DNA of 64,000 nt, taken from the NCBI GenBank assembly GCA_014925825.1, contig JACGCK010000003.1, positions 124,001 to 188,000 on the forward strand, given 5' to 3'. This document shows, in pieces, positions 1-64,000 of the stretch (position 1 is the stretch's first letter; every line of letters begins with the position of its first letter). The notes under the pieces were generated by a model. The model was not told the DNA's origin, made no database searches, and worked only from the letters and a program-made list of their open reading frames with translations. The position numbers and the translations under genes were made by a program. Source of the stretch: Pholiota molesta. Lineage: Eukaryota; Basidiomycota; Agaricomycetes; Agaricales; Strophariaceae.

Positions 1-130
1 CGGCCTGATCCCAGCTTGCACCAGTGCACAACGACTCAATCATCCTGCAGCATTCTGCCAGGCAGTGTCTGTTCTCTCTCTAAGTATTGGTGGACTGTCG
101 GCGTTGGTTCTCTGATACCCTACCAACAAG

Positions 131-2704
131 ATGTCGGACCCCCGTTTCGCCAGACTCAAGTCTGACCCCCGTTTCCGCCGCCCCAAAACAAAAACGAACA
201 AGGTCGTCATCGACGAGCGCTTCAAGAGCGTCCTCGCACAGGACAAAAAGCAAAATGGTGTGCCGTCCGGCTTTACGCCCATCTCTTTGCCTTCATCTAC
301 TAATACCTTTTGATCCCTAATTTTAGCAGGCCGCAAAGTCGACAAATACGGCCGCCCCGTTTCGAAGACACAGGCGCAGGACAATCTGCGCCGGTACTAC
401 CGTCTAGAGGGCGATGACGCCGATGAAGGCGGCCCCAGAATTCCGGATCTCGCGCGCGGAGAGGTCATGCTCGAGTCCTCCGACGAAGAGGAGGACGACG
501 ATGCGAAAGGGAACGACGACTCGGACTCGGACGACGGCGGCTTCGTCACCCTCGGGCGGGACTCCTCGCGCCCCATCGCCGTGCACGACGAGGACGGAGA
601 GGCGGAGATCGACCTCGACGAAGACACCTTCGCCGACCTCGACGCACAGGCCGCGGCTTACGCCCACACCCACGACGACGATGAGGAGGCGGAGGGCGGC
701 ACGCCCGCGGTCGCGCGCACCGCCCGGCTCGCGATCGTCAACCTCGACTGGGACCACGTCCGCGCGCACCACCTGTACAAGATCTGCGCGTCGCTCGTGT
801 CGCCCACCGCGCCCGTCGTGCGCGCGTCCGCGACGTCCTCGTCGTCCACCGCCGCCATCGACGCCGCGGACCGGCTGCGGGGCAAGGTCAGCGCTGCGAA
901 GGGCCGTGGCGGGAAGGGCGCGGGCGCGACGACTGTCGTGCGCGGGCAGGTGCTGAGCGTGAGGGTGTATCCGAGCGACTTTGGGAAGGCGCGGATGGAG
1001 CGCGAGGAGAAGGAGGGCCCGCCGGCGGAGATTTTCAAGAAGAAGGACGTGGAGAACCCGGAGGAGGTGGATGAGAAGAATGTGTACGAGGTGGGCGGAG
1101 AGGACGAGTACGATGAAGATGCGTTAAGGAAGTATCAGTTGGAGCGGCTGAGGTAGGTGTTTTTTGCTCTTTCTTTGTGAGAGGTTGTGCTGATTTCGGG
1201 GATAGATATTATTATGCGATCGTCACATGCGATACGGTCGACGCTGCGTCGCATATCTACAATGAGCTAGAAGGTACTGAGCTCGAGCGCTCTGCGAATG
1301 TGTTTGATATGAGCTTCGTTCCTGAAGACATGACTTTCGAAACCGAGCCTCGGTACGCCATCGGAACATCTTATGTGATCGCATGCATCTAATTATCCTA
1401 TGTAGAGACGAAGCCACAGACGAAGCTAACACCGAATACAAAGCAGTGGAATTCGTCACAGACGTACGTCCTCCCACCACATCCACCCCAAAACCAACTA
1501 ATCAACAACCCTTGAATCCAGGCCCTCCGCCACTCCAAGGTCAAACTCACATGGGACGAGGACGACCCGGAGCGCAACCACATCACCCGGCGCGCACTCA
1601 CAAAAAAGGAGATCGAAGAAAGCGACTTCCGCGCGTACATCGCCAACACATCCTCCGAGTCCGAATCCGACGCCGAGACCGCCCCGCCTCCAACAAGAAA
1701 TCCAAGAAGGACAAGAAAAAAGCCGCGCGCGATAAGATGCGCGCGCTCCTCCTCGAGGGGAACGACGACGCGATGCCGGAGGGCTGGGGCGGCGATGACG
1801 CGCAGGACGGGGGCGATGATGGGGATGATGTGGATATGGAGATCACGTTCACGCCCGGGCTGAGCGCGGCGAAGGAGGGCGAAGAGACGACGCTGGAGCG
1901 GTACCAGCGCAAGATGCGCGAGAAGCGGAAGATGCGCAAGGAGCAGGTGAAGGAGCAGGGCGAGGAGAAGGAGGAGGGCGGGAAGAAGGGGGCGGAGAAG
2001 AGAGGGAAGAAGGTGGATGATGAGTTCTTCGAGGCGGATAGTGAGGCGGAGCGTCCTGCTGAGGAAGGCGAAAAGTCGCATAAAGACAAAGGCAAAGATA
2101 AGGGTAAAAGCAAGAGCAAGAAAGCACGTCATGCGGATGCTTCCGACGAGGAGAGACCCGCTGCGCGTAAGGAGGCTACGGAAGAGGAGCTCGCGCTGCT
2201 CGTCGCGTCGAACGACCCGGACGCCGAGCCGAAGCACTTCAGTCTCAAGTCCGTGATTAAGGCCGAGAAGGGCAAGAAGCATAGGAAAGGCCGCAAAGAG
2301 AAGAACAAGGAGGACGACGGCGAGGCGCAGGAGGACTTTGTCGTTAATGTCAAAGACGAGCGGTTCAAAGTATTGTTTGAGGATCATCATTTTGCTATCG
2401 ATCCTACGAACCCTCAGTGCGTTTCTTTTTCTCGTCGGTTCAGTGGGAAGACCGGTAGCTGATAAGGTGCATTGTTATTATTATTATTTAGTTTCAAAAA
2501 GACGAAAGCGATGGGTGCGCTGCTGGAAGAGCGACAAAAGCGTCAGCGCGAGCTGCGCGACCAGCGCCCCGAAGGCGAGGCCGCCAAATCGAAGCCGACA
2601 GAAGGACAAATGCGAAGAGCCTGCAGAGCTTGGTGGAGAGCGTGAAGCGCAAAAGTGCCAATGCCGATCCGCCTGGGCAGGGAAAGCGCAGAAAGCTGCT
2701 GTAG
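131..2704 (+). CDS. ESF1: ESF1-like pre-rRNA processing protein (two apparent frame breaks)
   Basis: Nucleolar protein of the small-subunit processome needed for early 18S pre-rRNA cleavage. The N-terminus MSDPRFARLKSDPRFRRP, the KVDKYGRP element after intron 1, the acidic stretch, the RNA-binding-like core (exon ending LERLR, next exon starting YYYAIV) and the C-terminal NUC153-type motif DERFKVLFEDHHFAIDP all match the ESF1 family. Introns seen: 258-329, 1153-1205, 1353-1405, 1464-1521 and 2417-2491, all GT-AG. Two places do not stay in frame. Near 1681-1690, at a C run, the reading must gain one base to pass from the acidic segment into the Lys-rich one. Near 2608, at an A run, the same is needed to reach the family-typical tail (SLQSLVESVKRK...GKRRKLL) that stops at 2704; the unshifted frame stops at 2645. 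Both look like homopolymer under-calls, but true damage is not excluded. Confidence 0.9.
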
Positions 2705-2908
2705 ATAGATTTGTTATTTTGCATGGCTTATTTTGGATTCCTCGTGTACTTAGGGTGTCAAACACTGTATACACGTTGCTTTCGGCGTTCATGAGAACTC
2801 GGTACAATTTGATTCAGGTGGGAAGGATAAATTTCGGCAATCGATACATTGAGGGCAACACTACTACTTGGTATTGGTGCCAGTATCACCGGAGTCCTAT
2901 CAGAAAGG

Positions 2909-3814
2909 CTATGAGATCTTGGCGTTAGAAAAATCGAGTTCAGGATGAGCTGCTTGGAATTTCTTGAGCGCCTATTTTTTTGGTCAGGAAATGAAGAAAA
3001 GAAGCGAGATAAATGTCGTACATCCATCTTCTTCAACTCGTCGGATGTGGGTTTACCCATTTGCTATTGAGTAGACTATCAATGAATGATCTATGTGAAA
3101 AAATACGTCAACCTACTTTCTGTGCGTTGTCGAACTGGCCGGGGCGAGTAAGGATTAGAACATGAGAAAAAGATAAAGGGAGATCATACCATCATTTTCT
3201 CAACCATTCCTCTGTAAAAATGGATAAGCAGTCCAATCGAAGGAATTCTCAGCCGGTAGGCGTACCTAGTTTCGTTATCAAGATCGCTCAATTTGCTGTT
3301 GGTGGGCTCGATTTTCTTGGTATCGATCTTTGGGTGGTGGGTGAGGACGTTCTCCCACCAAGTCTGATTGTTTATTTTCTCGAGATGAATGAGAACAGCT
3401 TTGTTATCCTCTAGATAAATTCCACATTAAACGTCCTAGTCTTTGGGAAGACAAAGTCTAATTAACTCACGGACAGTCCAAGTGCTATCTTCGACCTTGA
3501 TCTCCTTGCATAATTCACCAGAGATAATGGGCTCGGCGCCTTTCAGACCGACGCTGAGCTTCTTCTTCTGGAGAACGACCACAAGATCCCTGCCGCGGGT
3601 GCCCTGGGGAACAGGCACAGTAACATCTACTTCGCCTAATTCTTGCGTCCAAGTATATGGGAGTGCTGTAGATCAAATAGATGTTGAGACAAATTAATCC
3701 GCAGGGCTACGGGCGCATACCAGCCTGCTCTTGTTCCTCGCGGGCCTTTGCCTCTGCGTCGGCGGCTTCTCGCTGCTCAGGAGTGAGCTTGTCGTAGTCC
3801 GAGAGTTCGGACAT
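2909..3814 (-). CDS. nudC: NudC family nuclear movement protein (CS domain)
   Basis: Co-chaperone-like protein of the dynein/nuclear migration pathway that works with LIS1/NudF and Hsp90. Start [18 protein letters not shown] at 3814. The CS (p23-like) domain is clear: [20 protein letters not shown], then [12 protein letters not shown] and [13 protein letters not shown], then [18 protein letters not shown]. The conserved C-terminal part MVEKMM...[13 protein letters not shown] continues over intron 2972-3021 into a last exon reading [20 protein letters not shown] and a stop at 2909. Further short introns split the middle. Start and end both match the usual NudC layout. It is divergent from the SUMO ligase gene, with 228 bp between the two start codons. 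Confidence 0.93.
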
Positions 3815-4042
3815 GATTATGGCGGTGAGTGGCTTGTGAAGAAATGAATTTTGGATTCTACGAGAACCATCTTTAAATTAGGGTGCTGGGATGACTAAGC
3901 ATAGAAGTGGATGATGCGGATGATGGCAAGCTTGAAAAGGGCAAACAAACATCGCCATACAGCCAATAGCACTTGACTTTGCGGCCACACTGCGAACTCA
4001 CCTCCGTCTTCAAAGGTCCACCACCCCCCAGGCTCGCGTCGA
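3815..4042. promoter_or_regulatory. Divergent intergenic region of nudC and the PIAS-type gene
   Basis: These 228 bp separate two opposite start codons and must hold both promoters. No clear TATA box was seen. The call rests on gene layout only. Confidence 0.5.
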
Positions 4043-6630
4043 ATGGCTTCTCCGGATGCATGGCTAGACTTTGAGGTCCGTCGTCTCTGCTTCGATCTGC
4101 ACTATGTCTGCTTACAAAACCACGCCTGCTGCAGAACATTCGCCACAATATCAAGAATAACACCGTCGACAGGTTGAAACAGATTTTGGCGGGCTTCAAC
4201 GAGGAGTGCGGTACGCATTTCGCCAAGTCGGGCAAAAAGCAGGACATTATCGACAGGATATGCGGCGTGCTGGATCTCTGGCGCAACTCGCTCGCTGAGG
4301 ATAGATGGAATAAGGCCAAGGCGGTGGTCTATCAGGTGCGGCAAACTGGGATGTAAGTGCCGTTTTGACGGGGCATTTTGACCCATTCGAGAAAGACGCC
4401 CGTGCTGAAGCGTCCTGCTTTGGCGATACTCATTGCTGGTCTTCTTTTGTAGATACACCCCTACCCGGTCGATGCCACTATCCGGCCTGCTTCCTACCCC
4501 TCCTACTAGCTCTCACGCGACGTACGATCCACCGAAGCCCGTTCATTATCCTCATGTTTCCGGCTCAAGTAACATTGCTCACTACGATCCTTACGCGCCT
4601 CCACGCCGACCTTTAACGATTCCTCTCCCTGGTCCTTCAACCTCCACGCAAAAGCCCACAGGTATTTACATTCCATCTCACTAAATAGGCTATATGGCCT
4701 GACCTCTCCGTGTAGCAATTCGCTTCAAAGAGTCTCCCTTTTTCTCAATTGACCAAGCTGTTACATCAGTGGTAGAATGCCCAGGTGGGAAGGTTTTGTT
4801 TTGAGACATGGCTATATGCTAAGATGGTTTACAGAATCCACAAGCCCCACCGATCGACGACAGCAAACCCTGTCGTTCACGTTAAATGCAGATCAGTTGA
4901 CGAAAATGAAAACCCCTGGGTACGTGCCTCCGTGTTCCCTATCTATGCTCCTAACCCGGTTCTCGTCCATTTCGGCCCATCAGATCAAAGTATCAGCTTC
5001 GCTTGTTCTGTACTTCATCCATTTTCTATGGTGGTGTCAACTCCTTTCGATCCACGAATATTCCGTGTCCAATGGAGTTCCCTCCTACGTGCGAAGTACG
5101 CGTCAACAGCACGCAGATAACCGCAAACTTGAAGGGGCTGAAGAAGAAGCCTGGGACAGCGCCTCCGCCGGACATTGGCAAATATTCTAAATTGACGGGC
5201 CACAACAAAATTGAGATGGTCTACGTGAATAGCCAACAACCCGTGCAATCGAAGGTGGGCGCTTTTTTTATAGCTTTGTTTATTTGATGATTTACTGAAC
5301 AGCTGGTTCCAGAAATACTATATGATCGTGATGCTTGTTGAATCAACAACTATTGATGCGCTGGTGGAAAACTTGAAGTCGCAGCATCTTCGAACTGCCC
5401 ATGATGTCCGACAGAAAAGTATGTCCTGTTGTCAAGGTTTTTTGACTTTCCTTCGGCTAACGCGTGCTTGAAAGTGATCCAAACCATGTCAGCAGATGAC
5501 GAAATTGTAGCGGGGCCTCAGAAAATGTCTTTGAGGTGTCCGGTTAGTAGTGTTATGTTTCTCTAAAGCAGAACAAGTTATTGACCAAAATCATAGCTTA
5601 CCTTTGTGCGAATATCCATTCCCTGTCGTTCGTCAAAATGTGTGCATCCACAATGCTTCGATGCCACCTCGTGGTTTACCATGATGGAACAAACTACGAC
5701 ATGGCTGTGTCCTGTGTGTGAACGAACATTGGATCATAAGGATCTGATCATGGACGGGTGAGTTTAACTTAGTCTCCATTAGGCATGTGTCTCATCGAAG
5801 GCCCTAGGTACTTCAATGAAATATTGCAACAAACGCCCGAGAGTGTAGAGGATGTGATTGTGGAGGCTGATGGACAGTGGCATACTTCTGATAACAAGTA
5901 TGGATCCCCCGAGTGGAAGGAGAGCCATCGTCCACCTGTCAAGCCACCGTCGCCAGTGAAGAAACCCACCAGTCCGCCTCCGAACACCACTTGTCCGCCA
6001 TCCAACGCAAATGGGTCCGCTCAGGCTAATGGAAAAGCCCGTGCTCCTAATGTCGAAGTATTGGTGCTGGATGACACGGACGACGACGAAGACGAGGGCC
6101 AAGTGAAACGAGAACTATCTCCGTCATATGCGTCTTCCGCCAATCAGTCTTTCGACTCCCGACCGCCGCCATTAACGCAAACACAATCACAGTCACAAGT
6201 ACCATCCAGCAACGTAATAGACTTGACGTTGGATTCGGACGACGATGAGCCGCCACCCGTCCAGTCCAACGCGTATGGCAAGCGGAAGGCCACCGAGGCT
6301 GACCTCGAAAGCTCCGCGAGCAGCGACCAACTGTGGAAAAAAGGGAGGATGGACCCATCCCGCATATTGCCCGCACCAAGAGTGTCTTCCACGGGCAGCA
6401 TGAACGGCAGCAGCGCGCCGCCCGCATCGCACTCGTCGCCGATCAACGGCCACCCACCGACGTCGCCTAACCGCTATCCGTCCTCGTTCGCCAATAACAC
6501 CCTGCCACCGGTCTACCCTACTAATTACCCGAGGCAAGGGTCGAGCAATCCGTCGTTGCAGTTGCCGCCCCTGATGGTCCCTAATTATCCGCCAGCACGG
6601 CAGCCACCGCAGAATGGGCGATGGTCGTAG
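4043..6630 (+). CDS. PIAS/Siz-type E3 SUMO-protein ligase (SAP, PINIT, SP-RING)
   Basis: Transfers SUMO from Ubc9 to nuclear substrates. Start MASPDAWLDFE at 4043; intron 4076-4134 follows (donor GTCCGT), then NIRHNIKNNTVDRLKQILAG, a SAP domain that binds DNA. The next exons carry a Pro-rich linker and a PINIT domain (FKESPFFSIDQAV; STSPTDRRQQTLSFTLN; PGTAPPPDIGKYSKLTG). The SP-RING (MIZ) domain is at about 5580-5765: RCPLTFVRISIPCRSSKCVH, PQCFDATSWF, then WLCPVCERTLDHKDLIMD, with the Cys/His zinc ligands present. The tail is Pro/Ser-rich and disordered. It contains two likely SUMO-interacting motifs, VEVLVLDDTDDDEDE and VIDLTLDSDDDE, both hydrophobic cores followed by acidic runs. The last exon ends at 6630. 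At least seven short introns are needed. Yeast counterparts are Siz1 and Pli1; which orthologue this is was not resolved. Confidence 0.92.
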
Positions 6631-6739
6631 CTTTTTGTGCAGTACTCTTATAGGATTATCGATAAATATCACGCGTAGAATAATAACTGTACCGTCTAAT
6701 ATTGAGCGCCAGTTGAGCGCAATATCATTATGTCTTGCA

Positions 6740-6893
6740 AGTTGCTGCTGATATGGAATTGACACGAGGGAGGAGTTCGAGGTGATGAATGAACTCAGGG
6801 AGACTCAGGGCTGTGCGCCTCGCTGTTGCGATACGGGACTGCCACGAGGGAGAAGGTCGCGAGCCGGTAATGAGAGAACCCAGGGCTGTGCAG
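6740..6893. repeat. Imperfect ~77-bp tandem repeat upstream of the ADP/ATP carrier
   Basis: Two diverged units, about 6740-6817 and 6820-6893, share CACGAGGGAG near their middle (6763 and 6843) and CAGGGCTGTGC at their ends (about 6806 and 6882). They lie 150-300 bp upstream of the carrier start in the 411-bp gap between the two genes, so they may hold duplicated regulatory sites. No TATA box was identified in this gap. Confidence 0.6.
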
Positions 6894-7041
6894 TTTACAT
6901 ATTGAGAGGGTCGGCAGACGCGTGCCGGTTAGGGAAGAGCGGAGTTGAAAGCGACCCGGTGCTTCCCGAAAGCCTTTTGACGCGAAAGTTTTTCGCCATT
7001 GCTTCTTTACCTTTTCCTCCACCCCCACTCATTCTACTAAA

Positions 7042-8304
7042 ATGGCCGACGTAAAGAAGGGCAAGACTCCTCAAGAGTTCGCTAGTCAGTATATCTTCTG
7101 CTATCATATATTCTCGTCCTCACCGTCCGCGATGCAGTCGACTTCTTGATGGGAGGTGTCTCCGCTGTAAGCACTTTTCTGGTTTGAATTTTGAACTATG
7201 CTCAAATACCTCCAATAGGCTGTTGCGAAGACCTCCGCCGCTCCCATTGAGCGCATCAAGCTCCTGGTCCAGAACCAGGATGAGATGGTGCGTCTTTTGC
7301 TCTCGTGCTCACCGCCAGCGCTGACACGTCACGCGCACAGATCAAGCAAGGTCGTCTGGCTACCCCCTACAAGGGCATCGGCGACGCCTTCTCGCGTACT
7401 TACCGCGAGGAGGGTCTTCTCTCCCTCTGGCGTGGAAACACCGCCAACGTCATCCGTTACTTCCCCACCCAAGCGCTCAACTTCGCCTTCAAGGACTACT
7501 TCAAGTCCCTGTTCGGCTTCAAGAAGAATGAAGGTTACTGGAAGTGGTTTGCTGGCAACGTCGCCTCCGGTGGTGCCGCTGGTGCTTCGTCCCTCCTTTT
7601 CGTCTACTCTCTCGACTACGCCCGTACCCGTCTCGCCAACGATGCCAAGTCCGCTAAGGGTGGAGGTGCTCGTCAGTTCAACGGTCTCGTCGATGTCTAC
7701 AAGAAGACCCTCGCCTCTGATGGTATTGCCGGTCTCTACCGTGGCTTCGTCCCCTCGGTCGTTGGTATCATTGTCTACCGTGGTCTCTACTTTGGTGTCT
7801 ACGATTCGCTCAGTGCGTATTTCTTTCATCCGAAAATTTTCACAATTTCCTAATATGGTCTGCAGAGCCTGTTGTCCTCGTTGGTGCTCTTGAGGGATCC
7901 TTCCTCGCTTCCTTCGGTCTCGGATGGGGAGTTACCATCGGTGCTGGTCTTGCGTCATATCCTCTCGACACCATCCGGTATGTTCCTTTGCTTGAATCAA
8001 GTTTTCACGTGTAATCTCATAATATCGATCAGTCGTCGTATGATGATGACCTCTGGATCAGGAGTGAACTACAAGTCCATGTTCGATGCTGGTTCCCAGA
8101 TCGTCGCCAAGGAGGGTATGAAGTCGCTCTTCAAGGGTGCTGGTGCCAACATCCTCCGTGGTGTTGCTGGTGCTGGTGTGTTGTCTCTCTACGACAAGCT
8201 CCAGGAGGTCATGTTCGGCAAGGTCTACTCCGGTGGTAAGTTTTTGTTATCCATCGTCTCCTTCCAATATCTGTATGCTCATAACGTTCTTAGGATCTGG
8301 CTAA
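7042..8304 (+). CDS. Mitochondrial ADP/ATP carrier (adenine nucleotide translocase)
   Basis: Exchanges cytosolic ADP for matrix ATP across the inner mitochondrial membrane. It belongs to the SLC25 mitochondrial carrier family, with three ~100-residue repeats and six membrane helices. Start [14 protein letters not shown] at 7042. Carrier signatures are seen in each repeat: [26 protein letters not shown] and YPLDTIRRRMMM. The last contains RRRMMM, the nucleotide-exchange signature of true ADP/ATP carriers. Introns: 7085-7137, 7167-7218, 7288-7340, 7813-7865, 7978-8032 and 8236-8293. The final exon is only 11 nt including the stop. The encoded length of about 310 aa fits the family. Codon use is strongly biased to C-ending codons, as expected for a highly expressed gene. 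Confidence 0.97.
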
Positions 8305-9659
8305 ATAAAAGGCTGATTTTCATCTGCTGGCATTGGCTGGGGATGAGGGACGGCTACGCATCATTTACATTTATTACGCATAGAGTTTGTTTTTTATCTT
8401 TGATTCGCATTGGGTATGGTACACTATACCCTCGTAACAACCCATATATCAGTAGAGCAAACCCAATACATAATCTGCCCACTGGACTCGGTATTGGAGC
8501 GGGATTAAGTGAATTTGCTTTGCTTTGAATATGCAGCATGATGTGGAGTGGAGGTGCCTATAGTCTATTGAACCTATGTTAGTCTGGCTATGCGCGGCCT
8601 TCGCACTGTTGGACTAGGTATACTAACTGCTTGTCCAAGAAACGTTATCTACCATCATAAGCATGTCGATATAGTGTGGTAAAGAAGCTGGCAAGTCGAC
8701 CCTCTCAATACATCACATTGACCTCGCGAGGCAAATTGCATGCTAATGTGTTACTTAAAGTGCATTATGCAACGAGGCTGGCGATTTCTCGGATTTCTGT
8801 CGGGCCACAGTAACCTTCTTAAAAATTAACGTTTCAACGCCCATTATTGTGAGTCTAAGCATAGATTCAGAGCCAAATTAGTGTCATGGCACCGAATATT
8901 TAATGTTTATAGAGCATGCCTCAGGCTTCGTTTTTGAGTGTATTTGGTCGAGCTTGAGTTATGCTCGTCGTCCGTACTTTGGGAATGGTGGGCTTGAGGT
9001 GGGCTGGTGACGTGCGGCTCAACGTCGGAGTCTTGTCGAAAAGTCATTCGATTGAAGGATGTGGGTTTGTGCGATGGATACTTGCAGGTGCTGAACTTGA
9101 ATGCACGTATACTATACCTATTGCCTTGACGTCTCGCCGACGTCTAACACTCAGAACGTGAGCGGCAATTGACTTGTGGTTTAGACTAACTTCGGCAATA
9201 AGTTGAACGCCGCACGGTGGACTCTCAGTCTATGGAGCGATTGTTAGTATAAGCAGAGATCGTGCGCAGCAGTATCAGCCATGGAAGTCGATGCGAGACA
9301 GGAAGCTAACATATCATAACTGCAGGAAGAGCCAGCTTGTGTGTTTTTTTAGCCAAAGAGAGAATTGAGGGGCCTAGATTCTGAAGCAGAGCAAAGCACA
9401 CTTGAAGGCTCGCAGTTAAGCAACATCGGTGGTGGTTATAGTTTAGTCAACCCGAAAGCATGTCCGAAATAAGTTTACGACACAACAAAGTGGGATTGAG
9501 TAGCAGAGTCGCCTCGATTCATCGAAACTCGCGGCAGAGAGATGATGGTGGAGGAAAGAGAGCGTCGATCACGATGTCTCCTATCTAAGACCCGACGCGT
9601 ATCAGATATGGTGGTCACTCACTCGACGGACTGACACACCGGGTCACCTTTCTACTTTC
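8305..9659. other. Intergenic stretch, no gene recognised
   Basis: About 1.35 kb between the carrier and the PsuG-PfkB gene. It is moderately AT-rich. Open frames are short and show no family motif. No RNA gene, terminal repeat or clear repeat was seen. It probably holds the carrier 3' UTR and the promoter of the next gene. Confidence 0.6.
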
Positions 9660-12600
9660 ATGCCTTACCTTCGCGGCTTGAAGCTCCCCAGGTCACCTTT
9701 ACGACGCTCCCACTCCTCTTGGCCCACCCTCCATGCCGTGCGCGCCCGAAACGCGCCCATCGACCTCCACCCCGAGGTCGAAGACGCTCTCGCGCACAAC
9801 CAGCCCGTCGTCGCACTTGAGACAGCGCTCGTCACGCACGGGCTGCCCTACCCGCAGAGCCTCGAGGTCCCGCTGATGCTCGAGGACGTCGTCCGCTCCA
9901 CCGGCGCGGTCCCCGCGACGATAGGCATCCTCGGCGGGCGCGTCAAGGTCGGCCTCGCGCGCGACGAGCTCGACAGGCTTGCGGGGCGGAAGGCCGGCGC
10001 GAAGCTGGCCAAGGTCTCGCGGAGAGACATCGCTGCTGCTCTTGCGACGGGTTCCGATGGAGGTTGGTGTTCTGGCTCGTATGTGGTTTTCTGTAGCTGA
10101 CGGTGGACTGGAAAAACAGGGACAACATGTAGCGCTACGATGATCTTTGCGGCGTTGGCTGGAATCAAGGTACGGACCTATTCGACATGTTGCTTTCTTT
10201 CTTTTTCAATGGTCTTGTTACTTGTATAGGTATTTGCGACAGGCGGGTGAGTAACCTGTGTTGGATGTAGCAAATCAAGAGTTACTGAATGGCTGTATCA
10301 GACTCGGAGGGGTACATCGCGGTGGCGAAAATTGTATGAGATTCCTTCGGTATTCTCAACATATTGTCGCATCATTTGACACCCGTCTTTAGCAATGGAT
10401 GTGTCCGCCGACCTCCATGAACTCACTCGTTGCCCTGTCGGAGTGGTATCTTCTGGAGTCAAATCCATTCTGGATATCAAGAGGTTAGCTCTTATGATTT
10501 TCGCGAGATAAGCCCAGGACTAACTATCATTTCACAGAACACTTGAATATTTGGTGAGCCTTATCCACAAAATAATACATTCAACGTCGTCCTTAATTGT
10601 CTACAGGAAACTCTTGGAGTTCCCGTTGTAACATACGGTAACTCGCGTGAATTCCCTGCATTTTATTCTCGTCATAGTGGTTACAACGTAAACCCTCTTC
10701 CAGTACACCTTATATATTCTCCAGGGACTAACTCTCCCATTTTGACAGGTTCCTTGGAATTTTGAAGATCCAGCAACAGCTGCCCAGTTCCTTTGTAAGT
10801 ACTCACATGTATGTATGAAAGTCAACGAAACTAGCTAAAACACCATTCTTAGACACCCAATGGCAACTAGGCTTGCAAAACGGCGCATTAATCGCAGTTC
10901 CTATCCCCCATGAGTATGAAACAGCCGGAGAGCAAATACAAAAATTCGTGACGCAAGCCGTCCTCGAGTCCGAGGAGAACGGGGTCAGCAAGAGCGGCAA
11001 GGATGCTACGCCTTGGCTTTTGGACCGGGTTGCGCAGCTGACGGGCGGTAGTTCGCTGGTTTCGAATATTGCGTTGTTGAAGAATACGGCACTTATTGGT
11101 GAGTTATAATTGATAGCGTTTTGTTGATTCTTGTACTGGGTCATTAATTGTTTCATAGGTGGACAGATTGCGGTCAACTATCAGAAACTGGCGAATGAGT
11201 CTGTCAGCAATGCTTTATTTTAAACATGGATTTCCTTCATTAAACCAGTTTTTTTTTCGCATTGACATTTCCAGGACTCTGGGGACAATGCGCCTCCACC
11301 TATCTCGCATGGAAAAACAACCTCGCCTGCCAATATATTCAAGTACCAGGATCACGACCTGAAACAGCCAGATAATCAGGTAAGGTCCAATCTATACATT
11401 CAACCAAATTATACCGCATCCACTAACCACCCAACCCACAAGGCCCCAGCCAACGTCGTCATCATCGGCTGCGCCGCCCTCGACATCACCGCCCAAGAGA
11501 ACCCAGACACCAACGCCGCCCTCGCGCGGCACTCCACCGCCCCCGGCCGCGTCCGCCTCTCGCTCGGCGGCGTCGCGCGCAACATCGCCGAGGCCGCGCA
11601 CCGCGTCATGCGCGCCAAGTTCCCCGCGCTTTCGTCCGTGCTGCTCGCCCCGATCGGGCGCGACGCGTTCGGGCACCTGCTCGTCGACGAGCACGCGGGC
11701 TTCGGGATGCGCGCGGACGGGCTGGTCCGGCTGCGCGAGGTGCCGACGGCAGTGTGCAATATGGTGCTGGACAGCGCGGGCACGCTTGTGGGCGGCGTGG
11801 CGGATATGTCGATTATGGATTCTGTGACTGGTGCGGATGTGAGTGGCATTCTTGTGAGTCTGAGTCGCGAGTATGAATTGAGCTCTTTTGCTCCGTGCAT
11901 AGGTGGTTGCCCATCTTGCAAAGCATACGCCAAGCATAGTTGCGCTTGATGGGAACTTTGCTCCCACAACTATCGACGAGATTGTCCAGCATTGCAATAA
12001 AAACAAGATTCCCAGTATGTTTTTCTTTTCGCAAACTACAGGTTATAACAACATCTAATGATTCTCAGTTCTATTGTAGGTCTACCCAGCATTTTTATCG
12101 CACTGCCGGTGCGCAAAAAGAAATACTAACCCGACTTACAGCGAACCAACCTCAGCAATCAAATCAACCACCATCCTACCTGCTATCGCGAGCGCTCTCA
12201 AAAACAAAGAATCATGTCCTGCACCAATCGCATACTGCTCTCCTAACCTACTCGAACTAACACAGCTCTACGAAACCGCCCAGTCGGATCTCTTCGGCCT
12301 CACAGAGCATGCCGCCTGGTGGTCAACGATCAACAGCCTCAACCTCGGCACCGCCTTCCGCATGGACCTCGACCAGCTCGCGCGCAGGCCCGTGTCCGAC
12401 CAAGACGAGGCCCAGGGCAACCTCGCATTTCTCGTCGACGAGGGCATCGCGCAGAAGGCCGTGCACCTCCTGCCGTTCTTCCAGCACATCGTCGTCAAGT
12501 GCGGCATGCAAGGTGTGCTCGTCGCGATGTGCATCGACGGCAAGTATGCTGCCAACTCGGGCTGGGCGAACGAGCGCAGCAATCCGCGCCTGCGTTATGT

Positions 12601-12859
12601 AGTGGCGCGCGGCTCCTCGCAGGAAATTGTCGTGCTGCAGCATATCCCGTCGCTGCCGATTGAGGCGGTGGCCAATGTCACTGGTGCCGGCGATTCCTTC
12701 GTGGGTGCGTTGCTAGCGACCCTGGCGGACAACCCGCACGCGCTGTACCACCCCAAGACCCTCCAAACCGCGATACACACCGCACAGAAAGCAGCTGTAT
12801 TGACTCTACAAAGCCATTCTGCTGTTTCTCCGTTGCTCTCCTCAATAGACGAGCACTAA
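9660..12859 (+). CDS. Bifunctional pseudouridine-5'-phosphate glycosidase / PfkB-family pseudouridine kinase
   Basis: Degrades pseudouridine: the PfkB half would phosphorylate it and the PsuG (indigoidine synthase A-like) half would split pseudouridine 5'-phosphate into uracil and ribose 5-phosphate. The N-terminus MPYLRGLKLPRSPLRRSHSS is Arg/Ser-rich with no acidic residue, consistent with mitochondrial targeting. PsuG part, about 9.76-11.35 kb: VVALETALVTHGLPYPQSLE, GILGGRVKVGL, TTCSATMIFAA, FATGGLGGVHRG, and SGVKSILD with the catalytic Lys. PfkB part, about 11.44-12.86 kb: VVIIGCAALDI, LGGVARNIAEA and the anion-hole motif VTGAGDSFVGAL. Many short introns. One internal exon is only 7 nt (12069-12075), between introns 12015-12068 and 12076-12141; it is needed to read KIP-ILF-EPTSAIK in frame. 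It converges with the IRC3-like gene, leaving 21 bp between the stop codons. Confidence 0.93.
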
Positions 12860-12880
12860 TTCGAAAACCAGGTGGACATC

Positions 12881-15737
12881 TCAATCCAAGTTTTTGTGAA
12901 GGTGACTACTATCCGCAAAACTATAGCCTCGCTTGGCTTTCATCTCAGCGGCTAAGATGTCTGCCTTCCTTTGGGCGATGGAAGTAACCTTAGCTTCCGC
13001 CTTCTTTTTCTTCTTGAACCGGCGCTACATATGTAAAAGGGATGTGAGCATGATATATCTTTTTTGTATTTTTAGGAGAAAGACAAATGAATGAACAACT
13101 TACCACTGCACCGTGCTTAATACGCGTGATTATTGTTGCCGCCTGACCTTTCGTCAATGTCTCGAGGCACACTTTGGCAAGCTCTTTGTTTGATTTCTGC
13201 ATTTTCTTGATGATTTCCTTCTGCGCGTCGCTTGCGTCCGCCTTTCGCCACGGGGCGTTGACATAAAACCTATTCATGACGGGGAGAGCCTGTCAGTACA
13301 GAGCCCAATGCAATGTACGCGTCTAAGCGCACGGCAAGGCCAGAAAGAATAGACCCACATAGATGCAGGAGCTCCTGAAGACTCTTTGAATACCTTGTTC
13401 ACGACAAAGTGGTCGCATGCACGGATGGCATCATCGAGCGGCATATTGGACAGAATGATGCGGCTGGCCCAGAATCGGATACTCGAACTCGAGTCCGGGT
13501 TCCCAGGTGTGAAATGCGCCTTGAACCAAGGCCCCGGTCGCGCGCCTGCAGTACTGCTGCTGCTGCCCGCGCCTGAATGCGCGCTCTCCTGCTCCGTGCC
13601 CTCAGCCTCGGGTTCATTCCCGGGTACAGCCGCCTCTGGGTGGACAAACGTCGCCAGCCCGTCGCCGATCTCGTTGGGCTCGACGCGGATGAACCCGTAT
13701 GTGTGCAGCGTCAGCACCCACACGCCCTCGCCGCAGTTGACCCACGCGAAGCGGCTCGAGACCGGCCGCCCCGCGTTGTCCTTCGCGATCTCCTCGACGA
13801 ACCCGAACGCGTCGTCGTGGTCGATGTAGGTGACGGTGAACGGGTTCGGCACGGAGTAGTTGGCGTTGGACAGGTTTTGTAAGGGCTCGACTCCGCCTGC
13901 TGCTTTAAGCTCCGCAGCTACCCTCTCAGCTTCCCGCGCGGCGGCTTCGCGTTTGGCCTCCTGTTCGGCCATGCGTTGTTCGAGAGTTTCGATAGTTTCA
14001 TCTGATAGGGATTTAATGTGTTTAGATTGTTGGGTAGATGGAATATAGTATAATATGCACCGTTGATATCAAATTCTCCAGGATCCAGCCCGAAGAGGGT
14101 AGGCACAGAAATGACGCCGCCGCCCACTCGGCTATGCGCATCGACGAAATCGATAATGCGGCAATCCATCTTCCCGGTGCCAGGTGATAGCCTCATACCA
14201 CGGCCAACCTAGTGCACAAAAGTAAAAAGATTCGTTGGATGGATATTGGCACTGTTTAAAACGGAAATTCTCTCACCATTTGCGCAAATAAATTCCGCGA
14301 ACGCGTCGGTCGAGCAAGGACCACACAGTCAATGTTTGGTATATCAGCGCCTTCCGTGAGAATAGCTAATTCGCGACCGGTCGTCAATATATGCGTGATC
14401 GATGGGCTATACGAACAACGCTACTTACCACAGTTAATAAGCACAGGGAATTCGCCATCCTTGAACGCTTGTATCAGCTCTTGTCTGTCAGCCTTCGCAG
14501 TAGCCGCAGTGATGTATCTCGCATCAACCCCGTAACCACGAAATGTTTGCGTTAAGTCTTTGACGTGCGCTATGTTGACGCAAAATACGAGAGTGGATTT
14601 ACGTTCCGCTGTACACAAAGAAAGAGGGGTTTGGACAAGCAAAATTATAAGTGCATAGATAGAAACGTACATGCACGATCAAGCCAGGACCTCACAACGA
14701 GATGGTTCATGTCTGGCGAATTCACGGCACTGGCCAGGCTTGCAGTGTTAAAATCTTTTGTAACAGGGTTCAGCGCGACGTTACTCAAGTCCAGCTTGGC
14801 TTTCACAGACGTGAAGCGTACGTCGCATAGCCTATGAACAACGTGTTGGCCATAGAAAATACTATAAATGAGAACATTACACACCATTGTTCCTTGATCA
14901 TTTCCAGAAAATCGCGATGATATACTATTCGTTCGAACACTGAACCAAGGGCAACACCGTCGTGACGGCTGAAGGTAGCAGAAAATCCAATAATGGGTAT
15001 CTTATGCGGCGGTGGGTTTGCTACCTCGATACCCTCTGGGTGCTTGATATCGGTATCAAACTGGGACAATAAACGTCGATAACTGAGAAGAGGATACCAT
15101 CAGTCGCGGTGATTGGCTAAAGGGAAGAACACTTACGATGGTGCAGCGGCGTGGTGGGCCTCGTCAATAATGATGGCCTTCAACATTTTGGTATCGAACT
15201 TCATAAGTCGCTGCTCGTTATTCAGCGTCTGATAGGTCGCAATTGTCCTACAAACCAAAACCAAAAAACGCGTCAGCACTCGTCCTTGCCCACGACAAAG
15301 AGAAAAAACAGGTGCCAACAACAAAACAGAACCTACACGTCCGCAAGCCCCGTCGCATGGTTCTTCGCCCCCTGCTCGAGCTCCACCACCCACTCCGGGA
15401 ACATCCGCCCCACCTGCGCCGCCGCCTGGCGCGCCAGCTCGATGCTGTTCACCACGATCAGCGCACGCGTCGCGTCCTTGTTCGTCGCCGGGGGCGGGAT
15501 GCGCGCGAGCAGCGAGATGAAGACGGTGGTCTTGCCCGAGCCCGTGGGCAGGGAGACGCCGATGCGCGTCGAGCCGCTCGCGAGCGCCTGGGTGCAGGAC
15601 GCGAGGCAGAGCTCCTGGTACGGGCGCAGGATGACCTGTGGTGGCGCTACCGCCGGCTCTGGCGCGGGCGTGGAGAGTGTGCGCCTGGTGAGGCGGGTGC
15701 TAAACGAGGAGAGGAGGGGCCTCCAGCGACATAGCAT
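12881..15737 (-). CDS. IRC3: IRC3-like mitochondrial superfamily 2 DNA helicase
   Basis: Predicted ATP-dependent branch-migration helicase of mitochondrial DNA (yeast Irc3 family). Start at 15737 with [19 protein letters not shown], a basic amphipathic leader typical of matrix import. SF2 motifs appear in order: Q-like [11 protein letters not shown]; motif [11 protein letters not shown]; motif [11 protein letters not shown]; motif [14 protein letters not shown]; motif [14 protein letters not shown]; motif [14 protein letters not shown]; motif [19 protein letters not shown]-terminal extension follows: an Ala/Glu-rich helix (about 13.9 kb), a domain with [11 protein letters not shown] and [14 protein letters not shown], and a Lys-rich end with [12 protein letters not shown], stopping at 12881. 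At least eight introns. The Irc3 call rests on the motif set, the leader and the [12 protein letters not shown] region. Confidence 0.88.
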
Positions 15738-15916
15738 GGAGAATAGTATTGGGCCCTAGTGGTGGTCAGTGGCAAGAACAGACGTGATTAGATAATTAAG
15801 CAGCTTTCTCCCAAGTCACGCCTCTTCCGCGGAGACTTGAACTCGACGTCGATGTATTATTATACGAATAGATAATCCACATCCATACCATCGCCAGCGA
15901 AACTGATACCTCTCCC
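15738..15916. promoter_or_regulatory. Divergent intergenic region of IRC3-like gene and MOCS2B
   Basis: The 179 bp between two opposite start codons must serve as a shared promoter region. No convincing TATA box or known site was identified. Confidence 0.45.
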
Positions 15917-16638
15917 ATGTCATTGACACCAGAAGCCTCCGTCGATGCCTTCCTCGAGACCCCGCAGGTCATGTGCGCAATAACATACACGCCCCTCGAC
16001 GCGCAGAGCATCATCGCGTCTGTCCAAGACGGCCGTGCAGGCGCAACCGCGGTCTTCATTGGTGTCGTTGTCTTCCACCCATAAAACACCCTACAGACTG
16101 CTTACTTATCCTACGGTCTGCGACGAACAGGCACGACGCGCAACTCGTTCAAAGGTCCATATAATTGCTGAGCTCGATATAACACGCGTATCGCTAAAGA
16201 TATCCATCCGCAGGGAAGGCAGTGACGCGGCTAGAATACCAGGCCTATTCCTCGCTCGCCATCAAGACCATGTCCACCATCGCCCACAACGCAATCAAGG
16301 CCACCTCGCGCTCGGAGCACCACCCACCACCCCAAACCCAAGCCGAATCTCAAACGAACAACGTGCAAGCCATCATCAAATGTGCCGTACACCATCGACT
16401 AGGCACAGTGCCCATCGGGGAACCCTCCATCGGTATGTCGAGTCCCAAATTGTCCCACATGTTGATTCCGACCTGTCTTTCCCTGCAAGTCATCGCCGTA
16501 TCTTCGCCACACCGAAAAGAAGCCTTCGTCGCATGCGAAGAAATTCTAGAAGAGGTCAAGCGCAAAGCCCAAATATGGAAGAGGGAGTATTATGAAGGTG
16601 AAGATGAGAGCCAGGCAGAGTGGAAGGCAAACGCCTAG
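15917..16638 (+). CDS. Molybdopterin synthase catalytic (large) subunit, MoaE/MOCS2B
   Basis: Inserts dithiolene sulphurs into precursor Z to make molybdopterin, acting with the small MOCS2A/MoaD subunit in the cytosol. Start MSLTPEASVDAFLETPQV at 15917. Introns 16062-16130 and 16155-16213 flank a 24-nt exon; the joined reading FIGTTRNSFKGKAVTRLEYQ is the family hallmark. The active-site block is KCAVHHRLGTVPIGEPSI, then after a third intron (from about 16433) VIAVSSPHRKEAFVACEEIL and KRKAQIWKRE, with the conserved lysines. About 178 aa, normal for the family. The aspergillus equivalent is cnxH. Molybdopterin would supply nitrate reductase and sulphite oxidase, neither of which lies in this window. 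Confidence 0.93.
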
Positions 16639-16797
16639 CAGAGAAAGATAAAATATGATGTCGATAATGATGATGATAATGGTGGTGGTGATGATATGTC
16701 TATTGGAGGTTACAAGTGTTCCGAGAGTAGCGATAGCGCAGATTAAGAGAGAGGAAGGAATCATAACCAAGTTCATGTAGCCAAAGTAGCCGCATCG

Positions 16798-18207
16798 TTA
16801 ATCGACTTTCCATTCTTTTTCCACGGCGTCATCTTCTGAGCTGACAATAAGCTCTATCGACCAGATGACGAGGGTGAAAAAGATGTTCATCCATCTCCAC
16901 CATATTTGAGATGAATGATCCAGCACTACAAAGTGGGAATAAGTAAAGCTTACCAAAAACAAAAGAACACAATATGTAAAGACTCACATAGCAGATGTGA
17001 GTAAACAGTTACAAAGATCGATTGACGATAAGTTAGAAGAATTTTAGTCAATGTAGATGTCTGTAAGCGGGCATTAGAATGAGATTGAAAAGCCACCCAG
17101 GACAATGAAAGTAAAGCAAAACGTACCGGTCTATCACTCCACATATCGTCAACACCTTCCTCCGACTCCCAGCTGTCCGCACCGATAGTGGGCAATATAC
17201 CCGATGCAAAATGCAGAATAGCCAGTCGATATAGAAGTGCGATCAGAACTGGCTTTGGTAAGGTATTGATGACGAAATTAAGGAGCGTCTGGATATGGGG
17301 AAGGATGTTGGGCAAAAGAGGAGCACTGTAAACAACAAAATGATAGTTAGTTTCAATGCAGAGATCCTGACAAGCATCCAACTCACTATGAAGAAGCAGG
17401 ATCGGTAAACGACTTTTGATCAAAGCCGCAAAGCCAAACATTATAAGCAATGAACACGGCAAGCCCAGACGACTCGATAATGTTTGTCCGGCGCATGACG
17501 AAACCAATGATAGTGAGGAATAAGAAGGCGGTAATGGCGACTCCCAGCAGCGTAGACGACAAAGGCGACGACGCCGCAGTGGGATACGACTACGAAGAAA
17601 ACAACGTCGTGTGAGCATCAACAAAAAATAGCCAGTTCAAAACCCAGGCCACGTACGCCAACGATCCACCACGCCGAGGCGACATACGCCACCGCCGTCG
17701 TAATGAGCAACCCAAGTTGATACGTTTCCCCCTTCTCTGCGAGCCTCTTCCCCGCCTGCCCGAGCTTCTGCACGACCAGCAAGCTCGACAGACCCTCCAT
17801 CGCAATGAACAACGGGCCCGAGAGCGTCAGCAGCGTGCCCCACCACTCCGCCGCCGCCGCCAGCCACGGGTGCGGCGACGACGCGAACACATTGAAGCAC
17901 ACGAGCAGGAGGAACGGGTGCATCGGCACCTGCAGCACCGCCAGCGCGCGCGAGCCCCAGAAGACGGACAGCGTCCCGTGGATGAGCGCATGCAACGTGA
18001 GCAGCAGCGAGAGCAGGAGGAAGGCCTGGCGCGAGATCGTCGCGAGCGTGAGCGGGAGGAAGATGAGGATCTGGAGCGCCGTCGACAGCCTGCGGCCGAT
18101 GAGTGTGATTAGCCTTATGCGGAGGTAAAACAGCTTGTAAGTTTTCAAACACACCTTGCTGTATTGGTAATTGCACTCCAGAGGAACCATGGGTTCAGGA
18201 CGGGCAT
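16798..18207 (-). CDS. ICE2: ICE2-family ER membrane protein
   Basis: ICE2 proteins are fungal multi-pass ER proteins involved in cortical ER inheritance and in neutral lipid-to-phospholipid flux. Start MPVLNPWFLWSAITNTA at 18207, found by splicing across a short intron into QILIFLPLTLATISRQAFLL. The product is very hydrophobic, with many predicted helices: LLLSLLLTLHALIHGTL, VLQVPMHPFLLLVCFNVF, LGVAITAFLFLTIIGFVM, TLPKPVLIALLYRLAIL. The block TNIIESSGLAVFIAYNVWLC is typical of ICE2. It stops at 16798 after EKEWKVD. Gene ends converge with MOCS2B, about 160 bp apart. The family assignment rests on this block and the topology. Confidence 0.8.
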
Positions 18208-19286
18208 GGTTAGGCCGCTAGAGATAGAAGAAAGGAAGGACAGAGAGCGTTGGTGAATGAGAGCAGCAGGGGAAGGCGCCACTGCTCGCCGTCATGCACA
18301 GGCCGCTCCAAGGCCACAAATCAGCGTCTTGACGAGTGACACCGCGTGACGTGACAAGTCGTGGATGCCACGCCGCCAGAGGATCTCAAATTTATTTCTA
18401 ACATTCATGTTCGTCTCTACTTGATCTTACCACGTTTTTATCAACCATATATCTATTGCTGGCCTCATTCATTTCACTGGGAACTCGCGTCAAATTCTGA
18501 ACTGTTTTCAATGCGACCGTCCAACGACCGTCCAGAGGAGATTCGAAGTGGACGCAAGTCCGACGTCGACTTGCAACTGCTCTCTATATTTCTGGGTGCT
18601 GGCGCTGCTGAGTGTATAGCTGGTTCTTTCTAAGCTCACACTTCGAGCATCAAACACCATATGTACCGCAATCTATCATCTATGCAGCAACCTCACTATT
18701 TAGCTGAGTCTCTCCCGACATCGCGCTATCTGGACTCCGGACAGATTCTTTGCCCGGCGCGGGGCGGCTTCGATATTGGTATCTCTGCCTTGGTTTTCAT
18801 TTTTATTTTTATTCCCACTCAACTGCGACCGCATTGACGAAGTCTCTTCGTTATTGAGCAGCCTACTAAGAGAAGCTTTCACGATGCTGCCTCTATCACG
18901 TAATACAAAGTGTTCTGCTCCAACCCGCGCATGCTGGGAGTGAACTCATCGAGGATTCGACGAGGATTCAGACATCGCGCAGCTTATGTACGTTCAGTTA
19001 CTATGTGCGCCTGCAAAAAAAGCTCCGGCCATGGCATAAGGGCCATTGGGGTCAAACGTTGTGGTGCCAGAGAGTGCCATAGCACTTTAGATGTGTAGTC
19101 TATTTTTCCTGTAATTATAGAAACGATGGATGCATGAAAGTTTTGAGTCCATACATCATCGAAGTGGGAGTGGGAGAGTAGTGATAAAAATATAACACCA
19201 AAATAGGTTAAACTACATATTGGGCGCCTATTTGCTGAACCACAACAAATAGAAGAATTGAACAAAACAAAAAATGTGCCACAGAA

Positions 19287-19326
19287 TTGCACTGTGTGGA
19301 ACCGAAGCAACCACAGCTGCAACTGA
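19287..19326. repeat. Partial copy of the tRNA-like module
   Basis: Shares GCACTGTGTG and AACCACAGCTGC, in the same order and nearly the same spacing, with the module at 19.6 kb. It lacks an A-box-like part. Confidence 0.45.
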
Positions 19327-19599
19327 GTACCGCAACAACATTCGTTGTTCATTGCCGGTTATGCGTCACTTTGTATCATGTCACAGTAATGTCTCTTTGC
19401 ATTTCTGGTTCAAGATTATATGGTCATTGTTTTGTAATGCCAATATCATTTATGCGGTTTAAGCAGTTTATCATCAACGATGTTTTCATTATATGCAGGT
19501 TATCATTTGTCATTTGGTTTATGCAGCAGGTTTTCAATTATCATCGCGGTGGCAATGCGTAGACGCCTCAAGTCAGTGGGACGCAAATGGGTCACGGTA

Positions 19600-19693
19600 A
19601 TCGCACTGTGTGAGGTTCGAAAGAACAACCACAGCTGCTTCACCACCACGACTTCACTGACGCTTTAACCCACTGGGCTACATGAGGGCCCGG
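19600..19693 (-). repeat. Degenerate tRNA-like (SINE head-like) module
   Basis: Read on the minus strand, TAGCCCAGTGGGTTAAAGCG matches a polymerase III A box. About 40 nt later TTTCGAACCTC resembles the 3' part of a B box. The TCGAACCTCAC...CAGTGC segment is shared with the module at 20.2 kb. No cloverleaf can be drawn, so it is not a working tRNA. Confidence 0.5.
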
Positions 19694-19957
19694 AAATGAA
19701 GATATGTATTACTCTTAATATCGTTTTTTTTCGGCAATATCCGAGACATTTGACCGCTCAAGCGCTCACAATGCTATGATCAGCGCTTCAATGTATATCT
19801 GATTTAGTTGCAGTTTGAATTTTGATTGTGAAAGATCATTATTTAAAATATATATGCACAAAGAACAAGCATTGAAGCAACGGAAAAGAGAAAGAAAGAA
19901 AGAAAGAAGAAAAAACAGGTTCGGTAGGGAATAATCCTACCTACATCCTGTAGATTT

Positions 19958-20075
19958 AGCAGGTGCCCGCAGCCACCATATAAATGAAGGGAACGCCGTA
20001 GCATTCACCAGTGTGAGCAGGTGCCTGCGGGCACCTTGCTTAGACAGAGGGAACGTCGTAACATTCACCGTTGAG
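19958..20075. repeat. Imperfect 58-60 bp tandem duplication
   Basis: Units 19958-20015 and 20016-20075 both start AGCAGGTGCC and both contain GGGAACG(C/T)CGTA(G/A)CATTCACC. No coding potential. Confidence 0.75.
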
Positions 20076-20173
20076 AGCGGCCCTGGCTGAGGGTGTGATC
20101 AAACCCCCAGGTATCCTGGACCGCATTCATCCGCCGAAGCGGTCGCGCAGGTAATGCGCAAGGGAAGCAGAAC

Positions 20174-20266
20174 TGCACTGCGTGAGGTTCGAACGAACGA
20201 CCGAGCGCATTGATATCCACTACCCACTCACACACTTCTATAAACCTACTGGCCTATGCATCGGCC
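20174..20266 (-). repeat. Second degenerate tRNA-like (SINE head-like) module
   Basis: The minus-strand reading gives an A-box-like TAGGCCAGTAGGTTTATAG and, downstream, GTTCGTTCGAACCTCACGCA. The second part is close to the one in the 19.6-kb module. They appear to be two diverged members of one tRNA-derived repeat family. Confidence 0.5.
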
Positions 20267-20647
20267 TAATACTTTTTCTTCTTTGTATACTATGTCATAA
20301 GATTTGCACTCCATAATTTATGCTAAAAAATGTTCGCAACCCATTAGATCGCCCCTTGACTTGTGGTTCGTTCAAGAAAAATCTTCCGAATTTTGCCTAC
20401 GATTTTCTGATATATATCTACTGAAACTTGTTCTCTAGCTCTAGATATGATTAAAAGGATGTTATATGTACACTATTTACAGAAAACTCGACTATATGAC
20501 AACAGAAAAAGACTAAGAAGTACAGACAATAAAATAAGGTTGCTACTTATACGCAGAGGAAAAACTCGATAAAACAAACCATCGTTACCAACCAGGCACT
20601 TCGAGAACAAAGATAGCGTGTATGGGACAGAAAGAAACAAGACAAAC

Positions 20648-22395
20648 TCAGCCCGAAACAGCTAATGCTGATGCAGTATCAACGCGCTTGGCCGGAGGTC
20701 TGTTACTCTTCGCCGGCTCCTTGGGTGTAACACCTTTTCGAGGATTTAGGAGGCCCTTTTCCTGCGCGAACTCCGTCGTGCGCGGTGCGGCCGCAGGATC
20801 CGACGGTGGGACGTAGAACTTGTCCTTGATCGGAATTTGCAAGAGGTTCATTTTGGGTGTGATGACCACCATATGGTTCGTCTTGATTTCCATCCAGTCG
20901 GCTGTTAGATTTCGTGTCTGTCAGCGCTGAACGCGAAAACATGCAAAGCAATTGAGTGCACGTACCTCTCTCGAACGTAAGGGGTTCACTCGCAATCTAG
21001 AATGACAATGAGCCATGGCGTCTCAGAAAATGTAGCTCAAATTTTGCATACCATGATAATGTTTTCTCGCTTGTCAGCTTTCGACATCTTGTAGTGACCT
21101 CCTTCGGCATATTCGCTGAAGTCCGTTCCAGATGAGAACCACTAACATGAAGGTCAGCAAACACGATGATGTTCTTAAAACGATTTTCAGAACTCACAAG
21201 AGAAGCAGCTTCGTCCGTCTTTGAGGAAATGTACCGCGTTACCACGACGCTCTCGCCATCCGTAACACAGAAATTCATCAGACTGGGCTACAGCACACAT
21301 CGTGCATCAGCATAAACTCCGGATACGAAGATAAGACAGTATGTGGGAGTACCTCGGTAATGTTAAATTCTTCGGCATATCCATTCAATGTCGCGATCGT
21401 GCTTTCCATAGCCTTGCGTAGGATTTCGGGTGTAAACGACCGGGCATTACAATCAGGGAGCTTTTAGATAGACCTCGTCAATCCACACGCACATATCGTG
21501 CGATATGTCAAGATACGCACCTTTGATAGGAACAATGCGAACGCCCACTCTGAATCTTCATTTCGGGAAGAAATGAACGAAGAAGTGAGTGGCATGGCCA
21601 AAAAGAAGATAACGGATGTCGCTCCGGAGATCTGCATACCTGTGTTCCCCTGCACCATATCAAAAGCCACATCCGGAAGGTCCTGCTGCAGTCGCCGCTT
21701 GACGGTTGGGAATTCCGCAATCCCGCCATTGTGCATGAACTAAGTTACAATGTCAGAAACTGGAAAGGCAAAGTAAAAGCACCGAAGAGGACTCACCATG
21801 AGCTTTCCATGAACAAAGGGATGGCAGTTATCTAGAGATAAGGATCCGGCGGTAGTAGCCCGAACGTGTCCGCTAGGGAAAGAATTAATATGTTGGGTAA
21901 AAAATTTGGCGTTAGAAGAGACCAAGACGACGCACAAGACCAGAGGCGACTTGATTTTTTCCGCTAGTCGAGTCAAGTTGACATTATTCCATGCCTAGAA
22001 GCGATGAATGTCAGATAAAGCGCCAAAGCGAAAGCCAACAGACTGACAGGTGTAACAGAGGTGAAGATGCATGGTTGGCTGCCGAGCTCTTCGTCGTATA
22101 CCGAGTCATACCATCCTATGTGTTCGAGTTCGAGCAAGACAGTCAGTTCCTTTGTCCGTGCTTCTACAAGTGGCCAGCGAAAACGCACCAACGCCAAATC
22201 CATCCCCATTCATAGGTCTCCGTCGGTCGAGGCGCAGGCGCGAATCGAAAGCTTGGTTGATGATAGAGTGGCATGGTCGAGTGAGAAGCTGTGAGAGAAA
22301 GTGTTACCTGCAGTGGACCCAGCTATTAACAAATGATGACGTACATGGGATAACTGGACTGGTGAGGTGCCCTTGTATATCACAAAGCGGCACAT
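20648..22395 (-). CDS. DUG3: DUG3-like class II glutamine amidotransferase (glutathione degradation)
   Basis: Component of the cytosolic DUG complex that cleaves the gamma-glutamyl bond of glutathione, with Dug1 and Dug2. The protein starts Met-Cys (MCRFVIYKGTSPVQLSHLL) at 22395, so Cys2 becomes the N-terminal nucleophile of an Ntn hydrolase. Next come a region rich in RPMNGDGFGVGWYDSV, FAHVRATTAGSLSLDNCHPF, HGKLMFMHNGGIAEF, and QGNTDSEWAFALFLSKLPD; these contain the glutaminase motifs. The later part (NFCVTDGESVVVTRYISS; EGGHYKMSKADK; ASEPLTFERADWMEIKTNHM) fits the DUG3 C-terminal half. It stops at 20648 after a basic, Pro-rich tail. About seven short introns. No break was noticed. Confidence 0.9.
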
Positions 22396-22803
22396 GTTGG
22401 GTTTGGAGGCGCAGAGGTGCAAGTGAATGTGGGGTACAGAGGAGAATAAATAAGCAGGCGCTAATTATTATACAACTTTGTAAATGACTCCTGATTTACG
22501 GGTGGAGCGCGAGTTACCATATAGCGCATACTGTTCCTCCTTATTACGTGCGATCGCGCAAGCGAGGCTATTTCCGGTCGGACTCAAGATTATCGATGAA
22601 CCGGTGACATTCGGCCTCCTGCTTTCTTCCTACTTACTACTTATCAATTGGTGCAGAAAAAGCTCTGGCAGCTGCTGTTCACATCTGCCAAAGTCGTGGG
22701 GAAAACAATTTCTAGGGAATTTGTTCTGGACCGCGACCTGCTTCATCGAACCTCGAGGACAGGAAAGTTATCACTGTGAAAAGTGTAGGCGTAGAAAAAC
22801 GTT

Positions 22804-22836
22804 ACCTCAAAGGCAACGGAAAATGTTGCCTGAGGT
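22804..22836. repeat. Stem-loop with 12 paired bases
   Basis: ACCTCA (22804-22809) pairs with TGAGGT (22831-22836) and GGCAAC (22812-22817) pairs with GTTGCC (22825-22830), around a 7-nt loop and a 2-nt bulge. Its role is unknown; it may be the end of an old non-autonomous element. Confidence 0.75.
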
Positions 22837-22946
22837 GATCAAATACAGCACCTTGCCACAGTCACAAAAAGCTCTGCCAAGAGCAGTGAACCATATTAAT
22901 CAATATATTACAAAAAGATAATAGCAGCGTTAAATGTCACTTGGAA

Positions 22947-23078
22947 GCAAAGAATGCTGTGAAAAGTAGCAGACAATAACACCCAAGGTAGCAAAGAATG
23001 CTGCGAAAAGTAGCGGACAATAACACCCAAGGTGTCAAAAAAAGCACCGAAAGCAACGGAAATTGATGCCGAAGGTGT
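22947..23078. repeat. 44-bp tandem repeat, two clear units plus one degenerate
   Basis: GCAAAGAATGCTG(T/C)GAAAAG recurs at 22947 and 22991, each followed by AGTAGC(A/G)GACAATAACACC and CAAGGT. A third, diverged unit follows to about 23078, ending 60 bp from the transposon boundary. Confidence 0.8.
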
Positions 23079-23138
23079 CAGAAAGCGTCGATTAATTGAC
23101 CTAAAGGAAGCAAACTTTGTCACCTCCTTCCCAATGGA

Positions 23139-23176
23139 TAACGCGGTAAGGCCGACAAGCGGCATGGCCCGCTACC
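23139..23176 (-). repeat. 3' terminal structure of copy 1: hairpin plus subterminal inverted repeat
   Basis: GCCG-ACAAG-CGGC forms a hairpin at 23151-23163, about 12 nt from the terminus. CCCGCTACC at 23168-23176 is the inverse of GGTAGCGGG at 33686-33694. The same arrangement ends copy 2 at 33757-33794. Confidence 0.8.
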
Positions 23177-23911
23177 TGTGAGGTGTTACGCGTCACAATT
23201 TGTTACATGTCGTGACTTTCTAAATAGGTTCTGTAAGCCGTATCTGTCTTGGGTTGATAAATGAATGAAATCTGACACCGTAGACTCATCGACACAGACA
23301 TACTGAGCTTGTCTCCGTTTTGAAAACATATATTTAATGTCTTTAATGCTTATTCCGTATATGCGATGTCTAGACGTCACATGTCACATGTTACCGACCT
23401 TTTCAGATTACTTCGGTGCCTTTCTGTAGGCCGAGGGATGTACGGCTAAGGTTCAAATACCACACAGACCTGTTTATATAGCTCATATGTATATAAATCT
23501 AGGTTTTTGTATTCTTCAGATGCGAATTGCTGGCAGCAGAGCATTAAATTTATAGATACATATGTGCATTTCTCAGTCCGACTTATGTACAAATAAGATC
23601 AAACAATGTGAATGATCGCACGCATGCAACTTGGGAACACATTGGGACATTGTATCTCTCACCCCAATCCCTTCAGTGCCAATGACTCAATCTCGCCACC
23701 GAGGTCCGACACCTGCATGATCAACGAACACCCGCCTGATCAACGACAGCGATGATGCACAACCGATGACGAGTACGATGGGGGTGGATGGCTGTCGATA
23801 CCATGCCATGTTCACCGCCCTCTCACCACATTCCTGTGGGACGCCTCCGCATTACCGTCTTCATTGAATCTAAGAGCACAAAAAAGTGACTAATCAATTA
23901 CCTAGGAACTT

Positions 23912-24446
23912 ATTACATCTGGGACGACGCTGGGAGCCTTGCTCGGTGGCCTTATTGCTGGAGTCCTGTCCGATTGGACGGGGCGCGCCTAGTTCTAGGT
24001 GTTGCACACATCATATTTTTCAGAGGGCTATCACTGAAGCCGTATGCCATATGGTCGGTCTGGAGCATGGTCAGTCATCTCGTCGTCTTATACCTGACGA
24101 CACATTCATTCCTTACACACAGATAGGAGGTCGATTTCTGGCATTGGAGTCGGTCTCGCTGGGTGCATAGCACCGCTGTACATCCAGGAACTCTCCTCCC
24201 ACGCGCCTCCGCGGATGCATGGTGGTCCTCAAGTCCGTCCTTCTGCTCCTAGCTCGCCATTATATCTGCTGACGATTTTCCCTAGCATGGTGCGTCGTCA
24301 TGATCACGCTGGGCCAGGTGGTCGCATATGGCATCGGCGCTGGATCTACGCACATCACTAGCGGTTGGGGATGGATGATGGGTCTGGGCTCTGTGCCGGC
24401 TGCGCTGCAATTTGTGTTCCTGTTCTTCCTTCGTGAGAGTCACATG
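23912..24446 (+). pseudogene. Captured fragment of an ITR1-like inositol/sugar transporter gene (copy 1)
   Basis: Decayed coding pieces on the strand opposite to the transposon genes. ITSGTTLGALLGGLIAGVLS and then DWTGR match the MFS sugar-transporter motif D-x-x-G-R. After a likely intron ending near 24123 comes GGRF, then, in a shifted frame, GIGVGLAGCIAPLYIQELSS. Next comes MVVLK, an intron up to about 24284, and VVMITLGQVVAYGIGAG followed by SGWGWMMGLGSVPAALQF and FFLRES. This order is that of myo-inositol/sugar transporters of the ITR1 type. It includes only the middle of a transporter, has frameshifts and stops, and still has intron-like sequence, so it derives from genomic DNA rather than mRNA. 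It lies inside the element, so it was carried along by transposition. Confidence 0.85.
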
Positions 24447-24671
24447 TATATACCTGCGCAACTTCATTACCCTCATTGTTGAGTCACATTCAATTCAAAA
24501 TTCGAGTTTTATATGCTGAGCCGTCAACGGTCCAGATTTACTACAACATCCTGTGCTATAAGTAGAATAGACCTCGAAAAAAGGCAATACTGCCAGTATG
24601 TACTTAAAAATAAACAATGAACTCAGAACTACACATACAAATGTCAATGTCGGCAGTCTATGATATTCAGT

Positions 24672-26073
24672 TCAGTCGAGGCGAGCTCTCTTTGAAGGAG
24701 AAGTAAAGGAAGTAAAAGCTGACGATGCCTTTTTACGAGGTGAAGAGGATGAGGCCTCGCTGCTGCCAGCTGCGAGCATAGGAAGATCTGGAATATCAAA
24801 AACCTCCACGACTTCATCTGACTCGGACAACACTCGAAGACGATGTCCTTGGATCTGGTAGATCTATATGTAAGTATGCTGGTTAGCACGTTTAGAATGA
24901 TGTTTCAATGCCGCCATAATATACCTTTTTGTCTCTATCGCCATTTCCTTTCCCAGCAATATGCCAGCAGACCAATGTTGCCTCTACGAGGACAACAGTC
25001 CCCTCCCGAAGCTTGTCAGCCATGTCCCATGGTGCGATAAGGTTATCGTCAATATCCACCATATCAAGCTGGACGAGCTTCGCAGCTTTGTGTTGAAAGT
25101 ATCGACCACGATGGTCGGGAAGGAGGTTTGGGTCGTATAGTGCACCAAGTGCAATCGCGGGTCCTGTCCAAGCCCCCAAAATTTCGTTACAATATGATTG
25201 TGCAATTATCATAAAACTTACCAGATGAACCATCAGCCACTGCATCCGAGAGCGTATCATTGTTCGAAATGTTGCCTTGGTCTGCAACGATAGGTGGAGC
25301 GAGAAGATTTTTTTCTTCGGTGCCTCGCCTTTGACAGAGTCTTTGGCATTTGGGACCTGTATCGTATAAGTAGGATCCAAGGAATGTGTCGATCACCACT
25401 TACCTTGTACTTTGGAGGCATGGTGATCTTGATTAAACCATTGTCTTTGATTTCAGAAAGTGGATCGGATGGCAAAAACCATGACGTCGTGAAGGCCTCG
25501 ATAGACAGATTAGTGAAGAGCTTTGCATGCAATAAATAGCACCTACTGATTTGGGATGAAGGCTAGCGACCCTATCGTCCTCGATGAGGATCTCTTCCAA
25601 AGTCGAAACCTGATTCAAGAAGGCATCATCAAGGAAGTTGCCTTCGGTCTGAACACCCATAAGAGGGCGGAGGACCAAAACATCCTTTACAATGGTCTCA
25701 TCTGTGATAGGCTGATTGCAAGATTAGCAATGATATCGTTCAATAATAGTATTGTTAACAAACATACCTTTGGAATACGACCGACAGAGTGATTTCCTTT
25801 GGCAGAAATCTGTGTTCCATAGGCCGAATGACAAACCTCGCCAAAGAAGATAAGACCGAGTTCATCGCCACGTTCGTCTTTGTTGCCCCCGAGATAGAAT
25901 TGGGTGCGACCAAAGCCACCCTCCTTTTCAGGAGGAAAGTAAGCGCAGTGAAACTCACAGCCATATGACATGGTGCCAAGTGCAAACGTTGAAGTCGGTT
26001 CGATGGCCCGAAGCTGTTCCTCCAACTGCGTGAAGAAACCATTGTTCTGACGATCAAAATAACAGTTGGCCAT
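24672..26073 (-). CDS. Transposon accessory protein, unknown function (copy 1, frameshifted in exon 4)
   Basis: Six exons are inferred. Exon 1 is 25768-26073, starting MANCYFDRQNNGFFTQLEEQ. Exon 2 starts at 25711 (PITDETIVKDVLVLRPLMGV) and probably ends at about 25571; its donor is uncertain. Then come exons beginning LFTNLSIEAF, VPNAKDSVKG and GPAIALGALYDPN, and a last exon IYQIQGHRLRVLSESDEVVE ending with basic SPSKRARLD at 24672. The block DDNLIAPWDMADKLREGTVV and LVEATLVCWH resembles the strand pattern of an OB fold, so ssDNA binding is a guess. Exon 4 has one T fewer than copy 2 in a T run near 25310, so the spliced frame breaks here. A TATA box lies 85 bp upstream of the start. Confidence 0.7.
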
Positions 26074-26157
26074 CGTGTTGAGGTGAGTAGAGGTGATAAA
26101 GATGCTGAAAAGTGCTGGGGATACTGGGGGTATCGAAATGAGCCGATTCTGGCAGGG

Positions 26158-26164
26158 TTTTATA
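26158..26164 (-). promoter_or_regulatory. TATA box of the accessory gene
   Basis: TATAAAA on the minus strand, about 85 bp upstream of the accessory ATG. The same box is in copy 2 (26158 corresponds to 36776). It suggests independent transcription rather than read-through from RepHel. Confidence 0.65.
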
Positions 26165-26368
26165 TGCGATACCTGAAAGCAAATTTGAAATTGATTAGCT
26201 CCGTGTAGAACTCAAAGAAAAGCCATACCATAGAAAGAAATGTATAGAAATTTCGCGAACATCGGATAAATATTCAAGGGATGGTATCATCGATCTGGGC
26301 TGTAGTATTGCTGATGCATAAATCAAAATGTGGAACATAGGATGAATACCACAAGTATACTCACCTTT

Positions 26369-29300
26369 TTAGATCAACCGCCGGGTCTTTCGTCTCGGAT
26401 TCATCTCCTCAGTAACTCCATCCATGATCTCAGAGGAAGGGGAGAGACGTTTTTTGCGGCGAGTGGTATGGTGTGTTGTCGAAAGTGACTCTGTATGGGT
26501 GGAAACCGGACTGATGATAGTGATATCTGTATGCTCCCCATATCTGCAATCTTGCTGATCGGGAATATCAACCGGTTGGGAGGATGAGCCGGAGAGTGAA
26601 CGTCTTGTGGAATCAGTCGGACGTTTGCGTTGGCTGCGTTGGCGAGAAGGAGATGGCTGAAGGGATGATGGAGAGCTGTTCGTGCTGGTTGTAGAGTTGG
26701 CTTGATCGTGTGAATGCACACTGCTCCTGGTCTGTAATGCTGCTATTTCACTAGGAGACCCATGCTCAAGGATCGTTTCCAACCTTAAACTTTCAAACCT
26801 TTGTAGTTCTACACGTAGATCTTCTGATAAACGACACTTTATTTTTTTATCACTGAATTTTCGAAGTATGAGTAGCCCATTTAAATTTGTAACACGCGAA
26901 ACCATAACATAGGGTGCTTCAGTACCTTTAGTGCTTTCCAAATCAATGATTACTTTACCCATTGTCTGACCTTGGGCTTTGTGGGCTGTCATTGCAAAAG
27001 CAGGCATAATTGGAAGTTGGGTACGTTTGATCTTACAACGCTTTCCTGAATGTGGATGTGTAAATGTCATATCCACGGTATCTTGTAAAACGACAGCATG
27101 TCCTTGAGATAAGCCATGCAAAGGATCACCCGAAATTGTACTGCTCTCTACAACACAGGAAATTGCATATCGTTTTCCACTCTCATCCTGTCGATAACGT
27201 ATTTTTTTAAGAATACCTATGCATCCGTTAACAACGCCATTCTCAACGTCATAGTTTTGAGTAATCATAACGGGCATCCCTAGTACTAATGGAATTTTTC
27301 CAAGACGCTGATTTGTTGTACCAGAGTTAAGAGCCTCAAGATGACTTTGCAAGTCTGGGTCTGTTATAGGACTACCTCGGTGGATATCTTCTGCATAATA
27401 CCAATGGAGTTCCTGGTTTGTTTTTGCTGCAAATGCCTGTGCTGAGCGAGCATTTAGGGCATCTTTTTGTGCATTCTCAGAAACAATAATGGGTACATTT
27501 TGCCATTCACTCCAATCAATTGATACATTCTCAAGTACACGGGTTGATAGAATATCAAAGTCATCATTCGTACACCTTCCTTCACGAAGCCGATTAAGAA
27601 GTTCAACAAGGCGGGCATTTTCAGGACCATGCTGTCGCATACTTTCAGTTAAAATAACAACTTTTTTAAAAGATAGCCATAGAAGTTTTCCAAAGACTGT
27701 GTCTTGTCCTCGAGGTGAGGATGAATTTGTTCTTGTAGTATCAACACGAGCATAAAGACGAGTGTCACCAACAGGTGGTAACTGATTAAAATCCCCAGCT
27801 ACAATAAGATTTATACCACCAAAAGGCAAGTTAATACCTTTTGCATCGATCAAAGCCTGGCTAATTTTGTATAGCATAGCACATCCAATCATTGAGACCT
27901 CATCTATAAAAAAGTAGTCAATGCCTTCCCACATAGCTGCAAGATCTCGTCGGGTTTTTGACTGGGCACCTGATTTCTTTCGCTGGTTGAGGGATAATGC
28001 TGCATGTACAGTCATACCAGAAATATTTCTTGCAGCTACTCCAGTATATGATGCTAATCGAAATCGCCGTGTCTGTCCACGCCGAACAAAAAACTCTCTC
28101 AAAGCTTGAATGACACGTGACTTTCCTGTTCCGCCTGCTCCTCCAAGATACATACGAAGAGGCTCCTTGTCTTTTTGCAAACTATGTTCACATATAATTC
28201 GGAATGCCCGTGCCTGTTCAGTATTCAAGGTAAACTCTTGAACCATATCTTCAATATCAACTCTATTTTCATGTACCACAGCAGGTATTCCTTGGGAAAT
28301 GGATGCATTTAATGGAGTTTGGTTTGCCATGGCCTCTCTAAATGCAGATCCATCATTTATAATATTATTATTCCCTGTATTAGATTGACTGTTTATAGGA
28401 TTCTGATTCTCATTGTTTGATGTTGCCCGTCTTTTCCAGTTTTCACGCCTTGCCTCATATTCTGATCTCCATTGATCTTCAAGCAACACATCTGACCCAC
28501 TGATCTGTTCTATAGAATATAAATCCCTATTTGTAAAATCATTTTGACCATCGCTTATATTCATATTAGGATCAGAAAAATTAGAAGTACTAAACATCCC
28601 ATTTATCTCTGCATTTAAAAGACACTCATTGACAGCATCCTGTGACCTGGCTATACGCTGTGAGTTGCAATTTGAAATTGACTGCAAGTGGTCAAGGATT
28701 ATATCAGGATTTGCAGGACCAAAGTCATCGTCTGTCTCATGTTGACTTGCACTCAAAATTTCATCTGAGACTTGTCTTTTCCGGAGTCTATTTGAATTCC
28801 GACGTTCAACAAAATGATCTTGTGCACTATCTTTACATTCATGTAAAAGCTGCATGTTGTCAAGTAATTTTTTAATTTTAGTTGGACATGTCACCATAAA
28901 ATCTTTAAAAGCATCCTCCCAACTTTGCTCTGGTGCACGGAGATCCTCAGCATGTCTCCATGGTTTAAACAATATAAGCATAAGACGGCAGTATCGTGGG
29001 AATACTTCTTTTCTATCACGTCTTGGTATAGAAGGACCTATAGGAACAGGTACAAATTTGTCTTCTTCAGATTTTAGAGTCAAACAGTGTGTATTTGCTT
29101 CAATATGACTATCCTGCAATGCATAATAGCACCTCTTAGCGCGACCTTTTGTATTGCTGCTATTGTATTCTGTTATATGATCTTCAGAGTCATCAATGTC
29201 CATCTCAGTATCAGTATCATCAAGATCACTGCTATCTGAGTCAAATAATAAGCTTTCAACTAATTCTTGTTGCTTAGATTTGCGAGGCTTTCTAATTTTC

Positions 29301-32300
29301 TGAACACATGATACAAAATCCCACACACAAAAATTCTCAAGCTGAAGATCTCTTAGTTGGTAATCTGAAACCTGATTTGCTTTAGCAATTAGCTGACCTG
29401 AGGAATAAGTTGCAATACTGATCTCTTCATCAATAACTTCTTCAATAGAATCATCATCATCATTGCCAAGTAGACTATTATATGTATCAGAATCAGTACT
29501 AGTATCATTAGCTATATCTGAATCAGGTGTGTCACTTTGAGCAGATACAGATTTGAATTGATAACATTCAGGACTAGGGATTTCTTTGTTTATAAAAGCT
29601 TCAAAGCTTGTCCAAAATAAATTTCTATATTTATGGCTTGTAAAATGATCCTCATAGTCCATTAGATATGATGCAACTTGTTGCGCAGATAGTTCTTGAT
29701 GAGAAATCATAGCATAAGCACATTTTTGCAAAAGTTTCTTTGCTCGCACAGTCAGTTCATCATCTTCTGGATTATATTCTCCTAATTTCTTTACAGATAA
29801 TTCTAAAGCAGCATAAGCAACATGAGTTTTCAGTTGAGACTTTGTGATATAATTTGTAATATAATATGTGATAGATTTGGCAGCAGCTCCTGATCCAATA
29901 AATTTGATATCCATATTGCAACGCATTGCCTCCAAAATTGTGGCATTAAAATTGTTGACAAGTCCATCAAGACATCGCAAGGAAATCTCCCCAGTTTCCA
30001 TATTGAAGGTAGTCTCAGGTATGGTATTTAATGAGTCTAAGTCAAACCGACACTCTCTTGGATGAGGAGGTCCTTTCCAGTACTTGTAGCATGTACCGGA
30101 ATGTTTATGAACCTGGCAACTTTTAGCAAGATTATATATGTCCTTTGCACGAGCAGTATCATAGTCAATTCCTGATGTTGATGTATCCAGACCACGTACA
30201 GAACATGGATGATAAATTGAAGATGGAACCTCAATATTTGCATCTGGATCATTAGGAATTTCATTTGAGATGGTATCATCCAAGAATGTAATTAGGCGAT
30301 CTCTAAATTCTATATCACCTTCATTTATTATTTTATTTTTTATTTCATCTGGATTTAGACCACCTTCAAGCCAAACCATCATATGACAGTGTAAAGTACC
30401 TCTTCCCTGAGCTTCAACACATCCATAATAAGCTTTCACCACACCTAAAATTCCTCCATCAAGATTTTTAGACTTTGGGTCAAAACCTAGAAGAGCGGAA
30501 ATAAAGGATTTCATATATATATTAAAGAACTTAGCTGCAACAAAGGGATTTTTTGCAACAAGAATTGATTGTTCCCAGTAGTTTGGAACCTGTTCTGGAA
30601 GTAAATTATCAATATCAATGTCTGCTCCACCAAGGAATTTTACAAGTGGGTTATATACATCAGCAGGATTTATTGTAATAAAGAAGCTAGGCATGCCTTT
30701 CTCAATCATTAATCCCCGAATTTCATTGCGCATTGCTACACGTGAAGCAGATGTTCCAGGAACATTTGAAGTAACAGCAGTGACCTGTTTCATTAAATTT
30801 AAAACTTTTCTCTCTTCTGCATTATTAGCAGTAACTGAGTCCCCTCGAGATATACGTTCGGTCACTATGTGAATTGTCTCAGGTGATACAGATGCAAAAT
30901 CATTGGCAATAATTGGAAAAGATGTCTTACGGGTCTTGAGACTTGTATGTAATAGAACAGAACGTCTTTGTAAAATATTAAATACAGTAAACAAGAATGA
31001 ATAATGTTCTTGGAAACGCTTATCTGAGAGACTGAAAAGGTGCTTGACATGACGCTTCATAGAGAGTGGTGTCTTGCGATTTTTATTCTCAAAACCACCT
31101 ATACCATATGGGAAAAGTGTAGGATAGATCATTGGAAATAAATCTGGATTAAAGAATTCATTAACAGGTGTTGGATCATGCGGAATTTCCATATAGCCAC
31201 CACCTTTCTTGACATGTCTAAGTGCTGCAGCTCGTAACTCATTTGCAGGTGCATGACCTTCAACGTCTGTGATCACAACGTTTTGGAAGGGTAACTCACT
31301 GCCGGATTCTATGTGACTAGCATTATCATTATCCATATATTCAGCTTGTACAAAAGCAGATGGGGTAGCACTTTGATTTGATGTACCATTACTAGGTCCA
31401 GTAGTTTGATTTGTTGATTTATTTTGAACAATACTGGAATTATCAGACTCAGAGGTTGAATTGTCATAGCGAGATGTTAGAATATCAGATGCATCACTTG
31501 GAAGAATATGTTCAATGTGGAAGGGCAAAACTTGCTCCAACTCAAGGCTATCAAGGATGGTATGATTTATTTCTATATCTTGGTAAAGAGGGTTATTATG
31601 TTTCAACCAATTGAGAGCAGCGCGGACTTTCTCTCTTCGTACGCACAAAGGTTTTGCCTTTTTCTGTAACCATTCAGTAGTGGGTGGAGATGATCCAATA
31701 AACAACACACATATGGGTGTCAAGACATCTGACATATTGGGCGGTAATAGATGTGCTATTTCGGAAGGACGTTGGGGATATATTATAATATGACCCTTTA
31801 CACCACGTTGGGAATCAGGCGATGTTATCTCTGTATTCTCTTCTTTTAATTGTACAATCCAACATTTAGCACGGCATCGTGCAATCATAGCCTCCTCAAC
31901 TACAGTCAGATCCTTTAATTCACTTGGAACAGGCCCCAAATAGTTCAAGTTAGCCATTGCCAAAGCTGGTACTTTATTTCTGTTCAATGAAGAATGACAA
32001 TCTTTGCAGAGAGACAGCATCATGTTGCCATGCTCATTAGAGTAAACACCTGCAGAGTCCAAAGCAAGATCTTTCAATGGTCCTTCAGTATAGGGATAAG
32101 GTAGTGCATGAAGTCTATGTGAATCGGGCAATCTCAGAATATCTAGGTCTACATCAGATACTGCAAGCTCCTTACGAGATGAGCAAAGTGTTGCCTCTCC
32201 ACAAGACGCACAAGTGAACGTTGCCAGAGCATCTTTAGATGTTTCCTTGCGGAAGAGATTAATGATTTTATCTTTGAGGTCCTTTTGAACAATCTTAGGC

Positions 32301-33630
32301 CAGGTGTTTAGAATCTCTTGATGGCGTGCACGCAATGACTCTTCTGCAGCAATGGTTTCATTCCGCCGTTCTTCCGAACGTTTGCCATGTTTCAAACGAG
32401 TAATGAATTTTTTGAGTTCACGACGAAGTTGTGGACGACTATCATTGGGATTATGTGCTACAGAGTTCTGAGATAATATTCGACGCAGTGCACGCAGACT
32501 TAATTTAGGTGCCAATTGACTTAGTATTCTTATTTTGAAATCTATCAAGGTCTGACTGGCATCACCACTTGAGTCCTCAACTGCGACAGAAAAGTTTGAA
32601 TTAAAATCAATACAAAAGGAAGAAGAAGACGATACACAATTGCCGGAGGAAATATGGTCAGAAATGAGATCACGAAGGGCATTGATTGATACAAGGGGTG
32701 GGAGAGACAAACTATGTGAATTAGCGATAGACAACAAGGCCGGTTTCCGTAGATCTTCCAAAGAAGAAAGGAAGTCATGAATAGTATGATATTGTGGAGT
32801 CGGTACATGTGTAGAGGATGCGGGGGAGCCGTAAGGAGGAGATGGAGAGCCAGTATCATGATGGGATGAATACGAAGATGTGGCATCAGCGCCGGTGACA
32901 TCAGAGTCAAGGTGTGAATAGGTGTTAGGTTGTGGAGTCGGTACATGTGTAGAGGATGTGGGGGGGGTATTACGAGGAGATGGAGAGCCAGTATCATGGT
33001 GGGATGAATACGAAGATGTGGCATCAGTGCCGGTGACATCAGAGTCAAGGCGTGAATAGGTGGTAGGTTGAACGAAGAGAGACACATCTAGAGTATGCAA
33101 ATTCAAAGATGAGCATAATAGAAAGGGTGAGATTGGTAGAAATACTCACCAGATTGTGATCGGAATCCGACTCTGGGCGATAAAGAGAAATCAAGGATTG
33201 TAGAGTCAGATAAAGAGATAGTAGCACCTGGAATAGCAGTAGAGCAGAAATTAAACCAATCACAGCCTAAGACGATATCGCAAGGAAGCTGCTTTCCAAC
33301 AGCAAGATTGAGGAGACACAGAAATTGGCCCGATGAGGTATTGACGGAGACCGCACAGTGGATTGTTTCGGCTTGACGACGACGATACCCTTTTTGAAGG
33401 CAATATATGGAAGAGATGGTGGATGAAGAAGAATCACCATCATAGATAGCGATAGCCAAAGAGCCATCGATATTGACGTTGAAAGAGGGCGAATACATGC
33501 TCAAGATGAGTGAGGAAGCTCGAGGAAGGATGATACGGAGGCAACGATACGAAAGCAAGGGTACCGTAGGTGAGAAAATCGGAGATTCAAAAAGGGCTTG
33601 ATTTGGAAACTTGTTCTTAAGCACTGCCAC
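26369..33630 (-). CDS. RepHel transposase (HUH Rep + PIF1-type helicase), copy 1, open reading frame intact
   Basis: Exon 1 is 33150-33630 and exon 2 is 26369-33087, joined over GTGAGT...CTAG (62 bp) in phase 1, giving 2,399 aa. Exon 1 (160 aa) ends with LPCDIVLGCDWFNFC, like the C-terminal half of a retropepsin. Then come two ~45-aa repeats starting YS(R/H)LDSDVTG. A DUF6570-like region with CASCG...CKDCH and KVPALAMANLNYLG follows. The Helitron_like_N Rep domain has the two-His motif GTLHCHMMVW (about residue 1060) and the tyrosine motif YYITNYITK (about 1235). The PIF1-type SF1 helicase follows: GGAGGTGKS (about 1813), IDEVSMIG, GDFNQLPPVGD, MTAHKAQGQTMGK, VMVSRVTNL. The basic C-terminal tail looks like nuclear localisation signals. 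The protein nicks DNA and unwinds the strand for rolling-circle transposition. The 5' UTR is at most 65 bp, from the element end. Confidence 0.95.
33150..33630 (-). other. Exon 1 of RepHel: retropepsin-like N-terminal domain
   Basis: The 160 residues contain VNIDGSLAIAIYDGDSSSS, then AVSVNTSSGQFLCLLNLAVG, then DIVLGCDWF. Order and spacing resemble the flap and the final D-[IV]-[IV]-L-G-x-D-W part of Ty3-type aspartic proteases. The usual DTG/DSG is replaced by DGDS, so activity is doubtful. This is a resemblance in pattern, not a proven homology. Confidence 0.4.
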
Positions 33631-33685
33631 ATGAAATTCCCCGCAAGTTTTGATTTATTAAACGCACTAAGACCCTCTACCTAAC

Positions 33686-33695
33686 GGTAGCGGGA
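33686..33695 (-). repeat. 5' terminal inverted repeat of copy 1
   Basis: GGTAGCGGGA on +, that is TCCCGCTACC at the 5' end of the element. Nine of these bases are inverted at 23168-23176. Confidence 0.8.
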
Positions 33696-33756
33696 AAAAT
33701 GCTGAGGGGGTCGTTCCTCTGCCTTCTTGCAGTATTGGAGGCCATGATTAATGGTA
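33696..33756. other. 61-bp spacer between the two tandem elements
   Basis: Unique sequence between the 5' end of copy 1 and the 3' end of copy 2. Both borders are T (minus strand). It does not match the flanks of the array except for a short AATGG next to the 3' end. It contains no feature. Confidence 0.8.
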
Positions 33757-33794
33757 TAACGCGGTAAGGCCGACAAGCGGCATGGCCCGCTACC
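33757..33794 (-). repeat. 3' terminal structure of copy 2
   Basis: Same hairpin and subterminal CCCGCTACC as in copy 1; the inverse repeat is at 44303-44311. Confidence 0.8.
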
Positions 33795-34528
33795 TGTGAG
33801 GTGTTACGCGTCACAATTTGTTACATGTCGTGACTTTCTAAATAGGTTCTGTAAGCCGTATCTGTCTTGGGTTGATAAATGAATGAAATCTGACACCGTA
33901 GACTCATCGACACAGACATACTGAGCTTGTCTCCGTTTTGAAAACATATATTTAATGTCTTTAATGCTTATTCCGTATATGCGATGTCTAGACGTCACAT
34001 GTCACATGTTACCGACCTTTTCAGATTACTTCGGTGCCTTTCTGTAGGCCGAGGGATGTACGGCTAAGGTTCAAATACCACACAGACCTGTTTATATAGC
34101 TCATATGTATATAAATCTAGGTTTTTGTATTCTTCAGATGCGAATTGCTGGCAGCAGAGCATTAAATTTATAGATACATATGTGCATTTCTCAGTCCGAC
34201 TTATGTACAAATAAGATCAAACAATGTGAATGATCGCACGCATGCAACTTGGGAACACATTGGGACATTGTATCTCTCACCCCAATCCCTTCAGTGCCAA
34301 TGACTCAATCTCGCCACCGAGGTCCGACACCTGCATGATCAACGAACACCCGCCTGATCAACGACAGCGATGATGCACAACCGATGACGAGTACGATGGG
34401 GGTGGATGGCTGTCGATACCATGCCATGTTCACCGCCCTCTCACCACATTCCTGTGGGACGCCTCCGCATTACCGTCTTCATTGAATCTAAGAGCACAAA
34501 AAGTGACTAATCAATTACCTAGGAACTT

Positions 34529-35063
34529 ATTACATCTGGGACGACGCTGGGAGCCTTGCTCGGTGGCCTTATTGCTGGAGTCCTGTCCGATTGGACGGGG
34601 CGCGCCTAGTTCTAGGTGTTGCACACATCATATTTTTCAGAGGGCTATCACTGAAGCCGTATGCCATATGGTCGGTCTGGAGCATGGTCAGTCATCTCGT
34701 CGTCTTATACCTGACGACACATTCATTCCTTACACACAGATAGGAGGTCGATTTCTGGCATTGGAGTCGGTCTCGCTGGGTGCATAGCACCGCTGTACAT
34801 CCAGGAACTCTCCTCCCACGCGCCTCCGCGGATGCATGGTGGTCCTCAAGTCCGTCCTTCTGCTCCTAGCTCGCCATTATATCTGCTGACGATTTTCCCT
34901 AGCATGGTGCGTCGTCATGATCACGCTGGGCCAGGTGGTCGCATATGGCATCGGCGCTGGATCTACGCACATCACTAGCGGTTGGGGATGGATGATGGGT
35001 CTGGGCTCTGTGCCGGCTGCGCTGCAATTTGTGTTCCTGTTCTTCCTTCGTGAGAGTCACATG
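34529..35063 (+). pseudogene. Captured inositol/sugar transporter fragment (copy 2)
   Basis: Same decayed transporter pieces as in copy 1, including the frameshift after GGRF and the remaining introns. All lesions are shared, so capture and decay came before the tandem duplication. Confidence 0.85.
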
Positions 35064-35288
35064 TATATACCTGCGCAACTTCATTACCCTCATTGTTGAG
35101 TCACATTCAATTCAAAATTCGAGTTTTATATGCTGAGCCGTCAACGGTCCAGATTTACTACAACATCCTGTGCTATAAGTAGAATAGACCTCGAAAAAAG
35201 GCAATACTGCCAGTATGTACTTAAAAATAAACAATGAACTCAGAACTACACATACAAATGTCAATGTCGGCAGTCTATGATATTCAGT

Positions 35289-36691
35289 TCAGTCGAGGCG
35301 AGCTCTCTTTGAAGGAGAAGTAAAGGAAGTAAAAGCTGACGATGCCTTTTTACGAGGTGAAGAGGATGAGGCCTCGCTGCTGCCAGCTGCAAGCATAGGA
35401 AGATCTGGAATATCAAAAACCTCCACGACTTCATCTGACTCGGACAACACTCGAAGACGATGTCCTTGGATCTGGTAGATCTATATGTAAGTATGCTGGT
35501 TAGCACGTTTAGAATGATGTTTCAATGCCGCCATAATATACCTTTTTGTCTCTATCGCCATTTCCTTTCCCAGCAATATGCCAGCAGACCAATGTTGCCT
35601 CTACGAGGACAACAGTCCCCTCCCGAAGCTTGTCAGCCATGTCCCATGGTGCGATAAGGTTATCGTCAATATCCACCATATCAAGCTGGACGAGCTTCGC
35701 AGCTTTGTGTTGAAAGTATCGACCACGATGGTCGGGAAGGAGGTTTGGGTCGTATAGTGCACCAAGTGCAATCGCGGGTCCTGTCCAAGCCCCCAAAATT
35801 TCGTTACAATATGATTGTGCAATTATCATAAAACTTACCAGATGAACCATCAGCCACTGCATCCGAGAGCGTATCATTGTTCGAAATGTTGCCTTGGTCT
35901 GCAACGATAGGTGGAGCGAGAAGATTTTTTTTCTTCGGTGCCTCGCCTTTGACAGAGTCTTTGGCATTTGGGACCTGTATCGTATAAGTAGGATCCAAGG
36001 AATGTGTCGATCACCACTTACCTTGTACTTTGGAGGCATGGTGATCTTGATTAAACCATTGTCTTTGATTTCAGAAAGTGGATCGGATGGCAAAAACCAT
36101 GACGTCGTGAAGGCCTCGATAGACAGATTAGTGAAGAGCTTTGCATGCAATAAATAGCACCTACTGATTTGGGATGAAGGCTAGCGACCCTATCGTCCTC
36201 GATGAGGATCTCTTCCAAAGTCGAAACCTGATTCAAGAAGGCATCATCAAGGAAGTTGCCTTCGGTCTGAACACCCATAAGAGGGCGGAGGACCAAAACA
36301 TCCTTTACAATGGTCTCATCTGTGATAGGCTGATTGCAAGATTAGCAATGATATCGTTCAATAATAGTATTGTTAACAAACATACCTTTGGAATACGACC
36401 GACAGAGTGATTTCCTTTGGCAGAAATCTGTGTTCCATAGGCCGAATGACAAACCTCGCCAAAGAAGATAAGACCGAGTTCATCGCCACGTTCGTCTTTG
36501 TTGCCCCCGAGATAGAATTGGGTGCGACCAAAGCCACCCTCCTTTTCAGGAGGAAAGTAAGCGCAGTGAAACTCACAGCCATATGACATGGTGCCAAGTG
36601 CAAACGTTGAAGTCGGTTCGATGGCCCGAAGCTGTTCCTCCAACTGCGTGAAGAAACCATTGTTCTGACGATCAAAATAACAGTTGGCCAT
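35289..36691 (-). CDS. Transposon accessory protein, unknown function (copy 2, open)
   Basis: Same six-exon gene as in copy 1. Here the T run near 35930 is one base longer. Exon 4 reads VPNAKDSVKGEAPKKKNLL, then APPIVADQGNISNNDTLSDA, and ends at a GTAAGT donor in phase 1, joining correctly to GPAIALGALYDPN. The model gives about 376 aa. The middle is linker-like and the C-terminal tail is Ser/Lys-rich. The exon 2 donor is the weak point: GTCGCT gives a 50-bp intron and a good join (EDDR-LFTN), while the alternative GTAGGT would give an intron of only 26 bp. The exact family was not recognised. The C-terminal block looks like proteins often found beside Agaricomycete Helitrons, from memory only. 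Confidence 0.75.
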
Positions 36692-36986
36692 CGTGTTGAG
36701 GTGAGTAGAGGTGATAAAGATGCTGAAAAGTGCTGGGGATACTGGGGGTATCGAAATGAGCCGATTCTGGCAGGGTTTTATATGCGATACCTGAAAGCAA
36801 ATTTGAAATTGATTAGCTCCGTGTAGAACTCAAAGAAAAGCCATACCATAGAAAGAAATGTATAGAAATTTCGCGAACATCGGATAAATATTCAAGGGAT
36901 GGTATCATCGATCTGGGCTGTAGTATTGCTGATGCATAAATCAAAATGTGGAACATAGGATGAATACCACAAGTATACTCACCTTT

Positions 36987-39900
36987 TTAGATCAACCGCC
37001 GGGTCTTTCGTCTCGGATTCATCTCCTCAGTAACTCCATCCATGATCTCAGAGGAAGGGGAGAGACGTTTTTTGCGGCGAGTGGTATGGTGTGTTGTCGA
37101 AAGTGACTCTGTATGGGTGGAAACCGGACTGATGATAGTGATATCTGTATGCTCCCCATATCTGCAATCTTGCTGATCGGGAATATCAACCGGTTGGGAG
37201 GATGAGCCGGAGAGTGAACGTCTTGTGGAATCAGTCGGACGTTTGCGTTGGCTGCGTTGGCGAGAAGGAGATGGCTGAAGGGATGATGGAGAGCTGTTCG
37301 TGCTGGTTGTAGAGTTGGCTTGATCGTGTGAATGCACACTGCTCCTGGTCTGTAATGCTGCTATTTCACTAGGAGACCCATGCTCAAGGATCGTTTCCAA
37401 CCTTAAACTTTCAAACCTTTGTAGTTCTACACGTAGATCTTCTGATAAACGACACTTTATTTTTTTATCACTGAATTTTCGAAGTATGAGTAGCCCATTT
37501 AAATTTGTAACACGCGAAACCATAACATAGGGTGCTTCAGTACCTTTAGTGCTTTCCAAATCAATGATTACTTTACCCATTGTCTGACCTTGGGCTTTGT
37601 GGGCTGTCATTGCAAAAGCAGGCATAATTGGAAGTTGGGTACGTTTGATCTTACAACGCTTTCCTGAATGTGGATGTGTAAATGTCATATCCACGGTATC
37701 TTGTAAAACGACAGCATGTCCTTGAGATAAGCCATGCAAAGGATCACCCGAAATTGTACTGCTCTCTACAACACAGGAAATTGCATATCGTTTTCCACTC
37801 TCATCCTGTCGATAACGTATTTTTTTAAGAATACCTATGCATCCGTTAACAACGCCATTCTCAACGTCATAGTTTTGAGTAATCATAACGGGCATCCCTA
37901 GTACTAATGGAATTTTTCCAAGACGCTGATTTGTTGTACCAGAGTTAAGAGCCTCAAGATGACTTTGCAAGTCTGGGTCTGTTATAGGACTACCTCGGTG
38001 GATATCTTCTGCATAATACCAATGGAGTTCCTGGTTTGTTTTTGCTGCAAATGCCTGTGCTGAGCGAGCATTTAGGGCATCTTTTTGTGCATTCTCAGAA
38101 ACAATAATGGGTACATTTTGCCATTCACTCCAATCAATTGATACATTCTCAAGTACACGGGTTGATAGAATATCAAAGTCATCATTCGTACACCTTCCTT
38201 CACGAAGCCGATTAAGAAGTTCAACAAGGCGGGCATTTTCAGGACCATGCTGTCGCATACTTTCAGTTAAAATAACAACTTTTTTAAAAGATAGCCATAG
38301 AAGTTTTCCAAAGACTGTGTCTTGTCCTCGAGGTGAGGATGAATTTGTTCTTGTAGTATCAACACGAGCATAAAGACGAGTGTCACCAACAGGTGGTAAC
38401 TGATTAAAATCCCCAGCTACAATAAGATTTATACCACCAAAAGGCAAGTTAATACCTTTTGCATCGATCAAAGCCTGGCTAATTTTGTATAGCATAGCAC
38501 ATCCAATCATTGAGACCTCATCTATAAAAAAGTAGTCAATGCCTTCCCACATAGCTGCAAGATCTCGTCGGGTTTTTGACTGGGCACCTGATTTCTTTCG
38601 CTGGTTGAGGGATAATGCTGCATGTACAGTCATACCAGAAATATTTCTTGCAGCTACTCCAGTATATGATGCTAATCGAAATCGCCGTGTCTGTCCACGC
38701 CGAACAAAAAACTCTCTCAAAGCTTGAATGACACGTGACTTTCCTGTTCCGCCTGCTCCTCCAAGATACATACGAAGAGGCTCCTTGTCTTTTTGCAAAC
38801 TATGTTCACATATAATTCGGAATGCCCGTGCCTGTTCAGTATTCAAGGTAAACTCTTGAACCATATCTTCAATATCAACTCTATTTTCATGTACCACAGC
38901 AGGTATTCCTTGGGAAATGGATGCATTTAATGGAGTTTGGTTTGCCATGGCCTCTCTAAATGCAGATCCATCATTTATAATATTATTATTCCCTGTATTA
39001 GATTGACTGTTTATAGGATTCTGATTCTCATTGTTTGATGTTGCCCGTCTTTTCCAGTTTTCACGCCTTGCCTCATATTCTGATCTCCATTGATCTTCAA
39101 GCAACACATCTGACCCACTGATCTGTTCTATAGAATATAAATCCCTATTTGTAAAATCATTTTGACCATCGCTTATATTCATATTAGGATCAGAAAAATT
39201 AGAAGTACTAAACATCCCATTTATCTCTGCATTTAAAAGACACTCATTGACAGCATCCTGTGACCTGGCTATACGCTGTGAGTTGCAATTTGAAATTGAC
39301 TGCAAGTGGTCAAGGATTATATCAGGATTTGCAGGACCAAAGTCATCGTCTGTCTCATGTTGACTTGCACTCAAAATTTCATCTGAGACTTGTCTTTTCC
39401 GGAGTCTATTTGAATTCCGACGTTCAACAAAATGATCTTGTGCACTATCTTTACATTCATGTAAAAGCTGCATGTTGTCAAGTAATTTTTTAATTTTAGT
39501 TGGACATGTCACCATAAAATCTTTAAAAGCATCCTCCCAACTTTGCTCTGGTGCACGGAGATCCTCAGCATGTCTCCATGGTTTAAACAATATAAGCATA
39601 AGACGGCAGTATCGTGGGAATACTTCTTTTCTATCACGTCTTGGTATAGAAGGACCTATAGGAACAGGTACAAATTTGTCTTCTTCAGATTTTAGAGTCA
39701 AACAGTGTGTATTTGCTTCAATATGACTATCCTGCAATGCATAATAGCACCTCTTAGCGCGACCTTTTGTATTGCTGCTATTGTATTCTGTTATATGATC
39801 TTCAGAGTCATCAATGTCCATCTCAGTATCAGTATCATCAAGATCATGCTATCTGAGTCAAATAATAAGCTTTCAACTAATTCTTGTTGCTTAGATTTGC

Positions 39901-42900
39901 GAGGCTTTCTAATTTTCTGAACACATGATACAAAATCCCACACACAAAAATTCTCAAGCTGAAGATCTCTTAGTTGGTAATCTGAAACCTGATTTGCTTT
40001 AGCAATTAGCTGACCTGAGGAATAAGTTGCAATACTGATCTCTTCATCAATAACTTCTTCAATAGAATCATCATCATCATTGCCAAGTAGACTATTATAT
40101 GTATCAGAATCAGTACTAGTATCATTAGCTATATCTGAATCAGGTGTGTCACTTTGAGCAGATACAGATTTGAATTGATAACATTCAGGACTAGGGATTT
40201 CTTTGTTTATAAAAGCTTCAAAGCTTGTCCAAAATAAATTTCTATATTTATGGCTTGTAAAATGATCCTCATAGTCCATTAGATATGATGCAACTTGTTG
40301 CGCAGATAGTTCTTGATGAGAAATCATAGCATAAGCACATTTTTGCAAAAGTTTCTTTGCTCGCACAGTCAGTTCATCATCTTCTGGATTATATTCTCCT
40401 AATTTCTTTACAGATAATTCTAAAGCAGCATAAGCAACATGAGTTTTCAGTTGAGACTTTGTGATATAATTTGTAATATAATATGTGATAGATTTGGCAG
40501 CAGCTCCTGATCCAATAAATTTGATATCCATATTGCAACGCATTGCCTCCAAAATTGTGGCATTAAAATTGTTGACAAGTCCATCAAGACATCGCAAGGA
40601 AATCTCCCCAGTTTCCATATTGAAGGTAGTCTCAGGTATGGTATTTAATGAGTCTAAGTCAAACCGACACTCTCTTGGATGAGGAGGTCCTTTCCAGTAC
40701 TTGTAGCATGTACCGGAATGTTTATGAACCTGGCAACTTTTAGCAAGATTATATATGTCCTTTGCACGAGCAGTATCATAGTCAATTCCTGATGTTGATG
40801 TATCCAGACCACGTACAGAACATGGATGATAAATTGAAGATGGAACCTCAATATTTGCATCTGGATCATTAGGAATTTCATTTGAGATGGTATCATCCAA
40901 GAATGTAATTAGGCGATCTCTAAATTCTATATCACCTTCATTTATTATTTTATTTTTTATTTCATCTGGATTTAGACCACCTTCAAGCCAAACCATCATA
41001 TGACAGTGTAAAGTACCTCTTCCCTGAGCTTCAACACATCCATAATAAGCTTTCACCACACCTAAAATTCCTCCATCAAGATTTTTAGACTTTGGGTCAA
41101 AACCTAGAAGAGCGGAAATAAAGGATTTCATATATATATTAAAGAACTTAGCTGCAACAAAGGGATTTTTTGCAACAAGAATTGATTGTTCCCAGTAGTT
41201 TGGAACCTGTTCTGGAAGTAAATTATCAATATCAATGTCTGCTCCACCAAGGAATTTTACAAGTGGGTTATATACATCAGCAGGATTTATTGTAATAAAG
41301 AAGCTAGGCATGCCTTTCTCAATCATTAATCCCCGAATTTCATTGCGCATTGCTACACGTGAAGCAGATGTTCCAGGAACATTTGAAGTAACAGCAGTGA
41401 CCTGTTTCATTAAATTTAAAACTTTTCTCTCTTCTGCATTATTAGCAGTAACTGAGTCCCCTCGAGATATACGTTCGGTCACTATGTGAATTGTCTCAGG
41501 TGATACAGATGCAAAATCATTGGCAATAATTGGAAAAGATGTCTTACGGGTCTTGAGACTTGTATGTAATAGAACAGAACGTCTTTGTAAAATATTAAAT
41601 ACAGTAAACAAGAATGAATAATGTTCTTGGAAACGCTTATCTGAGAGACTGAAAAGGTGCTTGACATGACGCTTCATAGAGAGTGGTGTCTTGCGATTTT
41701 TATTCTCAAAACCACCTATACCATATGGGAAAAGTGTAGGATAGATCATTGGAAATAAATCTGGATTAAAGAATTCATTAACAGGTGTTGGATCATGCGG
41801 AATTTCCATATAGCCACCACCTTTCTTGACATGTCTAAGTGCTGCAGCTCGTAACTCATTTGCAGGTGCATGACCTTCAACGTCTGTGATCACAACGTTT
41901 TGGAAGGGTAACTCACTGCCGGATTCTATGTGACTAGCATTATCATTATCCATATATTCAGCTTGTACAAAAGCAGATGGGGTAGCACTTTGATTTGATG
42001 TACCATTACTAGGTCCAGTAGTTTGATTTGTTGATTTATTTTGAACAATACTGGAATTATCAGACTCAGAGGTTGAATTGTCATAGCGAGATGTTAGAAT
42101 ATCAGATGCATCACTTGGAAGAATATGTTCAATGTGGAAGGGCAAAACTTGCTCCAACTCAAGGCTATCAAGGATGGTATGATTTATTTCTATATCTTGG
42201 TAAAGAGGGTTATTATGTTTCAACCAATTGAGAGCAGCGCGGACTTTCTCTCTTCGTACGCACAAAGGTTTTGCCTTTTTCTGTAACCATTCAGTAGTGG
42301 GTGGAGATGATCCAATAAACAACACACATATGGGTGTCAAGACATCTGACATATTGGGCGGTAATAGATGTGCTATTTCGGAAGGACGTTGGGGATATAT
42401 TATAATATGACCCTTTACACCACGTTGGGAATCAGGCGATGTTATCTCTGTATTCTCTTCTTTTAATTGTACAATCCAACATTTAGCACGGCATCGTGCA
42501 ATCATAGCCTCCTCAACTACAGTCAGATCCTTTAATTCACTTGGAACAGGCCCCAAATAGTTCAAGTTAGCCATTGCCAAAGCTGGTACTTTATTTCTGT
42601 TCAATGAAGAATGACAATCTTTGCAGAGAGACAGCATCATGTTGCCATGCTCATTAGAGTAAACACCTGCAGAGTCCAAAGCAAGATCTTTCAATGGTCC
42701 TTCAGTATAGGGATAAGGTAGTGCATGAAGTCTATGTGAATCGGGCAATCTCAGAATATCTAGGTCTACATCAGATACTGCAAGCTCCTTACGAGATGAG
42801 CAAAGTGTTGCCTCTCCACAAGACGCACAAGTGAACGTTGCCAGAGCATCTTTAGATGTTTCCTTGCGGAAGAGATTAATGATTTTATCTTTGAGGTCCT

Positions 42901-44247
42901 TTTGAACAATCTTAGGCCAGGTGTTTAGAATCTCTTGATGGCGTGCACGCAATGACTCTTCTGCAGCAATGGTTTCATTCCGCCGTTCTTCCGAACGTTT
43001 GCCATGTTTCAAACGAGTAATGAATTTTTTGAGTTCACGACGAAGTTGTGGACGACTATCATTGGGATTATGTGCTACAGAGTTCTGAGATAATATTCGA
43101 CGCAGTGCACGCAGACTTAATTTAGGTGCCAATTGACTTAGTATTCTTATTTTGAAATCTATCAAGGTCTGACTGGCATCACCACTTGAGTCCTCAACTG
43201 CGACAGAAAAGTTTGAATTAAAATCAATACAAAAGGAAGAAGAAGACGATACACAATTGCCGGAGGAAATATGGTCAGAAATGAGATCACGAAGGGCATT
43301 GATTGATACAAGGGGTGGGAGAGACAAACTATGTGAATTAGCGATAGACAACAAGGCCGGTTTCCGTAGATCTTCCAAAGAAGAAAGGAAGTCATGAATA
43401 GTATGATATTGTGGAGTCGGTACATGTGTAGAGGATGCGGGGGAGCCGTAAGGAGGAGATGGAGAGCCAGTATCATGATGGGATGAATACGAAGATGTGG
43501 CATCAGCGCCGGTGACATCAGAGTCAAGGTGTGAATAGGTGTTAGGTTGTGGAGTCGGTACATGTGTAGAGGATGTGGGGGGGGTATTACGAGGAGATGG
43601 AGAGCCAGTATCATGGTGGGATGAATACGAAGATGTGGCATCAGTGCCGGTGACATCAGAGTCAAGGCGTGAATAGGTGGTAGGTTGAACGAAGAGAGAC
43701 ACATCTAGAGTATGCAAATTCAAAGATGAGCATAATAGAAAGGGTGAGATTGGTAGAAATACTCACCAGATTGTGATCGGAATCCGACTCTGGGCGATAA
43801 AGAGAAATCAAGGATTGTAGAGTCAGATAAAGAGATAGTAGCACCTGGAATAGCAGTAGAGCAGAAATTAAACCAATCACAGCCTAAGACGATATCGCAA
43901 GGAAGCTGCTTTCCAACAGCAAGATTGAGGAGACACAGAAATTGGCCCGATGAGGTATTGACGGAGACCGCACAGTGGATTGTTTCGGCTTGACGACGAC
44001 GATACCCTTTTTGAAGGCAATATATGGAAGAGATGGTGGATGAAGAAGAATCACCATCATAGATAGCGATAGCCAAAGAGCCATCGATATTGACGTTGAA
44101 AGAGGGCGAATACATGCTCAAGATGAGTGAGGAAGCTCGAGGAAGGATGATACGGAGGCAACGATACGAAAGCAAGGGTACCGTAGGTGAGAAAATCGGA
44201 GATTCAAAAAGGGCTTGATTTGGAAACTTGTTCTTAAGCACTGCCAC
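36987..44247 (-). pseudogene. RepHel transposase, copy 2, broken by a 1-bp deletion
   Basis: Exon 1 43767-44247, intron 43705-43766, exon 2 36987-43704. It has the same domain order as in copy 1. One C is missing near 39845 (ATCACTGCT in copy 1, ATCATGCT here), in an acidic linker after the Rep domain and before the helicase. Translation stops soon after the lesion (39791). The helicase part is still open as a separate frame (36987-39821). The deletion is not in a homopolymer. A product limited to Rep, or two separate parts, cannot be excluded. Confidence 0.85.
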
Positions 44248-44383
44248 ATGAAATTCCCCGCAAGTTTTGATTTATTAAACGCACTAAGACCCTCTACCTA
44301 ACGGTAGCGGGAACAATAAGGCCCAGCGACCATTATATCAATCCTATGCGTCATTCCCAGTGCCAAAAAAAAATTGCCGTGGA

Positions 44384-44485
44384 CGAGAATCGAACGTCAG
44401 AAACTTGTGCCTGGATCCAGACTCGAACGCGAGACCTCGTTTAAACATTACCCTCGTACATTTACCCCTACACCAATACACCTTT
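44384..44485 (-). repeat. tRNA-like module with A-box-like and two B-box-like motifs
   Basis: On the minus strand: TTGGTGTAGGGGTAAATG (A-box-like), then GCGTTCGAGTCTGG and GACGTTCGATTCTCGTC (B-box-like), followed by a T run. There are no paired acceptor ends, so it looks like a SINE head rather than a tRNA gene. It begins about 70 bp from the array's right end. Confidence 0.5.
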
Positions 44486-44759
44486 ATAAAGAGTTGAGCT
44501 GACCTAAAATATATCACGTCGTCTATGTGTGGTCCCTTCGTGTATTTTTACCTTCAAGTCCCTTGAACCATATTTACTCAACTAGATACATTGGCTTGCA
44601 GCTAACACTGCTTATTTCAGCTTCTGTACTATGGAATAGATTGCTTTACTTAGTCGTATCATATAGATGGAATCACAATTGTTAGGTATTGCATGGATAA
44701 ATTACTTGGGTTTGACGGAGACAAGCAATCGTAGCAGAAACCAGACATCCCGGATTCCC

Positions 44760-44970
44760 TCGGAACGACCGAAAGCTGTCAGTAACTGTCACCTGCCATT
44801 GAGTGCTATTTCTGGCTGCTTCGGAGTGACGCAGAAATTGTTACCTGTAATTAGGTGTCGTTCGGAGCTGCCGGTGCTACTTTGAGAAACTGTTGCTTCT
44901 CATTAGGTGCTCTTCGGAGTTGCTTCGGAGTGACCGGTGACGAAAAGTGATACCTGCCCATGGGTGACTT
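44760..44970. repeat. Degenerate repeats with small ACCT...AGGT palindromes
   Basis: About four diverged units of 45-65 bp, each with a short inverted pair, such as TTACCTGTAATTAGGTG and ATACCTGCCCATGGGTG, and often followed by TTCGGAG. The theme recalls the hairpin and repeat on the left side of the array. No gene. Confidence 0.55.
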
Positions 44971-45234
44971 TATTTTTGGTCTACAGTTACTAATTTCGTT
45001 ACTTCTAGAAGGTAGCGTTTTTGGAGCGGTGTCAAATAATGTCATCTCAACTACAAATATGCTACCTCAGTGACAAAGATTGTCACCTAGACTTTTCGCA
45101 GTGTTATGCTCTACCTACCTACCATGACGATACCTCTCTTCCATTCTAAAGCTTCTGAAGTATCACCATGATGGCCTAGGCGTAGAATCAAACTACACCC
45201 TCTATTTCACCAGGCCTAAAGAATGACTGGTACA

Positions 45235-45745
45235 TCTTCCAGCTTCTATTGCACACCTGAAGAGCTAAGAACCGATGCTTCTGTCGAGACTCGAATGCAT
45301 TTCTATCGCTTCTTGAACCCATTAAATGGCTTTCGAGTACTGGTTTTTCGAGCCAGCGGATCCCAGCCTATTACAACTCTGCATATCGTGAACAAGAATG
45401 GCCTCTGCTCAAGCATGTCTGGCAATATATCCTTCGCATTTCGGTTAACAATTAATTCAGTACGTCAACTTGATCAGGTGCTTTCAGACAGTTGACCTAG
45501 ACTCAGCGGACCATTCTCGTCGAAGGTTTCCCAGATAGCCGGCGAGAACAAGACAAACGCATGACCACTGTCGCTTCAAAATGGACTTCAAAATCGATGG
45601 TCTGGTGCATTACGCCTGTGATAACATACATTCTTGACAGGCGACGCTTCGGGTGTTTATAAACATACCGCGTATGCCTGGACTCTGCGGGATATTTCCT
45701 CATAGTGCAGGCGATCTGCAGTGTCGGTCCTTAATTTCCAAAGTC
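45235..45745 (-). pseudogene. Decayed partial copy of PCM1
   Basis: Collinear similarity to the 3' half of PCM1 at about 47390-48010, same strand. Matching pairs include GAATGCATTTCT(A/G)TCGCT (45294 vs 47525), AAGCATGTCTG (45413 vs 47649), TTGATCAGGTG (45471 vs 47698), AGCCGGCGAGAA and GCTTCAAAAT (about 45540-45580 vs 47770-47810), and CCTTAATTTCC (45730 vs 47994). It is heavily diverged, without an open frame and with deletions. It arose as a partial duplication about 2 kb from the source. Confidence 0.8.
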
Positions 45746-46497
45746 AGTCATGGTTGAAGCAAATCATTCCTCTTTATCGATTGAGGGTCCCTTTTCAGCA
45801 TTCGGGTGTTAATGTAGGTTTGATGGGGATAAGGTGAGCTTACTGCCAGTGTCCACTTGAGATATCTCAACTGACTTGATTGAAAAAGCCTAAACTTGTC
45901 AATCATGATCATGTCTTGACTTACGCGGTCGAAACCCATCCATCAGAAATTCAGAAATATCTGACCACCCTATCGTTCCTTCTTATAAACTGGTACATAT
46001 TGAGGACAAGGTCCAATATGTGGATACATTTCTCAGTAACATAATCTCCGGAACACTACTTCTGCAAGCATAGGGCACTGTCCTCACCGATGCGCAGACA
46101 AATTTCACGCGATATGTCCTCCTGTCTCTCTGAGCGCCCTCGTTTCGACGTGCGCCCACATGTCTAGAAGTCACTAGTCAAGCTTGGCACTGTACATAAC
46201 TCTAACGACACTGTGCGAGTTAACTTCTATTGAGAACCTCGGGTATCTTGTCTATCTGCCAGGCTTGGGATCCTCGGGCTTAAATGCTTGGGGCAAAAGC
46301 TGTTGGCAGATTATACAACCTGTGCTGGATAGTAGGTATTCGAGGTCGCTGGCCTGCTCAAGACGACTCTGAGGACCTCCTACAATTTCCGTAATTGCCG
46401 GCAAAGTTATGTCTGTGGGATATCTCTTGGATTGATGCACCCACGTCCTGGCAGCGCTAAATGATGTTGATATCCTACCTGAATAACCATGTAAAGG
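45746..46497. other. Intergenic, nothing recognised
   Basis: About 750 bp between the PCM1 fragment and the promoter of the small secreted protein gene. No open frame with family features and no RNA gene were seen. Confidence 0.5.
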
Positions 46498-46505
46498 TAT
46501 AAAAA
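46498..46505 (+). promoter_or_regulatory. TATA box of the small secreted protein gene
   Basis: TATAAAAA, 84 bp upstream of the ATG at 46582: a normal distance for a strongly regulated fungal gene. Confidence 0.65.
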
Positions 46506-46581
46506 CCGTAGCGAGGGTGATATTTTCTTAACGTCACACAGCTTGCCCCAAGTCGACGCTTTAGACTCGGACCATCCTACG

Positions 46582-46904
46582 ATGAAATTCACCGCTATAT
46601 TCCTCCTGTCTGTACTCAGCATCTTCCCAATGCTCGCCTCATCTGCGGACCTCAGATGTAATACAGGACCTGGCTCACAACAGGTCAAGAAATTTGAACT
46701 GAATTCATGATGATCCATCTACTGATCAGACTTCTGTCATGCAGAATTGTGGTACCTTCTGCTCGCAGTGTTGTGCTGAATTTCCGACAGCCGACGCATG
46801 TGTAGGCAGAACCTGCGTCGCGGATTGCTGTATGTTGTTTCCGCGGATGTTCCCAAAACTTATCATACACATCTGACATGTCCTGTTTCACAGTGGATTT
46901 ATAG
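46582..46904 (+). CDS. Small secreted cysteine-rich protein (8 Cys, about 70 aa)
   Basis: Three exons: 46582-46683, 46730-46829 and 46894-46904. Exon 1 starts MKFTAIFLLSVLSIFPMLAS, a textbook signal peptide with a likely cleavage after ASSA. The mature part, about 48 aa, has eight cysteines: RCNTGPGSQQ, then QNCGTFCSQCCAEF, then DACVGRTCVADC, and ends LDL. Introns 46684-46729 (46 bp) and 46830-46893 (64 bp) have GT...CAG ends and the joins keep the frame. Even cysteine number and small size suggest a disulphide-rich extracellular protein, effector- or defensin-like in form only. No family was recognised and no activity is implied. Confidence 0.7.
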
Positions 46905-47219
46905 TCGATGTTCAGAGCAAAAACTGAACAGTGGTGGTGGATAAACGTAGCTAAAGAGAAATTTGATATGAAGTGACCCCAGAATCTAAATATCTTATTT
47001 TATACGTCTGCAATTGATGGTAGAGAATTTATTCAAGGATCAGACACGATGCTTTATCAAGGCAGTTCAGGAAATGACGAGAAACATCCCTGCAGATTAT
47101 TGTAACTACCAATTCAGTCGAGGAAATTTTTGGGTATCATTTGCATATCTGTTAAAAGTCCCTGAAGTAAACATACACTGCTAACATATACACTGCTCAA
47201 CTATTCCAGTCCTTTCAAA
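46905..47219. other. Short gap between the secreted-protein gene and PCM1
   Basis: 315 bp between two convergent genes. AT-rich; probably both 3' UTRs. Nothing else seen. Confidence 0.5.
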
Positions 47220-49158
47220 TTATATGAATTCTTTGGGACGTTTGGCTGGATCACCACCTGCCTCGTCATAAACAAGGCCTGCAACACGGAAGGCAAGCTC
47301 TAGCAACAATGAAGGTAAGTCACATTGAGCCTTCTTCCACTCTAAAATAAAGTGGCTTTTACGTACCGTCTGCCTGGGCTTTCAGTAAGGCCTCGGCATA
47401 GACTCGCACTACGTCTTCTGTTCCACTAGGTCGAACGAAAGACCGACCGCCTTCATATCTTTGGACGAGCTCGTTGATCTTCTCTTGCAGGCCTGGGGGG
47501 CTCACGAGAACGCGCTCGGCATCCTCTGTCTTGAATGCATTTCTGTCGCTAACGACGACCTTCACGAGCCGGTTTGGCAGGTCAGCGTATAATGAGTTCC
47601 ATTCCACTCCCGAGTACGATTTGTGCGCAAGAACAACCTCGACCAAAAGCATGTCTGACAGTGCATCACCCACAGTTTGATTAATCAATTGCGTCAAATT
47701 GATCAGGTGGTTCAAGGCAGTTGACTGAGCTGGAGTCGAAGGTTCATGTTTGGCGAGGATCTGCTGCGTAGCCGGCGAGAATAAGACAGTCCCGTGGCCA
47801 TTAGCTTCAAAATAGACACCAATATTGTAGTGCTCGGCGGCGTGGTGAAGATGCTTGACACCTGTAGGCACACATTTGACTGGCAGGCGCTGCATCACGT
47901 ATCAGCATCTATCATCCAAAATTTGAGCCTAACTCACCTCTGCTAGGTATTTCGTAGACGCGCCGTTAGCGTATGCGGTCTGCACTACGCCGACCTTAAT
48001 TTCCGACTCCAATCCCGCAAGTTTAACCTGATCGACGATGAAAGCAGCCACCAAAGCAGCAATCTTATCACCATCGAGCAGATGGAATTGTCCACGTTCA
48101 TCGAGACAATAGTAAATCAAGCGATCGGCGTCTCCGTCAAGACTGCATGCCCTCTGGCCAGGCTTCATGTCATCCACCAGGTTAGGAGGCAGTCTTTGCA
48201 TAGTCTTGACGTAGTCCGCACCGCAGGAATCATTGAGCTTTCCACGAGTAGTTGTATCGGTGTTTTCTAAAATCAGAGGAAGACTTTCGCCTAGATATTC
48301 TGTAAGCTTTTTGGCAGCCTTTGCACCCACTCCATTTGCGCAATCAATGACAATGGGATCTGGTTTGGCCTTGCCGCTCTAGGTAAATTCGAAGTAAGGT
48401 AAGGTTTATGAGATCAAGCAAAGAACTCCTCACGATGAGTTTTTTGAATGCTGTGCTAAGCTTCGTATAGTAGCCTTCCTCTGAGTCTTCGCCATAGCTT
48501 TCCTTTGTTCCTTTTGTGTTGATGGCTTTGACTAGGTAATGGAGAATGGGCGTCGTCGTAACACCACCATCGCGAGCTTCTACGCCTAGAGCTTTGAGAC
48601 CATCCTCCAATGCAGCGATGAGAGCAGGTCCTGAAGGTCGGGTATCCCTGGCATACACTACCCTCGCGGGTTTCGACAGATCAATCTTAGCATTCGCAAC
48701 AAGGTTGCCCAGTGCCTCGATGAATGCCTCAGTGGTAGGAGCATTCGCGAGTACCGTCGCGTGGGTTTCCCAAGAAGCCTCGAGCATCTCTCCGCGTGGA
48801 TCCACCAGCTTCACGCCGTTATCCTTCATCGAACGCGTCAATACGTACATCGACACCGCAGATGAATATAGCTCTTACCTGCTCTGGGTTATGCGATGCG
48901 GTGACCATGACACCTATCGTCTTTCCATCTAGGCGTTTGCTTCGGAGGCCAGCGAGAATTCCAACGCGAAAGAGTACGGAATCGAGTGTGCTCCCTCTGT
49001 GGATGGTTTAGAACAATTACAGAGTGCGATCTCGGAGACAACGGAGGCGACACTCACAACGTTCTGAAGCCCGCTGTTCCGTACTGAAAGGTCAGCTCGG
49101 ATGGCTTTGGATGGGCATCGGACAAGGCCTGGATAGCTTTGGTAGGGAGTTCGGTCAT
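47220..49158 (-). CDS. PCM1: Phosphoacetylglucosamine mutase (PCM1/AGM1)
   Basis: Converts GlcNAc-6-phosphate to GlcNAc-1-phosphate, on the way to UDP-GlcNAc for chitin, N-glycans and GPI anchors. Start [20 protein letters not shown] at 49158, then [10 protein letters not shown]. The phosphoserine loop is [12 protein letters not shown] (Ser acceptor), and the metal site is [25 protein letters not shown] is the sugar-binding loop, and [20 protein letters not shown] is the phosphate-binding loop. The last exon ends [17 protein letters not shown]. All four catalytic elements of alpha-D-phosphohexomutases are present. Five or more introns. It is divergent from SEC17, with 134 bp between start codons. 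A decayed partial copy lies to the left. Confidence 0.96.
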
Positions 49159-49292
49159 GGCGATGGTTGAAGAAGAAAGCACTGACGTCGTCAGTAGATT
49201 TCTTGTAGGAGGAGCTGATCAGATGACCCCTTTTAGGATATGCAGTGTCTGGTCCCAAACCTGTGTCACAGCCTCTGCTCTTTACAACCACC
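49159..49292. promoter_or_regulatory. Divergent promoter region of PCM1 and SEC17
   Basis: 134 bp between opposite start codons; both promoters must lie here or in the first exons. No TATA box seen. Confidence 0.45.
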
Positions 49293-50330
49293 ATGCCCGC
49301 CAAGTCTCCTGCCCAAACTCTCCTCGAAAAGGCAGACAAGCGTGCCAACTCATCCGGCGGATGGTTCACATCTGCATCGACGAAGTACGAGGAGGCAGGT
49401 GATCTCTATCAGCAGGCTGCCAACTCGTTCAAGATCGAGAAACTCTTCAAAGAAGCCGGTGACGCTTTCGCCCGGGAGGCAGAGTGCAGGGAACTCTGCA
49501 AGGAAGAGAACGAGGCTGCTAATGCCTGGTGGAATGCATCCAAAGCCTACAAGCGAGGATTCCCAGACCGTGAGTATGCTATTCGTGGCGAGGGCCAAAG
49601 CCGTCGGAGCTGATAACCCTATAGTCGCCATCCAGGCGCTTACACAGACCATCGTCCACCTCACGAAAGGAGGCCGCTTCAGACAGGCCGCAGACCGAGA
49701 GAAAGAGATTGGACAGATCTATCTCCAGGAATCTAACGACCTGAGGAAGGCTTGCGAAAGCTACGTACGGGCTGGCGAGTGGTATTCCCAAGAAGACGCT
49801 GCTGCGTGAATTTCCATATCTCTCCATTACCCATTTCATGTGAAGCTAACCCTATTCGAATATAGAACTGCAAACGCTTGCTTCAAAGATGCTGCTGATC
49901 TTCATGCCGAACTCGAGGAATACCCTCAAGCAATTGCTCGCTATGAACAAGTTGCTAACCACTCTCTTACTTCTGCGCTGACCAAGTACAGCGTCAAGGA
50001 GTACTGGCTTAGGTCTAGTCTGTGCGCACTCGCCATGGGTGTAAGTTCCCGTTCTTATCCACCTCTCCTCGATAGCTGAGAACTCGGTTACAGGACTCGG
50101 TCACAGCCAGACGAAATATGCAAAAGTACAGCAACCAGGACGTGACCTTCGCTTCGACCCGCGAAGCCAAATTTGTCAATGCTTTGTTGGAAGCGATCGA
50201 GGCTGGCGATCTGGAAGCGTTCACAGCTGCTGTGTTCGAATTCGACCAAATCACGAAACTCGATAACTGGAAGACATCCATCTTGCTCAAAATCAAGAAA
50301 GAGATCGGTGATGATATGCGCCTTACTTAA
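49293..50330 (+). CDS. SEC17: Alpha-SNAP (SEC17), SNARE disassembly adaptor
   Basis: Recruits the NSF/Sec18 ATPase to SNARE complexes in vesicle traffic. Start MPAKSPAQTLLEKADKRANS at 49293, placed by homology; an upstream in-frame ATG at 49245 would add an unusual leader. Helical TPR-like segments follow: WFTSASTKYEEAGDLYQQAA, AANSFKIEKLFKEAGDAFAR, AANAWWNASKAYKRGFP, then QADREKEIGQIYLQ-like repeats, ACFKDAADLHAELEEYPQAI and YEQVANHSLTSALTKYSVKE. The C-terminal region KLDNWKTSILLKIKKEIGDD, which activates NSF, is complete, ending DDMRLT. About 290 aa, normal. At least three introns (about 49571-49625, 49807-49865 and 50040-50094). Confidence 0.96.
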
Positions 50331-50712
50331 AGGAACGAACATATTTGTAGTGCGCTACAGGGTGACTGCTGACTGAATGGAAATACATATATAACAGCAT
50401 CTACGGCGCTTATAGTGACAAGTTTGTGGTGGATGAATACATATTTAATAACACTAATTCCGATTCTTTGTTGACTAGGATCTGAAGCATCCTTATTGCA
50501 AACTCGTCATCAGTGAATGAGCAAAGTTTTTCTCCATCGCAGGACAACGGTTTAGATTCGAAGGATCCAACTTGGACTGCATACGACATTGTACGGTTGT
50601 AGAAACGTGTAATTTGTTTAGGACCATGGCGAGATTAATTCCTGACTACCGATCAAAGATGTAGTGACTTGAAGCTCTCTGGTAGTATTGTGGAAAGCTA
50701 TATATATAGCTA
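50331..50712. other. Gap between SEC17 and the first F-box gene
   Basis: 382 bp between convergent genes. AT-rich, nothing recognised. Confidence 0.5.
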
Positions 50713-52218
50713 CTATCCCTCCTGCGATGGGATATCTACTTTCTTCCATCCTCCACATTTAAAGGTTAATTCCGTTGCATCTGAGCGATCCCTGGGCTTG
50801 GTTATAATAACATTATAAGAAGATGAAGTGTTCTGTCTCGACTTTGTAAACTTTGGAAGTGGGGCTGATAGTAAATGTTTGTGAAATTTCACTAGAGCGT
50901 CGCCAAATGAATATCCGCCCCTTTTAATGAAATAGTTGAGGATGATATTGACTTGCGGGACGGCATTAAACATTGGCTGCACCAAAACAGAATCCATTAC
51001 AGGCCATTCATTGGGCGTATTCATGGTGAGATATGGGGCATTGTAATTATGCGATGCTGTCATTTCCAGATTGAACTTCCTTAGCGATCGAGGAAATGAG
51101 CAGGATTGGAGGACACGGCAAAAAGGATCAATAATATCATGCAAATATATCCCAATGTCTTTGTATGATATTCGCAATGAGGATAGTCTGCTGAGAAGGT
51201 GGAAAGGGTATATTGCAGTAGGCAAAGAGTGGGATGGACCAGAACTCTGAAGCCAGTCATGTCCAATGAGTTGAATATGGAGTATATGAAGGGTGTTTGC
51301 AGCGTTGCCCGCGATATTGATTATGTTTTGTATCCCCCCAGTCAATTTGGCTTGAAAATATAAAGTGTGAAGTTCCACGAAAGCTGACTGATATCGTGAT
51401 GCTACATTGGCCGATCTATTGCCCAAATGAAGCAGATCGACAAGAGAGAAGGATTCGTCGAGGCCTATGGATTCCAAGATTGTGACATGAGGGGCGTCGA
51501 CTTCAATTTTACCTCGTGTCAGCCGAGTCTCATATAACTCCAGATTTTTGAAATGGATGCCATGGAAGAGAGACCTCGGAATACCGAAGAGTCCGCAGAG
51601 TCGCACATGCTGCAAATTTGGAGAGCGCAATATGTTTTCAAAAGCGCAGATGAGCTGATCATCCATTTTCGTATACTCCAATGTAAAATGTCCAATCCTA
51701 GCGTTGAAGCTTAGAGATTCGATGCCGTGATTGGGTCCATGCAAAATATCGATGATACGATAAACGGTTGCATCTCGAAGAAATTTATAGGAAAAACTTG
51801 AATCATGACTCGGAGCTCCTGAGATAGTTAGACAGAAAGAGCGTATGTGATAGATCATCCCAAGGTTTGGAAAGTTGAGGCTATCTTGCAATAAGGTGAC
51901 AAAGCGTCGAATAACTTGAATTGCTGATGCGAAAAGCCTTTTATTGAAAGCTGGTGAAGAGACCTTCAGGCGCAAAATTGCTGAGGAAAAGAGCCTCGAA
52001 TATGCAGCTACACAAAAAGAACGCGAGACCATTGCGTAGGCACGCAATATCGCGCGATTTTCAGCGGATTCCAGAGTGTCGCGATCATGCCAGGCAGTGG
52101 GAGGAGGGAGAACGAAGTAGTCAAGAATAAGGTCATGGATTTCCTGTGGTATGTCGTCGGGTTTCGGTTTCATGGCGGCCAAAGTCGTAATCGTGACGTG
52201 TGAAGGTCGGTGGAACAA
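50713..52218 (-). CDS. F-box/LRR-like protein, paralogue 1
   Basis: Single open frame of 501 aa. An F-box-like N-terminus reads PDDIPQEIHDLILDYFVLPP, followed by MVSRSFCVAAYSRLFSS, the usual layout of Agaricomycete F-box proteins that would recruit substrates to SCF ubiquitin ligases. The rest has irregular leucine-rich repeats (LQHVRLCGLFGIPRSLFHGI; LSSLRISYKDIGIYL), but no named domain was recognised. The start could also be the Met at 52173 (MKPKPDD), which aligns better with the paralogue. It shares NFPNLGMIYHIRSF, HGPNHGIESL and the ending CGGWKKVDIP with the next gene. Confidence 0.75.
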   Translation of the reverse strand: MFHRPSHVTITTLAAMKPKPDDIPQEIHDLILDYFVLPPPTAWHDRDTLESAENRAILRAYAMVSRSFCVAAYSRLFSSAILRLKVSSPAFNKRLFASAIQVIRRFVTLLQDSLNFPNLGMIYHIRSFCLTISGAPSHDSSFSYKFLRDATVYRIIDILHGPNHGIESLSFNARIGHFTLEYTKMDDQLICAFENILRSPNLQHVRLCGLFGIPRSLFHGIHFKNLELYETRLTRGKIEVDAPHVTILESIGLDESFSLVDLLHLGNRSANVASRYQSAFVELHTLYFQAKLTGGIQNIINIAGNAANTLHILHIQLIGHDWLQSSGPSHSLPTAIYPFHLLSRLSSLRISYKDIGIYLHDIIDPFCRVLQSCSFPRSLRKFNLEMTASHNYNAPYLTMNTPNEWPVMDSVLVQPMFNAVPQVNIILNYFIKRGGYSFGDALVKFHKHLLSAPLPKFTKSRQNTSSSYNVIITKPRDRSDATELTFKCGGWKKVDIPSQEG

Positions 52219-52574
52219 GGTTGCAAGCCTACAAACGCGGCAGAATGATATGTTTCACGATATAGTTCGTGGATATAAAACAGATCACAACATACCTCAG
52301 ATTACCTGAAGGCCAAAAGCCTGCACAAAGCTTGAAGCTTGAAGAGTGATTTGGGCTTGAAGTTTCGATCCGTTGGTTACTCGGTTCTTTGCCTTGAAGA
52401 CGGTTGGAAACAAGAACAAATGCAGATTTGAATCATTTCTGACATACACAGTCAATCACTCACATGGTTCAACTCAATTGAAACTCACTAGTACTGCAAT
52501 TTTTTCAACAAAATTTAGGTTGATGCAAGTTGATGTTCTGATCACGGGTAGGACATGTAAAGATCAACATGGGA
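52219..52574. other. Gap between the two F-box paralogues
   Basis: 356 bp: promoter of paralogue 1 and 3' region of paralogue 2. No repeat or gene recognised. Confidence 0.5.
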
Positions 52575-54095
52575 TCAACATGGAATATCTAATATCTTCC
52601 TCCCTCCACATCTCAAGGTCACTCCCTTCCGATTCGATTCCGAGTGATTCATATTCTGATGCCTCGAGGATTGATCAGGGTACCTTTGAATAACAACAAC
52701 ACTGATACAGGGTAGTGAGCTGCCTCTTCTCGATTCTGAAAAGTTGGGAAGGGCGTCCAACAACAAGAAATCTTCGATATTATTTTTCTGTAACTCCGCA
52801 TACTCGTTTGATTGATATCCATAAATGGGGTATTCGAGGATAATCTTGGTTTGCGGAATGGCATTGAACATCGGTTGCATCAAAACAGAATCCATTGCAA
52901 GCCATTCGTCGAGTTTATCTAACTGATAAAGTCGGCCATTGAAGCAACCTGACGCCATTGTCTCCACGCTGAGCATTTTCAGAGATTCAGGGATCGTGCT
53001 TGATTCAAGTATGCAGCGGAAAGGATAAATGACATTATGCCAACCTAGCCCAATGGTTTTGGATGATAATCGTAGTGAAGAAAGCCTAGGGAGAAGGTGA
53101 AAAGGGTATATCGGATCTGGTGAAGAGCTGAATCTTTGCCCACGCCATTCGCCAAAAAGGTGGATGTGAAGTGTTTGTAAGGTGTTTGCCGCGTTGGCGG
53201 CAATGTTTATCGCCTTTGGAATCCGCTTGAGCAGGTGAACTACAAAGTACAACGCTTTGAGTTCCACAAAAGCCGCCTGATACCGTGATGTAGTGTCAAT
53301 GGCCACATTGCCTGAATGTAGGAGGTCGACTAGCCGAAAGGATTCGTCCGCACCTATGGATTCCATTGTGATTATTGGAGGAGCATCGAGTGTATTTCCA
53401 TTGCATTGTATCGCGGTGTTATATAATTCGATGTTTTTGAGGTTCGTACCGCGGAGTAGAGTTCTTGGAAAGCCAAGGAGTCCATTGAGCCGCAGATGCT
53501 TTAGGCTGGGAGAGCAAATTATATTTTGAAAAGAGCAGAGAAGATCATGTTTGATATAGATTTCTCTGTATTCTAACTTTCCGTAGCCCATGTCCAAGGC
53601 TAGAGACTCGACACCATGGTTAGGTCCATGCAAAACGTCAATCAGATGATGAATGGTCGCATCATGAAGAAAGTTGTCGGCCTGGCTCAAATTGCAATCT
53701 ATCTGAATAATGAGAGCAAAAGACCGAATGTGGTAGATCATCCCAAGGTTCGGAAAGTTAAGGCTATCCCGCAATAGGGCAACAAAGCGTCGAATGACGG
53801 ACGCAACAAGCCTTGCATTTCGAATCCGCGAAAAGGCCTTCATGCGAAGAACTACTGAGGAAAACAGCCTCGAATTTGCATTAGAGCAAAAGGAGCGCGA
53901 GACCATCGAGTAAGTACGCAATGTCGCTCGATTTTCAGCTTGTTGCGGAGACTCGCGATCATCCCAAGCTGCGGGAGCTGGGATACAGAAATGATCAAGA
54001 ATAAGGTCGTGGATTTCGAATGGTAAGGGAGTTGGATCGCATCGTGGGTTGGCTAAAATAGCTTTTCGAGCTTCATGGAGGTCCATGGAAAACAA
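52575..54095 (-). CDS. F-box/LRR-like protein, paralogue 2
   Basis: Single open frame of 506 aa, a clear tandem duplicate of paralogue 1. It has an F-box-like PLPFEIHDLILDHFCIPAPA, ENRATLRTYSMVSRSFCSNA, FRLVDLLHSGN, NFPNLGMIYHIRSF, HGPNHGVESL, and LRCGGRKILDIPC at the end. Start at 54095 or at the next Met (MDLHEARKA). Identity by eye is moderate, so the duplication is old. The substrate-binding part differs most. Confidence 0.75.
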   Translation of the reverse strand: MFSMDLHEARKAILANPRCDPTPLPFEIHDLILDHFCIPAPAAWDDRESPQQAENRATLRTYSMVSRSFCSNANSRLFSSVVLRMKAFSRIRNARLVASVIRRFVALLRDSLNFPNLGMIYHIRSFALIIQIDCNLSQADNFLHDATIHHLIDVLHGPNHGVESLALDMGYGKLEYREIYIKHDLLCSFQNIICSPSLKHLRLNGLLGFPRTLLRGTNLKNIELYNTAIQCNGNTLDAPPIITMESIGADESFRLVDLLHSGNVAIDTTSRYQAAFVELKALYFVVHLLKRIPKAINIAANAANTLQTLHIHLFGEWRGQRFSSSPDPIYPFHLLPRLSSLRLSSKTIGLGWHNVIYPFRCILESSTIPESLKMLSVETMASGCFNGRLYQLDKLDEWLAMDSVLMQPMFNAIPQTKIILEYPIYGYQSNEYAELQKNNIEDFLLLDALPNFSESRRGSSLPCISVVVIQRYPDQSSRHQNMNHSESNRKGVTLRCGGRKILDIPC

Positions 54096-54342
54096 GACTG
54101 AAATGCAACTGGAAGGTTGCTGGAACTTGGAAGGAGGCCAAGCAAAAGGTGTACAAGATGATTTGGGTGGCTGCCAAATAGATCAAAACAATATTAACCC
54201 AAAGAGACCCTTGCAACGTTGTTGCAACGACCTTGCAGCAATTCGAACAAGCCTCTGACTCAATGATATATAGGTCATCAATAAATAAACTCCTGAGCCT
54301 GCGAAGTGGAACAAAAACGCAAAGAAAAAAAAAATCCCGATG

Positions 54343-55725
54343 CTATAACATATGCCAGTATTTATTCCTCTTATAAAGGGATATATCCAATGCTTTTTCC
54401 CCTCCACATCTCAACCACATCTCCGAGACCAGGTCAATTTTAGATGTCTCTGAGCGACCACGACTGCTGAGAATGGTTCCCGCCCATTTGATAATTAATA
54501 ACGTCGATAAAAGGCAATGGCCCACATTGTCTCGTGTTTCAAGACTCTGGAAGGTTATCCAACAATGCATTTCAGGTCCTGTTCTGCAAGTTCAAGTTAG
54601 CATCATTGACATACGGAGGTACGTGTTCCACATCGGGAGAATACTGTAGGACGACCAAAACAGAATCCATCGCAAGCCATTTGTCGCGGACAGGCGGTTC
54701 ATTGAATTGAAAACTAGCGGTATTTCAGAAATGCCATACTTCTGGCTCAACACTGAAGATTTTGAGTGAAGGAGAGGAAGTGTGCGCGATTCGGGTAGTC
54801 GACGTAGATGTTGGATTATAAACTGGTCAACAAAATGTGACCCAACAATTTTGGCAATGCGCAAGGAAGAAAGCCGAATAAGAAGATGACATGGGCATTT
54901 CCGAGTAGGCGAAAGGTGGAGATGAACTCAAGTGGGACGCTAGTATCCACCAACGTGGACGTGAAGTGTCTGAAGCGTGTTTGTCGCATTGGTGGCAATG
55001 TTAATCGCGTCTGGCACCATATAGCAGCGTCGATATGGTATCCGGATCGTTTACAGAACAATCCACTGGTGACGGAAAAGGACCCATAGACCGATGGATT
55101 CCATGTTGGGAACATCGAGTTCTTCTCTTATCTGAATACGATATAACTCGAGCGTTTTAAAATCCATGGTATGCAAAAGAGCGTCGGGAACGCCGAGGAG
55201 ACCGCTGAGCGACAAATGCCTGCGCCTCGGTAAGTGAATTATATTGTAAAAAAAAACGCAGAGAAGATCAGGATCGATGTGCGCATATTCGGCCTTTCCG
55301 CTACCCATAAGACTTGAGAATCGACATCGTGGCTAGGGCCATACAAAGCGTTGATGATTTACGAAATGGTTGTGTGCACGAAAAATCTGTAGCCTTGATT
55401 CGCGTGCCAATCCATGGAGATCGTTAGAGTGAAAGACCGGATGTGATGGACCATTCCAAGGTTAGGAAAGTTTATGCTGTCTTGTAACACGACATCATAG
55501 CGCTCAACCAGCGTCTTCGTGAAGTAGGTCGGACACGTAGAGTTATCGAGGAGAACAATATCTGATGGGCAAGGATACAACAGGAGGGGGAGACCATGGA
55601 ATAGGCACACAATTGCAAAGGATTGCTGGAATTTGAGATTATACCTGGCGGCAGCTGGCGGCAGAAAGACTGAGGTGATCAAGAAGACAGTCATGGATTT
55701 CGAGTGGTATGGTGTGCAGCTCCAT
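54343..55725 (-). pseudogene. Third F-box/LRR-like paralogue, decayed
   Basis: Begins at 55725 with MELHTIPLEIHDCLLDHL, the same F-box start. Frame breaks follow, then SINFPNLGMVHHIRSFTL (about 55.45 kb), LSLSGLLGVPDALLHTMDFK (about 55.2 kb) and a C-terminal piece LRCGGEKALDIS near 54.4 kb. Pieces are spread over several frames with stops between them, and the total is shorter than the paralogues. It completes a three-member tandem array in which the member nearest NUS1 has died. Confidence 0.85.
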
Positions 55726-56315
55726 GTCCGCTTAGATTCAGGAAGTTAGAAGCCTACAGATGTTCGCAAGTTGATGTCAGGTGGAAATGTTTGGAATTAA
55801 AGTCAATACCTCAAAACGCACCTTAAACTTCCTAGCCCTTTCAGACCTCCCAAAACCCATTGGTGCATCGTTTTCTGGATCTATGTTTAGTATGGGGTTC
55901 GTAAGGGTTCTAGCCACAACTTCCACCAGTCTAGGTCAGATCTAATCCAAGCTTATCAGGCTCGATTAAACATTACAATTGCTTGCTAAGGCTTGCAACT
56001 ATCCTGAAGTCGGACACAGCTAGCAGTAATTGTTGGCAGGCAAGGAAATGAAATCAGACTCTGTTCGGTGGCAAGAACTGCATATGAGAATGGAGTCGCG
56101 TTTGAATGGGACTAGAAGTAAGTTCATGGCTGGAGGCTAAGGAGAGAAAAGTCTAGTGGTGGTATTTGACAGAAAGCATGCATGATGATGATGGTGGTAT
56201 CGTGGGAGTCGTCATCACGGTGACGCAAATAGACCAGACCCAGCGCCTCCACGTCGACATAAATTGCTCGCAATCCACATTCCTTTATTTCTTCATCAAG
56301 CGCCCCAATCTCGCT
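55726..56315. other. Gap upstream of NUS1
   Basis: 590 bp between a decayed F-box gene and NUS1. No TATA box, gene or repeat was recognised. Confidence 0.5.
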
Positions 56316-57551
56316 ATGAGCGTTATCTACGCAATCATCTTGCAGTTTCTTCATTTGATCTATGCCGTCATCCTCAGAGTGCGTTCGCTCAGGAAACGCC
56401 TCTTCGCGTCGCCTCCGCAGCAACTTCGGGCTCATCGTCGACGAATACCGAAACATCTCGCTATCATCTTTACGGTGGACCCCTCAATACCTTTGGAATC
56501 AGCCCGAGAGGCCCTGACGGAGAGCGTTCTAAACGCGGTCGAATGGTGTCGTACTATTGGTGTCAAGAAACTGACCGTTTACGAGGAGAATGGTATGTTT
56601 TGGGCCATTCGCTCACCTTAAATTCACCTCTGAACTAGGCCTATGTGTTCCGTCTAGATATGCTTTCCGGATGTGCCGAGGCTATCAGTGAACAACTTCC
56701 AGTGCATGGGCGCGAGAACGATTCCTGCGAGTCTGAAATCGAATACCCCTTGACACCCCCTCCATCCGACCATTCGGAATCGCGTCCCTTGTCGCCTAAT
56801 GATTTGCCACGAAATTATACCCCGATGACAAAACTTAGGATAGCGGACGATATCTCTCGAAAGCTAGCGCAAGATGCAGGCCCAAAACTTATCCAACGGA
56901 ACCATTCACGAAGTCCGTACCCTGCCGAAAATCACGCACCTAATACTGACTTTTAGCTCCCATCAACATAGAAACGGTTGAGGGTTCCCAGCAAAAATCT
57001 GACCTACTTCTCTGCATGATATCTGCAGAGGCTTCCAAACCCGCAATAGCAGCCGTAGCCCAAGCCCTGGCCAACAGAGAGCGCAGGCGATTGCTATCAA
57101 GCCCTTCGACAGCAGGTCAACCGTTTAAAATCACCGTAGATGAACTCGACGAAATTCTAGAAGGTCGGTTTCACGTCGTGCCTTGCGCGCATCCTCAGCC
57201 TATTTTTAACCCACTTTCTTCCAAAATTAGACGAAGATGGGCTCTCCTCGCCAGATTTCATGATCATCCACCCCCTTGATTCCTCGTATTCATCATCGGC
57301 ACCTACAGAGCTCCATAACTTCCCTCCATGGCATATCAGACTGACCGAGATCTTGTGAGTTCATTTCCATTTCCACTGGGCCAGGCATTGGATGTTTATG
57401 ACCTTCTCTCAGCCAAAATCAGCCCCATAACAGCCGCGCGCAGCCACTTTTCAAATGGCGGCGATCATGTCGCCCGATTCCTCTGGATGAACTAGGATTT
57501 AGGGAGGCACTAGACGAATTCGCATCTGCGGAGATGCGATTTGGAAAGTGA
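56316..57551 (+). CDS. NUS1: NUS1-like subunit of dehydrodolichyl diphosphate synthase (cis-prenyltransferase)
   Basis: Partner of Rer2/Srt1 at the ER; the pair makes the polyprenyl chain of dolichol. Start MSVIYAIILQFLHLIYAVIL at 56316, a membrane helix as expected for Nus1; an upstream in-frame Met is possible. Then RRRIPKHLAIIFTVDPSIPL and WCRTIGVKKLTVYEENG, the cis-prenyltransferase-like fold without the catalytic aspartate. Intron 56593-56657. A Pro/Ser-rich insert YPLTPPPSDHSESRPLSPND follows, then CMISAEASKPAIAAVAQALA, PDFMIIHPLDSS, FPPWHIRLTEI and the end FREALDEFASAEMRFGK. The C-terminal R-x-G (RFG), needed for catalysis in trans, is present. Some middle introns were not placed exactly. 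Confidence 0.88.
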
Positions 57552-58462
57552 TAAGCAGTATTTTCGACGCATTATAATTATATACCAAACACGACCTTGA
57601 GGGTTATAATATCTCACCAATTTGAGCGGATCTGTCAGATCCTTCACTGGTTTTGATTCAATGGTGGAGTTATGTATTCTACATATTTGCAAAATCCCTC
57701 GTTCAAACACCTCAAACTGATCGGCCCAGGGTGTATCACCAGATTGGTATCAGTTCGTCTAAACCCCCATTGTGGGCAGTTACTGCCACTGGCCACCAGA
57801 TTGCGAAAACCGGACATCGTTGGCTGTGGGTAGGCTATGGGCGCCTGATCGAAACAAAAAGATTTCCATATGATTGTAGCAAATGTCAACATTGGTGATG
57901 GGACATGGTCTCAAATAATACTAGGAATTATCTTTTGGTGTCCTACAAGTCATAATGGGTACTCGGGGTATGGTTTGGATAGTTCTCCTCAACCTTATGA
58001 TCACGACGCTGATCCTCGATTCATGAAGACCTCGTCTAAACCCCCACAAGTATAATTACTTAGTCTATCTTTGAAATAAGGCAATGCAGACATCATGCAT
58101 CATGCATCATGCGTCATCATGTTAATTGTGAACGATACTTATATTTGGCTTCCTCTACCTTGCTCCCGACCAAGTACGTTCTAATCGAAGCAGAAAAGGC
58201 AGCTGAGCCTAGCTGAGCTGCTCAGACCAATTAATATCGGTATGCTCATCGGCCAAATCAGAGGCCGTCCTGGACCTTATTAATATTAATTCTCATTCGG
58301 AAGAGATTTGAAAGATTCCGGATACCGCGATGATCATTCCGCCCACGAGGAACTCGTGCTATATATAAGCTTCCCAACTACCATGACTTTGTTATAAAGT
58401 TTAGATCGACACTGCTTGTCACTGTATCTCCACCGTCCACCATAGGCATACATACTCCTACT
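57552..58462. other. Gap between NUS1 and the DUF2235 gene
   Basis: 911 bp. It has two copies of CGTCTAAACCCCCA (57757 and 58033) and a short CATCATG repeat near 58092. A TATA box lies at 58362-58369. No gene recognised. Confidence 0.55.
58362..58369 (+). promoter_or_regulatory. TATA box of the DUF2235 gene
   Basis: TATATAAG about 94 bp upstream of the ATG at 58463. Confidence 0.6.
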
Positions 58463-61121
58463 ATGCAAAAAACCGACCCCTCGACGTCCTCTCCACCAGC
58501 CACGTCTCTTGAATCCGAACAGAGCTTGCTGAGGGGTCCCAACCCCAGTGGTTCCCCTTCACCGCGTCGCGTTGAGACTGCTCCCGACTTGCAGCCTGAA
58601 CACGAACACAATGATCAGCCAAGATCATTCAAGAGAATACTCGTTTTTTGCGACGGGCAAGTTGTTATTCTTCTAGGTCACCCTCTTTACGAAGAGTGAC
58701 GATCCTCATGTTACGGTTGAGTTAACCGATGTCTCTTTCAGGACCTGGCAAGACGGCATTGAAAACAAACGTTCGGCATACACAAACGTTCTGGTAAGTC
58801 TCCCCACAGGCCCGTCAGCTCGGCCGCCATTCTTTGTGGGACACAAATGTCGCTTACATTGGCTTATTGTTATTCTCCAGCGCTTAGCTAGGTCTGTGCG
58901 ACATGAAGATACTAGGAACCTCAAGGATGGCCCGCCAGTTATGCAGGTAGTTTTCTATCAGGCTGGGATAGGCTCAGATAAAAATCTCTACTCTGAATAT
59001 ATCGAAGGTAGGGCCAATTCATTCATATCATCAATAAAAAAAATAACGGATCCTGACCTATTGTGTAGGAACAACTGGTAGCAGCCTCCGTACGTGCACG
59101 AGCGCCCATGGTTTATGACCGTATTCAATGAACATTCATTTTCAGCCGACAAGGTGGAAGATGCCTATGCATTCATTGCTCAGTAAGCCATTCTGCCGAA
59201 TCTCGGGAAGCCACATAGCATTCTCATGCAATTTCTTCTTCTTTTAGTAATTATCATCCTGGAGATGAAGTAAGTCCCAGTCGTTCTTGGTGCTTGACTT
59301 CTAGGATTCTAACTAAGCATATCAGATATATCTTTTTGGCTTTTCCAGAGTAAGGCGATCATAAATAGGACTTCAGATATGGGCGCCTATCTAAATCACA
59401 TCACTCTTTTAATAGGGAGCATACACCGCACGCATGGTTGCAATGTTTATAGTGCGTCTCTTACCCATTGCACTTTCTAGGTACATGCAGACAACTTATC
59501 TCATGTTATAGGATGCCATCGGCGTCCTCAGCCGATGTGATATGGATTACTTCGCCACCATTTTCCTCAACTTTCAAAAGTTAGCGAAGTGTAAGAATAT
59601 AGAGGGTGAGCATTTTATTTCTCGCCTTTGTTGTGATCATCGTCAAACATGGAATACCATTGTAGACAAGGACCAACTACAGGCCTATTTGGACCCTTGG
59701 CTTAGTCGCGATTCTAAGGGACACAAGCGCGCATCCTTCAACGGAAAGAAAAAATTCACAATCAAGTGCGCCAAGTTGCATGATTCTTCTCAGTTGTCGA
59801 GCTCACGATTCTCTAGATGCCTAGGTGTTTGGGACACGGTTGGGTCGCTTGGACTACCTGACGAGTTGCGGATGAAGGATAAGAAAACACATCAATTATT
59901 CGGTTTTCCAGACCCTATACTGGGCGAGCACATTGAAGCCGCCTATCAGGCTCTCGCGATCAATGAAATGCGTAAAGACTTTGTAAGTTTCTTATTCGTA
60001 TGGAACGACTCCTGTTTTTATTATTATTATTCAAATTCACGCTAGGTCTGCAGTAAATTTATTCAAACGCCAGATGGAAAAGCGAAAGGTCAGATATTGA
60101 AGCAGGTGAACAGAGTTTTTGTCTTCCATTCACGTTTTCTGCTGGCTAACCGTTGCATTTTATTAGACCTGGTTTACTGGTGAGTAAGCAAGTTCACAGC
60201 AGGCCGATATTGCTGAAAAAAGTCAATTGTTCTAGGTTGTCATTCTGATGTGAGTATTGTCACAATCGTATCGAAACGCACGTTTATAATCACCTGCTCG
60301 GAATAGATCGGTGGTGGTTATCACGAACATGATCTCTCTGACCTCACTCTGATCTGGATGGCGGTATGTAACTCTGCCCCCATAACCATCAACTTTCTGA
60401 CGCGCCCAATTCAAGTCTAACATTAGTGCTGATCTATTCATTGACACCGACTACCTACAAAAGTTAATTAAACCGGTCGCTCCATGGGGAGCTCAGAAAA
60501 CTCACGAGTGGGTCAAAGAGTAAAAGTCATAATGACATTCTAGTTTATTGATGCCCCATATCAAGCTCCAAAACGGGCGTCTTCCTACTCGCCGATACGT
60601 TACAACGCACGCTGCCAGTAGCGCTGAACCCAGAAACACACGAAACAATTCATAGCTCCGTCCTAGAGCAGACCAAGCTCAACCCTGCGCTCGCGACGCT
60701 CGCCAAGAACGTCAAGGCCTGTCCCGAGCTCGTGGCCGAGCTTATGGAGCTCGAGAAACACGTGAAGGCTACCTGGGCATACGACGCGACCTCGCCGCGC
60801 GCAAAGAAATACGCGGAGACCCCCAAGTTTACGACATCACTGATAGCGCAGATGACGGAGGGCAGGAACTCGTTCCTTGGGACGATCAGCCGCTCGCTTT
60901 CATGGCGCTCGCTCTCGTGGCGCTCGGGCTCGTCGAGCGCAAGCAGCACGGACCACAGTCGGCGCGTGAGCGTCGCGTCCACGGCTGCGACTGAGGTTGA
61001 GGACGTGGAAGAACAAACACGGAAGGTGACCCAAGCGAAAGGCGTTACTACCATTAGTACTAGTACTGTAAGTACGAAGTTCTTGCGGGTGGGACGATGG
61101 CGACGAGGGCAGGATGCATGA
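58463..61121 (+). CDS. DUF2235 (Tle1-like) alpha/beta-hydrolase domain protein
   Basis: Member of the DUF2235 family, whose bacterial relatives include phospholipases. In fungi the substrate is unknown. Start MQKTDPSTSSPPATSLESEQ at 58463, with a Ser/Pro-rich lead. FKRILVFCDG is followed, after a GC-AG intron (58657-58741), by TWQDGIENKRSAYTNVL. QVVFYQAGIGSDKNLYSEYI and EGTTG follow. The nucleophile elbow YLFGFSRGAYTARMVAMFI is split by an intron after the Ser-Arg codons. GVWDTVGSLGLPDEL holds the acid and GCHSDIGGGYHEHDLSDLTL the catalytic His. The whole triad is thus present. The C-terminal part continues through LLADTLQRTLPVALNP and a Ser-rich tail, ending GRWRRGQDA at 61121. Ten or more introns. 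No signal peptide. Confidence 0.9.
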
Positions 61122-62663
61122 ACGGGACAGTGTTGCCCAAGTGTTGCCCGTTAAACAATCGACACTTAACTCCATTTTCTTGAAACTGTGCCATTTACCA
61201 CTATGTACCTATTATGTGCCACTGATTCCCTGTATAATCATTATCTACATATGTAATTACTTTTCAGTGCTCACTACATCAATGTTGACTGCAATGCAGT
61301 ATTTCCGCACCTTTTACATAACACAACATGTACCCTATTCTACAATCTCCCAGTTTCGGTGTGTTGCAGTGGCTGTGGCTGGGCGCCTCCTGGAAGGGCT
61401 GACGGGCGCTTAAACGAGGACAGCTCCGCACAGCCACATCCTGCAGTGCTAAGCAGCACCTCCACTTCCATTCATAATATTCATCCATCAGAGGCAGTGC
61501 AGCTCTACTGTCGAGGAAGATGGGTAGATGGTTGGACGGATGGAATAGCCAGTCATCGCTTGGACGAAGGAACACATGTCAAGAATCCCGTGGACGCGCA
61601 CACAAAAAAAACAACCACTCGCACAAAAAGAAAACAACATCCCAACCAGCATGCCACTCAAATAAGCTAGACTACACAGCAATTGACAAAAAGAAAGATG
61701 GATGGGCGTCGATGGATGGATTGGATGGGGCGTTGCAGATGCAGATGCAGATGCTGTGGCACGCCACAGCTTTCACAGCAGGAGGGTCACAGAAAAGAAG
61801 CCAACTAACGGAAATCATAAAAGCGTAGAGTAGAGTAGCGTATACTAAATATCCAAGGTAACAGAATGTCCAAGTCCGTCCATGGAAGTCCGAGTTCGGG
61901 GTGGGTCGTGTCGTCGGGGCATCATATTACCGCCGCGACCACGATACCCATAATACACACACGCGCGGCAGCGGCGGTGCAGGCGATGTTTAATAATCTA
62001 AAGTAAGTAAGTAGTACAGAGGCCAACACAGTCCGCAGACTGTGCGTGCGGCTCGAGCGCAGGGGAATCTAAGTAGGGTCCGCGCAGGGAAGTAAAATAG
62101 GGCAGGGTGGGGCAGCGGCGCCCACCGCCATTATTACATAGGAGTAAGCGTGTACAGCGCACCGCATATTCCGATTCGGATCCGTATGGTGGCGCCCCAG
62201 ATAGAGTAGACGAGGCGCCATACAAACGGCTTTTTGGGGGTAAGCACCGCAAGGTGGCTGGCTGGATGGGACGTGGTGCGGTGTACGGGGCGTGGTGTGC
62301 GGTCTTGTGTGGTGGGTATATTATGGCGTGTATGATTGCAGTGGATTGCGGGCAGGCTTGATACGCGCGTATGCGTGCGCACAGCCCACACGCAGGGCGA
62401 TATCAAGTAATAAAGGGTGAGTCGTAAGTCGTAAATGCCAATGGTGTCGTATGTGTGAATGATAAGCCGGGTGCATGCATGTATGCTTGTCGAGAATTTT
62501 GTTTTGGAATGGCAGCCAAGTTGGCTCATAGCATGGAGAAAAAGAATGACAAGGCCGAAAAAAAGGGAAAGAGGCAGTCTCGAGCAATGTATTATGCAGA
62601 CACGGACTCGAGGAGACAGCATTAATGGAGAACACGAATGGGCCAGCGAGTAGTCATCCCAGC
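61122..62663. other. Gap between the DUF2235 gene and the convergent membrane-protein gene
   Basis: 1.54 kb with no supported gene. It contains short simple repeats, such as the CAGATG series near 61736. Open frames here are short and without motif. It likely holds the 3' UTRs of both convergent genes. Confidence 0.5.
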
Positions 62664-64000
62664 CTAGGGAACAGACCGCTCGCTCACTGCATCAGGTAGA
62701 TTCCGGACCTACAAATTGCACAGAGGAAATAGAAAGAAAAGAAAAAGAACAGCATCAGTATCATACTCTCTCTCTCTCTTTGACAGAAAAAAAAAAAGAA
62801 CAAAGATAAACCAACTGATCAACTCACCCCAAGCACTCTCCGCGAATAATCCTCCTCATCCCTCAAACTCAGCTCCCTCCCAAGCTCCGGGTGGCGCCCA
62901 AAGCCCGCCCACAGCCCCGGCTCCAGCCGCGCATCCGGGCCGCCCGCCGCCACCGACGGCGCGCGCGAGAGCGGGGGCGGCGGCGGCGCCCCACCACCCA
63001 GCGCATCCGGCGCGCCCGCGTCGCCCTCAAAATCGATGAGCGCCTCCTCGCTCGCGCCGCCCGCCTTCTTCCCCGCGGCGCGCTGCGAGCTCGTGCGCGA
63101 CGACGACAGCGCGTCCGACACGCGCCGCGGGCTGCGCGCCGGGATCACGGGCGGCACGCTCGACGCCGTGCTCGTCTTTTTCGGACGCGCATCATCCCCC
63201 GGCGCCAGCCCACCCGCCGCCCCGCCGGTACCGCCACCCGCTAGCAGATGCGCCGTCGAGTTGCCCTCGGAATTGCTCCCCGACCCGGAGCCCGAGCCCG
63301 ACGCGGCCGCGGCCCCGCTCGCGGGATCGTACCCAGCAAGCAGCGGCTCGTAGCTCCCGCTCGGGTGGTGCCCGCTCCCCTGCGCCGTCCCCAGCGCCGC
63401 GCCCATGCCCATCGCCCCGAGGTCCGCGCTCGCACTGGAGTACCTGTCGTGCGCACCCCCGCCGGGGAACGCGCTCGGCGGCGGCGTGGAGGTGTACCCC
63501 GCGCGCGACCCCGCTGGGACGACGTAGTCCATGTACGGGTTATACAGGTCGTCGGAAAGCGAGGAGGCCAGCGTATTTCGGTTCGCGTTCGCGTTCGAGT
63601 TATTTGGGTGCGCGTATACCCCAGCGGCCGTGGCAAAATCGCCTGCGACCGGCGCGGTATAGAACGGACTCGCGCGCCCAGCTACTGTGCGCATACCCAT
63701 CCCCGCGGCGCCCATCCCTGCGCCGCCTCCATCCTCCTCGTCGTCCTCGTCGTCCAGGGGCGTGCGGTGGAATCCCGCGGCAGCAAGAGTGGCGGATACC
63801 GCGGAGTCGTGCTCGATGCGGCGCGTGCGGCGGCGGCGGCGAACCGCAAAGACCACCCAGAGAACGATGGAGGCGCCGGCGAGTCCGACGAGGACAAAGA
63901 CGCCTGCTACGGCGCCGGTGTTCCGGAAGAAGCTGAACGAAATAATCATGAGTATATGTATTGTAGATGGAGAGCCTAATGAGATAAGGTTGAAGATGCT
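62664..64000 (-). CDS. Single-pass membrane protein, 3' part (gene runs off the right edge)
   Basis: Exon 62828-63932 begins with FFRNTGAVAG, then the transmembrane helix VFVLVGLAGASIVLWVVFAV, then RRRRRTRR, a stop-transfer signal, and about 330 residues of Gly/Ala/Ser/Pro-rich cytosolic tail with acidic DDEDDEEDGGG and the late motif SLRDEEDYSRRVLGV. An intron (62709-62827) leads to a last small exon RNLPDAVSERSVP with its stop at 62664. The donor GTGAGT right at RRVLG supports this. Upstream, TTCGTTCAG at 63933-63941 is an acceptor, so the extracellular part is encoded beyond 64000. The layout resembles basidiomycete Ser/Thr-rich wall-sensor-like proteins, but the family was not recognised. 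Confidence 0.7.

Follow-up and report, generated by a model that had tools for sequence, protein, structure and literature searches.

Two nearly identical Helitron2-like elements, probably inserted separately 60 bp apart in one copy of a host repeat of Pholiota molesta

The window analysed here, a stretch of 64,000 nucleotides from a contig of the basidiomycete Pholiota molesta (JACGCK010000003.1, positions 124,001 to 188,000), contains two nearly identical copies, A and B, of a Helitron2-like element. We propose, with a probability of about 0.88, that they represent two separate insertions in the same orientation, 60 bp apart within a single copy of a host repeat. Two insertions are needed because the spacer between the elements is single and lies at a fixed place of the host repeat, and because each copy has its own insertion site. 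The locus is composed as follows.

23138..33695, minus strand: Helitron copy A, complete, 10558 bp, 5' end at 33695 and 3' end at 23138, from empty-site comparison
33756..44312, minus strand: Helitron copy B, complete, 10557 bp, 5' end at 44312 and 3' end at 33756, from empty-site comparison
33696..33755, no strand assigned: spacer, 60 bp of host-repeat DNA, lying between the same flanks in 10 of the 11 other repeat copies
22772..23137, no strand assigned: left part of the host repeat (an inverted-repeat element of 1.22 kb), beginning with CACTGTGAAAAGT
44313..45103, no strand assigned: right part of the same 1.22-kb inverted-repeat element, ending with ACTTTTCGCAGTG
22768..22771, no strand assigned: TTAT, left 4-bp target duplication of the host repeat
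45104..45107, no strand assigned: TTAT, right 4-bp target duplication of the host repeat

When the window is compared with itself by BLAST, 23133-33700 and 33750-44317 form a direct repeat. This alignment of A with B, a check proposed by an earlier sequence-only reading, gives one long same-strand match of 99.94% identity over 10570 columns and bears out the claim of a near-identical 10.56-kb pair in one orientation. Inside the element there are four single-base differences, namely three indels (one in an A run, one in a T run and one inside the RepHel frame) and one G/A substitution. Read on the minus strand, both copies run from TCCCGCTACCGT to TTACCGCGTTAT. Their completeness, also claimed, holds, since both ends of each copy are fixed by the empty-site comparison; of the boundaries first given, the high ends stand and the low end of each copy was off by one base. 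The insertions, supposed from the outset to be recent, probably are so, because there is one substitution in about 10.55 kb and the allelic contig C122 is without the Helitrons. The near-identity suggests recency, though gene conversion could maintain it between old neighbours as well.

The evidence for two events comes from the 65.58-Mb assembly, in which the host repeat occurs at further places. Searched against it, the left flank gave 13 matches: its own site, 11 other repeat copies, and C122, which shares only the part outside the repeat. The right flank gave 12, its own site and those 11 contigs again. Such whole-genome counts are to be read as minima, because only the best candidates were scored. 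Comparison of 9.5-kb stretches from four contigs delimits a match of about 1.22 kb in three of them, at 94.6-98.7% identity, and a match that is shorter on the right in C277. Direct repeats of 4 bp flank the host repeat here (TTAT) and in the three complete copies C101, C618 and C620, that is, in the four copies examined. As both haplotypes are at least partly represented in the assembly, some of the 11 copies may be alleles of one another.

The left flank, the spacer and the right flank align unbroken around both sites in 10 of the 11 other copies. The eleventh, C422, has its spacer split by an insertion of about 1.0 kb. This insert has inverted ends (TAAGG...CCTTA) and is accompanied by a duplication of 8 bp (TTCCTCTG), and we take it to be hAT-like; given its presence, the spacer interval may be open to such events. 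When the flanks of B are joined, the result is identical to the empty site over 60 nt in two of the 11 copies; in 10 of them the central 24 nt are identical. The flanks of A, joined with the bases AT counted as host, fit exactly over 62 nt in one of the 11 and over the central 24 nt in seven; joined without AT, they fit exactly in none. The non-matching copies have substitutions near the site as aligned, and the same is true of C422 at site A. The A junction is ambiguous by two bases, as AT can be assigned to host or to element, and the empty-site fit is exact on one of these readings only. Because of this ambiguity, insertion of A would have involved either two bases common to element and target or the loss of two target bases. 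Precise ends and the absence of target duplication, as expected of Helitrons, are found exactly at B, and at A if AT is host. We read both as insertions at TA without target duplication, unambiguously for B and on the simpler reading for A.

The sequence-only reading had suggested that the tandem might be a rolling-circle multimer. Such a product could be a head-to-tail dimer from one event that did not terminate; a read-through unit would be another form of it. The same orientation and near identity of A and B would suit such a product, and comparable products have been proposed for other Helitrons (PMC5148889, PMC5876387). A dimer, however, leaves a direct join, and a read-through unit or a recombined circle leaves a doubled spacer. 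In place of a direct or read-through join free of pre-existing host DNA, we find a single spacer of host-repeat DNA in its proper position, and A and B each have host junctions of their own. As the spacer is target DNA, uninterrupted in 10 of the 11 other copies, we give the multimer almost no credence; the empty sites refute it, unless every matching repeat copy descends from this locus and arose once the Helitrons had been lost from it.

Two other routes to the pair were rejected. Homologous integration of a read-through circle would give two spacers, and the spacer here is single. Segmental duplication of one copy disagrees with the termini of A and B, which are those of short elements with other interiors, and with their differing flanks.

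Three of the four differences between A and B are one-base indels, two of them in homopolymer runs, and thus resemble sequencing errors in a single real copy doubled by the assembler. We nevertheless consider assembly duplication very unlikely. The two copies have different inner and outer flanks, each of which corresponds to the host repeat in its proper order, and this gives four distinct junctions bracketed by TTAT; moreover, the other haplotype was assembled separately and is empty. Merged haplotypes are also an unlikely source of the pair, the other haplotype being without the host repeat. A slim chance is left to insertions in different homologous repeat copies, followed by crossing-over in the spacer and homogenisation by gene conversion. 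The diverged second haplotype in the assembly makes recombination between homologues possible; this haplotype, however, lacks the host repeat entirely, and two insertions at neighbouring sites would still be required.

The allelic contig C122 is collinear with the window at four probed stretches, at 92-97% identity (26681-28168; 41856-43346; 43348-44138 with 44214-44441; 59715-61192). It joins 22771 straight to 45104 with a single TTAT (a 4-base overlap), and has neither host repeat nor Helitrons. From this junction and from the nesting of the elements, we suggest that an empty allele first received the host repeat, with duplication of TTAT, and that the two Helitrons were then inserted inside it. 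Alternatively to the first step, C122 may have lost the host repeat by precise excision.

There remains the question why two separate insertions should lie side by side. The genome search proposed by the earlier reading did bring up empty sites, in the host-repeat copies and in C122, but no third full-length Helitron: none was found in searches of the genome with 1-kb ends or with the RepHel protein. The longest other matches to the 1-kb queries are 153 bp at the 5' end and about 250 bp on the 3' side, the latter in a sugar-transporter gene fragment (see below). With up to three mismatches, the 3' end occurs at 14 places (a control pattern at 0), no two of which lie on one contig except A and B. 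Nor do the other 11 host-repeat copies contain such a Helitron. Given that A and B are the only full-length copies found, they are unlikely to be neighbours by chance. For two same-orientation copies no more than 60 bp apart, the random expectation is about 1e-6 per pair and 8e-5 over 91 pairs, figures which leave out target preference and the choice of this locus for being striking.

The cause that we prefer, at slightly less than even odds, is a short-range jump: the second copy would have been made from the first and joined at a nearby exposed TA site, while the 11 other targets stayed free. This preference is unproven and draws on one pair. Judging from known Helitrons, RepHel would nick the 5' end and peel off one strand, and a single-stranded or circular copy would be joined into the target without target duplication; the second Helitron, copied from the first, would in this way have landed close by. 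The main rival supposes a source that is lost or unassembled. Two independent arrivals from such a source, or from one in another nucleus, with the closeness due to chance, target preference or a permissive site, are a serious possibility that we place somewhat below even. The spot may be insertion-prone, as the other insertion in the spacer of C422 suggests, and AT-rich targets are favoured by Helitrons (PMC4778049). The low random expectation speaks against independent arrivals, and a mere preference for the repeat would not explain why, of 12 copies, one received both elements.

The element carries a gene for RepHel, with the following parts.

33150..33498, minus strand: predicted RepHel exon 1 of copy A, with ATG at 33498; splice sites read from sequence
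33088..33149, minus strand: predicted intron of copy A, 62 nt, GTGAGT...CTAG, from sequence
26369..33087, minus strand: RepHel exon 2 of copy A, with Helitron_like_N and PIF1 helicase domains (Pfam; open reading frame)
36987..44115, minus strand: RepHel gene of copy B, frame-broken as assembled, predicted product 1420 residues
32792..33070, minus strand: 138-bp unit present twice in the RepHel coding region, from sequence

With exon 1 joined in frame by removal of the one 62-nt intron, the predicted RepHel product of A has 2355 residues. The long minus-strand frame at 26369-33145 contains DUF6570, Helitron_like_N and PIF1, all above the Pfam cut-offs, and a sequence search of the PDB gave matches, in the helicase part, to PIF1 helicases and to 7lcc, the entry for Helraiser. 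HCH, YYITNY, GGAGGTGKS and FFIDEVSM are in frame in the predicted product; we take them to be the HUH motif, the two-tyrosine motif, Walker A and Walker B, respectively. Such an HUH Rep with two tyrosines, fused to a PIF1-type helicase, places copy A among Helitrons in the broad sense of any type. The exon 1 frame matched no family in a Pfam search; it codes for a segment with LPCDIVLGCDWF, to our eyes reminiscent of retroelement protease sequences.

The predicted product of copy B is truncated at 1420 residues because one base is missing from the frame, and it ends before the helicase motifs, which are out of frame. As assembled, this break is either real or a sequencing error. Of the intact frames initially claimed, the open RepHel frame of A thus stands, while that of B is broken. 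Having both ends and an open predicted RepHel gene, copy A is a candidate autonomous basidiomycete element.

RepHel residues 350-1200, used as query, matched 322 proteins at E 0.001 or better. Among the 120 of these that were listed, the best relative (P0002) is 83% identical, and the six named by organism belong to Panaeolus, Hypsizygus, Ephemerocybe, Collybiopsis, Trametes and Dentipellis, presumably all basidiomycetes. Other RepHel genes of the genome show at most 77% protein identity among the 21 of 97 candidates that were scored, and several distant ones in this set (28-47%) keep long open frames. The nearest, at C1:596036-601649, C586:2-4335 and C295:11485-13218, have 65-77% protein identity and are interrupted by stops.

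The type of the element can be judged from its termini, which include an asymmetric inverted repeat.

33686..33694, minus strand: 5' arm CCCGCTACC of copy A (44303-44311 in B)
23168..23176, minus strand: 3' arm GGTAGCGGG of copy A, 30 nt inside the 3' end (33786-33794 in B)

The arms were measured on B, and their letters are identical in A by alignment. As in Helitron2, the 9-nt CCCGCTACC lies near the 5' start and its complement 30 nt within the 3' end, and both termini are predicted to fold (5' hairpin -7.3 and 3' fold -11.1 kcal/mol, with DNA parameters). A canonical Helitron1 would have 3' CTRR and an AT target; here the 3' end is GCGTTAT, common to A, B and the short relatives C6, C17 and C433, and the target at B is TA. 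Helitron2 targets are described as lying between a T-rich stretch and T or C, and those of Helentrons within TT (PMC5148889). The targets found here, TA at B and TTTT^A at A on the simpler reading, agree with neither; fungal Helitron2 members with other targets are reported in the same paper (PMC5148889). With their asymmetric inverted repeat and without canonical CTRR, we regard the termini as Helitron2-like.

Three short elements of about 0.6-0.8 kb, C17, C6 and C433, look like non-autonomous relatives. Their first 92-152 bp match the element at 92-96% and their last 39-40 bp at 95-98%, and the DNA between is mostly different. Because they carry the same termini with other interiors, they support the Helitron ends independently. 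The relative at C433:248451-249076 has, inside its outer 5' end, a second and diverged 5'-end-like stretch (74% over 74 columns); this doubling recalls the multiple 5' termini of FoHeli (PMC5148889).

The 3' part of the element contains a piece of a different gene.

23883..24465, plus strand: fragment of a sugar-transporter gene, antisense to RepHel (in B at about 34500-35082, calculated by offset)

Loci on C597 and C183 match this fragment in part, at about 84% identity. Matches to Sugar_tr lie at 24273-24479, above the Pfam cut-off, and at 24098-24358, below it. Two frames in this 3' part, of 166 and 174 aa, have no Pfam family; among six shorter or overlapping frames there, two match Sugar_tr, one matches only EcoRII-C below the cut-off, and three match nothing in Pfam. 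The fragment was probably captured from a host gene, by ordinary Helitron gene capture. Longer transporter-like frames around the match on C597 suggest this direction, from host gene to Helitron. Outside the pair, minus-strand frames of 513 and 535 aa lie next to each other (50713-52254 and 52575-54182); 67% identical in DNA over 1239 columns and without a Pfam match, they are to all appearances tandem paralogues. Scans of the window for tRNA and Rfam families found none.

Several known systems resemble the element. FoHeli of Fusarium oxysporum, of Helitron2 type, shares RepHel, a 5' hairpin, lengths of about 5-11 kb and asymmetric terminal inverted repeats whose 3' arm lies about 20-40 bp inside the end, 30 nt here (PMC5148889). 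It differs in its ends (TCAG...ATTTT or TGCCT...CTCCTGT), in the target of FoHeli1 and 2 (TNAT^T versus TA here) and in host group (PMC5148889). HELPO1 and HELPO2 of Pleurotus ostreatus are RepHel Helitrons of a basidiomycete as well, have captured genes and reach 10-13 kb; however, they are described with CTRR or CTTG 3' ends, AT targets and a RepHel of about 1400 aa, as against GCGTTAT, TA and a predicted 2355 residues here (PMC4289320). Helraiser of bats has an HUH and PIF1-type RepHel, moves replicatively with circle intermediates, and is described with no target duplication; its ends are the canonical TC...CTAG and its targets mainly AT (PMC4778049, PMC5876387). The sequence match to its entry 7lcc is limited to the helicase part.

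Adjacent Helitrons in the same orientation are already on record (PMC2267711, PMC5148889, PMC5876387). FoHeli4 is reported 2 bp from another element, and three tandem copies in Metarhizium acridum (PMC5148889); tandem arrays are described in plants and bats (PMC5876387). The adjacent head-to-tail Helitrons of maize are similar in being consecutive insertions in the same orientation with vacant sites in other lines, but they are two different elements that abut directly, whereas here the same element occurs twice with host spacer between (PMC2267711). In a limited look at titles and abstract openings of the open-licence literature, we noticed no case of one Helitron paired with itself across a spacer proven to be of host origin. 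The present locus offers a clear case of a head-to-tail pair of one Helitron from two insertions, documented by an empty allele and by unoccupied paralogous sites. Before a pair of this kind is cited in favour of rolling-circle multimers, its spacer should be checked. An element with short relatives and a captured fragment also provides a setting where short-range Helitron movement could be tested.
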